From Terebella lapidaria (lineage: Eukaryota; Annelida; Polychaeta; Terebellida; Terebellidae), in the NCBI GenBank assembly GCA_949152475.1, contig OX424560.1:42734719-42798718 (forward strand): DNA of 64,000 nucleotides, in the 5' to 3' direction. Within the stretch, counting starts at the first letter, position 1, and each line of letters starts with the position of its first letter. The notes below the pieces were generated by a model. That model worked only from the letters and a program-made list of their open reading frames with translations. It did not search any database and was not told the DNA's origin. The translations under genes were made by a program, and so were the position numbers. Below, piece after piece: positions 1 through 64,000 of the stretch.

Positions 1-490
1 ACATATCGGTGGTTTTCTGACTCAGTGATGTACTAGTGATATAACAAAGCCTAAAACTCTACTCTTAATACAGTCTGTGTCAAACGACAGGCCACTTTAT
101 ATCAGAACTATTGGGGGTGATGAACCGGCGGAGCAAACGGGCCCCATTCCCGGTTTTTAGCAGTAACTTGCCATAGAGGACCTGTTACAATACATACACC
201 ACTTGACGCTGTGGGCCAGGTTGGTGCTGTGCATAGAGCTCAGGACTTTGAATCCACGGACCCGGGTTCAACTCTCTCTCTCAAAACTTGTTTTTTTTCT
301 CTCTAACTTACAGGATCATGTCTTTTATAGCATAACTGCACAATTTAATACATGTACAACTTACTTAACAGCAACTAGAAAAAACTATTCAAGTCTCTCT
401 CAAAACGTTTTTTAGCTGGTTTATTATAGACTTCTCTTCAAGTTCATTACTTTATTTTGCCAAGTCCTAGCTCTTTGAGCGATTGCTTCA
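1..490 (+). mobile_element. Array unit, 5' truncated by window start
   Basis: 3' part of a long or short unit. It holds the second half of the shared tail module (1-160), a tRNA-Gln-like domain (about 214-277) followed by a run of eight T (291-298), an AT-rich stretch, and the 3' end: ATTTTGCCAAGT, hairpin GCTCTTTGAGC (470-480) and GATTGCTTCA. The class cannot be told because the 5' part lies outside the window. Confidence 0.7.
214..277 (+). repeat. tRNA-Gln-like domain (representative, type T2)
   Basis: A box TTGGTGCTGTGC, anticodon-loop CTTTGAA (TTG) and B box GGTTCAACTC are in tRNA order and spacing. GGACTTTGAATCCA matches the anticodon arm of tRNA-Gln(TTG). The acceptor stem is absent and the D, anticodon and T stems pair only partly, so it is a tRNA-derived (SINE-like) domain and not a working tRNA. 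T8 at 291-298 could stop RNA polymerase III. There are 49 such domains before 35,300; positions are given under each unit. Confidence 0.7.
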
Positions 491-532
491 TTTGTATGTT
501 TGTCTGTCCGTCAGTTTGCACGATAGCGGGCG

Positions 533-1340
533 CAATTCTTATCGGATTTTCATAAAATTTTGACACAACATGTGCAAGTATCTTCCTCATAAGCCTTTCG
601 TTTCTGAAGGTCAAAGGTCAAAAATTGACGCCAAGGTCGTTCAAAAACCATAATATTAAAAATTGTAATAACTCCAGTTATATTTCATCTGGAGTTTCGA
701 GATTTCTTGCATCGATTACTATGGCCAATTCTGCATCTTTTGATGTATGGCCGACAGCTGTTGCATCAAAATTGACGATTTTGACTCCAGGTTAAAAAGA
801 CGAGGGTCAGGAGTTTCTCTATCAAAAGTTTCATGCATTGCTGTGCAGTCAATTCTTTTCGGATTCTTATGAAATTTTCACAGCATATGCACACCAAATG
901 TCGGCATATTCCTGTTGTTTCTCAAGGTCAAAGGTCAAGAATTACCGCCAAGGTCATTGAAAAACCAAAAAATTAAAAATCGTCATAACTCCACTTTGAT
1001 TCCACCTGCACTTCCAAAATTGTCCACCTATTTTACTATGGCCAATTCTGCATATTTTGATGTATGTCCGACAGTGATTGAATCAAAATTGACGAATCAA
1101 ACTCCAGGTGAAATACATGGGGGTCAGGAATTTCGGATCCAAAGTTTAACACATTGCTGTGCAGTCAATTCTTGTGTGATTTTGACGAGATTCTCACAGA
1201 ATATGTGCACAAAACATCCGCATAACCCTGTTGATTTGGAACATCATAGCTCTAAAACTGTTGTCATGGTAACGGAAAAATCGTTACTTGACAAATCACA
1301 TGAAAACCGTGATAGCATTGCTATACGAAATACACCACCT
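533..1340 (+). repeat. Three internal 317-bp repeats of a long unit
   Basis: Representative internal tandem repeat. Starts at 533, 850 and 1167 are equally spaced by 317 bp. Each repeat runs CAATTCTT, ATGAAATTTT, an AGGTCA pair (or its degraded form in repeat 3), AAAAACC, then TAACTCCA and TATGGCCAATTCTGCAT. The third is cut short by the tRNA-like domain. All long units of the array have this arrangement; short units keep a single repeat that looks like a fusion of the first and third. Confidence 0.8.
608..620 (+). promoter_or_regulatory. AGGTCA direct repeat, 1-bp spacing (DR1)
   Basis: AGGTCAAAGGTCA is a perfect DR1. In animals this is the consensus site for RXR heterodimers, HNF4 and COUP-TF nuclear receptors (family knowledge). 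The same site lies at 925-937 and in the first two internal repeats of nearly every long unit. Whether any protein binds here is unknown; the motif may be part of the element's own sequence. Confidence 0.5.
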
Positions 1341-2213
1341 CACATTGCCTGCGACATAGAGCTTAGGACTTTAAATCCACAGACCCGTGTTCGAGTCTCT
1401 CTTGAAACTATTTTTTTTTATCGCTTGCTTACACGATCAAGTATTTAATTCCAAATAACAAAACAACGCATTCATAATGTAGGTATTCAGCAAATAAATG
1501 TACCAGGAGTAATTTTCATAGTTTTCATGTCATCATACTTAACTATTTGTCGCTAAAAATATCACTTAACAGTGTTTCATTGGTTCCATCATGATCGTGT
1601 CTTTTATGCATCATAGCGCATCCGTGTTAGCTCCATTCTATCAATAATACATACATCATTATATCGTTCCATCTCGGTTGCGTAGTAATACAGTATATCA
1701 TAAAAGTATCCAAATGCAGATCTCAAACAACATTTCTTTTGTTTTCTGACTCAGAGGTGTACAAGTGATATAACGAAGCCTAAAACTCTTGTCTAAATAC
1801 AATCTGTGGAAAGCGACAGGCTCTTTTATATCAGAACTATCCTGGGTGACGAAACGGCGTAGAGATCAGCCCAATTCCCGGTTTTTAGCAGTAATTTGCC
1901 TTCAAGAACCTGTTACAATACAACACAACTTGATACTGTCGGCCACTTTGGTGCAGTGGGTAGAGCTCAGGACTCTGAATCCACAGACCCCGGGTTCAAC
2001 TCTCTCTCAAAACTTGTTTTTTCTCTCTAACTTACAGGATCATGTCTTTTATAGCATAACTGCACAATTTAATACATGTACAACTTACTTAACAGCAACT
2101 AGAAAACACTATTCAAGTCTCTCTCAGAACGTTTTTAGCTGGTTTATTATAGACTTCTTTTCAAGTTCATTACTTTATTTTGCCAAGTCCTAGCTCTTTG
2201 AGCGATTGCTTCA

Positions 2214-3268
2214 GTTGTATGTTGCTCAGCGATCGAATATGTGTTCTGTCCGTCTGTTCGCACGATAGCGGGCGCAATCCTTGTCGGAATGACATGAAAT
2301 TTTCAAAGAAGATGCACATAAGACTCCTGCACAAGCCTATCGATTTTGAAGGTCATAGCTTAAAAACTGTTGTCTTGGCGACTGAAAAACCGTTACATAA
2401 CTATAACTATGGAGGCTGGAAAACCATAAAGTAACTGTTACATGGAATACACTTCTTCACACTGTCGGCAACGTTGGTGCAGTGGATAGAGCGTAAGACT
2501 TTGAATCCAAAGACCCGTGTTCAACCCTCCCTCAAAACTCAAATCTCTTTTATCTCTAACTTAGTTTTTATACAGTCAGCTGCAGTGTTATTTCTAGTTT
2601 ATAATGCACCTTTTACATTTGGAATAGATTGAAAACTCGCCGAGATATCAAAGTAGAAAGAGCAGTGGGGTGAATCTGATTCTCAATCCGTTCACACGCC
2701 AATAAGCTGTAGAAACGATTAACCCCTGTAGACATGTCCCGTCCTAAATACACACGCTCGGTTGCATAGCAATACAGTATATCATATTTGTATCCAGATG
2801 CAGATCTCAAGCAACATTTCAGTGGTTTTCTAACCCAGTGATGTACAAGTGATACAACAAAGCCTAAAACTCTAGTCTAAATACAGTCTGTGTCAAGCGA
2901 CAGGCTCCCTTATGTTAGGACTGCTGGGTGTGATGAACCGGCATAGCAAACGGGCCCCATTCCCGGTTTTTAGCAGTAATTTGCCGTAAAGGACCTGTTA
3001 CAATACATACACCACTCTGAATCCACAGACCCCGGGTTCAACTCCCTCTCAAAACTTGTTTTTTTCTCTCCAACTTACAGGATCATGTCTTTTATAGCAT
3101 AACTGCACAATTTAATACATGTACAACTTACTTAACAGCAACTATATAATTAAAAAAAAGAACTATTCAAATCTCTCTCAAAACGTTTTTTAGCTGGTTT
3201 ATTATAGACTTCTTTTCAAGTTCATTACTTTATTTTGCCAAGTCCTAGCTCTTTGAGCGATTGCTTCA
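2214..3268 (+). mobile_element. Short unit of Helentron-like array
   Basis: Starts GTTGTATGTTGCTCAGCGAT instead of the palindrome plus GTTT tract. One internal repeat, then tRNA-Gln-like domain T1 (about 2470-2530), the shared tail module (from about 2575), and only the 3' half of tRNA-like domain T2 (3013-3050; A-box half missing). Ends with the GCTCTTTGAGC hairpin and GATTGCTTCA. Confidence 0.75.
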
Positions 3269-3853
3269 GTTGTATGTTGCTCAGCGATCAAATATGTGTT
3301 CTGTCCGTCTGTTCGCACGACAGCGGGCGCAATCCTTGTCGGAATGACATGAAATTTTCAAAGAAGATGCGCATAAGACTCCTGCAAAAGCCTTTTGATT
3401 TTGAAAGTCATAGCTTAAAAACTGTTGTCTTGGCGACTGAAAAACCGTTACATAACTATAACTATGGAGGCTGGAAAACCATAAAGTAACTGTTACATGG
3501 AATACACTTCTTCACACTGTCGGCGACGTTGGTGCTGTGGATAGAGCGTAAGACTTTGAATCCAAAGACCCGTGTTCAATCCTCCCTCAAAACTCTAATC
3601 TCTTCTATCTCTAACTTAGTTTTTATACAGTCAGTTGCAGTGTTATTTCTAGTTTATAATGCACCTTTTACATTTGGAATAGATTGAAAACTCGCCGAGA
3701 TATCAAAGTAGAAAGAGCAGTGGGGTGAATCTGATTCTCAATCCGTTCACACGCCAATAAGCTCTCAGAACGTTTTTTAGCTGGTTTATAGACATCTGTT
3801 TAAGTTCATTGACTTTATTTTGCCAAGTCCTAGCTCTTTGAGCGATTGCTTCA
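3269..3853 (+). mobile_element. Short unit with large internal deletion
   Basis: Only 585 bp. Has the short-unit start, one internal repeat and T1 (3522-3585), then the first half of the tail module. At about 3763 the text jumps from AATAAGCT to CTCAGAACG, normally several hundred bases downstream, so the rest of the tail module and T2 are missing. The two joined segments share only a few bases, which suggests a deletion or recombination between units. Confidence 0.7.
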
Positions 3854-6178
3854 TTACTTGGCAAAATAAATTTTGCCAAGTATGTTGGTCAGTCATCTTG
3901 TTTGTTTGTTTGTTTGTATGTTTGTCTGTCCGTCAGTTTGCACGATAGCGGGCGCAATTCTTGTCGGATTTTCATGAAATTTTGACACAACATGTGCAAG
4001 CATCTTCCACATAAGCCTTTCGTTTCTGAAGGTCAAAGGTCAAAAATTGACGTCAAGGTCGTTCAAAAACCAAAAAATTAAAAATCGTAATAACTCCAGT
4101 TAAATTTTATCTGGAGTTTCGAGATTTCTAGCATCGATTACTATGGCCAATTCTGCATCTTTTGATGTATAGCCGACAGCTGTTGAGTGAAAATTGACGA
4201 TTTTGACTCCAGGTTAAAAAGACGGGGGTCAGGAATTTCTGGATCAAAACTTTCATGCATTGCTGTGCAGTCATTTCTTGCCGGATTCTCATGAAATTTT
4301 GAACGCTTATTCACACAGGATGTCGGCATAATCCTGTTGTTTTTCAAGGTCAAAGGTCAAGAATTAACGCCAAGGTCATTGAAAAACAAAAAAATTAAAA
4401 ATCGTCATAACTCCACTTTTATTCCACCTGCACTTTCAAAAGTGTTCAAGTCGTTTACTATGGCCAATTCTGCATATCTTGATGTATGTCCGACAGCGAT
4501 TGAATCAAAATTGACGAATCAAGCTCCTGGTGAAATACATGGGGGTCAGGAATTTCGGATCCAAAGTTTAACACATTGCTGTGCAGTCAATTCTTGTGTG
4601 ATTTTGACGAGATTCTCACAGAATATGTGCACAAAACATCTGCATAACCCTATTGATTTGGAACATCATAGCTCTAAAACTGTTGTCATGGTAACGGAAA
4701 AACCGTTACTTGACAAATCACATGAAAACCGTGATAGCATTGCTATACGAAATACACCACCTCACATTGCCTGCGACGTTAGTGCTGTGCATAGAGCTTA
4801 GGACTTTAAATCCACAGACCCGTGTTCGAGTCTCTCTTGAAACTATTTTTTTTTTATCGCTTGCTTACACGATCATGTATTTAATTCCAAATAACAAAAC
4901 AACGCATTCATAATGTAGGTATCCAGCAAATAAATGCACCAGGAGTAATTTTCATAGTTTTCATGTCATCATACTTAACTATTTGTCGCTATAAATATCA
5001 CTTAACAGTGTCTCATTGGTTCCATCATGATCGTGTCTTTTATGCATCATAGCGCATCCGTGTTAGCTAGATTCTATCAATAATACATACATCATTATAT
5101 CGTTCCATCTCGGTTGCGTAGTAATACAGTATATCATAAAAGTATCCAAATGCAGATCTCAAACAACATTTCTTTTGTTTTCTGACTCAGAGGTGTACAA
5201 GTGATATAAGGAAGCCTAAAACTCTTGTCTAAATACAATCCGTGGCAAGCGACAGGCTCTTTTATATCAGAACTATCCTGGGTGACGAAACGGCGTAGAG
5301 ATCAGCCCCATTCCCGGTTTTTAGCAGTAATTTGCCTTCAAGGACCTGTTACAATACAACACAACTTGATGCTGTCGGCCACTTTGGTGCAGTGGGTAGA
5401 GCTCAGGACTCTGAATCCACAGACCCGGGTTCAACCCTCCCTCAAAACTCTAATCTCTTTTATCTCTAACTTAGTTTTTATACAGTCAGTTGCAGTGTTA
5501 TTTCTAGTTTATAATGCACCTTTTACATTTGGAATAGATTGAAAACTCGCCGAGATATCTAAGTAGAAAGAGCAGTGGGGTGAATCTGATACTCAATCCG
5601 TTCACACACCAATAAGCTGTAGAAACGATTACCCCCTGTGGACATGTCCGGTCCTAAATACACACGCTCGGTTGCATAGCAATACAGTATATCATATATG
5701 TATCCAGATGCACATCTCAAACAACATTTAAGTGGTTTTCTAACTCAGTGATGTACAAGTGATATAACAAAGCCTAAAACTCTAGTCTAAATACAGTCTG
5801 TGTCAAGCGACAGGCTCCCTTATATTAGGACTGCTGGGGGTGACGAGCAGGCAAAGGAACCGGCCCCATTCCCGGTTTTTAGCAGTAATTTGCCATAGAG
5901 GAACTGTCACAATACAACACAACTTGACGCTGTCGGCCACTTTGGTGCTGTGCATAGAGCTCAGGACTTTGAATCCACAGACCCGGGTTCAAATCTCTCT
6001 TGAAATTATTTTATTTTTATTTTCAACTTACACAATCGTGATCATGAATTTCGTTCTAAACAACATAACAACACAATTTAATAACTGTATCAAGCTAGTG
6101 TAAAAGCTAGTGTATAGACTTCTTTTCCAGTTCATTACTTTATTTTGCCAAGTCCTAGCTCTCTGAGCGATTGCTTCA
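3854..6178 (+). mobile_element. Long unit with three tRNA-like domains
   Basis: Opens with the 5' palindrome (3855-3882) and a GTTT tract. Three 317-bp internal repeats, T3 (4772-4835) followed by a long T run, a post-tRNA segment, then a hybrid domain (5376-5440) that begins like T2 but continues into the T1 flank and a full tail module, and finally T2 (5934-6000). It reads as a long unit joined to the back half of a short unit. 3' hairpin is the GCTCTCTGAGC variant. Confidence 0.7.
3855..3882. repeat. 5'-end palindrome, GGCAAAAT type
   Basis: Arm TACTTGGCAAAAT, two-base centre, then the exact reverse complement. Followed by TATGTTGGTCAGTCATCTTG and the GTTT tract. Same palindrome at 6180-6207, 9765-9792, 13103-13130, 13145-13172 (one mismatch), 13196-13223, 16703-16730, 21391-21418, 24301-24328 and 28970-28997. 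The arm ATTTTGCCAAGT is repeated at the 3' end of every unit of this array. Confidence 0.85.
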
Positions 6179-7649
6179 TTACTTGGCAAAATAAATTTTG
6201 CCAAGTATGTTGGTCAGTCATCTTGTTTGTTTGTTTGTTTGTTTGTATGTTTGTCTGTCCGTCCGTTCGCACGATAGCGGGCGCAATTCTTGTCGGATTT
6301 TCATGAAATTTTGACACAACATGTGCAAGGATCTTCCTCATAAGCCTTTCGTTTCTGAAGGTCAAAGGTCAAAAATTGACGTCAAGGTCGTTCAAAAACC
6401 AAAAAATTAAAAATCGCAATAACTCCAATTATATTTTATCTGGAGTTTCGCGATTTCTTGCATCGATCACTATGGCCAATTCTGCATCTTTTGATGTATG
6501 GCCGACAGCTGTTGCATCAAAATTGACGATTTTGACTCCAGGTTAAAAAGACGGGGGTCAGGAGTTTCTGGATCAAAAGTTTCATGCATTGCTGTGCAGT
6601 CAATTTTTGTCGGATTCTTATGAAATTTTGACAGCATATGCACACAGTATAACGGCACATTCCTGTTGTTTTCTCAAGGTCAAAGGTCAAGAATTAACGC
6701 CAAGGTCATTGAAAAACCACAAAATTAAAAATCGTCATAACTCCACTTTCATTCCACCTGCACTTCCAAAAGTGTTCACGTCATTTACTATGGCCAATTC
6801 TGCATCATTTGGTGTATGACCGACAGCAGTTGGATCAAAATTGACGATTTAAACTCCAAGTGAAATACATGGGGGTCAGGAAGTTCGGATCCAAAGTTTA
6901 ACACATTGCTGTGCAGTCAATTCTTGTGTGATTTTGACGAAATTCTCATATAATATGTGCACGGAATGTCCGCATAACCCTTTTGATTTGGAACATCATA
7001 GCTCTGAAACTGTTGTCACGGCAACAGAAAATCGTTACTGAAAAGCATTACATGAAAACGATAATAGCATTGCTATATGAAACACTCCGCTTCACATCGC
7101 CAGCCACGTTAGTGCTGAGCGTAGAGCGTAGGACTTTGAATCCACAGACCCGGGTTCAATACTATCTCAAAACTATTTTTTTTTCTCCATTAAAAGATCA
7201 TGTATTCAATTCCAAACAACGAAACAACACATTCGTAGTGTACAAAATCAGCAAATAAATGTAGCACGAGTAATCTTTATCGTTATTATGTCATCATACT
7301 TAATTATTTCTCACTATGAATTCCTTAAAGTCATTTAACAGTGTCTCATTGGTTCCATTATGATCGTGTCCTTCATGCATCATAATGCATCTGTGTTAAG
7401 TCCATTCTGGCATGATTTGTATTCACCGAGTGTCTCTATTCGTTTTGTTCACTTGTTGTCATTGTAATTTTTCATCTGTAACTTACAAGATCATGATCAT
7501 GCTTTCAATTCTGAAGAATGTAGCAGCACAATTTAATGTTATTACAGTGTTATGATGCTAGGGTTTATAGACCAAAGCTGGTTTATAGACTTCTCTTCAA
7601 GTTCATTACTTTATTTTGCCAAGTCCTAGCTCTTTGAGCGATTGCTTCA
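6179..7649 (+). mobile_element. Long unit, variant with one tRNA-like domain
   Basis: 5' palindrome, GTTT tract, three internal repeats, T3 (7102-7165) with T9 at 7176-7184, then a distinct 3' part (TTGTATTCACCGAGTGTCTC and onward) in place of the tail module and T2. The same variant occurs at 16693, 24300 and 31852, always followed by short units. Confidence 0.75.
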
Positions 7650-8706
7650 GTTGTATGTTGCTCAGCGATTAAATATGTGTTCTGTCCGTCTGTTCGCACG
7701 ATAGCGGGCGCAATCCCTGTCGGAATGACATGAAATTTTCAAAGAAGATGCGCATAAGACTCCTGCACAAGCCTATTGATTTTGAACGTCATAGCTTAAA
7801 AACTGTTGTCTTGGCGACTGAAAAACCGCTACATAACTATAACTATGGAGGCTGGAAAACCATAAAGTAACTGTTACATGGAATACACTTCTTCACACTG
7901 TCGGCAACGTTGGTGCAGTGGATAGAGCGTAAGACTTTGAATCTGAAGACCCGTGTTCAACCCTCCCTCAAAACTCTAATCTCTTTTATCTCTAACTTAG
8001 TTTTTATACAGTCAGTTGCAGTGTTATTTCTAGTTTATAATGCACCTTTCACATTTGTAATAAATTGAAAACTCGCCGAGATATCAAAGTAGAAAGAGCA
8101 GTGGGGTGAATCTGATTCTCAATCCGTTCACACGCCAATAAGCTGTAGAAACGATTACCCCCTGTGGACATGTCCCGTCCTAAATACACACGCTCGGTTG
8201 CATAGCAATACAGTATATCATATATGTATCCAGATGCAGATCTCAAACAACATTTCAGTGGTTTTCTAACTCAGTGATGTACAAGTGATATAACAAAGCC
8301 TAAAACTCTAGTCTAAATACAGTCTGTGTCAAGCGACAGGCTCCCTTATATTAGGACTGCTGGGGGTGACAAACCGGCAAAGGAACCGGTCCCATTCCCG
8401 GTTTTTAGCAGTAATTTGCCATAGAGGAACTGTCACAATACAACACAACTTGACGCTGTCGGCCACTTTGGTGCTGTGCGTAGAGCTCAGGACTTTGAAT
8501 CCACAGACCCGGGTTCAAATCTCTCTTGAAATTATTTTATTTTTATTTTCAACTTACACAATCATGATCATGAATTTCGTTCTAAACAACATAACAACAC
8601 AATTTAATAACTGTATCAAGCTAGTGTAAAAGCTAGTGTATAGACTTCTTTTCCAGTTCATTACTTTATTTTGCCAAGTCCTAGCTCTCTCTGAGCGATT
8701 GCTTCA
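7650..8706 (+). mobile_element. Short unit, first of a near-identical pair
   Basis: 1,057 bp: short start, one internal repeat, T1 (7902-7965), tail module (from about 8009), T2 (8461-8525). The AT-rich segment after T2 contains the direct repeat GCTAGTGTA. Differs from the next unit at only a few positions that I can see and shares its private variants (GAACGTC, CCGCTACAT, ATCTGAAGACC), so the pair is a very recent tandem duplication. Confidence 0.8.
8009..8400 (+). repeat. Shared tail module (representative copy)
   Basis: Runs from CAGTCAGTTGCAGTGTTATT through CTCGCCGAGATATCAAAG, CCCCCTGTGGACATGT and TATATCATATATGTATCC to about AACCGG. I count 16 copies before 35,000 and 8 after 40,700 (about 40768, 42135, 43491, 44914, 47089, 50328, 61826, 63811), so two otherwise different element families carry it. 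On the minus strand many copies keep a 65-codon frame (here 8049-8246); I do not call it a gene. Confidence 0.7.
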
Positions 8707-9763
8707 GTTGTATGTTGCTCAGCGATCAAATATGTGTTCTGTCCGTCTGTTCGCACGATAGCGGGCGCAATCCTTGCCGGAATGACATGAAATTTTCAAA
8801 GAAGATGCGCATAAGACTCCTGCACAAGCCTATTGATTTTGAACGTCATAGCTTAAAAACTGTTGTCTTGGCGACTGAAAAACCGCTACATAACTATAAC
8901 TATGGAGGCTGGAAAACCATAAAGTAACTGTTACATGGAATACACTTCTTCACACTGTCGGCAACGTTGGTGCAGTGGATAGAGCGTAAGACTTTGAATC
9001 TGAAGACCCGTGTTCAACCCTCCCTCAAAACTCTAATCTCTTTTATCTCTAACTTAGTTTTTATACAGTCAGTTGCAGTGTTATTTCTAGTTTATAATGC
9101 ACCTTTCACATTTGTAATAAATTGAAAACTCGCCGAGATATCAAAGTAGAAAGAGCAGTGGGGTGAATCTGATTCTCAATCCGTTCACACGCCAATAAGC
9201 TGTAGAAACGATTACCCCCTGTGGACATGTCCCGTCCTAAATACACACGCTCGGTTGCATAGCAATACAGTATATCATATATGTATCCAGATGCAGATCT
9301 CAAACAACATTTCAGTGGTTTTCTAACTCAGTGATGTACAAGTGATATAACAAAGCCTAAAACTCTAGTCTAAATACAGTCTGTGTCAAGCGACAGGCTC
9401 CCTTATATTAGGACTGCTGGGGGTGACAAACCGGCAAAGGAACCGGTCCCATTCCCGGTTTTTAGCAGTAATTTGCCATAGAGGAACTGTCACAATACAA
9501 CACAACTTGACGCTGTCGGCCACTTTGGTGCTGTGCGTAGAGCTCAGGACTTTGAATCCACAGACCCGGGTTCAAATCTCTCTTGAAATTATTTTATTTT
9601 TATTTTCAACTTACACAATCATGATCATGAATTTCGTTCTAAACAACATAACAACACAATTTAATAACTGTATCAAGCTAGTGTAAAAGCTAGTGTATAG
9701 ACTTCTTTTCCAGTTCATTACTTTATTTTGCCAAGTCCTAGCTCTCTCTGAGCGATTGCTTCA
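8707..9763 (+). mobile_element. Short unit, second of a near-identical pair
   Basis: Also 1,057 bp, with T1 at 8960-9022 and T2 at 9517-9582, in the same layout as the preceding copy. The 3' hairpin region is the CTCTCT variant in both. Confidence 0.8.
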
Positions 9764-12012
9764 TTACTTGGCAAAATAAATTTTGCCAAGTATGTTGGTC
9801 AGTCATCTTGTTTGTTTGTTTGTTTGTTTGTATGTTTGTCTGTCCGTCCGTTCGCACGATAGCGGGCGCAATTCTTGTCGGATTTTCATGTAATTTTGAC
9901 ACAACATGTGCAAAGATCTTCCTCATAAGCCTTTCGTTTCTGAAGGTCAAAGGTCAAAAATTGACGTCAAGGTCGTTCAAAAACGAAAAAATTAAAAATC
10001 GCAATAACTCCAGTTATATTTTATCTGGAGTTTCGAGATTTCTTGCATCGATTACTATGGCCAATTCTGCATCTTTTGATGTATGGCCGACAGCTGTTGA
10101 GTCAAAATTGACGATTTTGACTCCAGGTTAAAAAGACGGGGGTCTGGAGTTTCTGGATCAAAAGTTTCATGCATTGTTGTGCAGTCAATTCTTGTCGGAT
10201 TCTTATGAAATTTTCACAGCACATGTACACAAGATGTCGGCATATTCCTGTTGTTTCTCAAGGTCAAAGGTCAAGAATTAACGCCAAGGTCATTGAAAAA
10301 CCAAAAAATTAAAAACCGTCATAACTCCACTTTTATTCCACCTGCACTTCCAAGAGTGTTCACGTCTTTTATTATGGCCAATTCTACATCATTTGATGTA
10401 TGACCGACAGCGGTTGCATCAAAATTGACCATTTAAACTCCAGGTGAAACACATGGGGGTCAGGAATTTCGGATCCAAAATTTAACACATTGCTGTGCAG
10501 TCGATTCTTGTGTGATTTTGACGAAATTCTCACAGAATATGTGCGCAGAACGTCTGCATAACCCTAATGATTTGGAACATTATAACTCTAAAACTGTTGT
10601 CATGGCAACAAAAATTCGTTACTTGAAAGCATTGCATGAAAACCACGATAGCATTGCTAAATGAAATACATCTCTTCACATTGCTAGCGACGTCAGTGCT
10701 GTGCGTAGAGCTTAGGACCTTTAATCCACAGACCCGGGTTCAAGTCTCTCTCAGAACTATTTTTTTTCTCTATTTTTTAATTACAAATAACAAAACAGAC
10801 GTTCGTAGTGTACAAATTCAGCAAATAAATGTAGCAGGAGAAATCTACATCGTTTTTATGTCATCGTACTCAATTATTTCTCACCAAGAATTTCCTAAAA
10901 TCATTTAATAGTGTCTCATTGGTTCCATTATGATCATGTTTTCCATGCATCATAACGCACCTGTTAACTCCTAAATATGAGTAATCAGCAATATATTCGC
11001 CATGTGACAGTGTGTGCGATTAGGCAAAAAGCGCGGACCTCATAGTGCCAGGCAATTTGCGTACCATTGAAGATTTTCCCAGTCGAGTGACTCGATTCCA
11101 CATGCAATATGACTAGAATCTAGCATCAATGCGAGATTATAAATTACAGTTACCCGGCGATTTAGCAGCCAGTTATTCAAGTTTTTTTTAAAATGCTAGT
11201 TGTCTGCAGTTAACCTATCAATCGTAGGCTACAGGCCCTAACCAGCCAGCATGAGCAGCATCTGTCAACTCACGTAGGCCTGCATGATCGATCTGGGTTT
11301 GGGTTTGTTTTTCGTTTTGACGGAATTTCTATCACAAAACAACACATTGATAGTGTACAAATTCAGCAAATAAATATTGCAGCAGTAATCTTCGTCATTT
11401 TTATGTCATCACACCTAATTATTTCATGGTATATATTTTTCCAAGTCATTTACAGTGTCTAATTGGTTCCATTATGATCATGTGTTTCATGCATCATAGC
11501 GCATCTGTGTTATCTCCTGAATATACAGAACTCGGTTGCGTAGTAATACAGTATATCATATATGTATCCAAATGCAGATCTCAAACAACATTTTGGTGGT
11601 TTTCTGACTCAGTGATGTACTAGTGATATAACAAAGCCTAAAACTCTACTCTTAATACAGTCTGTGTCAAACGACAGGCTACTTTATATCAGAACTATTG
11701 GGGGTGATCAACCGGCGGAGGAAACCGGCCCCATTCCCGGTTTTTAGCAGTAATTTGCCGTAAAAGACCTTTTGCAATACATACACCACTTGACGTTGTG
11801 GGCCAGGTTGGTGCTGTGCATAGAGCTCAGGACTTGAAATTATTTTATTTTTATTTTCAACTTACACAATCATGATCATGAATTTCGTTCTGAACAACAT
11901 AACAACACAATTTAAAAACTGTATCAAGCTAGTGTAAAAGCTAGTGTATAGACTTCTTTTCCAGTTCATTACTTTATTTTGCCAAGTCCTAGCTCTCTGA
12001 GCGATTGCTTCA
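9764..12012 (+). mobile_element. Long unit with foreign insert and duplicated segment
   Basis: Palindrome (9765-9792), GTTT tract, three internal repeats and T3 (10686-10750). The post-tRNA segment appears twice (about 10790-10978 and 11336-11530) around a unique stretch at 10979-11335. The tail module's second half follows. T2 is cut in its anticodon region (11799-11836), jumping straight to the AT-rich segment that normally follows the domain. 3' end is intact. Confidence 0.7.
10979..11335. other. Unique DNA within the array
   Basis: About 357 bp not repeated elsewhere in the window, lying between two copies of the post-tRNA segment. It is less AT-rich than the flanks. I see no A/B boxes, no inverted ends and no convincing open frame. 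It may be a trapped piece of host DNA or another element's fragment. Boundaries are by comparison with sister units and good to about 10 bp. Confidence 0.55.
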
Positions 12013-13101
12013 GTTGTATGTTGCTCAGCGATCAAATATGTGTTCTGTCCGTCTGTTCGCACGATAGCGGGCGCAATCCTTGTCGGAATGACATGAAATT
12101 TTCAAAGAAGATGCGCATAAGACTCCTGCACACGCCTATTGATTTTGAAGGTCATAGCTTAAAAACTGTTGTCTTGGCGACTGAAAAACCGTTACATAAC
12201 TATAACTATGGAGGCTGGAAAACCATAAAGTAACTGTTACATGGAATACACTTCTTCACACTGTCGGCAACGTTGGTGCAGTGGATAGAGCGTAAGACTT
12301 TGAATCCAAAGACCCGTGTTCAACCCTCTCTCAAAACTCTAATCTCTTTTATCTCTAACTTAGCTTTTATACAGTCAGTTGCAGTGTTATTTCTAGTTTA
12401 TAGTGCACCTTTTACATTTGGAATAGATTGAAAACTCGCCGAGATATCAAAGTAGAAAGAGCAGTGGGGTGAATCTGATTCTCAATCCGTTCACACGCCA
12501 ATAAGCTGTAGAAACGATTACCCCCTGTGGACATGTCCCGTCCTAAATACACACGCTCGGTTGCATAGCAATACAGTATATCATATATGTATCCAGATGC
12601 AGATCTCAAACAACATTTCAGTGGTTTTCTAACTCAGTGATGTACAAGTGATATAACAAAACCCAAAACTCTAGTCTAAATACAGTCTGTGTCAAGCAAC
12701 AGGCTCCCTTATATTAGGACTGCTGGGGGTGACGAACCGGCAAAGGAACCGGCCCCATTCCCGGTTTTTAGCAGTAATTTGCCTTGAAGGACCTGTTACC
12801 ATACATACACCACTTCATGCTGTGGGCCAGGTTGGTGCTGTGCATAGAGCTCAGGACTTTGAATCCACGGACCCGGGTTCAACTCTCTCTCAAAACTTGT
12901 TTTTTTTCTCTCTAACTTACAGGATCATGTCTTTTATAGCATAACTGCACAATTTAATACATGTACAACTTACTTAACAGCAACTAGAAAAAAACTATTC
13001 AAGTCTCTCTCAAAACGTTTTTTTAGCTGGTTTATTATAGACTTCTTTTCAAGTTCATTACTTTATTTTGCCAAGTCCTAGCTCTTTGAGCGATTGCTTC
13101 A
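12013..13101 (+). mobile_element. Short unit of Helentron-like array
   Basis: Short start, one internal repeat, T1 (12267-12330), tail module (from about 12372) and T2 (12823-12890) of the GGACCCGGG form with a long T run after it, then the hairpin and GATTGCTTCA end. Confidence 0.75.
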
Positions 13102-14961
13102 TTACTTGGCAAAATAAATTTTGCCAAGTATGTTGGTCAGTCATTACTTGACAAAATAAATTTTGCCAAGTATGTTGGTCAGTCATCTTGTTTGTTACTT
13201 GGCAAAATAAATTTTGCCAAGTATGTTGGTCAGTCATCTTGTTTGTTTGTTTGTTTGTTTGTATGTTTGTCTGTCCGTCTGTTATGACGATAGCGGGCGC
13301 AATTCTTGTCGCATTTTCATGAAATTTTCACACAATATGCACAAGCAGCTTCCGCATAAGCCTTTCATTTCTGAAGGTCAAAGGTCAAAAATTGACGTCA
13401 AGGTCGTTCAAAAACCAAAAAATTAAAAATCGTAATAACTTCAGTTATATTCTATCTAGATTTTCGAGATTTCTTGCATCGATTACTATGGCCAATTCTG
13501 CATCTTTTGATGTATGGCCGACAGCTGTTGAGTCAAAATTGACGATTTTGACTCCAGGTTAAAAAGACGGGGGTCAGGAGTTTCTGGATCAAAAGTTTCA
13601 TGCATTGCTGTGCAGTCAATTCTTGTCGGATTCTTATGAAATTTTCACAGCATATGCACACCAGATGTCGACATATTCCTGTCGTTTCTCAAGGTCAAAG
13701 GTCAAGAATTAACGCCAAGGTCATTGAAAAACCAAAAAATTAAAAATTGTCATAACTCCACTTTCATTCCACCTGCACTTCCAAAAGTGTTCACGTCTTT
13801 TATTATGGCCAATTCTGAATCATTTGTTGTATGACCGACAGCGGTTGAATCAAAATTGACGATTTAAACTTCAGGTGAAATACATGGGGGTCAGGAATTT
13901 CGGATCCAAAGTTTAACACATTGCTGCGCAGTCAATTCTTGTGTGATTTTGGCGAACTTTTCACAGAATATGCGCACGAAATGTCCGCATAACCCTTTTG
14001 ATTTGGAACATCATAGCTCTCAAACTGTTGTCACGGCAACAGAAAATCGTTACTGAAAAGCATTACATAAAAGCAATAATAGCATTGCTATATGAAACAC
14101 ACCTCTTCACATTGCAAGCCACGTTAGTGCTGTGCGTAGAGCGTAGGACTTTGAATCCACAGACCCGGGTTCAATACTCTCTCAAAACTTTTTTTTTTTC
14201 TCCCTTATAAGATCATGTATTTAATTCCAAACAACAAAACAACACAATCGTGTCGTACAAACTCAGCAAATAAAAGTAGCAGGAGTAATCTTCATTGTTT
14301 CAATGTCATCACACTTAATTATTTCTCATTATGTATTCCTTAAATCATTTACAGTGTCTCATTGGTTCCATTATGATCATGTTTTTCATGCATCATAGCG
14401 CATCTCTGTTAACTCCTAAATATACCAGTACACACTCGGTTGCGTATTAATACAGTATATCATATATGTATCCAAATGCAGGTCTCAAACAACATATCGG
14501 TGGTTTTCTGACTCAGTGATGTACTAGTGATATAACAAAGCCTAAAACTCTACTCTTAATACAGTCTGTGTCAAACGACAGGCCACTTTATATCAGAACT
14601 ATTGGGGGTGATCAACCGGCGGAGCAAACGGGCCCCATTCCCGGTTTTTAGCAGTACATACAATAAATACACCACTTCACACTGTCGGTAACTTTGGTGC
14701 TGTGCATAGAGCTCAGGACATTGAATCCACAGACCCGGGTTCAACTCTCTCTCAAAACTTGTTTTTTTCTCTCTAACTTACAGGATCATGTCTTTTATAG
14801 CATAACTGTACAATTACAACTTACTTAAAAGCAACTAGATAATTTTAAAAAAAGAACTATTCAAGTCTCTCTCAGAACGTTTTTTTAGCTAGTTTATAGA
14901 CCTCTCTTCAAGATCATTAACTTTATTTTGCCAAGTCCTAGCTCTTTGAGCGATTGCTTCA
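13102..14961 (+). mobile_element. Long unit with three stacked 5' ends
   Basis: Three successive 5' palindromes (13103-13130, 13145-13172, 13196-13223) precede the GTTT tract, each interrupting the 5' leader of the one before. Then three internal repeats, T3 (14117-14180) and T2 (14685-14750). From the GTTT tract onward it is nearly identical to the next unit. Confidence 0.75.
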
Positions 14962-16692
14962 TTTGTTTGTTTGTTTGTTTGTTTGTTTGTTTGTATGTTT
15001 GTCTGTCCGTCTGTTATGACGATAGCGGGCGCAATTCTTGTCGCATTTTCATGAAATTTTCACACAATATGCACAAGCAGCTTCCGCATAAGCCTTTCAT
15101 TTCTGAAGGTCAAAGGTCAAAAATTGACGTCAAGGTCGTTCAAAAACCAAAAAATTAAAAATCGTAATAACTTCAGTTATATTCTATCTAGATTTTCGAG
15201 ATTTCTTGCATCGATTACTATGGCCAATTCTGCATCTTTTGATGTATGGCCGACAGCTGTTGAGTCAAAATTGACGATTTTGACTCCAGGTTAAAAAGAC
15301 GGGGGTCAGGAGTTTCTGGATCAAAAGTTTCATGCATTGCTGTGCAGTCAATTCTTGTCGGATTCTTATGAAATTTTCACAGCATATGCACACCAGATGT
15401 CGACATATTCCTGTCGTTTCTCAAGGTCAAAGGTCAAGAATTAACGCCAAGGTCATTGAAAAACCAAAAAATTAAAAATTGTCATAACTCCACTTTCATT
15501 CCACCTGCACTTCCAAAAGTGTTCACGTCTTTTATTATGGCCAATTCTGAATCATTTGTTGTATGACCGACAGCGGTTGAATCGAAATTGACGATTTAAA
15601 CTTCAGGTGAAATACATGGGGGTCAGGAATTTCGGATCCAAAGTTTAACACATTGCTGCGCAGTCAATTCTTGTGTGATTTTGGCGAACTTTTCACAGAA
15701 TATGCGCACGAAATGTCCGCATAACCCTTTTGATTTGGAACATCATAGCTCTCAAACTGTTGTCACGGCAACAGAAAATCGTTACTGAAAAGCATTACAT
15801 AAAAGCAATAATAGCATTGCTATATGAAACACACCTCTTCACATTGCAAGCCACGTAGTGCTGTGCGTAGAGCGTAGGACTTTGAATCCACAGACCCGGG
15901 TTCAATACTCTCTCAAAACTTTTTTTTTTTCTCCCTTATAAGATCATGTATTTAATTCCAAACAACAAAACAACACAATCGTGTCGTACAAACTCAGCAA
16001 ATAAAAGTAGCAGGAGTAATCTTCATTGTTTCAATGTCATCACACTTAATTATTTCTCATTATGTATTCCTTAAATCATTTACAGTGTCTCATTGGTTCC
16101 ATTATGATCATGTTTTTCATGCATCATAGCGCATCTCTGTTAACTCCTAAATATACCAGTACACACTCGGTTGCGTATTAATACAGTATATCATATATGT
16201 ATCCAAATGCAGGTCTCAAACAACATATCGGTGGTTTTCTGACTCAGTGATGTACTAGTGATATAACAAAGCCTAAAACTCTACTCTTAATACAGTCTGT
16301 GTCAAACGACAGGCCACTTTATATCAGAACTATTGGGGGTGATCAACCGGCGGAGCAAACGGGCCCCATTCCCGGTTTTTAGCAGTACATACAATAAATA
16401 CACCACTTCACACTGTCGGTAACTTTGGTGCTGTGCATAGAGCTCAGGACATTGAATCCACAGACCCGGGTTCAACTCTCTCTCAGAACTTGTTTTTTTC
16501 TCTCTAACTTACAGGATCATGTCTTTTATAGCATAACTGTACAATTACAACTTACTTAAAAGCAACTAGATAATTTAAAAAAAAGAACTATTCAAGTCTC
16601 TCTCAGAACGTTTTTTTAGCTAGTTTATAGACCTCTCTTCAAGATCATTAACTTTATTTTGCCAAGTCCTAGCTCTTTGAGCGATTGCTTCA
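14962..16692 (+). mobile_element. Long unit, near-identical to its upstream neighbour
   Basis: Lacks the palindrome and starts with the GTTT tract. T3 at 15849-15912 (one base shorter than at 14117) and T2 at 16417-16482. Only a handful of single-base differences from 13,230-14,961 are visible across about 1.7 kb, including private variants such as TTATGACGATAGCG and TCTAGATTTTCGAG. Confidence 0.8.
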
Positions 16693-18171
16693 TCTTGTTT
16701 GTTACTTGGCAAAATAAATTTTGCCAAGTATGTTGGTCAGTCATCTTGTTTGTTTGTTTGTTTGTTTGTATGTTTGTCTGTCCGTCCGTTCGCACGATAG
16801 CGGGCGCAATTCTTGTCGGATTTTCATGAAATTTTGACACAACATGTGCAAGGATCTTCCTCATAAGCCTTTCGTTTCTGAAGGTCAAAGGTCAGAAATT
16901 GACGTCAAGGTCGTTCAAAAACCAAAAAATTTAAAATCGTAATAAGTCCAGTTATATTTTATCTGGAGTTTCGAGATTTCTAGCATCGAATACTATGGCC
17001 AATTCTGCATCTTTTGATGTATGGCCGACAGCTGTTGCATCAAAATTGACGATTTTGACTCCGGGTTAAAAAGACGGGGGTCAGGAGTTTCTGGATCAAA
17101 AGTTTCATGCATTGCTGTGCAGTCAATTCTTGTCGGATTCTTATGAAATTTTCACAGCATATGCGTACCAGATGTCGGCATATTCCTGTTGTTTCTCAAG
17201 ATCAAAAGTCAAGAATTAACGCCAAGGTCATTGAAAAACAAAAAAAATAAAAATGGCCATAACTCCACTTTCATTCCACCTGCACTTCCAAAAGTGTTCA
17301 CGTCTTTTATTATGGTCAATTCTGCATCATTTGATGTATGACCGACAGCAGTTGAATCAAAATTGACGATTTAAACTCCAGGTGAAATACATGGGGGTCA
17401 CGAAGTTCGGATCCAAAGTTTAACACATTGCTGTGCAGTCGATTCTTGTCTGATTTTGACGAAATGCTCACATAATATGTGCACGGAATGTCCGCATAAC
17501 CCTTTTAATTTGGAACATCATAGCTCTCAAACTGTTGTCACGGCAACAGAAAATCGTTACTGAAAAGCATTACATGAAAACGATAATAGCATTGCTATAT
17601 GAAACACTCCGCTTCACATCGCCAGCCACGTTAGTGCTGAGCGTAGAGCATAGGACTTTGAATCCACAGACCCGGGTTCGATACTATCTCAAAACTATTT
17701 TTTTTTCTCCATTAAAAGATCATGTATTCAATTCTAAACAACGAAACAACACATTCGTAGTGTACAAAATCAGCTAATAAATGTAGCACGAGTAATCTTT
17801 ATCGTTATTATGTCATCATACTTAATTATTTCTCACTATGAATTCCTTAAAGTCATTTAACAGTGTCTCATTGGTTCCATTATGATCGTGTCCTTCATGC
17901 ATCATAATGCATCTGTGTTAAGTCCATTCTGGCATGATTTGTATTCACCGAGTGTCTCTATTCGTTTTGTTCACTTGTTGTCATTGTAATTTTTCATCTG
18001 TAACTTACAAGATCATGATCATGCTTTCAATTCTGAAGAATGTAGCAGCACAATTTAATATTATTACAGTATTATGATGCAAGGGTTTATAGACCAAAGC
18101 TGGTTTATAGACTTCTCTTCAAGTTCATAACTTTATTTTGCCAAGTCCTAGCTCTTTGAGCGATTGCTTCA
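16693..18171 (+). mobile_element. Long unit, variant with one tRNA-like domain
   Basis: Begins with a 9-base scrap TCTTGTTTG, then the palindrome (16703-16730): the scrap equals the end of a 5' leader, so an earlier 5' end stood here. Three internal repeats, T3 (17622-17685), then the variant 3' part shared with 6179-7649. Very close to 24300-25769. Confidence 0.75.
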
Positions 18172-19250
18172 GTTGTATGTTGCTCAGCAATCAAATATGT
18201 GTTCTGTCCGTCTGTTCGCACGATAGCGAGCGCAATCCTTGTCGGAATGACATGAAATTTTCAAAGAAGATGCGCATAAGACTCCTGCACAACCCTAATG
18301 ATTTTGAAGGTCATAGCTTGAAAATTGTTGTCTTGGCGACTGAAAAACCGTTACATAACTATAACTATGGAGGCTGGAAAACCATAAAGTAACTGTTACA
18401 TGGAATACACTTCTTCACACTGTCGGCAACGTTGGTGCAGTGGATAGAGCGTAAGACTTTGAATCCAAAGACCCGTGTTCAACCCTCCTTCAAAACTCTA
18501 ATCTCTTTTATCTCTAACTTAGTTTTTATACAGTCAGTTGCAGTGTTATTTCTAGTTTATAATGCACCTCTTACATTTGGAATAGATTGAAAACTCGAAG
18601 AGATATCAAAGTAGAAAGAGCAGTGGGGTGAAACTGATTCTCAATCCGTTCACACGCCAATAAGCTGTAGAAACGATTACCCCCTGTGGACATGTCCCGT
18701 CCTAAATACACACGCTCGGTTGCATAGCCATACAGTATATCATATATGTATCCAGATGCAGATCTCAAACAACATTTCAGTGGTTTTCTAACTCAGTGAT
18801 GTACAAGTGATATAACAAAGCCTAAAACTCTAGTCTAAATACAGTCTGTGTCAAGCCACATACTCCCTTATATTAGGACTGCTGGGGCTGACGAACCGGC
18901 AAAGGAACCGGCCCCGTTCCCGGTTTTTAGCAGTATATACAATAAATACACCGCTTCACACTGTCGGCAACTTTGGTGCTGTGCATAGAGCTCAGGACTC
19001 TGAATCCACATACCCTGGGTTCAACTCCCTCTCAAAACTTGTTTTTTCTCTCCAACTTACAGGATCATGTCTTTTATAGCATAACTGCACAATTTAATAC
19101 ATGTACAACTTACTTAACAGCAACTAGATAATTTAAAAAAAGAACTATTCAAGTCTCTCTCAAAACGTTTTTTAGCTGGTTCATTTTAGACTTCTTTTCA
19201 AGTTCATTACTTTATTTTGCCAAGTCCTAGCTCTTTGAGCGATTGCTTCA
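18172..19250 (+). mobile_element. Short unit of Helentron-like array
   Basis: T1 at 18424-18490, tail module from about 18532, T2 at 18965-19030 with anticodon loop CTCTGAA. A shortened leader before T2 (AGCAGTATATACAATAAATA) defines a subtype also seen at 14660, 16385, 27580, 28670 and 31540. Confidence 0.75.
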
Positions 19251-20334
19251 GTTGTATGTTGCTCAGCGATCAAATATGTGTTCTGTCCGTCTGTTCGCAC
19301 GATAGCGGGCGCAATCCTTGTCGGAATGACATGAAATTTTCAAAGAAGATGCGCATAAGACTCCTGCACAAGCCTATTGATTTTGAAGGTCATAGCTTAA
19401 AAACTGTTGTCTTGGCGACTGAAAAACCGTTACATAACTATAACTATGGAGGCTGGAAAACCATAAAGTAACTATTACATGGAATACACTTCTTCACACT
19501 GTCGGCAACGTTGGTGCAGTGGATAGAGTGTAAGACTTTGAATCCAAAGACCCGTGTTCAACCCTCCCTCAAAACTCTAATCTCTTTTACCTCTAACTTA
19601 CTTTTTATACAGTCAGTTGCAGTGTTATTTCTGGTTTATAATGCACCTTTTACATTTGGAATAAATTGAAAACTCGCCGAGATATCAAAGTAGAAAGAGC
19701 AGTGGGGTGAATCTGATTCTCAATCCGTTCACACGCCAATAAGCTGTAGAAATGATTACCCCCTGTGGACATGTCCCGTCCTAAATACACACGCTCGGTT
19801 GCATAGCAATACAGTATATCATATATGTATCCAGATGCAGATCTCAAACAACATTTCAGTGGTTTTCTAACTCAGTGATGTACAAGTGATATAACAAAGC
19901 CTTAAACTCTAGTCTAAGTACAGTCTGTGTCAAGCGACAGGCTCCCTTATATTAGGACTGCTGGGGGTGACGAACCGGCAAAGGAACCGGCCCCATTCAC
20001 GGTTTTTAGCAGTACATGCAATAAAGGAACTGTCACAATACAACACAACTTGACGCTGTCGGCAACTTTGGTGCTGTGCATAGAGCTCAGGACTTTCAAT
20101 CCACAGACCCGGGTTCAACTCCCTCTCAAAACTTGTTTTTTTCTTTCTAACTTACAGGATCATGTCTTTTATAGCATAACTGCAGAATTTAATACATGTA
20201 CAATTTACTTAACAGCAACTAGAAAAAACTATTCAAGTCTCTCTCAAAACGTTTTTTAGCTAGTTTTTTATAGACTTCTTTTCAAGCTCAATACTTTATT
20301 TTGCCAAGTCCTAGCTCTCTGAGCGATTGCTTCA
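19251..20334 (+). mobile_element. Short unit of Helentron-like array
   Basis: T1 at 19503-19568, tail module from about 19612, T2 at 20060-20125 with anticodon loop CTTTCAA. 3' hairpin is the GCTCTCTGAGC form. Confidence 0.75.
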
Positions 20335-21389
20335 GTTGTATGTTGCTCAGCGATCAAATATGTGTTCTGTCCGTCTGTTTGCACGATAGCGGGCGCAATC
20401 CTTGTCGGAATGACATGAAATTTTCACAGAAGATGCGCATAAGACTCCTGCACAAGCCTATTGATTTTGAAGGTCATAGCTTAAAAACTGTTGTCTTGGC
20501 GACTGAAAAACCGTTACATAACTATAACTATGGAGGCTGGAAAACCATAAAGTAACTGTTACATGGAATACACTTCTTCATACTGTCGGCAACGTTGGTG
20601 CAGTGGATAGAGCGTAAGACGTTGAATCCAAAGACCCGTGTTCAACCCTCCCTCAAAACTCTAATCTCTTTTATCTCTAACTTAGTTTTTATACAGTCAG
20701 TTGCAGTGTTATTTCTAGTTTATAATGCACCTTTTACATTTGGAATAGATTGAAAACTCGCCGAGATATCAAAATAGAAAGAGCAGTGGGGTGAATCTGA
20801 TTCTCAATCCGTTCACACGCCAATAAGCTGTAGAAACGATTACCCCCTGTGGACATGTCCCGTCCTAAATACACACGCTCGGTTGCATAGTAATACAGTA
20901 TATCATATATGTATCCAGATGCAGATCTCAAACAACATTTCAGTGGTTTTCTAACTCAGTGATGTACAAGTGATATAACAAAGTCTAAAACTCTAGTCTA
21001 AATACAGTCTGTGTCAAGCGACAGGCTCCCTTATATTAGGACTGCTGGGGCTGACGAACCGGCAAAGGAACCGGCCCCATTCCCGGTTTTTAGCAGTAAT
21101 TTGCCATAGAGGAACTGTCACAATACAACGCAACTTGACGCTGTCAGCCACTTTGGTGCTGTGCGTAGAGCTCAGGACTTTCAATCCACAGACCCGGGTT
21201 CAAATCTCTCTTGAACTTATCTTAATTTTATTTTCAACTTACACAATCATGATCATGAATTTCGTTCTAAACAACATAACAACACAATTTAATAACTGTA
21301 TCAAGCTAGTGTAAAAGCTAGTGTATAGACTTCTTTTCCAGTTCATTACTTTATTTTGCCAAGTCCTAGCTCTCTGAGCGATTGCTTCA
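20335..21389 (+). mobile_element. Short unit of Helentron-like array
   Basis: T1 at 20587-20650, tail module from about 20695, T2 at 21146-21210 (CTTTCAA loop), then the AT-rich segment with GCTAGTGTA repeated and the GCTCTCTGAGC hairpin. Confidence 0.75.
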
Positions 21390-23121
21390 TTACTTGGCAA
21401 AATAAATTTTGCCAAGTATGTTGGTCAGTCATCTTGTTTGTTTGTATGTTTGTCTGTCCGTCCGTTCGCACGATAGCGGGCGCAATTCTTGCCGGATTTT
21501 CATGAACTTTTGACACAACATGTGCAAGTATCTTCCTCATAAGCCTTTCGTTTCTGAAGGTCAAAGGTCAAAAATTGACGCCAAGGTCGTTCAAAAACCA
21601 AAATATTAAAAATCGTAATAACTCCAGTTATGTTTAATCTGGAGTTTCGAGATTTCTTGCATCGATTACTATGGCCAATTCTGCATCTTTTGATGTATGG
21701 CCGACAGCTGTTGCATCAAAATTGACGATTTTGACTCCAGGTTAAAAAGACGGGGGTCAGGAGTTTCTGGATCAAAAGTTTCATGCATTGCTGTGCGGTC
21801 AATTCTTGTCGGATTCTCATGAAATTTTGACAGCATATGCACACAGTATAACGGCACATTCGTGTTGTTTCTCAAGGTCAAAGGTCAAGAATTAACGCCA
21901 AGGTCATTGAAAAACCACAAAATTAAAAATCGTCATAACTCCACTTTCATTCCACCTGCACTTCCAAAAGTGTTCACGTCTTTTACTATGGCCAATTCTG
22001 CATCATTTGATGTATGACCGACAGCGGTTGAGTCAAAATTGACGATTTAAACTCCAGGTAAAATAAATGGGGGTCAGGAATTTCGGATCCAAAGTTTAAC
22101 ACATTGCTGTGCGGTCGATTCTTGTGTGATTTTGACGAAATTCTCACATAATATGTGGACGGAATGTCCGCGTAACCCTTTTGATTTGGAACATCATAGC
22201 TCTCAAACTGTTGTCACGGCAACAGAAAATCGTTACTGAAAAGCATTACATGAAAACGATAATAGCATTGCTATATGAAACACTCTGCTTCACATCGCCA
22301 GCCACGTTAGTGCTGAGCGTAGAGTGTAGGACTTTGAATCCACAAACCCGGGTTCAATACTATCTCAAAACTATTTTTTTTCTCCATTATGAGATCATGT
22401 ATTCAATTCCAAACAAGGAAACAACACATTCGTAGTGTACAAATTCAGCAAATATATATAGCAGCAGTAACCTTCGTCATTTCTATGTCATCACACTCAA
22501 TTATTTCTTGGTATATATGTTTCCAAGTCATTTACAGTGTCTCATTGGTTCCATTATGATCATGTGTTTCATGCATCATAGGGCATCTGTGTTATCTCCT
22601 GAATATACAAAACTCGGTTGCGTATTAATACAGTATATCATATATGTATCCAAATGCAGGTCTCAAACAACATTTCTTTTGTTTTCTGACTCAGAGGTGT
22701 ACAAGTGATGTAATAAAGCCTAAAAATCTGGTCTAAATACAGTCTGTGTCAAGCAACAGGCCACTTTATATCAGAACTATTGGGGGTGATCAACCGGCGG
22801 AGGAAACCTTCCCCATTCCCGGTTTTTAGCAGTAATTTGCCATAGAGGAACTGTTACAATACAACACAACTTGTCGGCCACTTTGGTGCAGTGCGTAGAG
22901 CTCAGGACTTTGAATCCACAGACCCGGGTTCAAATCTCTCTTGAAATTATTTTATTTTTATTTTCAACTTACACAATCATGATCATGAATTTCGTTCTAA
23001 ACAACATAACAACACAATTTAATAACTGTATCAAGCTAGTGTAAAAGCTAGTGTATAGACTTCTTTTCCAGTTCATTACTTTATTTTGCCAAGTCCTAGC
23101 TCTCTCTGAGCGATTGCTTCA
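21390..23121 (+). mobile_element. Long unit of Helentron-like array
   Basis: Palindrome (21391-21418), a short GTTT tract, three internal repeats, T3 (22299-22360), the post-tRNA segment, the second half of the tail module and T2 (22875-22940). 3' end is of the CTCTCT variant. Confidence 0.75.
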
Positions 23122-24299
23122 GTTGTATGTTGCTCAGCGATCAAATATGTGTTCTGTCCGTCTGTTCGCACGATAGCGGGCGCAATCCTTGTCAGAATGA
23201 CATGAAATTTTCAAAGAAGATGCGCATAAGACTCCTGCACAAGCCTATTGATTTTGAAGGTCATAGCTTAAAAACTGTTGTCTTGGCGACTGAAAAACCG
23301 TTACATAACTATAACTATGGAGGCTGGAAAACCATAAAGTAACTGTTACATGGAATACACTTCTTCACACTGTCGGCAACGTTGGTGCAGTGGATAGAGC
23401 GTAAGACTTTGAATCCAAAGACCCGTGTTCAACCCTCCCTCAAAACTCTAATCTCTAACTTAGTTTTTATACAGTCAGTTGCAGTGTTATTTCTAGTTTA
23501 TAATGCACCTTTTACATTTGGAATAGATTGAAAACTCGCCGAGATATCAAAGTGGAAAGAGCAGTGTTATTTTTTTATGCACCAGGAGTTATTTTCATAG
23601 TTTTCATGTCATACTTAACTATTTGTCGCTATAAATATCACTTAACAGTGTCTCATTGGTTCCATTATGATCGTGTCTTTTATGCGTCATAGCGCATCCG
23701 TGTTAGTTCCATTCTATCAATAATACATACATCATTATATCGTTCCATCTCGGTTGCGTAGTAATACAGTATATCATAAAAGTATCCAAACGCAGATCTC
23801 AAATAACATTTCTTTTGTTTTCTGACTCAGAGGTGTACAAGTGATATAACGAAGCCTAAAACTCTTGTCTAAATACAATCTGTGGCAAGCGACAGGCTCT
23901 TTTATATCAGAACTATCCTGGGTGACGAAACGGCGTAGAGATCAGCCCCATTCCCGGTTTTTAGCAGTAATTTGCCTTCAAGGACCTGTTACAATACAAC
24001 ACAACTTGTTGCCGTCAGCCCCGTTGGTGCAGTGCATAGAGCTCAGGACTTTGAATCCACAGACCCGGGTTCAACTCTCTCTCAGAACTTCTTTTTTCTC
24101 TCTAACTTACAGGATCATATCTTTTATGGCATAACTGCACAATTTAATACATGTACAACTTACTTAACAGCAACTAGATAATTAAAAACAGAACTATTCA
24201 AGTCTCTCTCAAAACGTTTTTTAGCTGCATTATTATAGACTTCTTTTCAAGTTCATTACTTCATTTTGCCAAGTCCTAGCTCTTTGAGCGATTGCTTCA
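23122..24299 (+). mobile_element. Short unit recombined with a long unit
   Basis: Starts as a short unit (one internal repeat, T1 at 23374-23440, first part of tail module from about 23474) but at about 23,566 switches to the post-tRNA segment of a long unit (ATGCACCAGGAG and onward) before T2 (24018-24080). Its 1,178-bp length reflects this mosaic. Confidence 0.7.
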
Positions 24300-25769
24300 T
24301 TACTTGGCAAAATAAATTTTGCCAAGTATGTTGGTCAGTCATCTTGTTTGTTTGTTTGTTTGTTTGTATGTTTGTCTGTCCGTCCGTTCGCACGATAGCG
24401 GGCGCAATTCTTGTCGGATTTTCATGAAATTTTGACACAACATGTGCAAGGATCTTCCTCATAAGCCTTTCGTTTCTGAAGGTCAAAGGTCAAAAATTGA
24501 CGTCAAGGTCGTTCAAAAACCAAAAAATTTAAAATCGTAATAAGTCCAGTTATATTTTATCTGGAGTTTCGAGATTTCTAGCATCGAATACTATGGCCAA
24601 TTCTGCATCTTTTGATGTATGGCCGACAGCTGTTGCATCAAAATTGACGATTTTGACTCCGGGTTAAAAAGACGGGGGTCAGGAGTTTCTGGATCAAAAG
24701 TTTCATGCATTGCTGTGCAGTCAATTCTTGTCGGATTCTTATGAAATTGTCACAGCATATGCATACCAGATGTCGGCATATTCCTGTTGTTTCTCAAGGT
24801 CAAAAGTCAAGAATTAACGCCAAGGTCATTGAAAAACAAAAAAAATAAAAATGGCCATAACTCCACTTTCATTCCACCTGCACTTCCAAAAGTGTTCACG
24901 TCTTTTATTATGGTCAATTCTGCATCATTTGATGTATGACCGACAGCAGTTGAATCAAAATTGACGATTTAAACTCCAGGTGAAATACATGGGGGTCAGG
25001 AAGTTCGGATCCAAAGTTTAACACATTGCTGTGCAGTCGATTCTTGTCTGATTTTGACGAAATGCTCACATAATATGTGCACGGAATGTCCGCATAACCC
25101 TTCTAATTTGGAACATCATAGCTCTCAAACTGTTGTCACGGCAACAGAAAATCGTTACTGAAAAGCATTACATGAAAACGATAATAGCATTGCTATATGA
25201 AACACTCCGCTTCACATCGCCAGCCACGTTAGTGCTGAGCGTAGAGCGTAGGACTTTGAATCCACAGACCCGGGTTCAATACTATTTCAAAACTATTTTT
25301 TTTTCTCCATTAAAAGATCATGTATTCAATTCCAAACAACGAAACAACACATTCGTAGTGTACAAAATCAGCAAATAAATGTAGCACGAGTAATCTTTAT
25401 CGTTATTATGTCATCATACTTAATTATTTCTCACTATGAATTCCTTAAAGTCATTTAACAGTGTCTCATTGGTTCCATTATGATCGTGTCCTTCATGCAT
25501 CATAATGCATCTGTGTTAAGTCCATTCTGGCATGATTTGTATTCACCGAGTGTCTCTATTCGTTTTGTTCACTTGTTGTCATTGTAATTTTTCATCTGTA
25601 ACTTACAAGATCATGATAATGCTTTCAATTCTGAAGAATGTAGCAGCACAATATAATATTATTACAGTATTATGATGCAAGGGTTTATAGACCAAAGCTG
25701 GTTTATAGACTTCTCTTCAAGTTCATAACTTTATTTTGCCAAGTCTTAGCTCTTTGAGCGATTGCTTCA
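24300..25769 (+). mobile_element. Long unit, variant with one tRNA-like domain
   Basis: Palindrome (24301-24328), GTTT tract, three internal repeats, T3 (25222-25285) and the variant 3' part. It shares private variants (GGGTTAAAAAGACG, AAAATGGCCATAACTCC) with 16693-18171. Confidence 0.75.
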
Positions 25770-26824
25770 GTTGTATGTTGCTCACCGATCAAATATGTGT
25801 TCTGTCCGTCTGTTCGCATGATAGCGGGCGCAATCCTTGTCGGAATGACAAGAAACTTTCAAAGAAGATGCGCATAAGACTCCTGCACAAGCCTATTGAT
25901 TTTGAAGGTCATAGCTTAAAAACTGTTGTCTTGGCGACTGAAAAACCGTTACATAACTATAACTATGGAGGCTGGAAAACCATAAAGTAACTGTTACATG
26001 GAATACACTTCTTCACACTGTCGGCAACGTTGGTGGAGTGGATAGAGCGTAAGACTTTGAATCCAAAGACCCGTGTTCAACCCTCCCTCAAAACTCTCAT
26101 CTCTTTTATCTCTAACTTAGTTTTTATACAGTCAGTTGCAGTGTTATTTCTAGCTTATAATGCACCTTTTACATTTGGAATAGATTGAAAACTCGCCGAG
26201 ATATCAAAGTAGAAAGAGCAGTGGGGTGAATCTGATTCTCAATCCGTTCACACGCCAATAAGCTGTAGAAACGATTACCCCCTGTGGACATGTCCCGTCC
26301 TAAATACACACGCTCGGTTGCATAGCAATACAGTATATCATATATGTATCCAGATGCAGATCTCAAACAACATTTCAGTGGTTTTCTAACTCAGTGATGT
26401 ACAAGTGATATAACAAAGCCTAAAACTCTAGTCTAAATACAGTCTGTGTCAAGCGACAGGCTCCCTTATATTAGGACTGCTGGGGGTGACGAGCCGGCAA
26501 AGGAACCGGCCCCATTCCCGGTTTTTAGCAGTGATTTGCCATAGAGGAACTGTCACAATACAACACAACTTGATGCTGTCGGCCACTTTGGTGCTGTGCG
26601 TAGAGCTCAGGACTTTGAATCCACAGACCCAGGTTCAAATCTCTCTTGAAATTATTTTATTTTTATTTTCAACTTACACAATCATGATCAGGAATTTCGT
26701 TCTAAACAACATAACAACACAATTTAAAAACTGTATCAAGCTAGTGTAAAAGCTAGTGTATAGACTTCTTTTCCAGTTCATTACTTTATTTTGCCAAGTC
26801 CTAGCTCTCTGAGCGATTGCTTCA
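25770..26824 (+). mobile_element. Short unit of Helentron-like array
   Basis: T1 at 26022-26085 (A box altered to GGTGGAGTGG), tail module from about 26129, T2 at 26581-26645, then the AT-rich segment with GCTAGTGTA repeated and the 3' end. Confidence 0.75.
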
Positions 26825-27901
26825 GTTGTATGTTGCTCAGCGATCAAATATGTGTTCTGTCCGTCTGTTCGCACGATAGCGGGCGCAATCCTTGTCGGAA
26901 TGACATGAAATTTTCACAGAAGATGCGCATAAGACCCCTGCACAAGCCTATTGATTTTGAAGGTCATAGCTTAAAAACTGTTGTCTTGGCGACTGAAAAA
27001 CCGTTAAATAACTGTAACTATGGAGGCTTGAAAACCATAAAGTAACTGTTACATGGAATACACTTCTTCACACTGTCGGCAACGTTGGTACAGTATTAAA
27101 GCGTAAGACTTTGAATCCAAAGACCCGTGTTCAACCCTCCCTCAAAACTCTAAACTCTTTTATCTCTAACTTAGTTTTTATACAGTCAGTTGCAGTGTTA
27201 TTTCTAGTTTATAATGCACCTTTTACATTTGGAATAGATTGAAAACTCGCCGAGATATCAAAGTAGAAAGAGCAGTGGGGTGAATCTGATTCTCAATCCG
27301 TTCACACGCCAATAAGCTGTAGAAACGATTACCCCCTGTCGACATGTCCCGTCCTAAATACACACGCTCGGTTGCATAGCAATACAGTATATCATATATG
27401 TATCCAGATGATGATCTCAAACAACATTTCAGTGGTTTTCTAACTCAGTGATGTACAAGTGATATAACAAAGCCTAAAACTCTAGTCTAAATAGAGTCTG
27501 TGTCAAGCGACAGGCTCCCTTATATTAGGACTGCTGGGGTTGACGAACCGGCAAAGGAACCGGCCCATTCCCGGTTTTTAGCAGTACATACAATAAATAC
27601 ACCACTTCACACTGTTGGCAACTTTGGTGCTGTGCATGGAGCTCAGGACTTTGAATCCACAGGCCCGGGTTCAACTCTCTCTCAAAACTTGTTTTTTCTC
27701 TCTATCTTACATGATCATGTCTTTTATAGCACAACTGCACAATTTAATACATGTACAACTTACTTAACAGCAACTAGATAATTTGAAAAAAAAGAACTAT
27801 TCAAGTCTCTCTCAAAACGTTTTTAGCTGTTTTTTTTTAGACTTCTTTTCAAGTTCATTACTTTATTTTGCCAAGTCCTAGCTCTTTGAGCGATTGCTTC
27901 A
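26825..27901 (+). mobile_element. Short unit of Helentron-like array
   Basis: T1 at 27078-27140 is the most damaged A box seen (GGTACAGTATTAAAG). Tail module from about 27183, T2 at 27616-27680. Confidence 0.75.
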
Positions 27902-28968
27902 GTTGTATGTTGCTCAGCGATCAAATATGTGTTCTGTCCATCTGTTCGCACGACAGCGGGCGCAATCCTTGTCGGAATGACATGGAATTTTCAAAGAAGA
28001 TGCGCATAAGACTCCTGCACAAGCCTATTGATTTTGAAGGTCATAGCTTAAAAACTGTTGTCTTGGCGACTGAAAAACCGTTACATAACTATAACTATGG
28101 AGGCTGGAAAACCGTAAAGTAACTGTTACATGGAATACACTTATTCACACTGTCGGCAACGTTGGTGCAGTGGATAGAGCGTAAGACTTTGAATCCAAAG
28201 ACCCGTGTTCAACCCTCCCTCAAAACTCTAATCTCTTTTATCTCTAACTTAGTTTTTATACAGTCAGTTGCAGTGTTATTTCTAGTTTATAATGCACCTT
28301 TTACATTTGGAATAGATTGAAAACTCGCCGAGATATCAAAGTAGAAAGAGCAGTGGGGTGAATCTGATTCTCAATCCGTTCACACGCCAATAAGCTGTAG
28401 AAACGATTACCCCCTGTGGACATGTCCCGTCCTAAATACACACGCTCGGTTGCATAGCAATACAGTATATCATATATGTATCCAGATGCAGATCTCAAAC
28501 AACATTTCAGTGGTTTTCTAACTCAGTGATGTACAAGTGATATAACAAAGCCTAAAACTCTAGTCTAAATACAGTCTGTGTCAAGCCACAGGCTCCCTTA
28601 TATTAGGACTGCTGCGGGTGACGAACCGGCAAAGGAACCAGCCCCATTCCCGGTTTTAAGCAATACATACAATAAATACACTACTTCACACTGTCGGTCA
28701 CGTTGGTGCTGTGCATAGAGCGCAGGACTTTGAATCCACAGACCCGGGTTCAACTCTCTCTCAAAACTTGTTTTTTCTCTCTAACTCACAGGATCTTGTC
28801 TTTTATAGCATAACTGCACAATTTAATACATGTACAACTTACATAACAGCAACTAGAAAAAACTATTCAAGTCTCTCTCAAAACGTTTCTTAGCTGGTTT
28901 ATTATAGACTTCTTTTCAAGTTCATTACTTTATTTTGCCAAGTCCTAGCTCTTTGAGCGATTGCTTCA
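27902..28968 (+). mobile_element. Short unit of Helentron-like array
   Basis: T1 at 28154-28220, tail module from about 28261, T2 at 28695-28760. Layout standard. Confidence 0.75.
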
Positions 28969-30784
28969 TTACTTGGCAAAATAAATTTTGCCAAGTATGT
29001 TGGTCAGTCATCTTGTTTGTTTGTTTGTTTGTTTGTATGTTTGTCTGTCCGTCAGTTTGCACGATAGCGGGCGCAATTCTTGTCGGATTTTCATGAAATT
29101 TTGACACGACATGTGCAAGGACCTTCCACATAAGCCTTTCGTTTCTGAAGGTCAAAGGTAAAAAATTGACGTCAAGGTCGTTCAAAAACCAAAAAATTAA
29201 AAATCGTAGTAACTCCAGTTATATTTTATCTGGAGTTTCGAGATTTCTAGCATCGATTACTATGGCCAATTCTGCATCTTTTGATGTAAGGCCGACAGCT
29301 GTTGAGTGAAAATTGACGATTTTGACTCCAGGTTAAATAGACGGGGGTCAGGAGTTTCTGGATCAAAAGTTTCATGCATTGCTGTGCAGTCAATTCTTGT
29401 CGGATTCTTATGAAATTTTCACAGCACATGCACACCAGATATCGGCATATTCCTGTCGTTTCTCAAGGTCAAAGGTCAAGAATTAACGACAAGGTCGTTG
29501 AAAAACCAAAAAATTAAAAATGGTCATAACTCCACTTTCATTCCACCTGCACTTCCAAAAGTGTCCACGTCTTTTATTATGGCCAATTCTGCATCTTTTG
29601 ATGTATGACCGACAGCGGTTGAATTAAAATTGACGATTTAAACTCCAGGTGAAATACATGGGGGTCAGGAATTTCGGATCCAAAGTTTAAAACATTGCTG
29701 TGCAGTCGATGCTTGTGTGATTTTGACGAAATTCTCACATCATATGTGCACGGAATGTCCGCATAACCCTTTTGATTTGGAACATCATAGCTCTGAAACT
29801 GTTGTCACGGCAACAGAAAATCGTTACTGAAAAGCATTACATGAAAACGATAATAGCATTGCTATATGAAACACTCTGCTTCACATCGCCAGCCACGTTA
29901 GTGCTGAGCGCAGAGTGTAGGACTTTGAATCCACAAACCCGGGTTCAATACTATCTCAAAACTATTTTTTTTCTCCATTATGAGATCATGTATTCAATTT
30001 CAAACAAGGAAACAACACATTCGTAGTGTACAAATTCAGCAAATATATATAGCAGCAGTAACGTTAATCTTCGTCATTTCTATGTCATTACACTCAATTA
30101 TTTCTTGGTATATATTTTTCCAAGTCATTTACAGTGTCTCATTGGTTCCATTATGATCATGTGTTTCATGCATCATAGCGCATCTGTGTTAATTCCTGAA
30201 TATACACACTCGGTTGCGTATTAATACAGTATATCATATATGTATCCAAATGCAGGTCTCAAACAACATATCGGTGGTTTTCTGACTCAGTGATGTACTA
30301 GTGATATAACAAAGCCTAAAACTCTACTCTTAATACAGTCTGTGTCAAACGACAGGCCACTTTATATCAGAACTATTGGGGCTGATCAACCGGCGGAGGA
30401 AACCGGCCCCATTCCCGGTTTTTAGCAGTAATTTGCCATAAAATACCTTTTGCAATACATACACAACTTGACGCTGTGGGCCAGGTTGGTGCTGTGCATA
30501 GAGCTCAGGACTTTCAATCCACAGACCCAGGTTCAAGTCTCTCTTGAAACTACTTTTTTTCTAATTTTTAACTTACAGAATCATGATCATGCATTTAATT
30601 ATAAACAATATAACAACACAATTCAGTAAATGTACAATTCAGTTAACGACAAATAAATAATTAAAAAAATATATATTACAGTATTATGATGCAGGGGTTT
30701 ATAGACCTTTGCTAGTTTATAGACTTCTCTTCAAGATCATGGACTTTATTTTGCCAAGTCCTAGCTCTTTGAGCGATTGCTTCA
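28969..30784 (+). mobile_element. Long unit of Helentron-like array
   Basis: Palindrome (28970-28997), GTTT tract, three internal repeats, T3 (29890-29952), post-tRNA segment, second half of tail module, T2 (30478-30540), then an AT-rich 3' part (about 30545-30715) that differs from the usual one. Confidence 0.75.
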
Positions 30785-31851
30785 GTTGTATGTTGCTCAG
30801 CGATCAAATATGTGTTCTGTCCGTCTGTTTGCACGATAGCGGGCGCAATCCTTGTCGGAATGACATGAAATTTTCACAGAAGATGCGCATAAGACTCCTG
30901 CACAAGCCTATTGATTTCGAAGGTCATAACTTAAAAACTGTTGTCTTGGCGACTGAAAAACCGTTACATAACTATAACTATGGAGGCTGGAAAACCATAA
31001 AGTAACTGTTACATGGAATACACTTCTTCACACTGTCGGCAACTTTGGTGCAGTGGATAGAGCGTAAGACTTTGAATCGAAAAACCCGTGTTCAACCCTC
31101 CCTCAAAACTCTAATCTCTTTTATCTCGAACTTACTTTTATACAGTCAGTTGCAGTGTTATTGCTAGTTTATAATGCACCTTTTACATTTGGAATAGATT
31201 GAAAACTCGCCGAGATATCAAAGTAGAAAGAGCAGTGGGGTGAATCTGATTCTCAATCCGTTCACACGCCAATAAGCTGTAGAAACGATTACCCCCTGTG
31301 GACATGTCCCGTCCTAAATACACACGCTCGGTTGCATAGCAATACAGTATATCATATATGTACCCAGATGCAGATCTCAAACAACATTTCAGTGGTTTTC
31401 TAACTCAGTGATGTACAAGTGATATAACAAAGCCTAAAACTCTAGTCTAAATACAGTCTGTGTCAAGCCACAGGCTCCCTTATATTAGGACTGCTGGGGA
31501 TCACGAACCGGCAAAGGAACCGGCCCCATTCCCAGTTTTTAGCAGTACATACAATAAATACACCACTTCACACTGTCGGCAACTTTGGTGCTGTGCATAG
31601 AGCTCAGGACATTGAATCCACAGACCCGGGTTCAACTCTCTCTCAAAACTTGTTTTTTTCCCTCTAACTTACAGGATCATGTCTTTTATAGCATAACTGC
31701 ACAATTACAACTTACTTAAAAGCAACTAGATAATTAAAAAAAAGAACTATTCAAGTCTCTCTCAGAACGTTTTTTTAGCTAGTTTATAGACCTCTCTTCA
31801 AGATCATTAACTTTATTTTGCCAAGTCCTAGCTCTTTGAGCGATTGCTTCA
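30785..31851 (+). mobile_element. Short unit of Helentron-like array
   Basis: T1 at 31037-31100, tail module from about 31142, T2 at 31577-31640 with anticodon loop CATTGAA. Standard 3' hairpin. Confidence 0.75.
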
Positions 31852-33291
31852 TTTGTTTGTTTGTTAGTTTGTTTGTTTGTTTGTTTGTATGTTTGTCTGT
31901 CCGTCTGTTATGACGATAGCGGGCGCAATTCTTGTCGCATTTTCATGAAATTTTCACACAATATGCGCAAGCAGCTTCCGCATAAGCCTTTCGTTTCTGA
32001 AGGTCAAAGGTCAAAAATTCACGCCAAGGTCATTGAAAAACAAAAAAATTAAAAATCGTAATAACTCTAGTTATATTATATCTGGATTTTCGAGATTTCT
32101 TGCATCGATTACTATGGCCAATTCTGCATCTTTTGATGTATGGCCGACAGCTGTTGCATCAAAATTGACGATTTTGACTCCAGGTTAAAAAGACGGGGGT
32201 CAGGAGTTTCTGGATCAAAAGTTTCAAGCAATGCTGTGCAGTCAATTTTTGTCGGATTATTATGAAATTTTGACAGCATATGCACACAGTATAACGGCAC
32301 ATTCCTGTTGTTTCTCAAGGTCAAAGGTCAAGAATTAACGCCAAGGTCATTGAAAAACAAAAAAAAATAAAAATGGCCATAACTCCACTTTCATTCCACC
32401 TGCACTTCCAAAAGTGTTCACGTCTTTTACTATGGCCAATTCTGCATCATTTGATGTATGACCGACAGCAGTTGAATCAAAATTGACGATTTAAACTCCA
32501 GGTGAAATACATGGGGGTCAGGAATTTCGGATCCAAAGTTTAACACATTGCTGTGCGGTCGATTCTTGTGTGATTTTGACGAAATTCTCACATAATATGT
32601 GCACGGAATGTCCGCATAACCCTTTTGATTTGGAACATCATAGCTCTCAAACTGTTGTCACGGCAACAGAAAATCGTTACTGAAAAGCATTACATGAAAA
32701 CGATAATAGCATTGCTATATGAAACACTCTGCTTCACATCGCCAGCCACGTTAGTGCTGAGCGTAGAGCGTAGGACTTTGAATCCACAGACCCGGGTTCA
32801 ATACTATCTCAAAACTATTTTTTTTTCTCCATTAAAAGATCATGTATTCAATTCCAAACAACGAAACAACACATTCGTAGTGTACAAAATCAGCAAATAA
32901 ATGTAGCACGAGTAATCTTTATCGTTATTATGTCATCATACTTAATTATTTCTTACTATGAATTCCTTAAAGTCATTTAACAGTGTCTCATTGGTTCCAT
33001 TATGATCGTGTCCTTCATGCATCATAATGCATCTGTGTTAAGTCCATTCTGGCATGATTTGTATTCACCGAGTGTCTCTATTCGTTTTGTTCACTTGTTG
33101 TCATTGTAATTTTTCATCTGTAACTTACAAGATCATGATCATGCTTTCAGTTCTGAAGAATGTAGCAGCACAATTTAAAATTATTACAGTATTATGATGC
33201 AAGGGTTTATAGACCAAAGCTGGCTTATAGACTTCTCTTCAAGTTCATTACTTCATTTTGCCAAGTCCTAGCTCTTTGAGCGATTGCTTCA
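31852..33291 (+). mobile_element. Long unit, variant with one tRNA-like domain
   Basis: No palindrome; opens with a GTTT tract containing one GTTA. Three internal repeats, T3 (32742-32805), variant 3' part as at 6179-7649. Confidence 0.75.
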
Positions 33292-34380
33292 GTTGTATGT
33301 TGCTCAGCGATCAAATATGTGTTCTGTCCGTCTGTTTGCACGATAGCGGGCGCAATCCTTGTCGGAATGACATGAAATTTTCAAAGAAGATGCGCATAAA
33401 ACTCCTGCACAAGCCTATTGATTTTGAAGGTCATAGCTTAAAAACTGTTGTCTTGGCGACTGAAAAACCGTTACATAACTATAACTATGGAGGCTGGAAA
33501 ACCATAAAGTAACTGTTAGATGGAATACACTTCTTCACACTGTCGGCAACGTTGGTCCAGTGGATAGAGCGTAAGACTTTGAATCCAAAGACCCGTGTTC
33601 AACCCTCCCTCAAAACTCTAATCTCTTTTATCTCTAACTTAGTTTTTATACAGTCAGTTGCAGTGTTATTTCTAGTTTATAATGCACCTTTTACATTTGG
33701 AATAGATTGAAAACTCGCCGAGATATCAAAGTAGAAAGAGCAGTGGGGTGAATCTGATTCTCAATCCGTTCACACGCCAATAAGCTGTAGAAACGATTAC
33801 CCCCTGTGGACATGTCCCGTCCTAAATACACACGCTCGGTTGCATAGCAATACAGTATATCATATATGTATCCAGATGCAGATCTCAAACAACATTTCAG
33901 TGGTTTTCTAACTCAGTGATGTACAAGTGATATAACAAAGCCTAAAACTCTAGTCTAAATACAGTCTGTGTCAAGCGACAGGCTCCCTTATATTAGGACT
34001 GCTGGGGGTGATGAACCGGCATAGCAAACGGGCCCCATTCCCGGTTTTTAGCAGTAATTTGCCATAAAGGACCTGTTACAATACATACACCACTTCACGC
34101 TGTCGGCCACTTTGGTGCTGTGCATAGAGCTCAGGACTCTGAATCCACAGACCCCGGGTTTAACTCCCTCTCAAAACTTGTTTTTTCTCTCCAACTTACA
34201 GGATCATGTCTTTTATAGCATAACTGCACAATTACAACTTACTTAAAAGCAACTAGATAATTTAAAAAAAAGAAATATTCAAGTCTCTCTCAGAACGTTT
34301 TTTTTAGCTAGTTTATAGACCTCTCTTCAAGATCATTAACTTTATTTTGCCGAGTCCTAGCTCTTTGAGCGATTGCTTCA
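33292..34380 (+). mobile_element. Short unit of Helentron-like array
   Basis: T1 at 33544-33610, tail module from about 33652, T2 at 34104-34170 with anticodon loop CTCTGAA. Confidence 0.75.
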
Positions 34381-35491
34381 GTTGTATGTTGCTCAGCGAT
34401 CAAATATGTGTTCTGTCCGTCTGTTCGCACGATAGCGGGCACAATCCTTGTCGGAATGACATGAAATTTTCAAAGAAGATGCGCATAAGACTCCTGCACA
34501 AGCCTATTGATTTTGAAGGTCATAGCTTAAAAACTGTTGTCTTGGCGACTGAAAAACCGTTACATAACTATAACTATGGAGGCTGGAAAACCATAAAGTA
34601 ACTGTTACATGGAATACACTTCTTCACACTGTTGGCAACGTTGGTGGAGTGGATAGAGCGTACGACTTTGAATCCAAAGACCCGTGTTCAACCCTCCCTC
34701 AAAACTCTAATCTCTTTTATCTCTAACTTAGTTTTTATACAGTCAGTTGCAGTGTTATTTCTAGTTTATAATGCACCTTTTACATTTGGAATAGATTGAA
34801 AACTCGCCGAGATATCAAAAGAGAAAGAGCAGTGGGGTGAATCTGATTCTCAATCCGTTCACACGCCAATAAGCTGTAGAAACGAATACCCCCTGTGGAC
34901 ATGTCCTGTCCTAAATACACACGCTCGGTTGCATAGTAATACAGTACATGTATATCATATATGTATCCAGATGCAGATCTCAAACAACATTTCAGTGGTT
35001 TTCTAACTCAGTGATGTACAAGTGATATAACAAAGCCTAAAAGTTTAGTCTAAATACAGTCTGTTTCAAGCGACAGGCTCCCTTATATTAGGACTACTAG
35101 GCTTGATGAACTGGCATAGGAAACGGGCCCCATTCCCGGTTTCTAGCAGTAACTTGCCGTGAAGACCTGTTACAATACATACACCACTCAATGCTGTCAG
35201 CCTCGTTGGTGCTGTGCATCGAGCTCAGGACTTTGAATCCACAGACCCCGGGTTCAACTCTCTCTCAAAACTTGTTTTTCTCTCTCTAACTTACAAGATC
35301 ATGTCTTTTATTCTATATAGCATATCTGCACAATTTAATACATGTACAATTTACTTAACAGCAAATAGATAATTTAAAAAAAAGAACTATTCATGCTCTC
35401 TCAAAACGTTTTTTAGCTGGTTTATTATAGATTTCTTTTCAAGTTCAATACTTTATTTTGCCAAGTCCTAGCTCTTTGAGCGATTGCTTCA
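34381..35491 (+). mobile_element. Last short unit of the first array
   Basis: T1 at 34633-34695, tail module from about 34741 (with a small insertion of TACATG near 34,945), T2 at 35200-35265. More diverged from the other short units than they are from each other, as expected at an array edge. Its normal 3' end abuts an element of a different family. Confidence 0.75.
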
Positions 35492-35791
35492 TTTGTATGT
35501 TTGTATGTCTGTGTGCGCTCTAGCGGCCACAGTTTTAACGCTAACTTCTCGAAACTTTTTCTATGGAAAGATATTCGCCCAAGGACGGAACCGCACGTTT
35601 TTGAAAAAAATCGGTCCATTGATGACGTCACCAAAAATCATTGAAAAGTCGAAAAATCCCTATCTCTCATCATTGGCGAATTTTAAAAAAATCGCACAGC
35701 AGTCAAATTTGAACCGATTGTTCTGAAATTTGGTACGCTGATATATGTTCATATTATCCATCAAACAACGAAGTTATACGTAGATCGGTTG

Positions 35792-38110
35792 AACGTCAAT
35801 GACGTCATGACGTAAAATGTCAATTTTTTAATTGGGATCATATATCGGAAAGTATTTGTCGTAGAGAGGAGCGGATTGCACCATTAAAAAGCTCGTTGAA
35901 TTCTGGTTCAGAAGGGTACTGTCCGATACGTTTCCGCCCTGATAGATTTTCCGCTATGACGTCATAAACGTAAGGCCTGTCATAAAATTTTTTCGACTTT
36001 TCAACAAACTTTCAAATATCCATAGTGCACTCAAATTTGAAGGTATTGAACTGTAATTATGAGAACCTCTGTGAAATATTAATATACAGCCATATACCAA
36101 GTTTCAACGCGCTACGTCCAACGTCAATGACGTCATGACGTAAAACGTCAATTTTAAAAATGGGGTTATATATCTGAAAGTATTCGTCGCACAGAGAAGC
36201 GGATTGCACCACTCGAAAGCTCGTTGAATTCTGGTTTAGGAGGGTACTGTCCGATACGTTTCCACCCTGATAGATTTTCCGCTATGACGTCATTAACGTA
36301 AGGCCTGTCATAAAAATTTGTTCGACTTTTCAGCAAACTTTCAAATATCCACAGTGCACTCAAATTTGAAGGTATTCAACTGTAATTATGAGAACCTATG
36401 TGAAATATCAATATACAGCCATATACCAAGTTTCAACGCGCTACGTGCAACGTCAATGACGTCATGACGTAAAACGTCAATTTTCATAATGGAGCTATAT
36501 ATCGATAGGTATTTGTCGTACAGAAAAGCGGATTGCACCATTGGAAAGCTCGTTGAATTCTGGTTTAGAAGGGTACTGTCCGATACTTTTCCGCGATGAT
36601 AGATTTTCCGCTATGACGTCATAAACGGAAGGCCTGTCATACAAGTTTTTCGGCTTTTCAGCAAACTTTCAAACAACCACAGTGCACTCAATTTTGAAGG
36701 CAATAGACTGTAATCATGAGAACGTATGTGGAACTTTATTACACAGCCATACACCGAGTTTCAACACGCTACGTGCAACGCCAATGACGTTATGACGTAA
36801 AACGTCAATTTTAAAAATGGAGCTATATATCGAGAGGTATTTGTCGTACAGAAAAGCGGATTGCACCATTGGAAAGCTCGTTGAATTCTGGTTCAGCGGG
36901 GCACTGTCCGATACGTTTCCGCCCTGATAGATTTTCCGCTATGACGTCATAAACGTAAGGCCTGTCATAAATTTTTTTCGACTTTTCAGCAAACTTTCAA
37001 ATATCCACAGTGCACTCAAATTTGAAGGTATTGAACTGTAATTATGAGAACCTATGTGAAATATTAATATACAGCCATATACCAAGTTTCAACGCGCTAC
37101 GTTCAACGTCAATGACGTCATGACGTAAAACGTCAATTTTAAAAATGGGTTATATATCTGAAAGTATTCGTCGCACAGAGAAGCGGATTGCACCACTCGA
37201 AAGCTCGTTGAATTCTGGTTTAGGAGGGTACTGTCCGATACTTTTCCGCCATGATAGATTTTCCGCTATGACGTCATAAACGGAAGGCCTGTCATACAAG
37301 TTTTTCGGCTTTTCAGCAAACTTTCAAACAACCACAGTGCACTCAATTTTGAAGGCAATAGACTGTAATCATGAGAACGTATGTGGAACTTTATTACACA
37401 GCCATACACCGAGTTTCAACACGCTACGTGCAACGTCAATGACGTTATGACGCAAAACGTCAATTTTAAAAATGGAGCTATATATCGAGAGGTATTTGTC
37501 GTACAGAAAAGCGGATTGCACCATTGGAAAGCTCGTTGAATTCTGGTTTAGAAGGGTACTGTCCGATACTTTTCCGCCATGATAGATTTTCCGCTATGAC
37601 GTCATAAACGTAAGGCAGGCCTGTCATACAAGTTTTTCGGCTTTTCAGCAAACTTTCAAACAACCACAGTGCACTCAATTTTGAAGGCAATAGACTGTAA
37701 TCATGACAACGTATGTGGAACTTTATTACACAGCCACGCACCGAGTTTCAACACGCTACGTGCAACGTCAATGACGTCATGACGTAAAACGTCAATTTTC
37801 AAAATGGAGCTATATATCGAGAGGTATTTGTCGTACAGAAAAGCGGATTGCACCATTGGAAAGCTCGTTGAATTCTGGTTTAGGAGGGTACTGTCCAATA
37901 CTTTTCCGCCATGATAGACTTTCCGCAAAGACGTAATAAACGTAATGCCTGATGTACCAATATTTCGACTTTTCAGCAAACATTGAAACATCCACAGTGC
38001 ACTCAAATTTGAAGTTATTAGACTGTAATTATGGGAACCTATATCGAATATTAATACCAAGCCATGTACAGAGTTTAAACACGTTACATTCAACAACAAT
38101 GACGTCATGA
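35792..38110 (+). repeat. Tandem 328-bp repeats rich in TGACGTCA
   Basis: AACGTCAATGACGT or close variants begin at 35792, 36120, 36449, 36778, 37105, 37432, 37764 and 38092 (steps 328, 329, 329, 327, 327, 332, 328). Each repeat also carries AGCTCGTTGAATTCTGGTT and GATTTTCCGCTATGACGTCA. Alternate repeats look more alike than neighbours (36,449-37,105 against 37,105-37,764), hinting at a two-repeat higher-order form. Confidence 0.85.
35800..35807. promoter_or_regulatory. CRE palindrome TGACGTCA (representative)
   Basis: TGACGTCA is the full CREB/ATF consensus (family knowledge). Most 328-bp repeats have two, one in the TCAATGACGTCATGACG segment and one in GCTATGACGTCATAAACG (for example 36285-36292). 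They also occur at 38,500-39,720, 45,700-46,040 and in the other right-hand families. Function is untested. Confidence 0.45.
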
Positions 38111-38275
38111 TGTCAAACGTCCATTTTCGAAATAGGATTGTATCTGGCTAAGTATTAATTCTTAATGAAATGGATTACACCCTCGGAAACCTCATTCAAT
38201 TATAGTTAAAGTAGGCCACGCATGTAGAAAAAGATTTCGACAAGTTTGGCCTTTAGGCCAATGGTATCTCGTTTG

Positions 38276-38344
38276 TTACTTGCCGGAATTTAAATTCCGG
38301 CAAGTATGTTGGTCGGTTGGTTTGTCGGTTTGTGTGTTTGTTTG
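38276..38344 (+). mobile_element. Bare 5' end of an element, interrupted
   Basis: A 30-bp perfect palindrome (38277-38306; arm TACTTGCCGGAATTT) followed by TATGTTGGTCGGTTGG and a GTTT-like tract, where another element starts. Its remainder does not resume after that element within the window. A near copy of this fragment lies at 39813-39878. Confidence 0.7.
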
Positions 38345-39812
38345 TTACTTGCCGGAATCTTCGATTTCGGCAAGTATGTTGGTCAGTTGGTTTGTTTATG
38401 TGTTTGGATGTTTGTGTGTTTGGTTGTGCGCGCTCTAGCGTCCACAGTTTTTGAGCTAGCTTCCCGAAATTTTTTTAATAGATAGGTATTTGCCTTAGGA
38501 CGAGACCGCACGTTTTTGGAAAAAATCGATTCATTGATGACGTCACCAAAAATTCCTGAAAACTCAAAAAATCCCTATCTCTCATCATTGGCGAATTTTC
38601 AAAAATTCACACAGCAGTCATATTTGGACCGATACCTCTGAAATTCAGCATATCGATATATGGTAACATTATTCATCATACTGCGAAGTTTAATTTGGAT
38701 CGGTCGAACGTCAATGACGTCACGACGTGAAAAGTGAATTTTCAAAATGGGGCTATATATCGGAAAGTATTCGTCGTACAGAGAAGCGGATTGCACCATT
38801 GAAAAGCTCGTTGAATTCTGGTTTAGAAGAGTACTGTCCGATACTTTTCCGCCATGATAGATTTTCCGCTATGACGTCATAAACGTAACGCCTGTCATAC
38901 CAAATTTTCGACTTTTCAGCAAACTTTCAAACATCCACAGTGCACTCAAATTTGAAGGTATTAGACTGTAATTAACAGAACATATGTGAAATAATAATAC
39001 CCAGCTATGTGCGAAGTTTCAACACGCTACGTGTAACGTCGATGACGTCATGACGTAAAACGTCAATTTTCAAAATGGGACTATATATCGAAAAGTATTT
39101 GTCATACAGAGAAGCGAATTGCACTATTGGAAAGCTCGTTGAATTCTGGTTTAGAAGGGTGCTGTCCGATGCTTTTCCGCTATGATAGATTTTCCGCTAT
39201 GACGTCATAAACGTAAGGCCTGTCATACCAAATTTTCGACTTTTCAGCAAACTTTCAAACATCCACAGTGTTCTCAAATTTGAAGTTATTGGACTGTAAT
39301 CTTGAGGACTCATTCGGAATATTATTACCCAGTCATGTATGTAGTTTCAAGACGTTACGTGCAACGATGATGACGTCATGACGTCAAACGTCAATTTTGA
39401 AAATGGGGCTATATGTCGTAAAGTATTTGTCGTAAAGAAAAACGGATTGCACCATTAGAAAGCTCGTTGAATTCTGGTTTAGTAGAGTACTGTCTGATGC
39501 TTTTTCGCTATGATAGATCTTCCGCTATGACGTCATAAACGTAAGGCCTGTCATACCAATTTTCGACTTTTCAGCAAACTTTCAAACATCCACAGTGTAC
39601 CCAAATTTGGAGGTATTGAACTTTAATTGTGAGAACGTATATGGAATATCAATACCCAGCCATATACCGAGTTTCAACACGCTATATGCAACGTCAATGA
39701 CGTCATTACGTATAACGTCAATTATCAAAATGGGGCTATATATCGGAAAGTATTATTCGTACAGAAGCACATGAGTATGCATTCCGGCAAGTGGGTGCCC
39801 TAGGGGCTCTCG
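38345..39812 (+). mobile_element. Helentron-like element with both ends, 328-bp repeats
   Basis: 1,468 bp. 5' palindrome 38346-38376 (arm TACTTGCCGGAATC), tract, GCGCTCTAGCGTCCACAG, then about four 328-bp repeats (AACGTCAATGACGT-like starts at 38707, 39035, 39363, 39690). The 3' end CATTCCGGCAAGT (39780-39792) matches the 5' arm, followed by GTGCCCTAGGGGC and TCTCG. It looks structurally complete but carries no gene. Confidence 0.75.
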
Positions 39813-39878
39813 TTACTTGCCGGAATTTTAAATTCCGGCAAGTATGTTGGTCGGTTGGTTTGTCGGTTTGTGTGTTTG
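39813..39878 (+). mobile_element. Bare 5' end of an element, interrupted
   Basis: Palindrome 39814-39844, leader and tract, directly after the CTCG end of the preceding element. At 39879 the 1,356-bp array begins. The rest of this element is not found up to 64,000, so the array may sit inside it. Confidence 0.65.
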
Positions 39879-41244
39879 TTACTTGACGAAATCAAAGATT
39901 TTGTCAAGTATGTTGATCGGTTCCGTTTGTTTGTATGTTTGTTTGTTTGTTTGTGTGCGCTCTACAGGCCACAGTTCTCATTGGAAATTCATGAAATTTG
40001 GTAGAAAGGTTTTAGGCTGAAATAGGAAGGGCCCAGATTCTTTATTAAGCTCAAGGTCAAATAGCAAGGTCAAGGTCACACAAAACGTCGAAAACACATA
40101 AGTGCTCATAACTCCAGTTCTAATCGTCGTAGAGACTTCAAATTAAGTGCATATTGTAGATATATTCGAGTTCTATCTTCCGTGACCTTGACCTTGACCT
40201 TTGACCTTGACCTTAAGAAGTTCGCCTGAGGTCGAAGTCAAGGTCAAAATACGAAGGTCGGCGCAGTATATCGAGTAGTATATCGTTGGAAAGGTCTTGA
40301 GCTCCTGATTCCAGTGGTATCTCATTTTTGGTGCTGCGACTTAAACTGACGTCACAATGACGTATTAAACGTCAATAATCCGAAATTTCAAAGGGTCATA
40401 ACATCGTCAATAGTGTATGGAATCCCTTGAAATTTGATATGCATTTTGACAGCATTGACCTCTACGAACTCAAGTACAAAAGTCAAAGGTCAAGGTCAAG
40501 GTCATCGAAATCCCAGAAAAACACGTTTTCTGTAATAGCATCCGTTTGAATCATCGTGGGCTCATGAAATGTGAACCATGTCATTTAGAAGGGGTATGGC
40601 AATCAGATAAATATGAAATTTCCATGATTGACCTCGAACTTTGTCTATAATCTGACAAAACTTAATCAGAATCCTATGAGTTTTGGGGATTTTACAGATA
40701 TTTTTTATGTTTTAATGGCTCCAATTTTCACACATTTACTGAACATTAATTTTAAAGAATTTCCTTGCAGTCAGTTGCAGTGTTATTTCTAGTTTATGGT
40801 CCACTTTTCACATTTGGAATAACTTGAAAACTCGCCGAGATATCAAAGTAGAAAGAGCAGTGGGGTGAATTTGATTCTCAATCCGTTCAGATGGTAATAA
40901 GCTGTAGAAACGATTACCCCCTGTGGACATGTCCCCTTCTAAATATACACACTCGGTTGCGAAGTAGTACAGTATATCATATATGTATCCAAGTGCACAT
41001 CTTAAACAACATTTCTTTTGTTTTTTGACTCAGAGGTGTCCAACTGGTATGATAAAGTCTAAAACTCATGTCTAAATACAGTCTGGGTCAAGCAACAGGC
41101 CACTTTATATCAGAAATATTGGGCATGACGAACAGGGTTTTGTGAGCACCGGGTTTGTGAGCATTGTGAGCACTGTTACAGGTTTATAGTACATGTAGTG
41201 CATTGCCTAAGGCCCAATAGCTTGTATATATGCACCAGATATTA
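39879..41244 (+). mobile_element. Unit 1 of the 1.36-kb tandem array
   Basis: Palindrome 39880-39910 (arm TACTTGACGAAATC; one G:T-type mismatch), GTTT tract, GTGCGCTCTACAGGCCACAG, two to three diverged internal repeats rich in AGGTCA, then the shared tail module (from 40768), and an end ..ATGCACCAGATATTA. No tRNA-like domain. The tail carries an older-looking version (CCCCTTCTAAATA, GCGAAGTAGTACAG) than units 2-6. Confidence 0.75.
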
Positions 41245-42596
41245 TTACTTGACGAAATCAAAGATTTTGTCAAGTATGTTGATCGGTTCCGTTTGTTTGT
41301 ATGTTTGTTTGTTTGTTTGTGTGCGCTCTACAGGCCACAGTTCTCATTGGAAATTCATGAAATTTGGTAGAAAGGTTTTAGGCTGAAATAGGAAGGGCCC
41401 AGATTCTTTATTAAGCTCAAGGTCAAATAGCAAGGTCAAGGTCACACAAAACGTCGAAAACACATAAGTGCTCATAACTCCAGTTCTAATCGTCGTAGAG
41501 ACTTCAAATTAAGTGCATATTGTAGATATATTCGAGTTCTATCTTCCGTGACCTTGACCTTGACCTTTGACCTTGACCTTGAGAAGTTCGCCTGAGGTCG
41601 AAGTCAAGGTCAAAATACGAAGGTCGGCGCAGTATATCGAGTAGTATATCGTTGGAAAGGTCTTGAGCCCCTGATTCCAGTGATATCTCATTTTTGGTGC
41701 TGCGACGTAAACTGACGTCACAATGACGTATTAAACGTCAATAATCCGAAATTTCAAAGGGTCATAACATCGTCAATAGTGTATGGAATCCCTTGAAATT
41801 TAATATGCATTTTGACAGCATTGACCTCTACGAACTCAAGTACAAAAGTCAAAGGTCAAGGTCAAGGTCATCGAAATCCCAGAAAAACACGTTTTCTGTA
41901 ATAGCATCCGTTTGAATCATCGTGGGCTCATGAAATGCGAACCATGTCATTTAGAAGGGGTATGGCAATCAGATAAATATGTCAATTCCATGATTGACCT
42001 CGAACTTTGTCTATAATCTGACAAAACTTAATCAGAATCCTATGAGTTTTTTGGATTTTACAGATATTTTTTATGTTTTCATGGCTCCAATTTTCACACA
42101 TTTACTGAACATTAATTTTAAAGAATTTCCTTGCAGTCAGTTGCAGTGTTATTTCTAGTTTATGGTCCACTTTTCACATTTGGAATAACTTGAAAACTCG
42201 CCGAGATATCAAAGTAGAAAGAGCAGTGGGGTGATTCTGATTCTCAATCCATTCACACGCCAATAAGCTGTAGAAACGATTACCCCCTGTGGACATGTAC
42301 CGTCTAAATATACACACTCGGTCGCCTAGTATATATGTATTCAAAGGGATATCTCAAACAACATTCCTTTTGTTTTCAGACTCAGAGGTATCCAACTGAT
42401 ATAATAAAGCCTAAAACTCATGTCTAAATACAGTCTGGGTCAAGCGACAGGCCACTTTATATCAGAACTTTTGGGGATGACGAACAGGGGTTTGTGAGCA
42501 CCGGGTTTGTGAGCACTGTGAGCACTGTTACAGGTTCATAGTACATGTAGTGCATTGCCTAAGGCCCAATAGCTTGTATATATGCACCGGATATTA
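41245..42596 (+). mobile_element. Unit 2 of the 1.36-kb tandem array
   Basis: 1,352 bp, palindrome 41246-41276. Its front half matches unit 1 while its tail matches units 3-6 (TACCGTCTAAATA, GGTCGCCTAG), so it is a mosaic. The minus-strand frame over 41539-41721 recurs in sister units and is not a gene. Confidence 0.75.
41549..41580 (-). promoter_or_regulatory. AGGTCA half-site cluster
   Basis: Five AGGTCA half-sites in a row on the minus strand, including a DR1 (41561-41573). The plus strand has a DR0 triple at 41853-41870. TCAAGGTCA in both is also the extended half-site of SF-1/FTZ-F1 and ERR receptors (family knowledge). The cluster is repeated in every unit of this array and in the nested elements. 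Confidence 0.45.
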
Positions 42597-43952
42597 TTAC
42601 TTGACGAAATCAAAGATTTTGTCAAGTATGTTGATCGGTGCCGTTTGTTTGTATGTTTGTTTGTTTGTTTGTTTGTGTGCGCTCTACAGGCCACAGTTGT
42701 CATTGGAAATTCATGAAATTTAGTAGGAAAATTTCTGGATGAGAAAGGAAGGTCCCAGATTCTTTGTCAAGCTCAAGATCAAATAACAAGGTCAAGGTCA
42801 TGCAAAACGTCGAAAACACATAAGTGCTCATAACTCCAGTTCTAATCGTCGTAGAGACTTCAAATCCAGTGGTTATTGTAGATATACTCGAGTTCTATCT
42901 TCCGTAACCTTGACCTTGACCTTTGACCTTGACCTTGAGAAGTTCGCCTGAGGTCGAAGTCAAGGTCAAAATACGAAGGTCGGCGCAGTATATCGAGTAG
43001 TATATCGTTGGAAAGGCCTTGAGCCCCTGATTCCAGTGATATCTCATTTTTGGTGCTGCGACGTAAACTGACGTCACAATGACGTATTAAACGTCAATAA
43101 TCCGAAATTTCAAAGGGTCATAACATCGTCAATAGTGTATGGAATCCCTTGAAATTTAATATGCATTTTGACAGCATTGACCTCTACGAACTCAAGTACA
43201 AAAGTCAAAGGTCAAGGTCAAGGTCATCGAAATCCCAGAAAAACACGTTTTCTGTAATAGCATCCGTTTGAATCATCGTGGGCTCATGAAATGTGAACCA
43301 TGTCATTTAGAAGGGGTATGGCAATCAGATAAATATGTCAATTCCATGATTGACCTCGAACTTTGTCTATAATCTGACAAAACTTAATCAGAATCCTATG
43401 AGTTTTTTGGATTTTACAGATATTTTTTATGTTTTCATGGCTCCAATTTTCACACATTTACTGAACATTAATTTTAAAGAATTTCCTTGCAGTCAGTTGC
43501 AGTGTTATTTCTAGTTTATGGTCCACTTTTCACATTTGGAATAACTTGAAAACTCGCCGAGATATCAAAGTAGAAAGAGCAGTGGGGTGATTCTGATTCT
43601 CAATCCATTCACACGCCAATAAGCTGTAGAAACGATTACCCCCTGTGGACATGTACCGTCTAAATATACACACTCGGTCGCCTAGTATATATGTATTCAA
43701 AGGGATATCTCAAACAACATTCCTTTTGTTTTCAGACTCAGAGGTATCCAACTGATATAATAAAGCCTAAAACTCATGTCTAAATACAGTCTGGGTCAAG
43801 CGACAGGCCACTTTATATCAGAACTTTTGGGGATGACGAACAGGGGTTTGTGAGCACCGGGTTTGTGAGCACTGTGAGCACTGTTACAGGTTCATAGTAC
43901 ATGTAGTGCATTGCCTAAGGCCCAATAGCTTGTATATATGCACCGGATATTA
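42597..43952 (+). mobile_element. Unit 3 of the tandem array, uninterrupted 1,356-bp reference
   Basis: Palindrome 42598-42628, leader GTTGATCGGTGCCGTTTG, GTTT tract with five TTTG after GTATG, internal repeats, tail module from 43491, end ..GCACCGGATATTA. This is the uninterrupted copy against which the three split copies are measured. Confidence 0.8.
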
Positions 43953-44003
43953 TTACTTGACGAAATCAAAGATTTTGTCAAGTATGTTGATCGGTGCCGT
44001 TTG
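43953..44003 (+). mobile_element. Unit 4, first 51 bp (split)
   Basis: Palindrome 43954-43984 and leader to GTGCCGTTTG. Continues at 46246 after a nested element. 51 + 1,305 = 1,356 bp. Confidence 0.85.
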
Positions 44004-46245
44004 TTACTTGACGAAATCAAAGGTTTTGTCAAGTATGTTGATCGGTTCCGTTTGTTTGTATGTTTGTTTGTTTGTTTGTTTGTTTGTTTGTTTGTTTGTG
44101 TGCCCTCTACAGGCCACAGTTCTCATTGGAAATTCATGAAATTTAGTAGAAATTTTCTAGGCTGAAATAGGAAGGTCCCAGACTCTTTGTTAAGCTCAAG
44201 GTCAAATAACAAGGTCAAGGTCATGCAAAACGACGAAAACACATAAGTGCTCATAACTCCAGTTCTAATCGTCGTAGAGACTTCAAATCAAGTGCATATT
44301 GTAGATATACTCGAGTTCTATCTTCCGTGACTTGACCTTGACCTTTAACCTTGACCTTGAGAAGTTCGCCTGAGGTCGAAGTCAAGGTCAAGTACGAAGG
44401 TCGGCGCAGCATATCGAGTAGTATATTGTTGGAAAGGTCTTGAGCCCCTGATTCCAGTGATATCTCATTTTTGGCGCTGCGACGTAAACTGACGTCACAA
44501 TGACGTCATAAACGTCAAAAATCCGAAATTTCAAAGGGTCATAACATCGTCAATAGTGTATGGAATCTCTTGAAATTTGATATGCACTTTGACAGCATTG
44601 ACCTCTACGAACTCAAGTACAAAGGTCAAAGGTCAAGGTCAAGGTCATCGAAATCCCAGAAAAACACGTTTTCTGTAATAAAATCCGTTTGAATCATCGT
44701 GGGCTCATGAAATTTGAACCATATCATTCAGAAGAGGTATATCAATCAGACAAATATGTCAATTCCATGATTGACCTCGAACTTTGTCTATAATCTGACA
44801 AAACTTAATCAGAATCATATGAGGATTTTGGGTTTTACAGATATTTTTTATGTTCTCATGGCTCTAATTTTCACAAATTTACTGAACATTAATTTTGAAG
44901 CATTTCCTTGCGGTCAGTTGCAGTGTTATTTCTAGTTTATGGTCCACTTTTCACATTTGGAATAACTTGAAAACTCGCTGAGATATCGAAGGAGAAAGAG
45001 CAGTGGGGTGAATTTGATTCTCAATCCGTTCAGATGCTAATAAGCTGTAGAAACGATTACCCCCTGTGGACATGTCCCCTTCTAAATATACACACTCGGT
45101 TGCGAAGTAGTACAGTATATCATATATGTATCCAAGTGCACATCTCAAACAACATTTCTTTTGTTTTTTGACTCAGAGGTGTCCAACTGGTATGATAAAG
45201 TCTAAAACTCATGTCTAAATACAGTCTGGGTCAAGCGACAGGCCACTTTATATCAGAAATATTGGGCATGACGAACCGGCATAGCAACCGGCCCCATTCC
45301 CGGTTTTATAGCAGTAATCTGTTTCATGACCAAAGATCCTGTGCATGCACCAGATATGAGTGGCAACAAAATCACTCCCATCATAAGCAAAATTGCATGC
45401 TTCACTCTTTTGTCTTTTCACACTCTAGCGTCCACAATTTTTGCGCTAGCATCCCCAAACATTTTTGATGTACAGCTATCCGCACTGTAACCGCACTGCA
45501 CGTTTTTGAAGAAAGTTACTTCATTGATAACGTCACTAAAAATTCTTGAAATCTCGTAAAATCCCTATCTTTAACAAGGGGCAAATTTTCAAAAATTCAC
45601 ACATCAGTCAATTTTATAGCAGTACCTCTGAAATTCAGTTCATTAATATATGTTGATATTGTCCATCGAATTGCAAAATTTTACTTGGATCGGTTGAACG
45701 TCAATGACGTCACGACGTAAAACGTCAATTTTCTAAATAGGGCTATAAATCGGAAAGTATTTGTCGTACAGAGAAGCGGATTGCACCTTTGGAAAGCTCG
45801 TTGAATTCTGGTTTAGGAGGCTGCTGTCCGATACTTTTCCGTCATGATACATTTTTCGCTATGACGTCATAAACGTAAGGCCGGTCATATCAATTTTTCG
45901 ACATTTCAGCAAACATTCAAACCTACACCGTGCACTCAAATTTGAAGGTATTGGACTGTGATTATGAGAACATATGTGGAATATTAATACCCAGCCATAT
46001 GCCGAGTTTCAACATGCTAGGTGCAACGTCAATGACGTCATGACGTAAAACGTCAATTTTCAAAATGGAGATATATTATATATTGTAAAGTATTCGTCAT
46101 ACAGAGAAGCGGATTGTGTGGGAAGATTCATGGCTGGCAGAGGAGGATCCCATACTCTTTATCGAGCTGAAGGTCACATCTCATAGGACAAGGTCAGGAT
46201 CGGTTCAGTAAACATTTCGTCAAGCTTACGACCTATGGTCGCTGG
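44004..46245 (+). mobile_element. Composite Helentron-like element nested in unit 4
   Basis: 2,242 bp. 5' palindrome 44005-44035 (TTGACGAAATC); 3' ACATTTCGTCAAG with hairpin CGACC/TAT/GGTCG (46229-46241), so the ends match. The front half resembles the host unit (AGGTCA-rich repeats, tail module from 44914). From about 45,410 it becomes 328-bp-repeat sequence (AACGTCAATGACGT at 45697 and 46025). A short stretch at 46,110-46,200 looks like a different internal repeat. It appears to be a fusion of two families. Confidence 0.7.
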
Positions 46246-47550
46246 TTTGTATGTTTGTTTGTTTGTTTGTTTGTGTGCGCTCTACAGGCCACAGTTGTCA
46301 TTGGAAATTCATAAAATTTAGTAGGAAAATTTCTGGATGAGAAAGGAAGGTCCCAGATTCTTTGTCAAGCTCAAGATCAAATAACAAGGTCAAGGTCATG
46401 CAAAACGTCGAAAACACATAAGTGCTCATAACTCCAGTTCTAATCGTCGTAGAGACTTCAAATCAAGTGGATATTGTAGATATACTCGAGTTCTATCTTC
46501 CGTAACCTTGACCTTGACCTTTGACCTTGACCTTGAGAAGTTCGCCTGAGGTCGAAGTCAAGGTCAAAATACGAAGGTCGGCGCAGTATATCGAGTAGTA
46601 TATCGTTGGAAAGGTCTTGAGCCCCTGATTCCAGTGATATCTCATTTTTGGTGCTGCGACGTAAACTGACGTCACAATGACGTATTAAACGTCAATAATC
46701 CGAAATTTCAAAGGGTCATAACATCGTCAATAGTGTATGGAATCCCTTGAAATTTAATATGCATTTTGACAGCATTGACCTCTACGAACTCAAGTACAAA
46801 AGTCAAAGGTCAAGGTCAAGGTCATCGAAATCCCAGAAAAACACGTTTTCTGTAATAGCATCCGTTTGAATCATCGTGGGCTCATGAAATGTGAACCATG
46901 TCATTTAGAAGGGGTATGGCAATCAGATAAATATGTCAATTCCATGATTGACCTCGAACTTTGTCTATAATCTGACAAAACTTAATCAGAATCCTATGAG
47001 TTTTTTGGATTTTACAGATATTTTTTATGTTTTCATGGCTCCAATTTTCACACATTTACTGAACATTAATTTTAAAGAATTTCCTTGCAGTCAGTTGCAG
47101 TGTTATTTCTAGTTTATGGTCCACTTTTCACATTTGGAATAACTTGAAAACTCGCCGAGATATCAAAGTAGAAAGAGCAGTGGGGTGATTCTGATTCTCA
47201 ATCCATTCACACGCCAATAAGCTGTAGAAACGATTACCCCCTGTGGACATGTACCGTCTAAATATACACACTCGGTCGCCTAGTATATATGTATTCAAAG
47301 GGATATCTCAAACAACATTCCTTTTGTTTTCAGACTCAGAGGTATCCAACTGATATAATAAAGCCTAAAACTCATGTCTAAATACAGTCTGGGTCAAGCG
47401 ACAGGCCACTTTATATCAGAACTTTTGGGGATGACGAACAGGGGTTTGTGAGCACCGGGTTTGTGAGCACTGTGAGCACTGTTACAGGTTCATAGTACAT
47501 GTAGTGCATTGCCTAAGGCCCAATAGCTTGTATATATGCACCGGATATTA
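46246..47550 (+). mobile_element. Unit 4, remaining 1,305 bp (split)
   Basis: Resumes in the GTTT tract exactly where 44003 stopped and runs to ..GCACCGGATATTA. The TTTG count after GTATG (five) equals that of unit 3. Nearly identical to units 3, 5 and 6. Confidence 0.85.
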
Positions 47551-47601
47551 TTACTTGACGAAATCAAAGATTTTGTCAAGTATGTTGATCGGTGCCGTTT
47601 G
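47551..47601 (+). mobile_element. Unit 5, first 51 bp (split)
   Basis: Palindrome 47552-47582 and leader to GTGCCGTTTG; continues at 49485. Confidence 0.85.
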
Positions 47602-49484
47602 TTACTTGCCGGAATCTACGATTTCGGCAAGTATGTTGGTCTGTTCGTGGATGGATGGATGGATGGATGTGTTTGTTTGTTTTCACTCTAGCGTCCACAG
47701 TTCTAGGTCGAATCCGTTCATATTAAATACTCAATATCGGTAGGTTACTGGGCAGGCACCGCACTATTTTGGTGAATCTAGGTCAAAGGTCAAGGTCAAG
47801 GTCAAGCAAAACGTCGAAAACACATAAGGGACCATAACTCCGGTTCTAATCGTCCTAGAGACTTCAAACCAAGTTCATATTGTAGATATACTCGAGTTCT
47901 ATCTTTTGTGACCTTGACCTTGACCTTTGACCTTGACCTTGGGAAGTTCGCCTGAGGTCGAATATTTGACCTTGGAGGTCACCTCCTCCGATTTTCGATC
48001 TGATGCTTGGAAACGATGTGGGACTGGTCCCTCATGGTCAGTATCAATTTTTAGCGCGATCGGTCAATCCGTTATGACGTAATTGACGTTTCTATGGCAA
48101 CGAAATCGGTCCCATTATAAGCCAAATTGCATTTTCAAGCTGTCCATGCTGATAAAAGCGTCAATAATGTGCGTAAAAATCCAATGATAAACCTGTTAAT
48201 AAGCAAGGATGACTTCTTTTGATCCACGAAATTTCAAGGTCGTAGGTCGAAAGTCAAGGTCAATATTGACCCGCAAGCGAAAACCATGTAGGTCACTATA
48301 TCTCAGGAAGTAAGCAAGATAGAGACACGAAAGTAAATCCACAGTATTGCACTCACTTAGCCTAACAACTTTTATATTTACACCTAAGGCGTATGAGCGA
48401 TAGCCTTTGCAAGCGCCTGAGGTCGAAGTTGACCTAAAAAATGACCTTGACCTTGACCTTTTGCAAAAATATCGAGTAGTAGCTCGTTTGGAAGGTCTTT
48501 GAGAGTAGTTTCCAAATCTGTTGTTATTTTCAGAATCGGACGTCAATTGACGTCATAATGACGTCAAACGTGATTTCAGACTGATATTCAGGCCTTTTGA
48601 GTGTCAGATGTGCAAAGATATAACATTTACTGCAGATCTAACAGATGCAAACGATGTGGTTTCTTTCTATGATGGTCTCTATCAATTTTTAGCTCAATCG
48701 ATATATCCGTTTTGACGTAATTGACGTTTTTGTGGCAACAAATCTGTGAAATTTCAAAGGAAACTCATTATTTGAAGATATGAATTTGTACGGTGATAAT
48801 ATAACATATATAAACAGACTTTTATCATGCATATTCAAAAACTCCATTCACAGTATGTTTGCAGCATAGAATTGATGACAAATGACGTAAGTCAAGGTCA
48901 TGCAAAATGTCTAAAACACAGAGGTGGCCATAACTCCGGTTCTAAGCGTCCCAGAGTCTTCAAATCAAATGCATATTTTGGATAAACTCGAGTTCTATCT
49001 TCTGTGACCTTGACCTTGACATTTGACCTTGACCTTGAGAAGTTCGCCTAAGGTTAAATTCAAGGTCAAGTACGAAGGTCAGCCCACCACATTGAGTAGT
49101 ATATCGTTGGAAAGGCCTTGAGCCTCCGATTCCAATGATATTTTATTTTTGGCGCTATAACGTACACTGACGTCACAGTGACGTCATAAACGTCAAATTC
49201 TTGAAATTTCAAAAGGCCACAACATCGTCAATAGTGTATGGAATCCCTTGAAACTTGGTATGCATATTGACAGCATTGACCTCTACGAATAGAAGTACAA
49301 AGGTCAAGGTCAAAGTCAAGAAAAAGGTGAAAATATCATAAATGACAATAACTTCGGAACTAATCATCGTAGAGACTTCAAACTAGGACCATATTGTAAC
49401 GTATCAAAAGGCCGTTCTTATGCGACCTTGAATGTCACCCTTGACCTTCAGAATTCCGGCAAGTGCGTCGCCTATGGCGTCTCG
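47602..49484 (+). mobile_element. Helentron-like element with both ends, nested in unit 5
   Basis: 1,883 bp. 5' palindrome 47603-47633 (arm TACTTGCCGGAATC), a GGAT tetranucleotide tract in place of GTTT, TTCACTCTAGCGTCCACAG, several diverged internal repeats rich in AGGTCA and ATTGACGTCATAATGACGTC. 3' GAATTCCGGCAAGT with hairpin CGCC/TAT/GGCG (49469-49479) and TCTCG. A second copy of equal length lies at 53764-55646. No protein. Confidence 0.8.
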
Positions 49485-50789
49485 TTTGTATGTTTGTTTG
49501 TTTGTTTGTTTGTGTGCGCTCTACAGGCCACAGTTGTCATTGGAAATTCATGAAATTTAGTAGGAAAATTTCTGGATGAGAAAGGAAGGTCCCAGATTCT
49601 TTGTCAAGCTCAAGATCAAATAACAAGGTCAAGGTCATGCAAAACGTCGAAAACACATAAGTGCTCATAACTCCAGTTCTAATCGTCGTAGAGACTTCAA
49701 ATCAAGTGGATATTGTAGATATACTCGAGTTCTATCTTCCGTAACCTTGACCTTGACCTTTGACCTTGACCTTGAGAAGTTCGCCTGAGGTCGAAGTCAA
49801 GGTCAAAATACGAAGGTCGGCGCAGTATATCGAGTAGTATATCGTTGGAAAGGTCTTGAGCCCCTGATTCCAGTGATATCTCATTTTTGGTGCTGCGACG
49901 TAAACTGACGTCACAATGACGTATTAAACGTCAATAATCCGAAATTTCAAAGGGTCATAACATCGTCAATAGTGTATGGAATCCCTTGAAATTTAATATG
50001 CATTTTGACAGCATTGACCTCTACGAACTCAAGTACAAAAGTCAAAGGTCAAGGTCAAGGTCATCGAAATCCCAGAAAAACACGTTTTCTGTAATAGCAT
50101 CCGTTTGAATCATCGTGGGCTCATGAAATGTGAACCATGTCATTTAGAAGGGGTATGGCAATCAGATAAATATGTCAATTCCATGATTGACCTCGAACTT
50201 TGTCTATAATCTGACAAAACTTAATCAGAATCCTATGAGTTTTTTGGATTTTACAGATATTTTTTATGTTTTCATGGCTCCAATTTTCACACATTTACTG
50301 AACATTAATTTTAAAGAATTTCCTTGCAGTCAGTTGCAGTGTTATTTCTAGTTTATGGTCCACTTTTCACATTTGGAATAACTTGAAAACTCGCCGAGAT
50401 ATCAAAGTAGAAAGAGCAGTGGGGTGATTCTGATTCTCAATCCATTCACACGCCAATAAGCTGTAGAAACGATTACCCCCTGTGGACATGTACCGTCTAA
50501 ATATACACACTCGGTCGCCTAGTATATATGTATTCAAAGGGATATCTCAAACAACATTCCTTTTGTTTTCAGACTCAGAGGTATCCAACTGATATAATAA
50601 AGCCTAAAACTCATGTCTAAATACAGTCTGGGTCAAGCGACAGGCCACTTTATATCAGAACTTTTGGGGATGACGAACAGGGGTTTGTGAGCACCGGGTT
50701 TGTGAGCACTGTGAGCACTGTTACAGGTTCATAGTACATGTAGTGCATTGCCTAAGGCCCAATAGCTTGTATATATGCACCGGATATTA
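49485..50789 (+). mobile_element. Unit 5, remaining 1,305 bp (split)
   Basis: Starts TTTGTATG at the point where 47601 stopped and ends ..GCACCGGATATTA. 51 + 1,305 = 1,356 bp, the exact length of unit 3. Confidence 0.85.
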
Positions 50790-50856
50790 TTACTTGACGA
50801 AATCAAAGATTTTGTCAAGTATGTTGATCGGTGCCGTTTGTTTGTATGTTTGTTTG
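50790..50856 (+). mobile_element. Unit 6, first 67 bp (split)
   Basis: Palindrome 50791-50821, leader and two TTTG after GTATG. Interrupted 16 bp further into the tract than units 4 and 5. The remaining three TTTG and the body are at 60999-62287. Confidence 0.85.
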
Positions 50857-50923
50857 TTACTTGCCGGAATCTAAAGATTTCGGCAAGTATGTTGCTCTGT
50901 TCGTGGATGTGTTTGTGTGTTTG
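50857..50923 (+). mobile_element. 5' end of outermost nested element
   Basis: Palindrome 50858-50889 (TACTTGCCGGAATC arms, four-base centre), leader and tract, then interrupted by the next element. The 34-bp scrap at 60965-60998 is the likely rest, giving a 101-bp deletion derivative. Confidence 0.6.
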
Positions 50924-52266
50924 TTACTTGCCGGAATCTAAAGATTTCGGCAAGTATGTTGGTCGGTTTGTGGATGTGTTTGTTTGTGTGTTTGTTTGTT
51001 TGTTTGTTCGCACTCTAGCGTCCACAGTTCTTGATTAAAAGCTTCCAAAATTCGTGTGCAGAATCTGTAGTATACCGCGCAGGCACCGCACTATTTTGGT
51101 GTGTCTAGGTCAAAGGTCAAGGTCAAGGTCAAGCAAAACGTTGAAAACACATAAGTGGCCATAACTTCGGTTCTAATGGTCCTAGAGACTTCAAATTAAG
51201 TTCATATTGTAGATAAACTCGAGTTCTATCTTCTGTGACCTGGACCTTGACCTTTGACCTTGACCTTGAGAAGTTCGCCCGAGGTCGAATATTTGACCTT
51301 GGAGGTCACCTCCTCCGATTTTCGATCTGATGCTTGGAAACGATGTGGGACCGGTCCCTCATGCTCAATGTCAATTTTTAGCCCGATCGGCCAATTCGTT
51401 ATGACGTAATTGACGTTTCTATGGCAACGAAATCGGCCCCATTATAAGCGAAATTGCATGTTTCAAGCTGTCGATGCTGATAAAAGCGTCAATAATGTGC
51501 GTAAAAATCTGATAATATACCAGTTTATAGTCAAGAACGAGTTCTTTTGTTCCAGGAAATTTCAAGGTCAAAGGTCGAAATTCAAGGTCAATATTGACCT
51601 GCAAGTGAAAACAATGTGGGTCACTATATCTCAGGAAGTAAGCAAGATAGAGACACGAAAGTAAATCCACAGTATTGCACTCACTTAGCCTAACAACTTT
51701 TGCATTTACACCTAAGGCGTATGACCGATAGCCTTTGCAAGCGCCTGAGGTCGAAGTTGACCTCAAAAATGACCTTGACCTTGACCTTTTGCAAAAATAT
51801 CGAGTAGTAGCTCGTTCGAAAGGTCTTGGAGAGTACTTTCAAAATATGTTGCCATTTTCGGAATCGGACGTCAATTGACGTCATAATGACGTCAAACGTG
51901 ATTTCAGACTGACATTTTGGCCTTTTGAGTGTCAGATGTGCAAAGTTATAACATTTACTGCATATTTAGCACATGCAAACGATATGGAGTCGTCCTGTGA
52001 TGGTCTCTGTCAATTTTTAGCACAATTGATATATCCGTTTTGACGTAATTGACGTTTTTGTGGCAACAAATCGGTAAAATTTCAAAGGAAACTCATCATT
52101 TGAAGATATTATGATCTTGTCTGGTTATAATATAACATGTATAAACACGATTATATCATGCATATTTAAAAACTCCATTCACAGTAAGTTAGCAGTATAG
52201 AATTGACGACAAATGACGTCATAATTGCGTACTTAGTCCGGCAAGTGTGTGGCCTATGGCCTCTCG
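50924..52266 (+). mobile_element. Helentron-like element with both ends
   Basis: 1,343 bp. 5' palindrome 50925-50956, GTTT tract, TTCGCACTCTAGCGTCCACAG-like block, AGGTCA-rich repeats, CRE-like segments. 3' AGTCCGGCAAGT with hairpin GGCC/TAT/GGCC (52251-52261) and CTCTCG. Same family as 55647-56922 and 59689-60964. Confidence 0.75.
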
Positions 52267-53714
52267 TTTATCTGTTACTGCTCTACAGGTCGCAATTGTA
52301 CAGTGATTGTTACGTAACTTGGGGTATGTAATCTGTAGGATAACAGGCAGGCACCGCACACTTTTGGAGAATATAGGCCAAAGGTCAAGGTCAAGGTCAC
52401 GCAAAACGTCAAAAACACATAAGTGCTCATAACTCCAGTTCTAATTGTCGTAGAGACTTCAAATCAAGTGCATATGGTAGATATACTCGAGTTCTATCTT
52501 TTGTGACCTTGACCTTGACATTTGACCTTGACCTTGAGAAGTTCGCCTGAGGTCGAATATTTGACCTTGGAGGTCACCTCCTCCGATTTTCGATCTGATG
52601 CTTGGAAACGATGTCGGACCGGTCCCTTATGGTCAATGTCAATTTTTAGCGCGATCGGTCAATCCGTTATGACGTAATTGACGTTTCTATGGCAACGAAA
52701 TCGGTCCCATTATAAGCGAAATTGCATGTTTCAAGCTGTCCATGCTGATAAAAGCGTCAATAATGTGCGTAAAAATCTAATGATACACCTGTTTATAGCC
52801 AAGGACGAGTTCTTTTGTTCCGCGAAATTTCAAGGTCAAAGGTCGGAAGTCAAGGTCAATATTGACCCGCAAATGAAAACCATGTAGGTCACTATATCTC
52901 AGGAAGTAAGCAAGATAGAGACACGAAAGTAAATCCACAGTATTGCACTCACTTAGCCTATCAACTTTTGTATTTACACCTAAGGCGTATGGCCGATAGC
53001 CTTTGCAAGCGCCTGAGGTCGAAGTTGACCCAAAAAATGACCTTGACCTTGGCCTTTCGCGAAAATATCGAGTAGTAACTCGTTTGAAAGGTCTTCGGGA
53101 GTAGTTTCGATATATGTTCTTATTTTTGGAATCTGACGTCATATGACGTCATAATGACGTGAAACGTGATTTTATCATACTTCAATTGATTGTTTACATG
53201 AGATGCATAAACCATTTATGATTATTGTTGATCCGGTGCTCTGGTAAGTATTGGGGATACCTACTGAAGCTATTTGACAAATATCAGTTCAATAATTGCA
53301 GTGGTAATGGCCTAATTGACCTTTTTATGACGGAAAATTGGAGAAAATTTCATTTGTTTGTCTTTTCATACTCATAGCGTCCACATTTGTTGCTTGATTC
53401 TTTTCAAATTTGATGTAGATATTCTGTAGGATAATGGCTCTTGACAGAATGATTTTGAGAAAAATAGCTCTATTGATGACGTCACAAAAGATCCGAATCC
53501 TATCAGTCTTTCATGACCACAAACTGCTTATGCTAGGAAAGAAATATAATACTTTTTTCAATGTTTTCCATCAACTATACAAAATCTAGAAAAATGCCAT
53601 TACTCATATTTAAAATAACCAGATGCATCAACTTTGCAAAAAATTCAAAGTCTTTGGTAAAAGTTCAAGGTCATTGCCAGCTATTCCGGCAAGTTAGTCG
53701 ACTATGTCGGTTCA
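52267..53714 (+). mobile_element. Element lacking 5' palindrome
   Basis: Begins TTTATCTGTTACTGCTCTACAGG, internal repeats of the same kind, and a second start-like block within it (about 53351-53393, GTTTG then CATAGCGTCCACA), so it may be two truncated pieces. 3' ATTCCGGCAAGT with hairpin CGAC/TAT/GTCG (53699-53709) and GGTTCA. The middle part is repeated in 62,776-63,720. Confidence 0.65.
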
Positions 53715-53763
53715 TTAGTTGACGAATTAAAAATTCGTCAACTATGTTGGTCAGTTCCGTTTG
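53715..53763 (+). mobile_element. Bare 5' end, TAGTTGACGAATT type
   Basis: Perfect palindrome 53716-53744 (arm TAGTTGACGAATT, three-base centre) that differs from the TACTTG types at both arms, followed by TATGTTGGTCAGTTCCGTTTG and an inserted element. No matching 3' end is seen in the window. Confidence 0.7.
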
Positions 53764-55646
53764 TTACTTGCCGGAATCTACGATTTCGGCAAGTATGTTG
53801 GTCTGTTCGTGGATGGATGGATGGATGTGTTTGTTTGTTTTCACTCTAGCGTCCACAGTTCTAGGTCGAATCCATTCATATTACATACTCAATATCGGTA
53901 AGTTACTGGGCAGGCACCGCACTATTTTGGTGAATCTAGGTCAAAGGTCAAGGTCAAGGTCAAGCAAAACGTCGAAAACACATAAGGGACCATAACTCCG
54001 GTTCTAATCGTCCCAGAGACTTCAAACCAAGTTCATATTGTAGATATACTCGAGTTCTATCTTTTGTGACTTTGACCTCGACGTTTGACCTTGACCTTGA
54101 GAAGTTCGCCCGAGGTCGAATATTTGACCTTGGAGGTCACCTCCTCCGATTTTCGATCTGATGCTTGGAAACGACGTGGGACTGGTCCCTTATGGTCAGT
54201 ATCAATTTTGAGCGCGATCGGTAAATCCGTTATGACGTAATTGACGTTTCTATGGCAACAAAAACAGTCCCATTATAAGTGAAATTGCATGTTTGAAGCT
54301 GTCCATGCTGATAAAAGCGTCAATAATGTGCGTAAAAATCTATTGATATACCTATTTATAGCCAAGGACGAGTTCTTTTGTTCCACTAAATTTCAAGGTC
54401 AAAGGTCGAAAGACAAGGTCAATATTGACCCGCAAGCAAAAACCATGTAGGTCACTATATCTCAAGAAGTAAGCAAGATAAAGACACGAAAGTAAATCCA
54501 TAGTATTGCACTCACTTAGCCTAACAACTTTTATATTTACACCTAAAGCGTATGACCGATAGCCTTTGCAAGCGCCTGAGGTCGAAGTTGACCTAAAAAA
54601 TGACCTTGACCTTGACCTTTTGCAAAAATATCAAGTAGTAGCTCGTTTGAAAGGTCTTTGAGAGTAGTTTCCAAATCTGTTGTTATTTTTGGAATCGGAC
54701 GTCAATTGACGTCATAATGACGTCAAACGGGATTTCAGACTGATATTCAGGCCTTTTGAGTGTCAGATGTGCAAAGTTATAACATTTACTGCAGATCTAA
54801 CAGATGCAAACGATGTGGTTTTTTTCTGTGATGGTCTCTATCAATTTTTAGCTCAATCGATATATCCGTTTTGACGTCATTGACGTTTTTGTGGCAACAA
54901 AAAGGTGAAATTTCAAAGGAAACTCATTATTTGAAGATATTATGAATTTGTACGGTGATAATATAACATATATAAACAGATTTTTATCATGCATATTCAA
55001 AAACTCCATTCACATTATGTTTGCATCATAGAATTGATGACAAATGACGAAAGTCAAGGTCATGCAAAATGTCTAAAACACAAAGGTGGCCATAACTCCG
55101 GTTCTAATCATCCCAGAGTCTTCAAATCAAGTGCATATTTTAGATGAACTCGAGTTCTATCTTCTGTGACCTTGACCTTGACATTTGACCTTGACCTTGA
55201 GAAGTTCGCCTAAGGTGAAATTCAAGGTCAAGTAGGAAGGTCAGCGCACCAAATTGAGTAGTATATCGTTGGAAAGGCCTTGAGCCTCTGATTCCAATGA
55301 TATTTTATTTTTGGCGCTATAACGTACACTGACGTCACAGTGACGTCACAAACGTCAACTTCCCGAAATTTCAAAAGGCCACAACATAGTCAATAGTGTA
55401 TGGAATCCCTTGAAACTTGGTATGCATATTGACAGCATTGACCTCTACGAATAGAAGTACAAAGGTCAAGGTCAAAGTCAAGAAAAAGGTGAAAATATCA
55501 TAAATGACAATAACTTCGGAACTAATCATCGTAGAGACTTCAAACTAAGACCATAGTGTAACGTATCAAAAGGCCGTTCTTATGGGACCTTGAATGTGAC
55601 CTTTGACCTTCAAAATTCCGGCAAGTGCGTCGCCTATGGCGTCTCG
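53764..55646 (+). mobile_element. Second copy of the 1,883-bp element
   Basis: Palindrome 53765-53795, GGAT tract, same internal order and same 3' end (CGCCTATGGCG then TCTCG) as 47602-49484. Scattered substitutions and small indels against that copy, but the total length is the same. Confidence 0.8.
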
Positions 55647-56922
55647 TTTGTTTGTTTGTTTGTTCGCACTCTAGCGTCCACAGTTCTTGCCCGATTTTCT
55701 CCAAATTTCGTGTGATTATTCTCTAGAATACCGCGCAGGCACCGCACTATTTTGGTGAAGCTAGGTCAAAGGTCAAGGTCAAGGTCAAGCAAAACGTTGA
55801 AAACACATAAGTGGCCATAACTTCGGTTCTAATGGTCCTAGAGACTTCAAATTAAGTTCATATTGTAGATAAACTCGAGTTCTATCTTCTGTGACCTTGA
55901 CCTTGACCCTTGACCTTGACCTTGAGAAGTTCGCCCGAGGTCGAACATTTCACCTTGGAGGTCACCTCCTCCAATTTTCGATCTGATGCTTGGAAACGAT
56001 GTGGGACCGGTCCCTCATGCTCAATGTCAATTTTTAGCCCGATCGGCCAATTCGTTATGACGTAATTGACGTTTCTATGGCAACGAAATCGGCCCCATTA
56101 TAAGCAAAATTGCATGTTTCAAGCTGTCGATGCCGATAAAAGCGTCAATAATGTGCGTAAAAATCTGATAATACACCATTTTATAGTCAAGGATAAGTTC
56201 TTTTGTTCCAGAAAATTTCAAGGTCAAAGGTCGAAATTCAAGGTCAATATTGACCTGCAAGTGAAAACCATGTGGGTCACTATATCTCAGGAAGTAAGCA
56301 AGATAGAGACACGAATGGAAATCCACAGTATTGCACTCACTTAGCCTAACAACTTTTGCATTTACACCTAAGGCGTATGGCCGATAGCCTTTGCAAGCGC
56401 CTGAGGTCGAAGTTGACCTCAAAAATGACCTTGACCTTGACCTTTTGCAAAAATATCGAGTAGTAGCTCGTTTGAAAGGTCTTAGAGAGTACTTTCCAAA
56501 TATGTTATCATTTTCAGAATCGGACGTCAATTGACGTCATAATGACGTCAAACGTGATTTCAGACTGACATTTTGGCCTTTTGAGTGTCAGATGTGCAAA
56601 GCTATAACATTTACTGCATATTTAGCATACGCAAACGATGTGGAGTCGTCCTGTGATGGTCTCTGTCAATTTTTAGCACAATTGATATATCCGTTTTGAC
56701 GTAATTGACGTTTTTGTGGCAACAAATCGGTAAAATTTCAAAGGAAACTCATCATTTGAAGATATTATGATCTTGTCTGGTTATAATATAACATATATAA
56801 ACACGATTATATCATGCATATTTGAAAACTCCATGCACAGTAAGTTAGCAGTATAGAATTGACGACAAATGACGTCATAATTGCGTACTTAGTCCGGCAA
56901 GTGTGTGGCCTATGGCCTCTCG
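55647..56922 (+). mobile_element. 1,276-bp element copy, first of an identical pair
   Basis: Starts with a GTTT tract and TTCGCACTCTAGCGTCCACAG, no palindrome. Ends AGTCCGGCAAGT, GGCC/TAT/GGCC hairpin, CTCTCG. By eye it is identical to 59689-60964 over the full 1,276 bp. The minus-strand frame of 151 codons (56075-56530) is only present because the DNA is repeated. Confidence 0.75.
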
Positions 56923-57059
56923 TTACTTGACGAAATTAAATTTCGTCAAGTATGTTGGTCAGTTGAGTTTGTCTGTTTGTCTGTTTGTCTGTTTGTTTGT
57001 GTGCACTCTACAGGTCACAATTTTGGTCGTATCGTCATGAACCTTCACCAGAAGGTGGA

Positions 57060-58085
57060 CAATCAATTTCGTACCAAGTGGTAAACTTTTAGGAGGTCAA
57101 GGTCAAAAATTGAGGTCAAGGTCATAGAAAAGGTCAAAATCGAAAAATCGCGATAACTTCGCTTCTAATTGAGATTATTTTTTCTGGGTATTTTTATATT
57201 TTTCTATGGTCAATTCTGCATCATCTGATACATGTCCGATGGTCGTACGACCAAAATTCCCGATTTTCGGTCCTGGTCGAAAATTTGGGGGTCAAGAATT
57301 TAGGTTATTCCTGTCTCACAATATTCAAAATCATATTATAGAGCCAGGTTCCAATATATGTTGCTGATTTTTACTCAGGAGTTGTGCCTTATCACGCAGA
57401 ACAAGATCCTGAAGTTTCCGAGCTCAGGGTCTAGGATTAGAGTTAAGGTCATAGTAAAGGTCAAAATCGAAAAATCGTGATAACTCCGCTTCTAATCAAG
57501 ATTATTTTTTCTGTGTATTTTTATATTTTTCTATGGTCAATTCCGCATCACATGATGCATGTCTGATGGTCGTATGATCTAAACTCTCGATTTTCGGTCC
57601 AGGTCGAAAATTTGGGGGTCATGAACTTAGGTCTTGCTTGTCTCAATTTTCAAAACCCTATTGTAGAGCCACGATCCAATATATGTTTCTGATTTTTACT
57701 CAGGAGTTGTGCCTTCTCACGCAGAACATGACTGTGAAGTTATAGGGCTCAAGGTCAAGAATTACAGTTAAGGTCATAGTAAAGGTCAAAATTGAAAAAT
57801 CGTGATAACTCCGCTTGTAATCATGATTATTTTTTCTGATTATTTTTGTATTTTTCTATGGTCAAATCCGCATCATATGATACATGTCCGATGGTCGTAT
57901 GACCAAAACTCTGGATTTTCGGTCCAGGTCGAAAATTTGGGGGTCATGAATTTAGGTTTTTCCTGTCTCACAATATTCAAAACCACATTATAGAGCCAGG
58001 TTCCAATATATATTGCCGGATTTTACTCAGGAGTTGTGCCTGATCACGCAGAATAAGATTGTGAAGTTGTAGAACTCAAGGTCAC
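57060..58085 (+). repeat. Three 326-327-bp internal repeats
   Basis: TTTGGGGGTCA occurs at 57284, 57611 and 57936 (steps 327 and 325). Each repeat has GGTCAAAATCGAAAAATCG, TAACTCCGCTT, TTTCTATGGTCAATTCCGCAT and ATACATGTCCGATGGTCG. The last two blocks align with TATGGCCAATTCTGCAT and TGTATGGCCGACAG in the first array's 317-bp repeats. Confidence 0.8.
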
Positions 58086-58205
58086 GAGTTTTCCTGATCG
58101 AATTCTGCACGCTGCCAGTCCAATGTACAGCCATGGCATAATTCAGTGTTTATCCTGAGCGAAGTCTCTCCTACGCACTATACTTTACACGTGTTGAGTT
58201 TCAAT

Positions 58206-58292
58206 GAACAGAATGGCGCAGTCAGTAGAGGCGTTAGGTTTGGGTGCGGTGGGTCAGTGGTTCGATTCTCACTGTTGACTAATTTTTTTTTT
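58206..58292 (+). repeat. tRNA-Pro-like domain with T10 run
   Basis: A box TGGCGCAGTCAG, anticodon-loop TTTGGGT within TTTGGGTGCG (as in tRNA-Pro TGG) and B box GGTTCGATTCT. CAGTG and CACTG can pair around the B box. A run of ten T at 58283-58292 could end a pol III transcript of about 90 nt. No acceptor stem, so it is tRNA-derived, not a tRNA gene. Confidence 0.6.
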
Positions 58293-58764
58293 CTTCTAAA
58301 ATTCAATTCCAAATGACTTTCTGTTTCTGAGTGGTCTTGTAAGCATCCCAAACCTGCCATGCTTTATGTAATTCTATTGTTTCGAATTATAATGATCACC
58401 TTTGAAGGAAAAAACACTGTTCCACGAATAGCGACAAACTATTTTATCGGGCTTTCTAGTGGTATCATCAAAATCTAGTTTGTTCTTTATATTTAAAGTT
58501 ACAAGCCGCTTTAAATTCAGCATTACGGCCACAACTGTGAATGATCTGTGGTATTAGCTAACAAATGCATGACAAAAGGCGTGTACCAGATGATATGTCT
58601 GCTTCATATGATGCATGTGGGATTGGGGGTCTGGTAAGTTGCATGGCGAATGGCCCAGATTAAAACACTGTATCGTGTCATTTTACAGGGTCTCATTGGT
58701 TTCATTATGATCGAGAGATGCATGTTTTTGTCATAACGCGTTTGTGTTAACTCCATGCTTCATA

Positions 58765-59280
58765 GGGTATAAGCCAGAAATAGACTTGGGGATGCCTCAC
58801 ACGTTGAGGATTCCGTTTTAAGTGACGTCATTTCGCCAGATGTATGGTTGCCTAGGGAGACAACGCGAAGCGATATTGATCCACGTGCTGGTTTATTTTG
58901 CGCGTGTGGAAGTCTGGTTTTGGGAAAAGCAAAAATTCCGATGGTATTCCCCGGGATTTGGAGTAGAGAAAGGTTTTGCTGCATGTATGCTATGTCGGCA
59001 AATGCGATCTGAAAACGAGTTTGTGTTCAACGTCATTTTATGAAAAATTGGTACTATCATGCTCTATAGTGACCTAGATTTTATTGAAGTACTATGATTA
59101 TACTATCACACCCTGTCAACCGTTAAGTCCTAAATTTTTTTTTGGAAAGGTGAAACGCACACCCGAAGTTGCCCAATTTAACATTGATTTAAATGCAGCC
59201 AATAATTGGTCATTTCAACCCCATAGCCTTAAAATATTACCTAATTACAACTGTTTGTTAATATAAAAAACATTGATAAA
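58765..59280. other. Unique segment inside the 2.77-kb element
   Basis: About 0.5 kb without a match in the window, less AT-rich at 58,800-58,990. Overlapping frames of 73-74 codons exist on both strands (58822-59043 plus; 58760-58984 minus), but neither shows a recognisable motif. It might be captured host sequence. It lies between two segments shared with the first array. Confidence 0.45.
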
Positions 59281-59688
59281 AAGAAGACAAGCAATTATTA
59301 GGTCATATTTTAGGGCTGTGCAATCGCCACATGTCTAAGCCTCTCTATTTGTTTTGTCTACTTGTTGTCAATGTAATTTCATATTTGTACGGGAATATTT
59401 GCTGTTTGTTATTCGCTCATTTTTAGGCTATCGATATTTGTTTTTGGATTTTTGTAATTTTGATATATTTTAGGTTTTTTAGTAGTGGTATCATCAAAAT
59501 TTTGTGCCGTTAGCATGGTTAGAGGTAATATATTATGTTGATACATACGCAAACTAGATGTTTCAAATGATTCAGTTTCCAATGCTATATGTTGTCAGGG
59601 GATGCCATAAATGTGTAAATAATGAGTAAATGTTTTGAATGTAAACAAATGTGTAGATTTTCGTCAAGTGTCGGCCTATGGCCGATTT

Positions 59689-60964
59689 TTTGTTTGTTTG
59701 TTTGTTCGCACTCTAGCGTCCACAGTTCTTGCCCGATTTTCTCCAAATTTCGTGTGATTATTCTCTAGAATACCGCGCAGGCACCGCACTATTTTGGTGA
59801 AGCTAGGTCAAAGGTCAAGGTCAAGGTCAAGCAAAACGTTGAAAACACATAAGTGGCCATAACTTCGGTTCTAATGGTCCTAGAGACTTCAAATTAAGTT
59901 CATATTGTAGATAAACTCGAGTTCTATCTTCTGTGACCTTGACCTTGACCCTTGACCTTGACCTTGAGAAGTTCGCCCGAGGTCGAACATTTCACCTTGG
60001 AGGTCACCTCCTCCAATTTTCGATCTGATGCTTGGAAACGATGTGGGACCGGTCCCTCATGCTCAATGTCAATTTTTAGCCCGATCGGCCAATTCGTTAT
60101 GACGTAATTGACGTTTCTATGGCAACGAAATCGGCCCCATTATAAGCAAAATTGCATGTTTCAAGCTGTCGATGCCGATAAAAGCGTCAATAATGTGCGT
60201 AAAAATCTGATAATACACCATTTTATAGTCAAGGATAAGTTCTTTTGTTCCAGAAAATTTCAAGGTCAAAGGTCGAAATTCAAGGTCAATATTGACCTGC
60301 AAGTGAAAACCATGTGGGTCACTATATCTCAGGAAGTAAGCAAGATAGAGACACGAATGGAAATCCACAGTATTGCACTCACTTAGCCTAACAACTTTTG
60401 CATTTACACCTAAGGCGTATGGCCGATAGCCTTTGCAAGCGCCTGAGGTCGAAGTTGACCTCAAAAATGACCTTGACCTTGACCTTTTGCAAAAATATCG
60501 AGTAGTAGCTCGTTTGAAAGGTCTTAGAGAGTACTTTCCAAATATGTTATCATTTTCAGAATCGGACGTCAATTGACGTCATAATGACGTCAAACGTGAT
60601 TTCAGACTGACATTTTGGCCTTTTGAGTGTCAGATGTGCAAAGCTATAACATTTACTGCATATTTAGCATACGCAAACGATGTGGAGTCGTCCTGTGATG
60701 GTCTCTGTCAATTTTTAGCACAATTGATATATCCGTTTTGACGTAATTGACGTTTTTGTGGCAACAAATCGGTAAAATTTCAAAGGAAACTCATCATTTG
60801 AAGATATTATGATCTTGTCTGGTTATAATATAACATATATAAACACGATTATATCATGCATATTTGAAAACTCCATGCACAGTAAGTTAGCAGTATAGAA
60901 TTGACGACAAATGACGTCATAATTGCGTACTTAGTCCGGCAAGTGTGTGGCCTATGGCCTCTCG
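59689..60964 (+). mobile_element. 1,276-bp element copy, second of an identical pair
   Basis: Same sequence as 55647-56922 with an offset of 4,042 bp; the two copies flank the 2.77-kb element as direct repeats. Ends CTCTCG before a short scrap. Confidence 0.75.
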
Positions 60965-60998
60965 TTTGTTTGTTTGTTTGTTCGCACTCTAGCTCTCG
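60965..60998 (+). mobile_element. 34-bp deletion scrap of an element
   Basis: GTTT tract and TTCGCACTCTAGC joined directly to TCTCG, i.e. the start block fused to the last bases of a 3' end. Probably the closing piece of the element opened at 50857. Confidence 0.55.
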
Positions 60999-62287
60999 TT
61001 TGTTTGTTTGTGTGCGCTCTACAGGCCACAGTTGTCATTGGAAATTCATGAAATTTAGTAGGAAAATTTCTGGATGAGAAAGGAAGGTCCCAGATTCTTT
61101 GTCAAGCTCAAGATCAAATAACAAGGTCAAGGTCATGCAAAACGTCGAAAACACATAAGTGCTCATAACTCCAGTTCTAATCGTCGTAGAGACTTCAAAT
61201 CAAGTGGATATTGTAGATATACTCGAGTTCTATCTTCCGTAACCTTGACCTTGACCTTTGACCTTGACCTTGAGAAGTTCGCCTGAGGTCGAAGTCAAGG
61301 TCAAAATACGAAGGTCGGCGCAGTATATCGAGTAGTATATCGTTGGAAAGGTCTTGAGCCCCTGATTCCAGTGATATCTCATTTTTGGTGCTGCGACGTA
61401 AACTGACGTCACAATGACGTATTAAACGTCAATAATCCGAAATTTCAAAGGGTCATAACATCGTCAATAGTGTATGGAATCCCTTGAAATTTAATATGCA
61501 TTTTGACAGCATTGACCTCTACGAACTCAAGTACAAAAGTCAAAGGTCAAGGTCAAGGTCATCGAAATCCCAGAAAAACACGTTTTCTGTAATAGCATCC
61601 GTTTGAATCATCGTGGGCTCATGAAATGTGAACCATGTCATTTAGAAGGGGTATGGCAATCAGATAAATATGTCAATTCCATGATTGACCTCGAACTTTG
61701 TCTATAATCTGACAAAACTTAATCAGAATCCTATGAGTTTTTTGGATTTTACAGATATTTTTTATGTTTTCATGGCTCCAATTTTCACACATTTACTGAA
61801 CATTAATTTTAAAGAATTTCCTTGCAGTCAGTTGCAGTGTTATTTCTAGTTTATGGTCCACTTTTCACATTTGGAATAACTTGAAAACTCGCCGAGATAT
61901 CAAAGTAGAAAGAGCAGTGGGGTGATTCTGATTCTCAATCCATTCACACGCCAATAAGCTGTAGAAACGATTACCCCCTGTGGACATGTACCGTCTAAAT
62001 ATACACACTCGGTCGCCTAGTATATATGTATTCAAAGGGATATCTCAAACAACATTCCTTTTGTTTTCAGACTCAGAGGTATCCAACTGATATAATAAAG
62101 CCTAAAACTCATGTCTAAATACAGTCTGGGTCAAGCGACAGGCCACTTTATATCAGAACTTTTGGGGATGACGAACAGGGGTTTGTGAGCACCGGGTTTG
62201 TGAGCACTGTGAGCACTGTTACAGGTTCATAGTACATGTAGTGCATTGCCTAAGGCCCAATAGCTTGTATATATGCACCGGATATTA
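60999..62287 (+). mobile_element. Unit 6, remaining 1,289 bp (split)
   Basis: Resumes with three TTTG and GTGTGCGCTC, and ends ..GCACCGGATATTA. 67 + 1,289 = 1,356 bp, and 2 + 3 TTTG = 5 as in the intact unit 3, although 10,142 bp lie between the halves. Confidence 0.85.
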
Positions 62288-62393
62288 TTACTTGACGAAA
62301 TCAAAGATTTTGTCAAGTATGTTGATCGGTGCCGTTTGTTACTTGACGAAATCAAAGATTTTGTCAAGTATGTTGATCGGTTCCGTTTGTTTG
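62288..62393 (+). mobile_element. Unit 7 start and a second stacked 5' end
   Basis: Unit 7 opens at 62288 (palindrome 62289-62319) and is interrupted after 51 bp by another 5' end (62339; palindrome 62340-62370), itself interrupted at 62394. Their remainders are not in the window. Confidence 0.75.
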
Positions 62394-64000
62394 TTACCTG
62401 ACGAAATCAAAGATTTTGTCAAGTATGTTGATCGGTTCCGTTTGTTTGTATGTTTGTTTGTTTGTTTGTTTGTTTGTTTGTTTGTTTGTTTGTGTGCCCT
62501 CTACAGGCCACAGTTCTCATTGGAAATTCATGAAATTTAGTAGAAAATTTCTAGGCTGAAATAGGAAGATCCCAGACTCTTTGTTAAGCTCAAGGTCAAA
62601 TAACAAGGTCAAGGTCACGCAAAACGACGAAAACACATAAGTGCTCATAACTCCAGTTCTAATCGTCGTAGAGACTTCAAATCAAGTGCATATTGTAGAT
62701 ATACTCGAGTTCTATCTTCCGTGACCTTGACCTTGACCTTTGACCTTGACCTTGAGAAGTTCGCCTGAGGTCGAATATTTGACCTTGGAGGCCACCTCCT
62801 CCGATTTTCGATCTGATGCTTGGAAACGATGTGGGACCGGTCCCTCATGGTCAATATCAATTTTTAGCGCGATCGGTCAATTCGTTATGACGTAATTGAC
62901 GTTTCTATGGCAACGAAATCAGTCCCATTATAAGCGAAATTGCATGTTTCAAGCTGTCCATGCTGATAAAAGCGTCAATAATGTGCTTAAAAAACTAATG
63001 ATAAACTCGTTTATAGTCAAGGATAAGTTCTTGTGTTCCAAAAAATTTCAAGGTCAAAGGTCGAAAGCCAAGGTCAATATTGACCTGCAAGTGAAAACAA
63101 TGTAGGTCCCTACATCTCAAGAACTAAGAAAGATAGAAACGCGGAAGTAAATCCAAAGTATTGCACTCACTTAGTCTATCAACTTTTGTATTTACACCTA
63201 AGGCGTATGGCCGATAGCCTTTGCAAGCGCCTGAGGTCGAAGTTGACCCAAAAAATGACCTTGACCTTGACCTTTCGCGAAAATATCGAGTAGTAACTCG
63301 TTTGAAAGGTCTTCGGGAGTAGTTTCGATATATGTTCTTATTTTTGGAATCTGACGTCATATGACGTCATAATGACGTGAAACGTGATTTTATCATACTT
63401 CACTTGATTGTTTACATGAGATGCATAAACCATTCATGATTATTGTTGATCCGGTGCTCTGAGAAGTATTGGGGATACCTACTGAAGCTATTTGACAAAT
63501 ATCAGTTCAATAATTGCAGTGGTAATGGCCTAATTTACCTTTTTATGACGGAAAATTGGAGAAAATTTCATTTGTTTGTCTTTTCATACTCATAGCGTCC
63601 ACATTTGTTGCTTGATTCTTTTCAAATTTGATGTAGATATTCTGTAGGATAATGGCTCTTGACAGAATGGTTTTGAGAAAAATAGCTCTATTGATGACGT
63701 CACAAAAGATCCGAATCCTATCAGTCTTTGGGTCTTTCAAATACATTTTATGTGTCAATGGTTCCAATTTTCAAAAATTTACTGAACTTTCAATTACGAA
63801 GCTTTTCATGCAGTCAGTGGCAGTGTTAATTCTACTTTATGGTCCACTTTTCACATTTGGGATAAATTGAAAACTCGCCGAGATATCAAAGTAGAACGAG
63901 CAGTGGGGTGAATCTGATTCTCAATCCGTTCACACGCCAATAAGCTGCAGAAACGATTACCCCCTGTGGACATGTCCCCTTCTAAATATACACACTCGGT
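62394..64000 (+). mobile_element. Chimeric element, cut by window end
   Basis: Palindrome 62395-62425 (TACCTG variant on the left arm), a long GTTT tract (62451-62492) and unit-like front to about 62,775. Then the sequence of 52,556-53,520 takes over. From about 63,740 a different repeat and the shared tail module (63811 on, older CCCCTTCTAAATA version) follow. Parts of three elements are thus joined. Confidence 0.65.
62451..62492 (+). repeat. GTTT microsatellite
   Basis: More than ten TTTG repeats. Similar tracts sit at the same place in most elements (for example 13231-13262, 14962-14996, 44061-44099). A GGAT tract replaces it at 47,650 and 53,812. It is the place where the nested insertions occur. 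Confidence 0.85.

Follow-up and report, generated by a model that had tools for sequence, protein, structure and literature searches.

Results

Split units rejoin exactly

The window, a stretch of 64,000 nucleotides from the annelid Terebella lapidaria, holds an array of tandem units, three of them uninterrupted and the next three each split near their start (Table 1), which raises the question of what interrupts the array and how it came to lie there. The original prediction held that the three split units rejoin to exactly 1,356 bp with five TTTG restored in each, and that whole elements, their ends fixed to the base, had inserted cleanly between T and T. Aligning the rejoined halves with unit 3 (1,356 bp), the check that it had asked for, we found units 4, 5 and 6 to be 1,356 bp each, with 4, 3 and 3 mismatches respectively, no gap columns and no extra or missing bases at the joins. 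The microsatellite is whole again in all three (TTTG TTTG TATG, five TTTG, TGTG), as had been claimed. The exact rejoining of the window units goes beyond chance, because a length of 1,356 bp is found in 8 of the 54 uninterrupted units of 1340-1400 bp that were collected from the window and another 13 stretches, seven on contig C1 and one in the window, and the rejoined units 4, 5 and 6 differ from the best of these, which lies on another contig, by 2, 1 and 1 bases. Misjoined repeat copies could mimic insertions, as the region is highly repetitive and the rejoined units 5 and 6 are mutually identical across 1,356 bp; however, equally exact cases are seen on contigs C1, C5, C15 and C16, where the elements differ and so do the local unit lengths, which makes an assembly error highly improbable.

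Table 1. Features of the interrupted array (positions in the window)
Feature	Position	Strand	Length	Remarks
5' arm of another element (TTACTTGCCGG)	39813-39878	+	66 bp	its TTTG directly precedes the array start at 39879
Three uninterrupted tandem units	39879-43952	+		each with 5' terminus TTACTTGACG at start, GATATTA at end
Tandem unit 1	39879-41244	+	1,366 bp	
Tandem unit 2	41245-42596	+	1,352 bp	
Tandem unit 3	42597-43952	+	1,356 bp	
Unit 4, left arm	43953-44003	+	51 bp	
Insert 1, single HINE-like element	44004-46245	+	2,242 bp	5' hairpin, TTTG microsatellite, subTIR 11/12, palindrome CGACCTATGGTCG, end GCTGG
Unit 4, right arm	46246-47550	+	1,305 bp	
Unit 5, left arm	47551-47601	+	51 bp	
Insert 2, single HINE-like element	47602-49484	+	1,883 bp	subTIR 12/12, palindrome CGCCTATGGCG
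Unit 5, right arm	49485-50789	+	1,305 bp	
Unit 6, left arm	50790-50856	+	67 bp	
Element A, split in its 5' microsatellite by B	50857-53714	+		A = 50857-50923 + 52267-53714
Element B, inside A	50924-52266	+		
Element C, split by D	53715-56922	+		C = 53715-53763 + 55647-56922; 5' end TTAGTTGACG
Element D, inside C	53764-55646	+	1,883 bp	relative of insert 2
Element F	56923-59688	+	2,766 bp	directly 3' of the 3' end of C
Second copy of 55647-56922	59689-60964	+		perfect, 1,276/1,276
Remnant with end CTCTCG	60965-60998	+		
Unit 6, right arm	60999-62287	+	1,289 bp	
Unit 7 start, three stacked 5' ends	62288-62492	+		51 bp, 55 bp, third with long microsatellite

At other loci, six further insertions give rejoined hosts of 1356, 1356, 1366, 1366, 1359 and 1375 bp, with 0, 0, 0, 1, 0 and 0 mismatches, respectively, to an intact unit of the same length; the last boundary in the double insertion at C1 9241 was placed so that the length would agree, a first choice having given 11 mismatches, and only the 0 mismatches of this case count as evidence. 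A motif scan, which favours short arms, returned 13 host resumptions, of which 7 rejoin exactly, 3 come from retrieved stretches that contain no left arm, 1 lies in the window composite and 2 (C1 30917, at 1360 or 1372, and C14a 8180, at 1345) matched no intact unit length in the pool, the misfits thus being two of the ten resumptions with a left arm in view, besides the one within the composite. A comparison independent of short-arm detection gives the same picture, as matches to the unit break at positions 53-76 and are followed by a new 5' end. Two candidates were rejected as exact cases. The host of the family-2 insertion 13195-14961 (13144-13194 + 14962-16692) measures 1,782 bp and the inserted element 1,767 bp, and the two differ by 4 mismatches and 17 gap columns, 16 of the 17 in the microsatellite; the host of a 10,888-bp insert (C5b) is 2,689 bp and differs from the nearest full copy tried by 107 mismatches and 43 gap columns, its join being clean. 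Together, the window and the other loci strongly support clean insertion.

What was inserted

Of the three inserts described as whole elements, those of 2,242 and 1,883 bp are indeed single elements with both ends, while the 10,142-bp insert of unit 6 is composite, made up of five or more elements and a perfect 1,276-bp duplication. Insert 1 is of the same family as the full copies found at the end of arrays elsewhere, and insert 2 has a 100% identical copy at contig C6:42423971-42425853, at the same 51-bp position of another array unit. Within the composite, element D matches insert 2 in 1,802 of 1,887 columns, and element F, with about three central 325-bp repeats, has relatives that split units on C1, C15 and C16.

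The duplication in the composite invites another explanation for some of the pattern, namely recombination, in which TTTG tracts or tandem units undergo unequal exchange or slippage with one another. Periods of a 51-bp piece plus a unit, repeated at three loci (C6b, C3 and C5c) with no resumption in view, point the same way, as does a 42-bp duplication at 13102 that matches a 41-bp loss at 16692. However, insert 1, insert 2 and the inserts of F type each possess both ends of their own and an exact host resumption in an otherwise intact unit, and recombination would need base-exact events at unrelated elements in several arrays; we consider it quite improbable.

If the units and inserts are mobile elements, their termini should reveal the class. 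Terminal anatomy is complete in 8 of the 9 elements tested, the exception being element C. An inverted repeat (hairpin) beside the 5' subTIR matches at 10-12 of 12 positions in all nine; the subTIR matches at 11-12 of 12 in eight, 31-37 nt from the end, where the control maximum is 8-9 (62 to 146 interior windows); and a 3' palindrome with a perfect 4-6 bp stem and a 3-nt loop starts 16-21 nt from the end in all nine. The subTIR of element C reaches only 8/12, a value also reached by 8 of 61 control windows, and the two ends of this element may derive from separate elements. HINEs, the non-autonomous Helentrons, are defined by a 5' subTIR 2-4 nt from the end and a 3' palindrome within 8-35 nt of the end. 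Canonical Helitrons begin with 5'-TC, end in CTRR-3' and insert between A and T; the elements here run from TTAC to CTGG, TCTCG, GATTT or TTCA at a TTTG site and do not fit. The window's 10 longest frames, each of at least 120 aa, contain no Pfam family above cut-off, and searches for RNA genes gave neither an Rfam hit at gathering scores nor a tRNA. Published HINEs, in the parts of the descriptions available to us, have a T-rich target with no clear modification, a microsatellite, subTIRs and a palindrome (PMC4067079, PMC7492417). Units and inserts alike are thus very probably non-autonomous rolling-circle transposons of the Helentron type (HINEs), in whose TTTG microsatellite their relatives land.

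If so, an autonomous partner would be expected. Helitron_like_N yields 150 scored matches among 234 candidates in the genome, and one tested frame of 2,309 aa carries OTU, Helitron_like_N, PIF1 and a C-terminal Exo_endo_phos, the Helentron order Rep-helicase-endonuclease. An autonomous element with matching ends was not found, as the 14 kb + 10 kb stretches around Helentron-type frames hold no 5' terminus of this pattern.

Site, phase and placement of the ends

All nine rejoined insertions lie within the TTTG microsatellite and in a single phase. Insertion between T and T is compatible with this but too loose a description, as one unit has 138 TT steps, of which 14 are in the microsatellite. 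The chance of finding 9/9 there depends on the assumed target, being 1e-9 for TT, 6e-9 for TTT, 8e-5 for TTTG, 0.04 for GTTTG and 1 for TTTGTTTG, figures that are limited by the incomplete mutual independence of the nine events and by the bias of the motif scan towards short arms. As TTTGTTTG is confined to the microsatellite of the unit (5/5), a preference for the microsatellite and one for this 8-mer are indistinguishable.

The ends are not fixed to the base as had been predicted, since moving any of the window inserts by -1 to +2 bases leaves the sequence unaltered, giving four equivalent placements. A 2-bp TT target-site duplication in the T-rich target therefore stays compatible, with the element running from AC to GG or CG and TT copied on insertion: the filled sites have two T more than the empty unit, letters that are identical whether the TT is duplicated or owned by the element. 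In contrast, at 84 internal array junctions, which read A/TTACTTG, no target is involved, and this fits TT as part of the element. The part of the HINE survey available to us also reports no target-site modification, though there too the Ts could not be placed (PMC4067079). On balance a TT duplication seems unlikely.

We also classified 169 5' ends in 14 stretches: 71 directly follow TTTG, 84 follow GATATTA, 7 follow GCTTCA, 4 adjoin another 3' end and 3 are other, and the opposite strand of these stretches gave 0 matches. Among 20 dispersed copies read by eye, 12 interrupt a relative within its 5' microsatellite, 5 lie just beyond a relative's 3' end and 3 are elsewhere in T-rich sequence. 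These rates refer to loci picked for holding this array, not to the whole genome.

Arrays, stacks and a trimer

Five arrays close with a full copy of ~2.7 kb that carries the true 3' end, while the inner copies end in GATATTA. An internal cryptic 3' end was rejected as the source of the short units, as the inner copies are not a simple cut of the full copy and have a tail of their own (~90-120 bp, ending in GATATTA), with only the stretch around GCACCAGATAT in common. Short duplicated 5' pieces are stacked in 46 of 105 groups of 5' ends. Finally, a trimer of 5,442 bp, which consists of two short copies plus a full one, sits cleanly in one site; without it the host unit measures 1,375 bp and matches an intact unit with 0 mismatches.

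Discussion

The exact rejoining, the anatomy and the common site and phase are shown by the sequences, and very probably the (TTTG)n microsatellite beside an element's 5' hairpin is a preferred landing site for elements of the same kind. New copies enter it in one orientation and phase, keep the host bases and divide the older copy at a point 51 to 79 bp into it. As to mechanism, a Rep-helicase-endonuclease like those that the genome encodes would nick the element and roll off a single strand, to be joined at a T-rich single-stranded target. Tandem arrays with many 5' ends and one 3' end could be rolling-circle concatemers, and stacked 5' ends could result if mobilisation of a nested pair starts at its outer 5' end and stops at its inner 3' end. 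We put forward tentatively, as a possibility, that these elements are a self-homing Helentron population, for which the (TTTG)n next to their own 5' end would be the relatives' main landing pad, locked in orientation and phase; the older 5' end would stay just upstream and so leave nested pairs mobile from it, whole rolling-circle multimers would enter one site, and the microsatellite would be kept as a target and not be incidental. Were the microsatellite such a kept landing pad, the constant presence of microsatellites in the superfamily would have an explanation.

Several components of this picture are already in print in the accounts cited here, namely self-insertion, stacked 5' ends and arrays with one 3' end, and what makes these loci interesting is how far the elements are nested in each other. 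As far as the published descriptions available to us go, HINE and DINE-1 elements share subTIRs, the inverted repeat by the 5' subTIR, the microsatellite in the left part, the 3' palindrome, a TT or T-rich target and non-coding bodies, and are described with no clear target-site modification (PMC4067079, PMC7492417); the elements here differ in having bodies of 1.3-2.8 kb, in choosing a relative's (TTTG)n for most insertions, always in one phase, and in forming tandem arrays of whole elements. Because the acceptor units are nearly identical, they provide natural empty and filled sites for Helentrons at base resolution, bearing on the target modification that the survey, in the part available to us, left open (PMC4067079), and the 5,442-bp insert offers a chance to test one-step integration of a multimer.

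In plant genomes, Xiong et al. found tandem arrays of Helitrons that combine multiple 5' ends with just one 3' end (as described in PMC12628747). In that description inner copies likewise have no 3' end and one full copy closes the array, whereas the arrays here have Helentron-type termini and inner copies with the GATATTA tail. The FoHeli Helitrons of Fusarium have multiple 5' termini, for which the portion of the report available to us offers self-insertion as the explanation (PMC5148889). They share the short duplicated 5' pieces stacked ahead of one body, but here the acceptor site, often with the inserted element and the exact resumption, is still visible, and the acceptor is a TTTG microsatellite. 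The complex, shuffled Helitron/satellite loci of Crassostrea gigas, in the excerpted account (PMC12628747), likewise bring together, at a single locus, Helitron parts that are truncated, nested or arranged in tandem; in contrast to their arrays in different directions, orientation is uniform in the stretches examined here.

Rejoined split units recover intact-unit length

The three interrupted units of the HINE-like array in the window (C6:42734719-42798718, in a genome of 761.6 Mb and 438 contigs; HINEs are non-autonomous Helentrons) were described as rejoining to 1,356 bp once their inserts are removed, and all three do so exactly. The rejoined halves align to the uninterrupted unit 3 without gaps, no base differs between the second and third of these units, and the adjoining uninterrupted units are less close. 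The original description also held the insert ends to be fixed to the base; yet the boundaries of each insert in the window can slide by anything from -1 to +2 bases, so that the T residues are not assignable to element or target, and a TT duplication at the target is possible. Nor is the third insert one whole element, as had been proposed. It is composite and consists, in order, of element A split by B, C split by D, F, a perfect second copy of the C body (1,276 bp) and a 34-bp remnant ending in CTCTCG; this site has been struck repeatedly, with duplication afterwards.

Coordinates of units, inserts and neighbouring features (window positions unless a contig is named; mismatches to unit 3 for window inserts, otherwise to the intact unit)
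Feature	Position	Length (bp)	Rejoined unit (bp)	Mismatches	Remark
Uninterrupted unit	39879-41244	1,366
Uninterrupted unit	41245-42596	1,352
Unit 3	42597-43952	1,356			uninterrupted
Insert 1 (unit 4)	44004-46245		1,356	4
Insert 2 (unit 5)	47602-49484	1,883	1,356	3
Third insert (unit 6)	50857-60998	10,142	1,356	3	composite
Insertion	C1 17034		1,356	0
Insertion	C15a 11895		1,366	0
Insertion	C16 13558		1,366	1
Insertion	C15b2 1215		1,359	0
Insertion	C5a 1741		1,375	0
Double insertion	C1 9241		1,356	0	last boundary taken from expected length
Second tandem family	1-35500
Duplicated 5′ end	13102-13143	42
Tandem repeat, 328-bp period	35792-39766				about 12 copies, 77% matches
Motif-dense body, examples	42900-42940; 43200-43230
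L041-L042	C6:42806001-42820000				Helitron-type frame

Querying the genome with unit 5's right arm gave at least 76 matches, uninterrupted arrays of the 1,356-bp-type unit among them; 20 match-bearing regions were taken and merged into 13 stretches. Together with the window these hold 54 uninterrupted units of 1,340-1,400 bp, and the nearest 1,356-bp unit on C1 differs from the three rejoined window units by 2, 1 and 1 bases. Five further insertions rejoin to intact-unit length. Among 13 resumptions (points where a split host unit continues after an insert) found by motif scan, seven rejoin exactly, three lack their left arm in the fetched stretch, two (C1 30917 and C14a 8180) match no intact length and one lies inside the window composite; window unit 6 and the double insertion are additional to these. 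Because the pattern recurs across several contigs, an assembly error is an unlikely source of the splits.

Insertions share a landing site within the unit

When the unit was compared with all 14 stretches, its matches broke at positions 53 to 76, followed by a new 5′ end. Breaks in the unit body are also present, but without a new 5′ end: the segment ~359-786 is replaced in several units (C15a, C14b, C3, C5c and the right end of the window), and 381-1337 is lost in one case (C14a). The 169 5′ ends are preceded by TTTG (71), GATATTA, the end of inner array copies (84), or GCTTCA (7); four abut another 3′ end, and of the other three, one follows GTCA and two follow AACTTTA, apparently the junction between array copies in a different family. 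The 5′-end pattern was absent from the opposite strand of the same stretches, the fetched ones being oriented by their array. As no 5′ end (0/169) has a T directly before it, the insertion phase is fixed. The proposed insertion between T and T does not by itself predict the site: the microsatellite holds 14 of the 138 TT steps per unit and 7 of the 20 TTTG, and therefore T|T alone is non-predictive, while TTTGTTTG would be predictive.

Among the matches listed, insert 2 has 13 full-length places outside the window. We inspected the flanks of 10 of its copies and of 10 copies of element F (from 142 listed matches), judged by eye and on best matches rather than a random draw: 12/20 lie in a relative's 5′ microsatellite, 5/20 just past a relative's 3′ end and 3/20 in other T-rich sequence (C2:49467944, C2:11536203, C4:10366113). 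One of the 20 (C16:22645232) has a T run before its 5′ end. A copy with no difference from insert 2 across all 1,883 bp sits at the matching 51-bp position of an array unit of a different type, which argues for repeated choice of the site.

Element anatomy, arrays and candidate enzymes

Each of the nine elements examined for termini carries a 5′ hairpin of 10-12 matching bases out of 12, along with a 3′ palindrome whose stem measures 4-6 bp; a TTTG-rich microsatellite follows the hairpin. A subterminal inverted repeat (11-12 of 12) lies 31-37 nt from the 3′ end in eight of them, the best interior control windows giving 8-9. Element C reaches 8/12, on par with these controls, which suggests that its 5′ and 3′ ends may differ in origin. 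This anatomy is that of HINE/DINE-1 in PMC4067079 and PMC7492417, which describe T-rich target sites and no visible target modification.

Five arrays close with a copy of ~2.7 kb bearing a true 3′ end. The C5a insert is such an array (1,361 + 1,361 + 2,720 bp) at a single clean site, and the C5b insert (10,888 bp) comprises six copies of 1,361 bp and one of 2,722 bp, with a clean join and a host length unlike the full copies compared. Short 5′ ends are stacked in 46 of 105 groups. The multimers may have arrived in one step or grown in place. Precedents exist in two reports, for plant arrays that combine numerous 5′ ends with one 3′ end (PMC12628747) and for fungal Helitrons whose several 5′ termini are attributed to self-insertion (PMC5148889). 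A literature search of limited extent for Helentron self-targeting yielded the works cited here; self-homing may already be in print.

None of the window's 10 longest frames matched a Pfam family above cut-off. Genome-wide, Helitron_like_N gave 150 scored matches among 234 candidates, every listed row above cut-off, in open frames of up to 2,866 aa (with stops in four rows by our own reading of the list); one match lies ~16 kb past the right end of the window. Near the window, L041-L042 and L043 hold long unbroken Helitron-type frames (2,230 and 2,310 aa). The single L043 frame tested (2,309 aa) encodes OTU, Helitron_like_N, PIF1 helicase and a C-terminal Exo_endo_phos, the domain order of Helentrons. 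The title of PMC4067079 terms Helentrons endonuclease-encoding. A search around two Helentron-type frames for an autonomous partner detected no 5′ terminus of the kind described here.

Other repeats in the window

The second tandem family has the 5′ end TTACTTGGCAAAAT, the 3′ palindrome GCTCTTTGAGC and the end GATTGCTTCA; its array copies, unlike the 1,356-bp units, retain their 3′ ends, 27 of which are followed by TTACTTGG (7), GTTGTATG (15), TTTG (4) or TCTTG (1). The 42-bp 5′-end duplication is elsewhere (16693) lost between repeated TCA, as in slippage. Element bodies are dense in AGGTCA/TGACCT repeats and carry TGACGTCA-like motifs, which we take to resemble nuclear-receptor half-sites and CRE sites.
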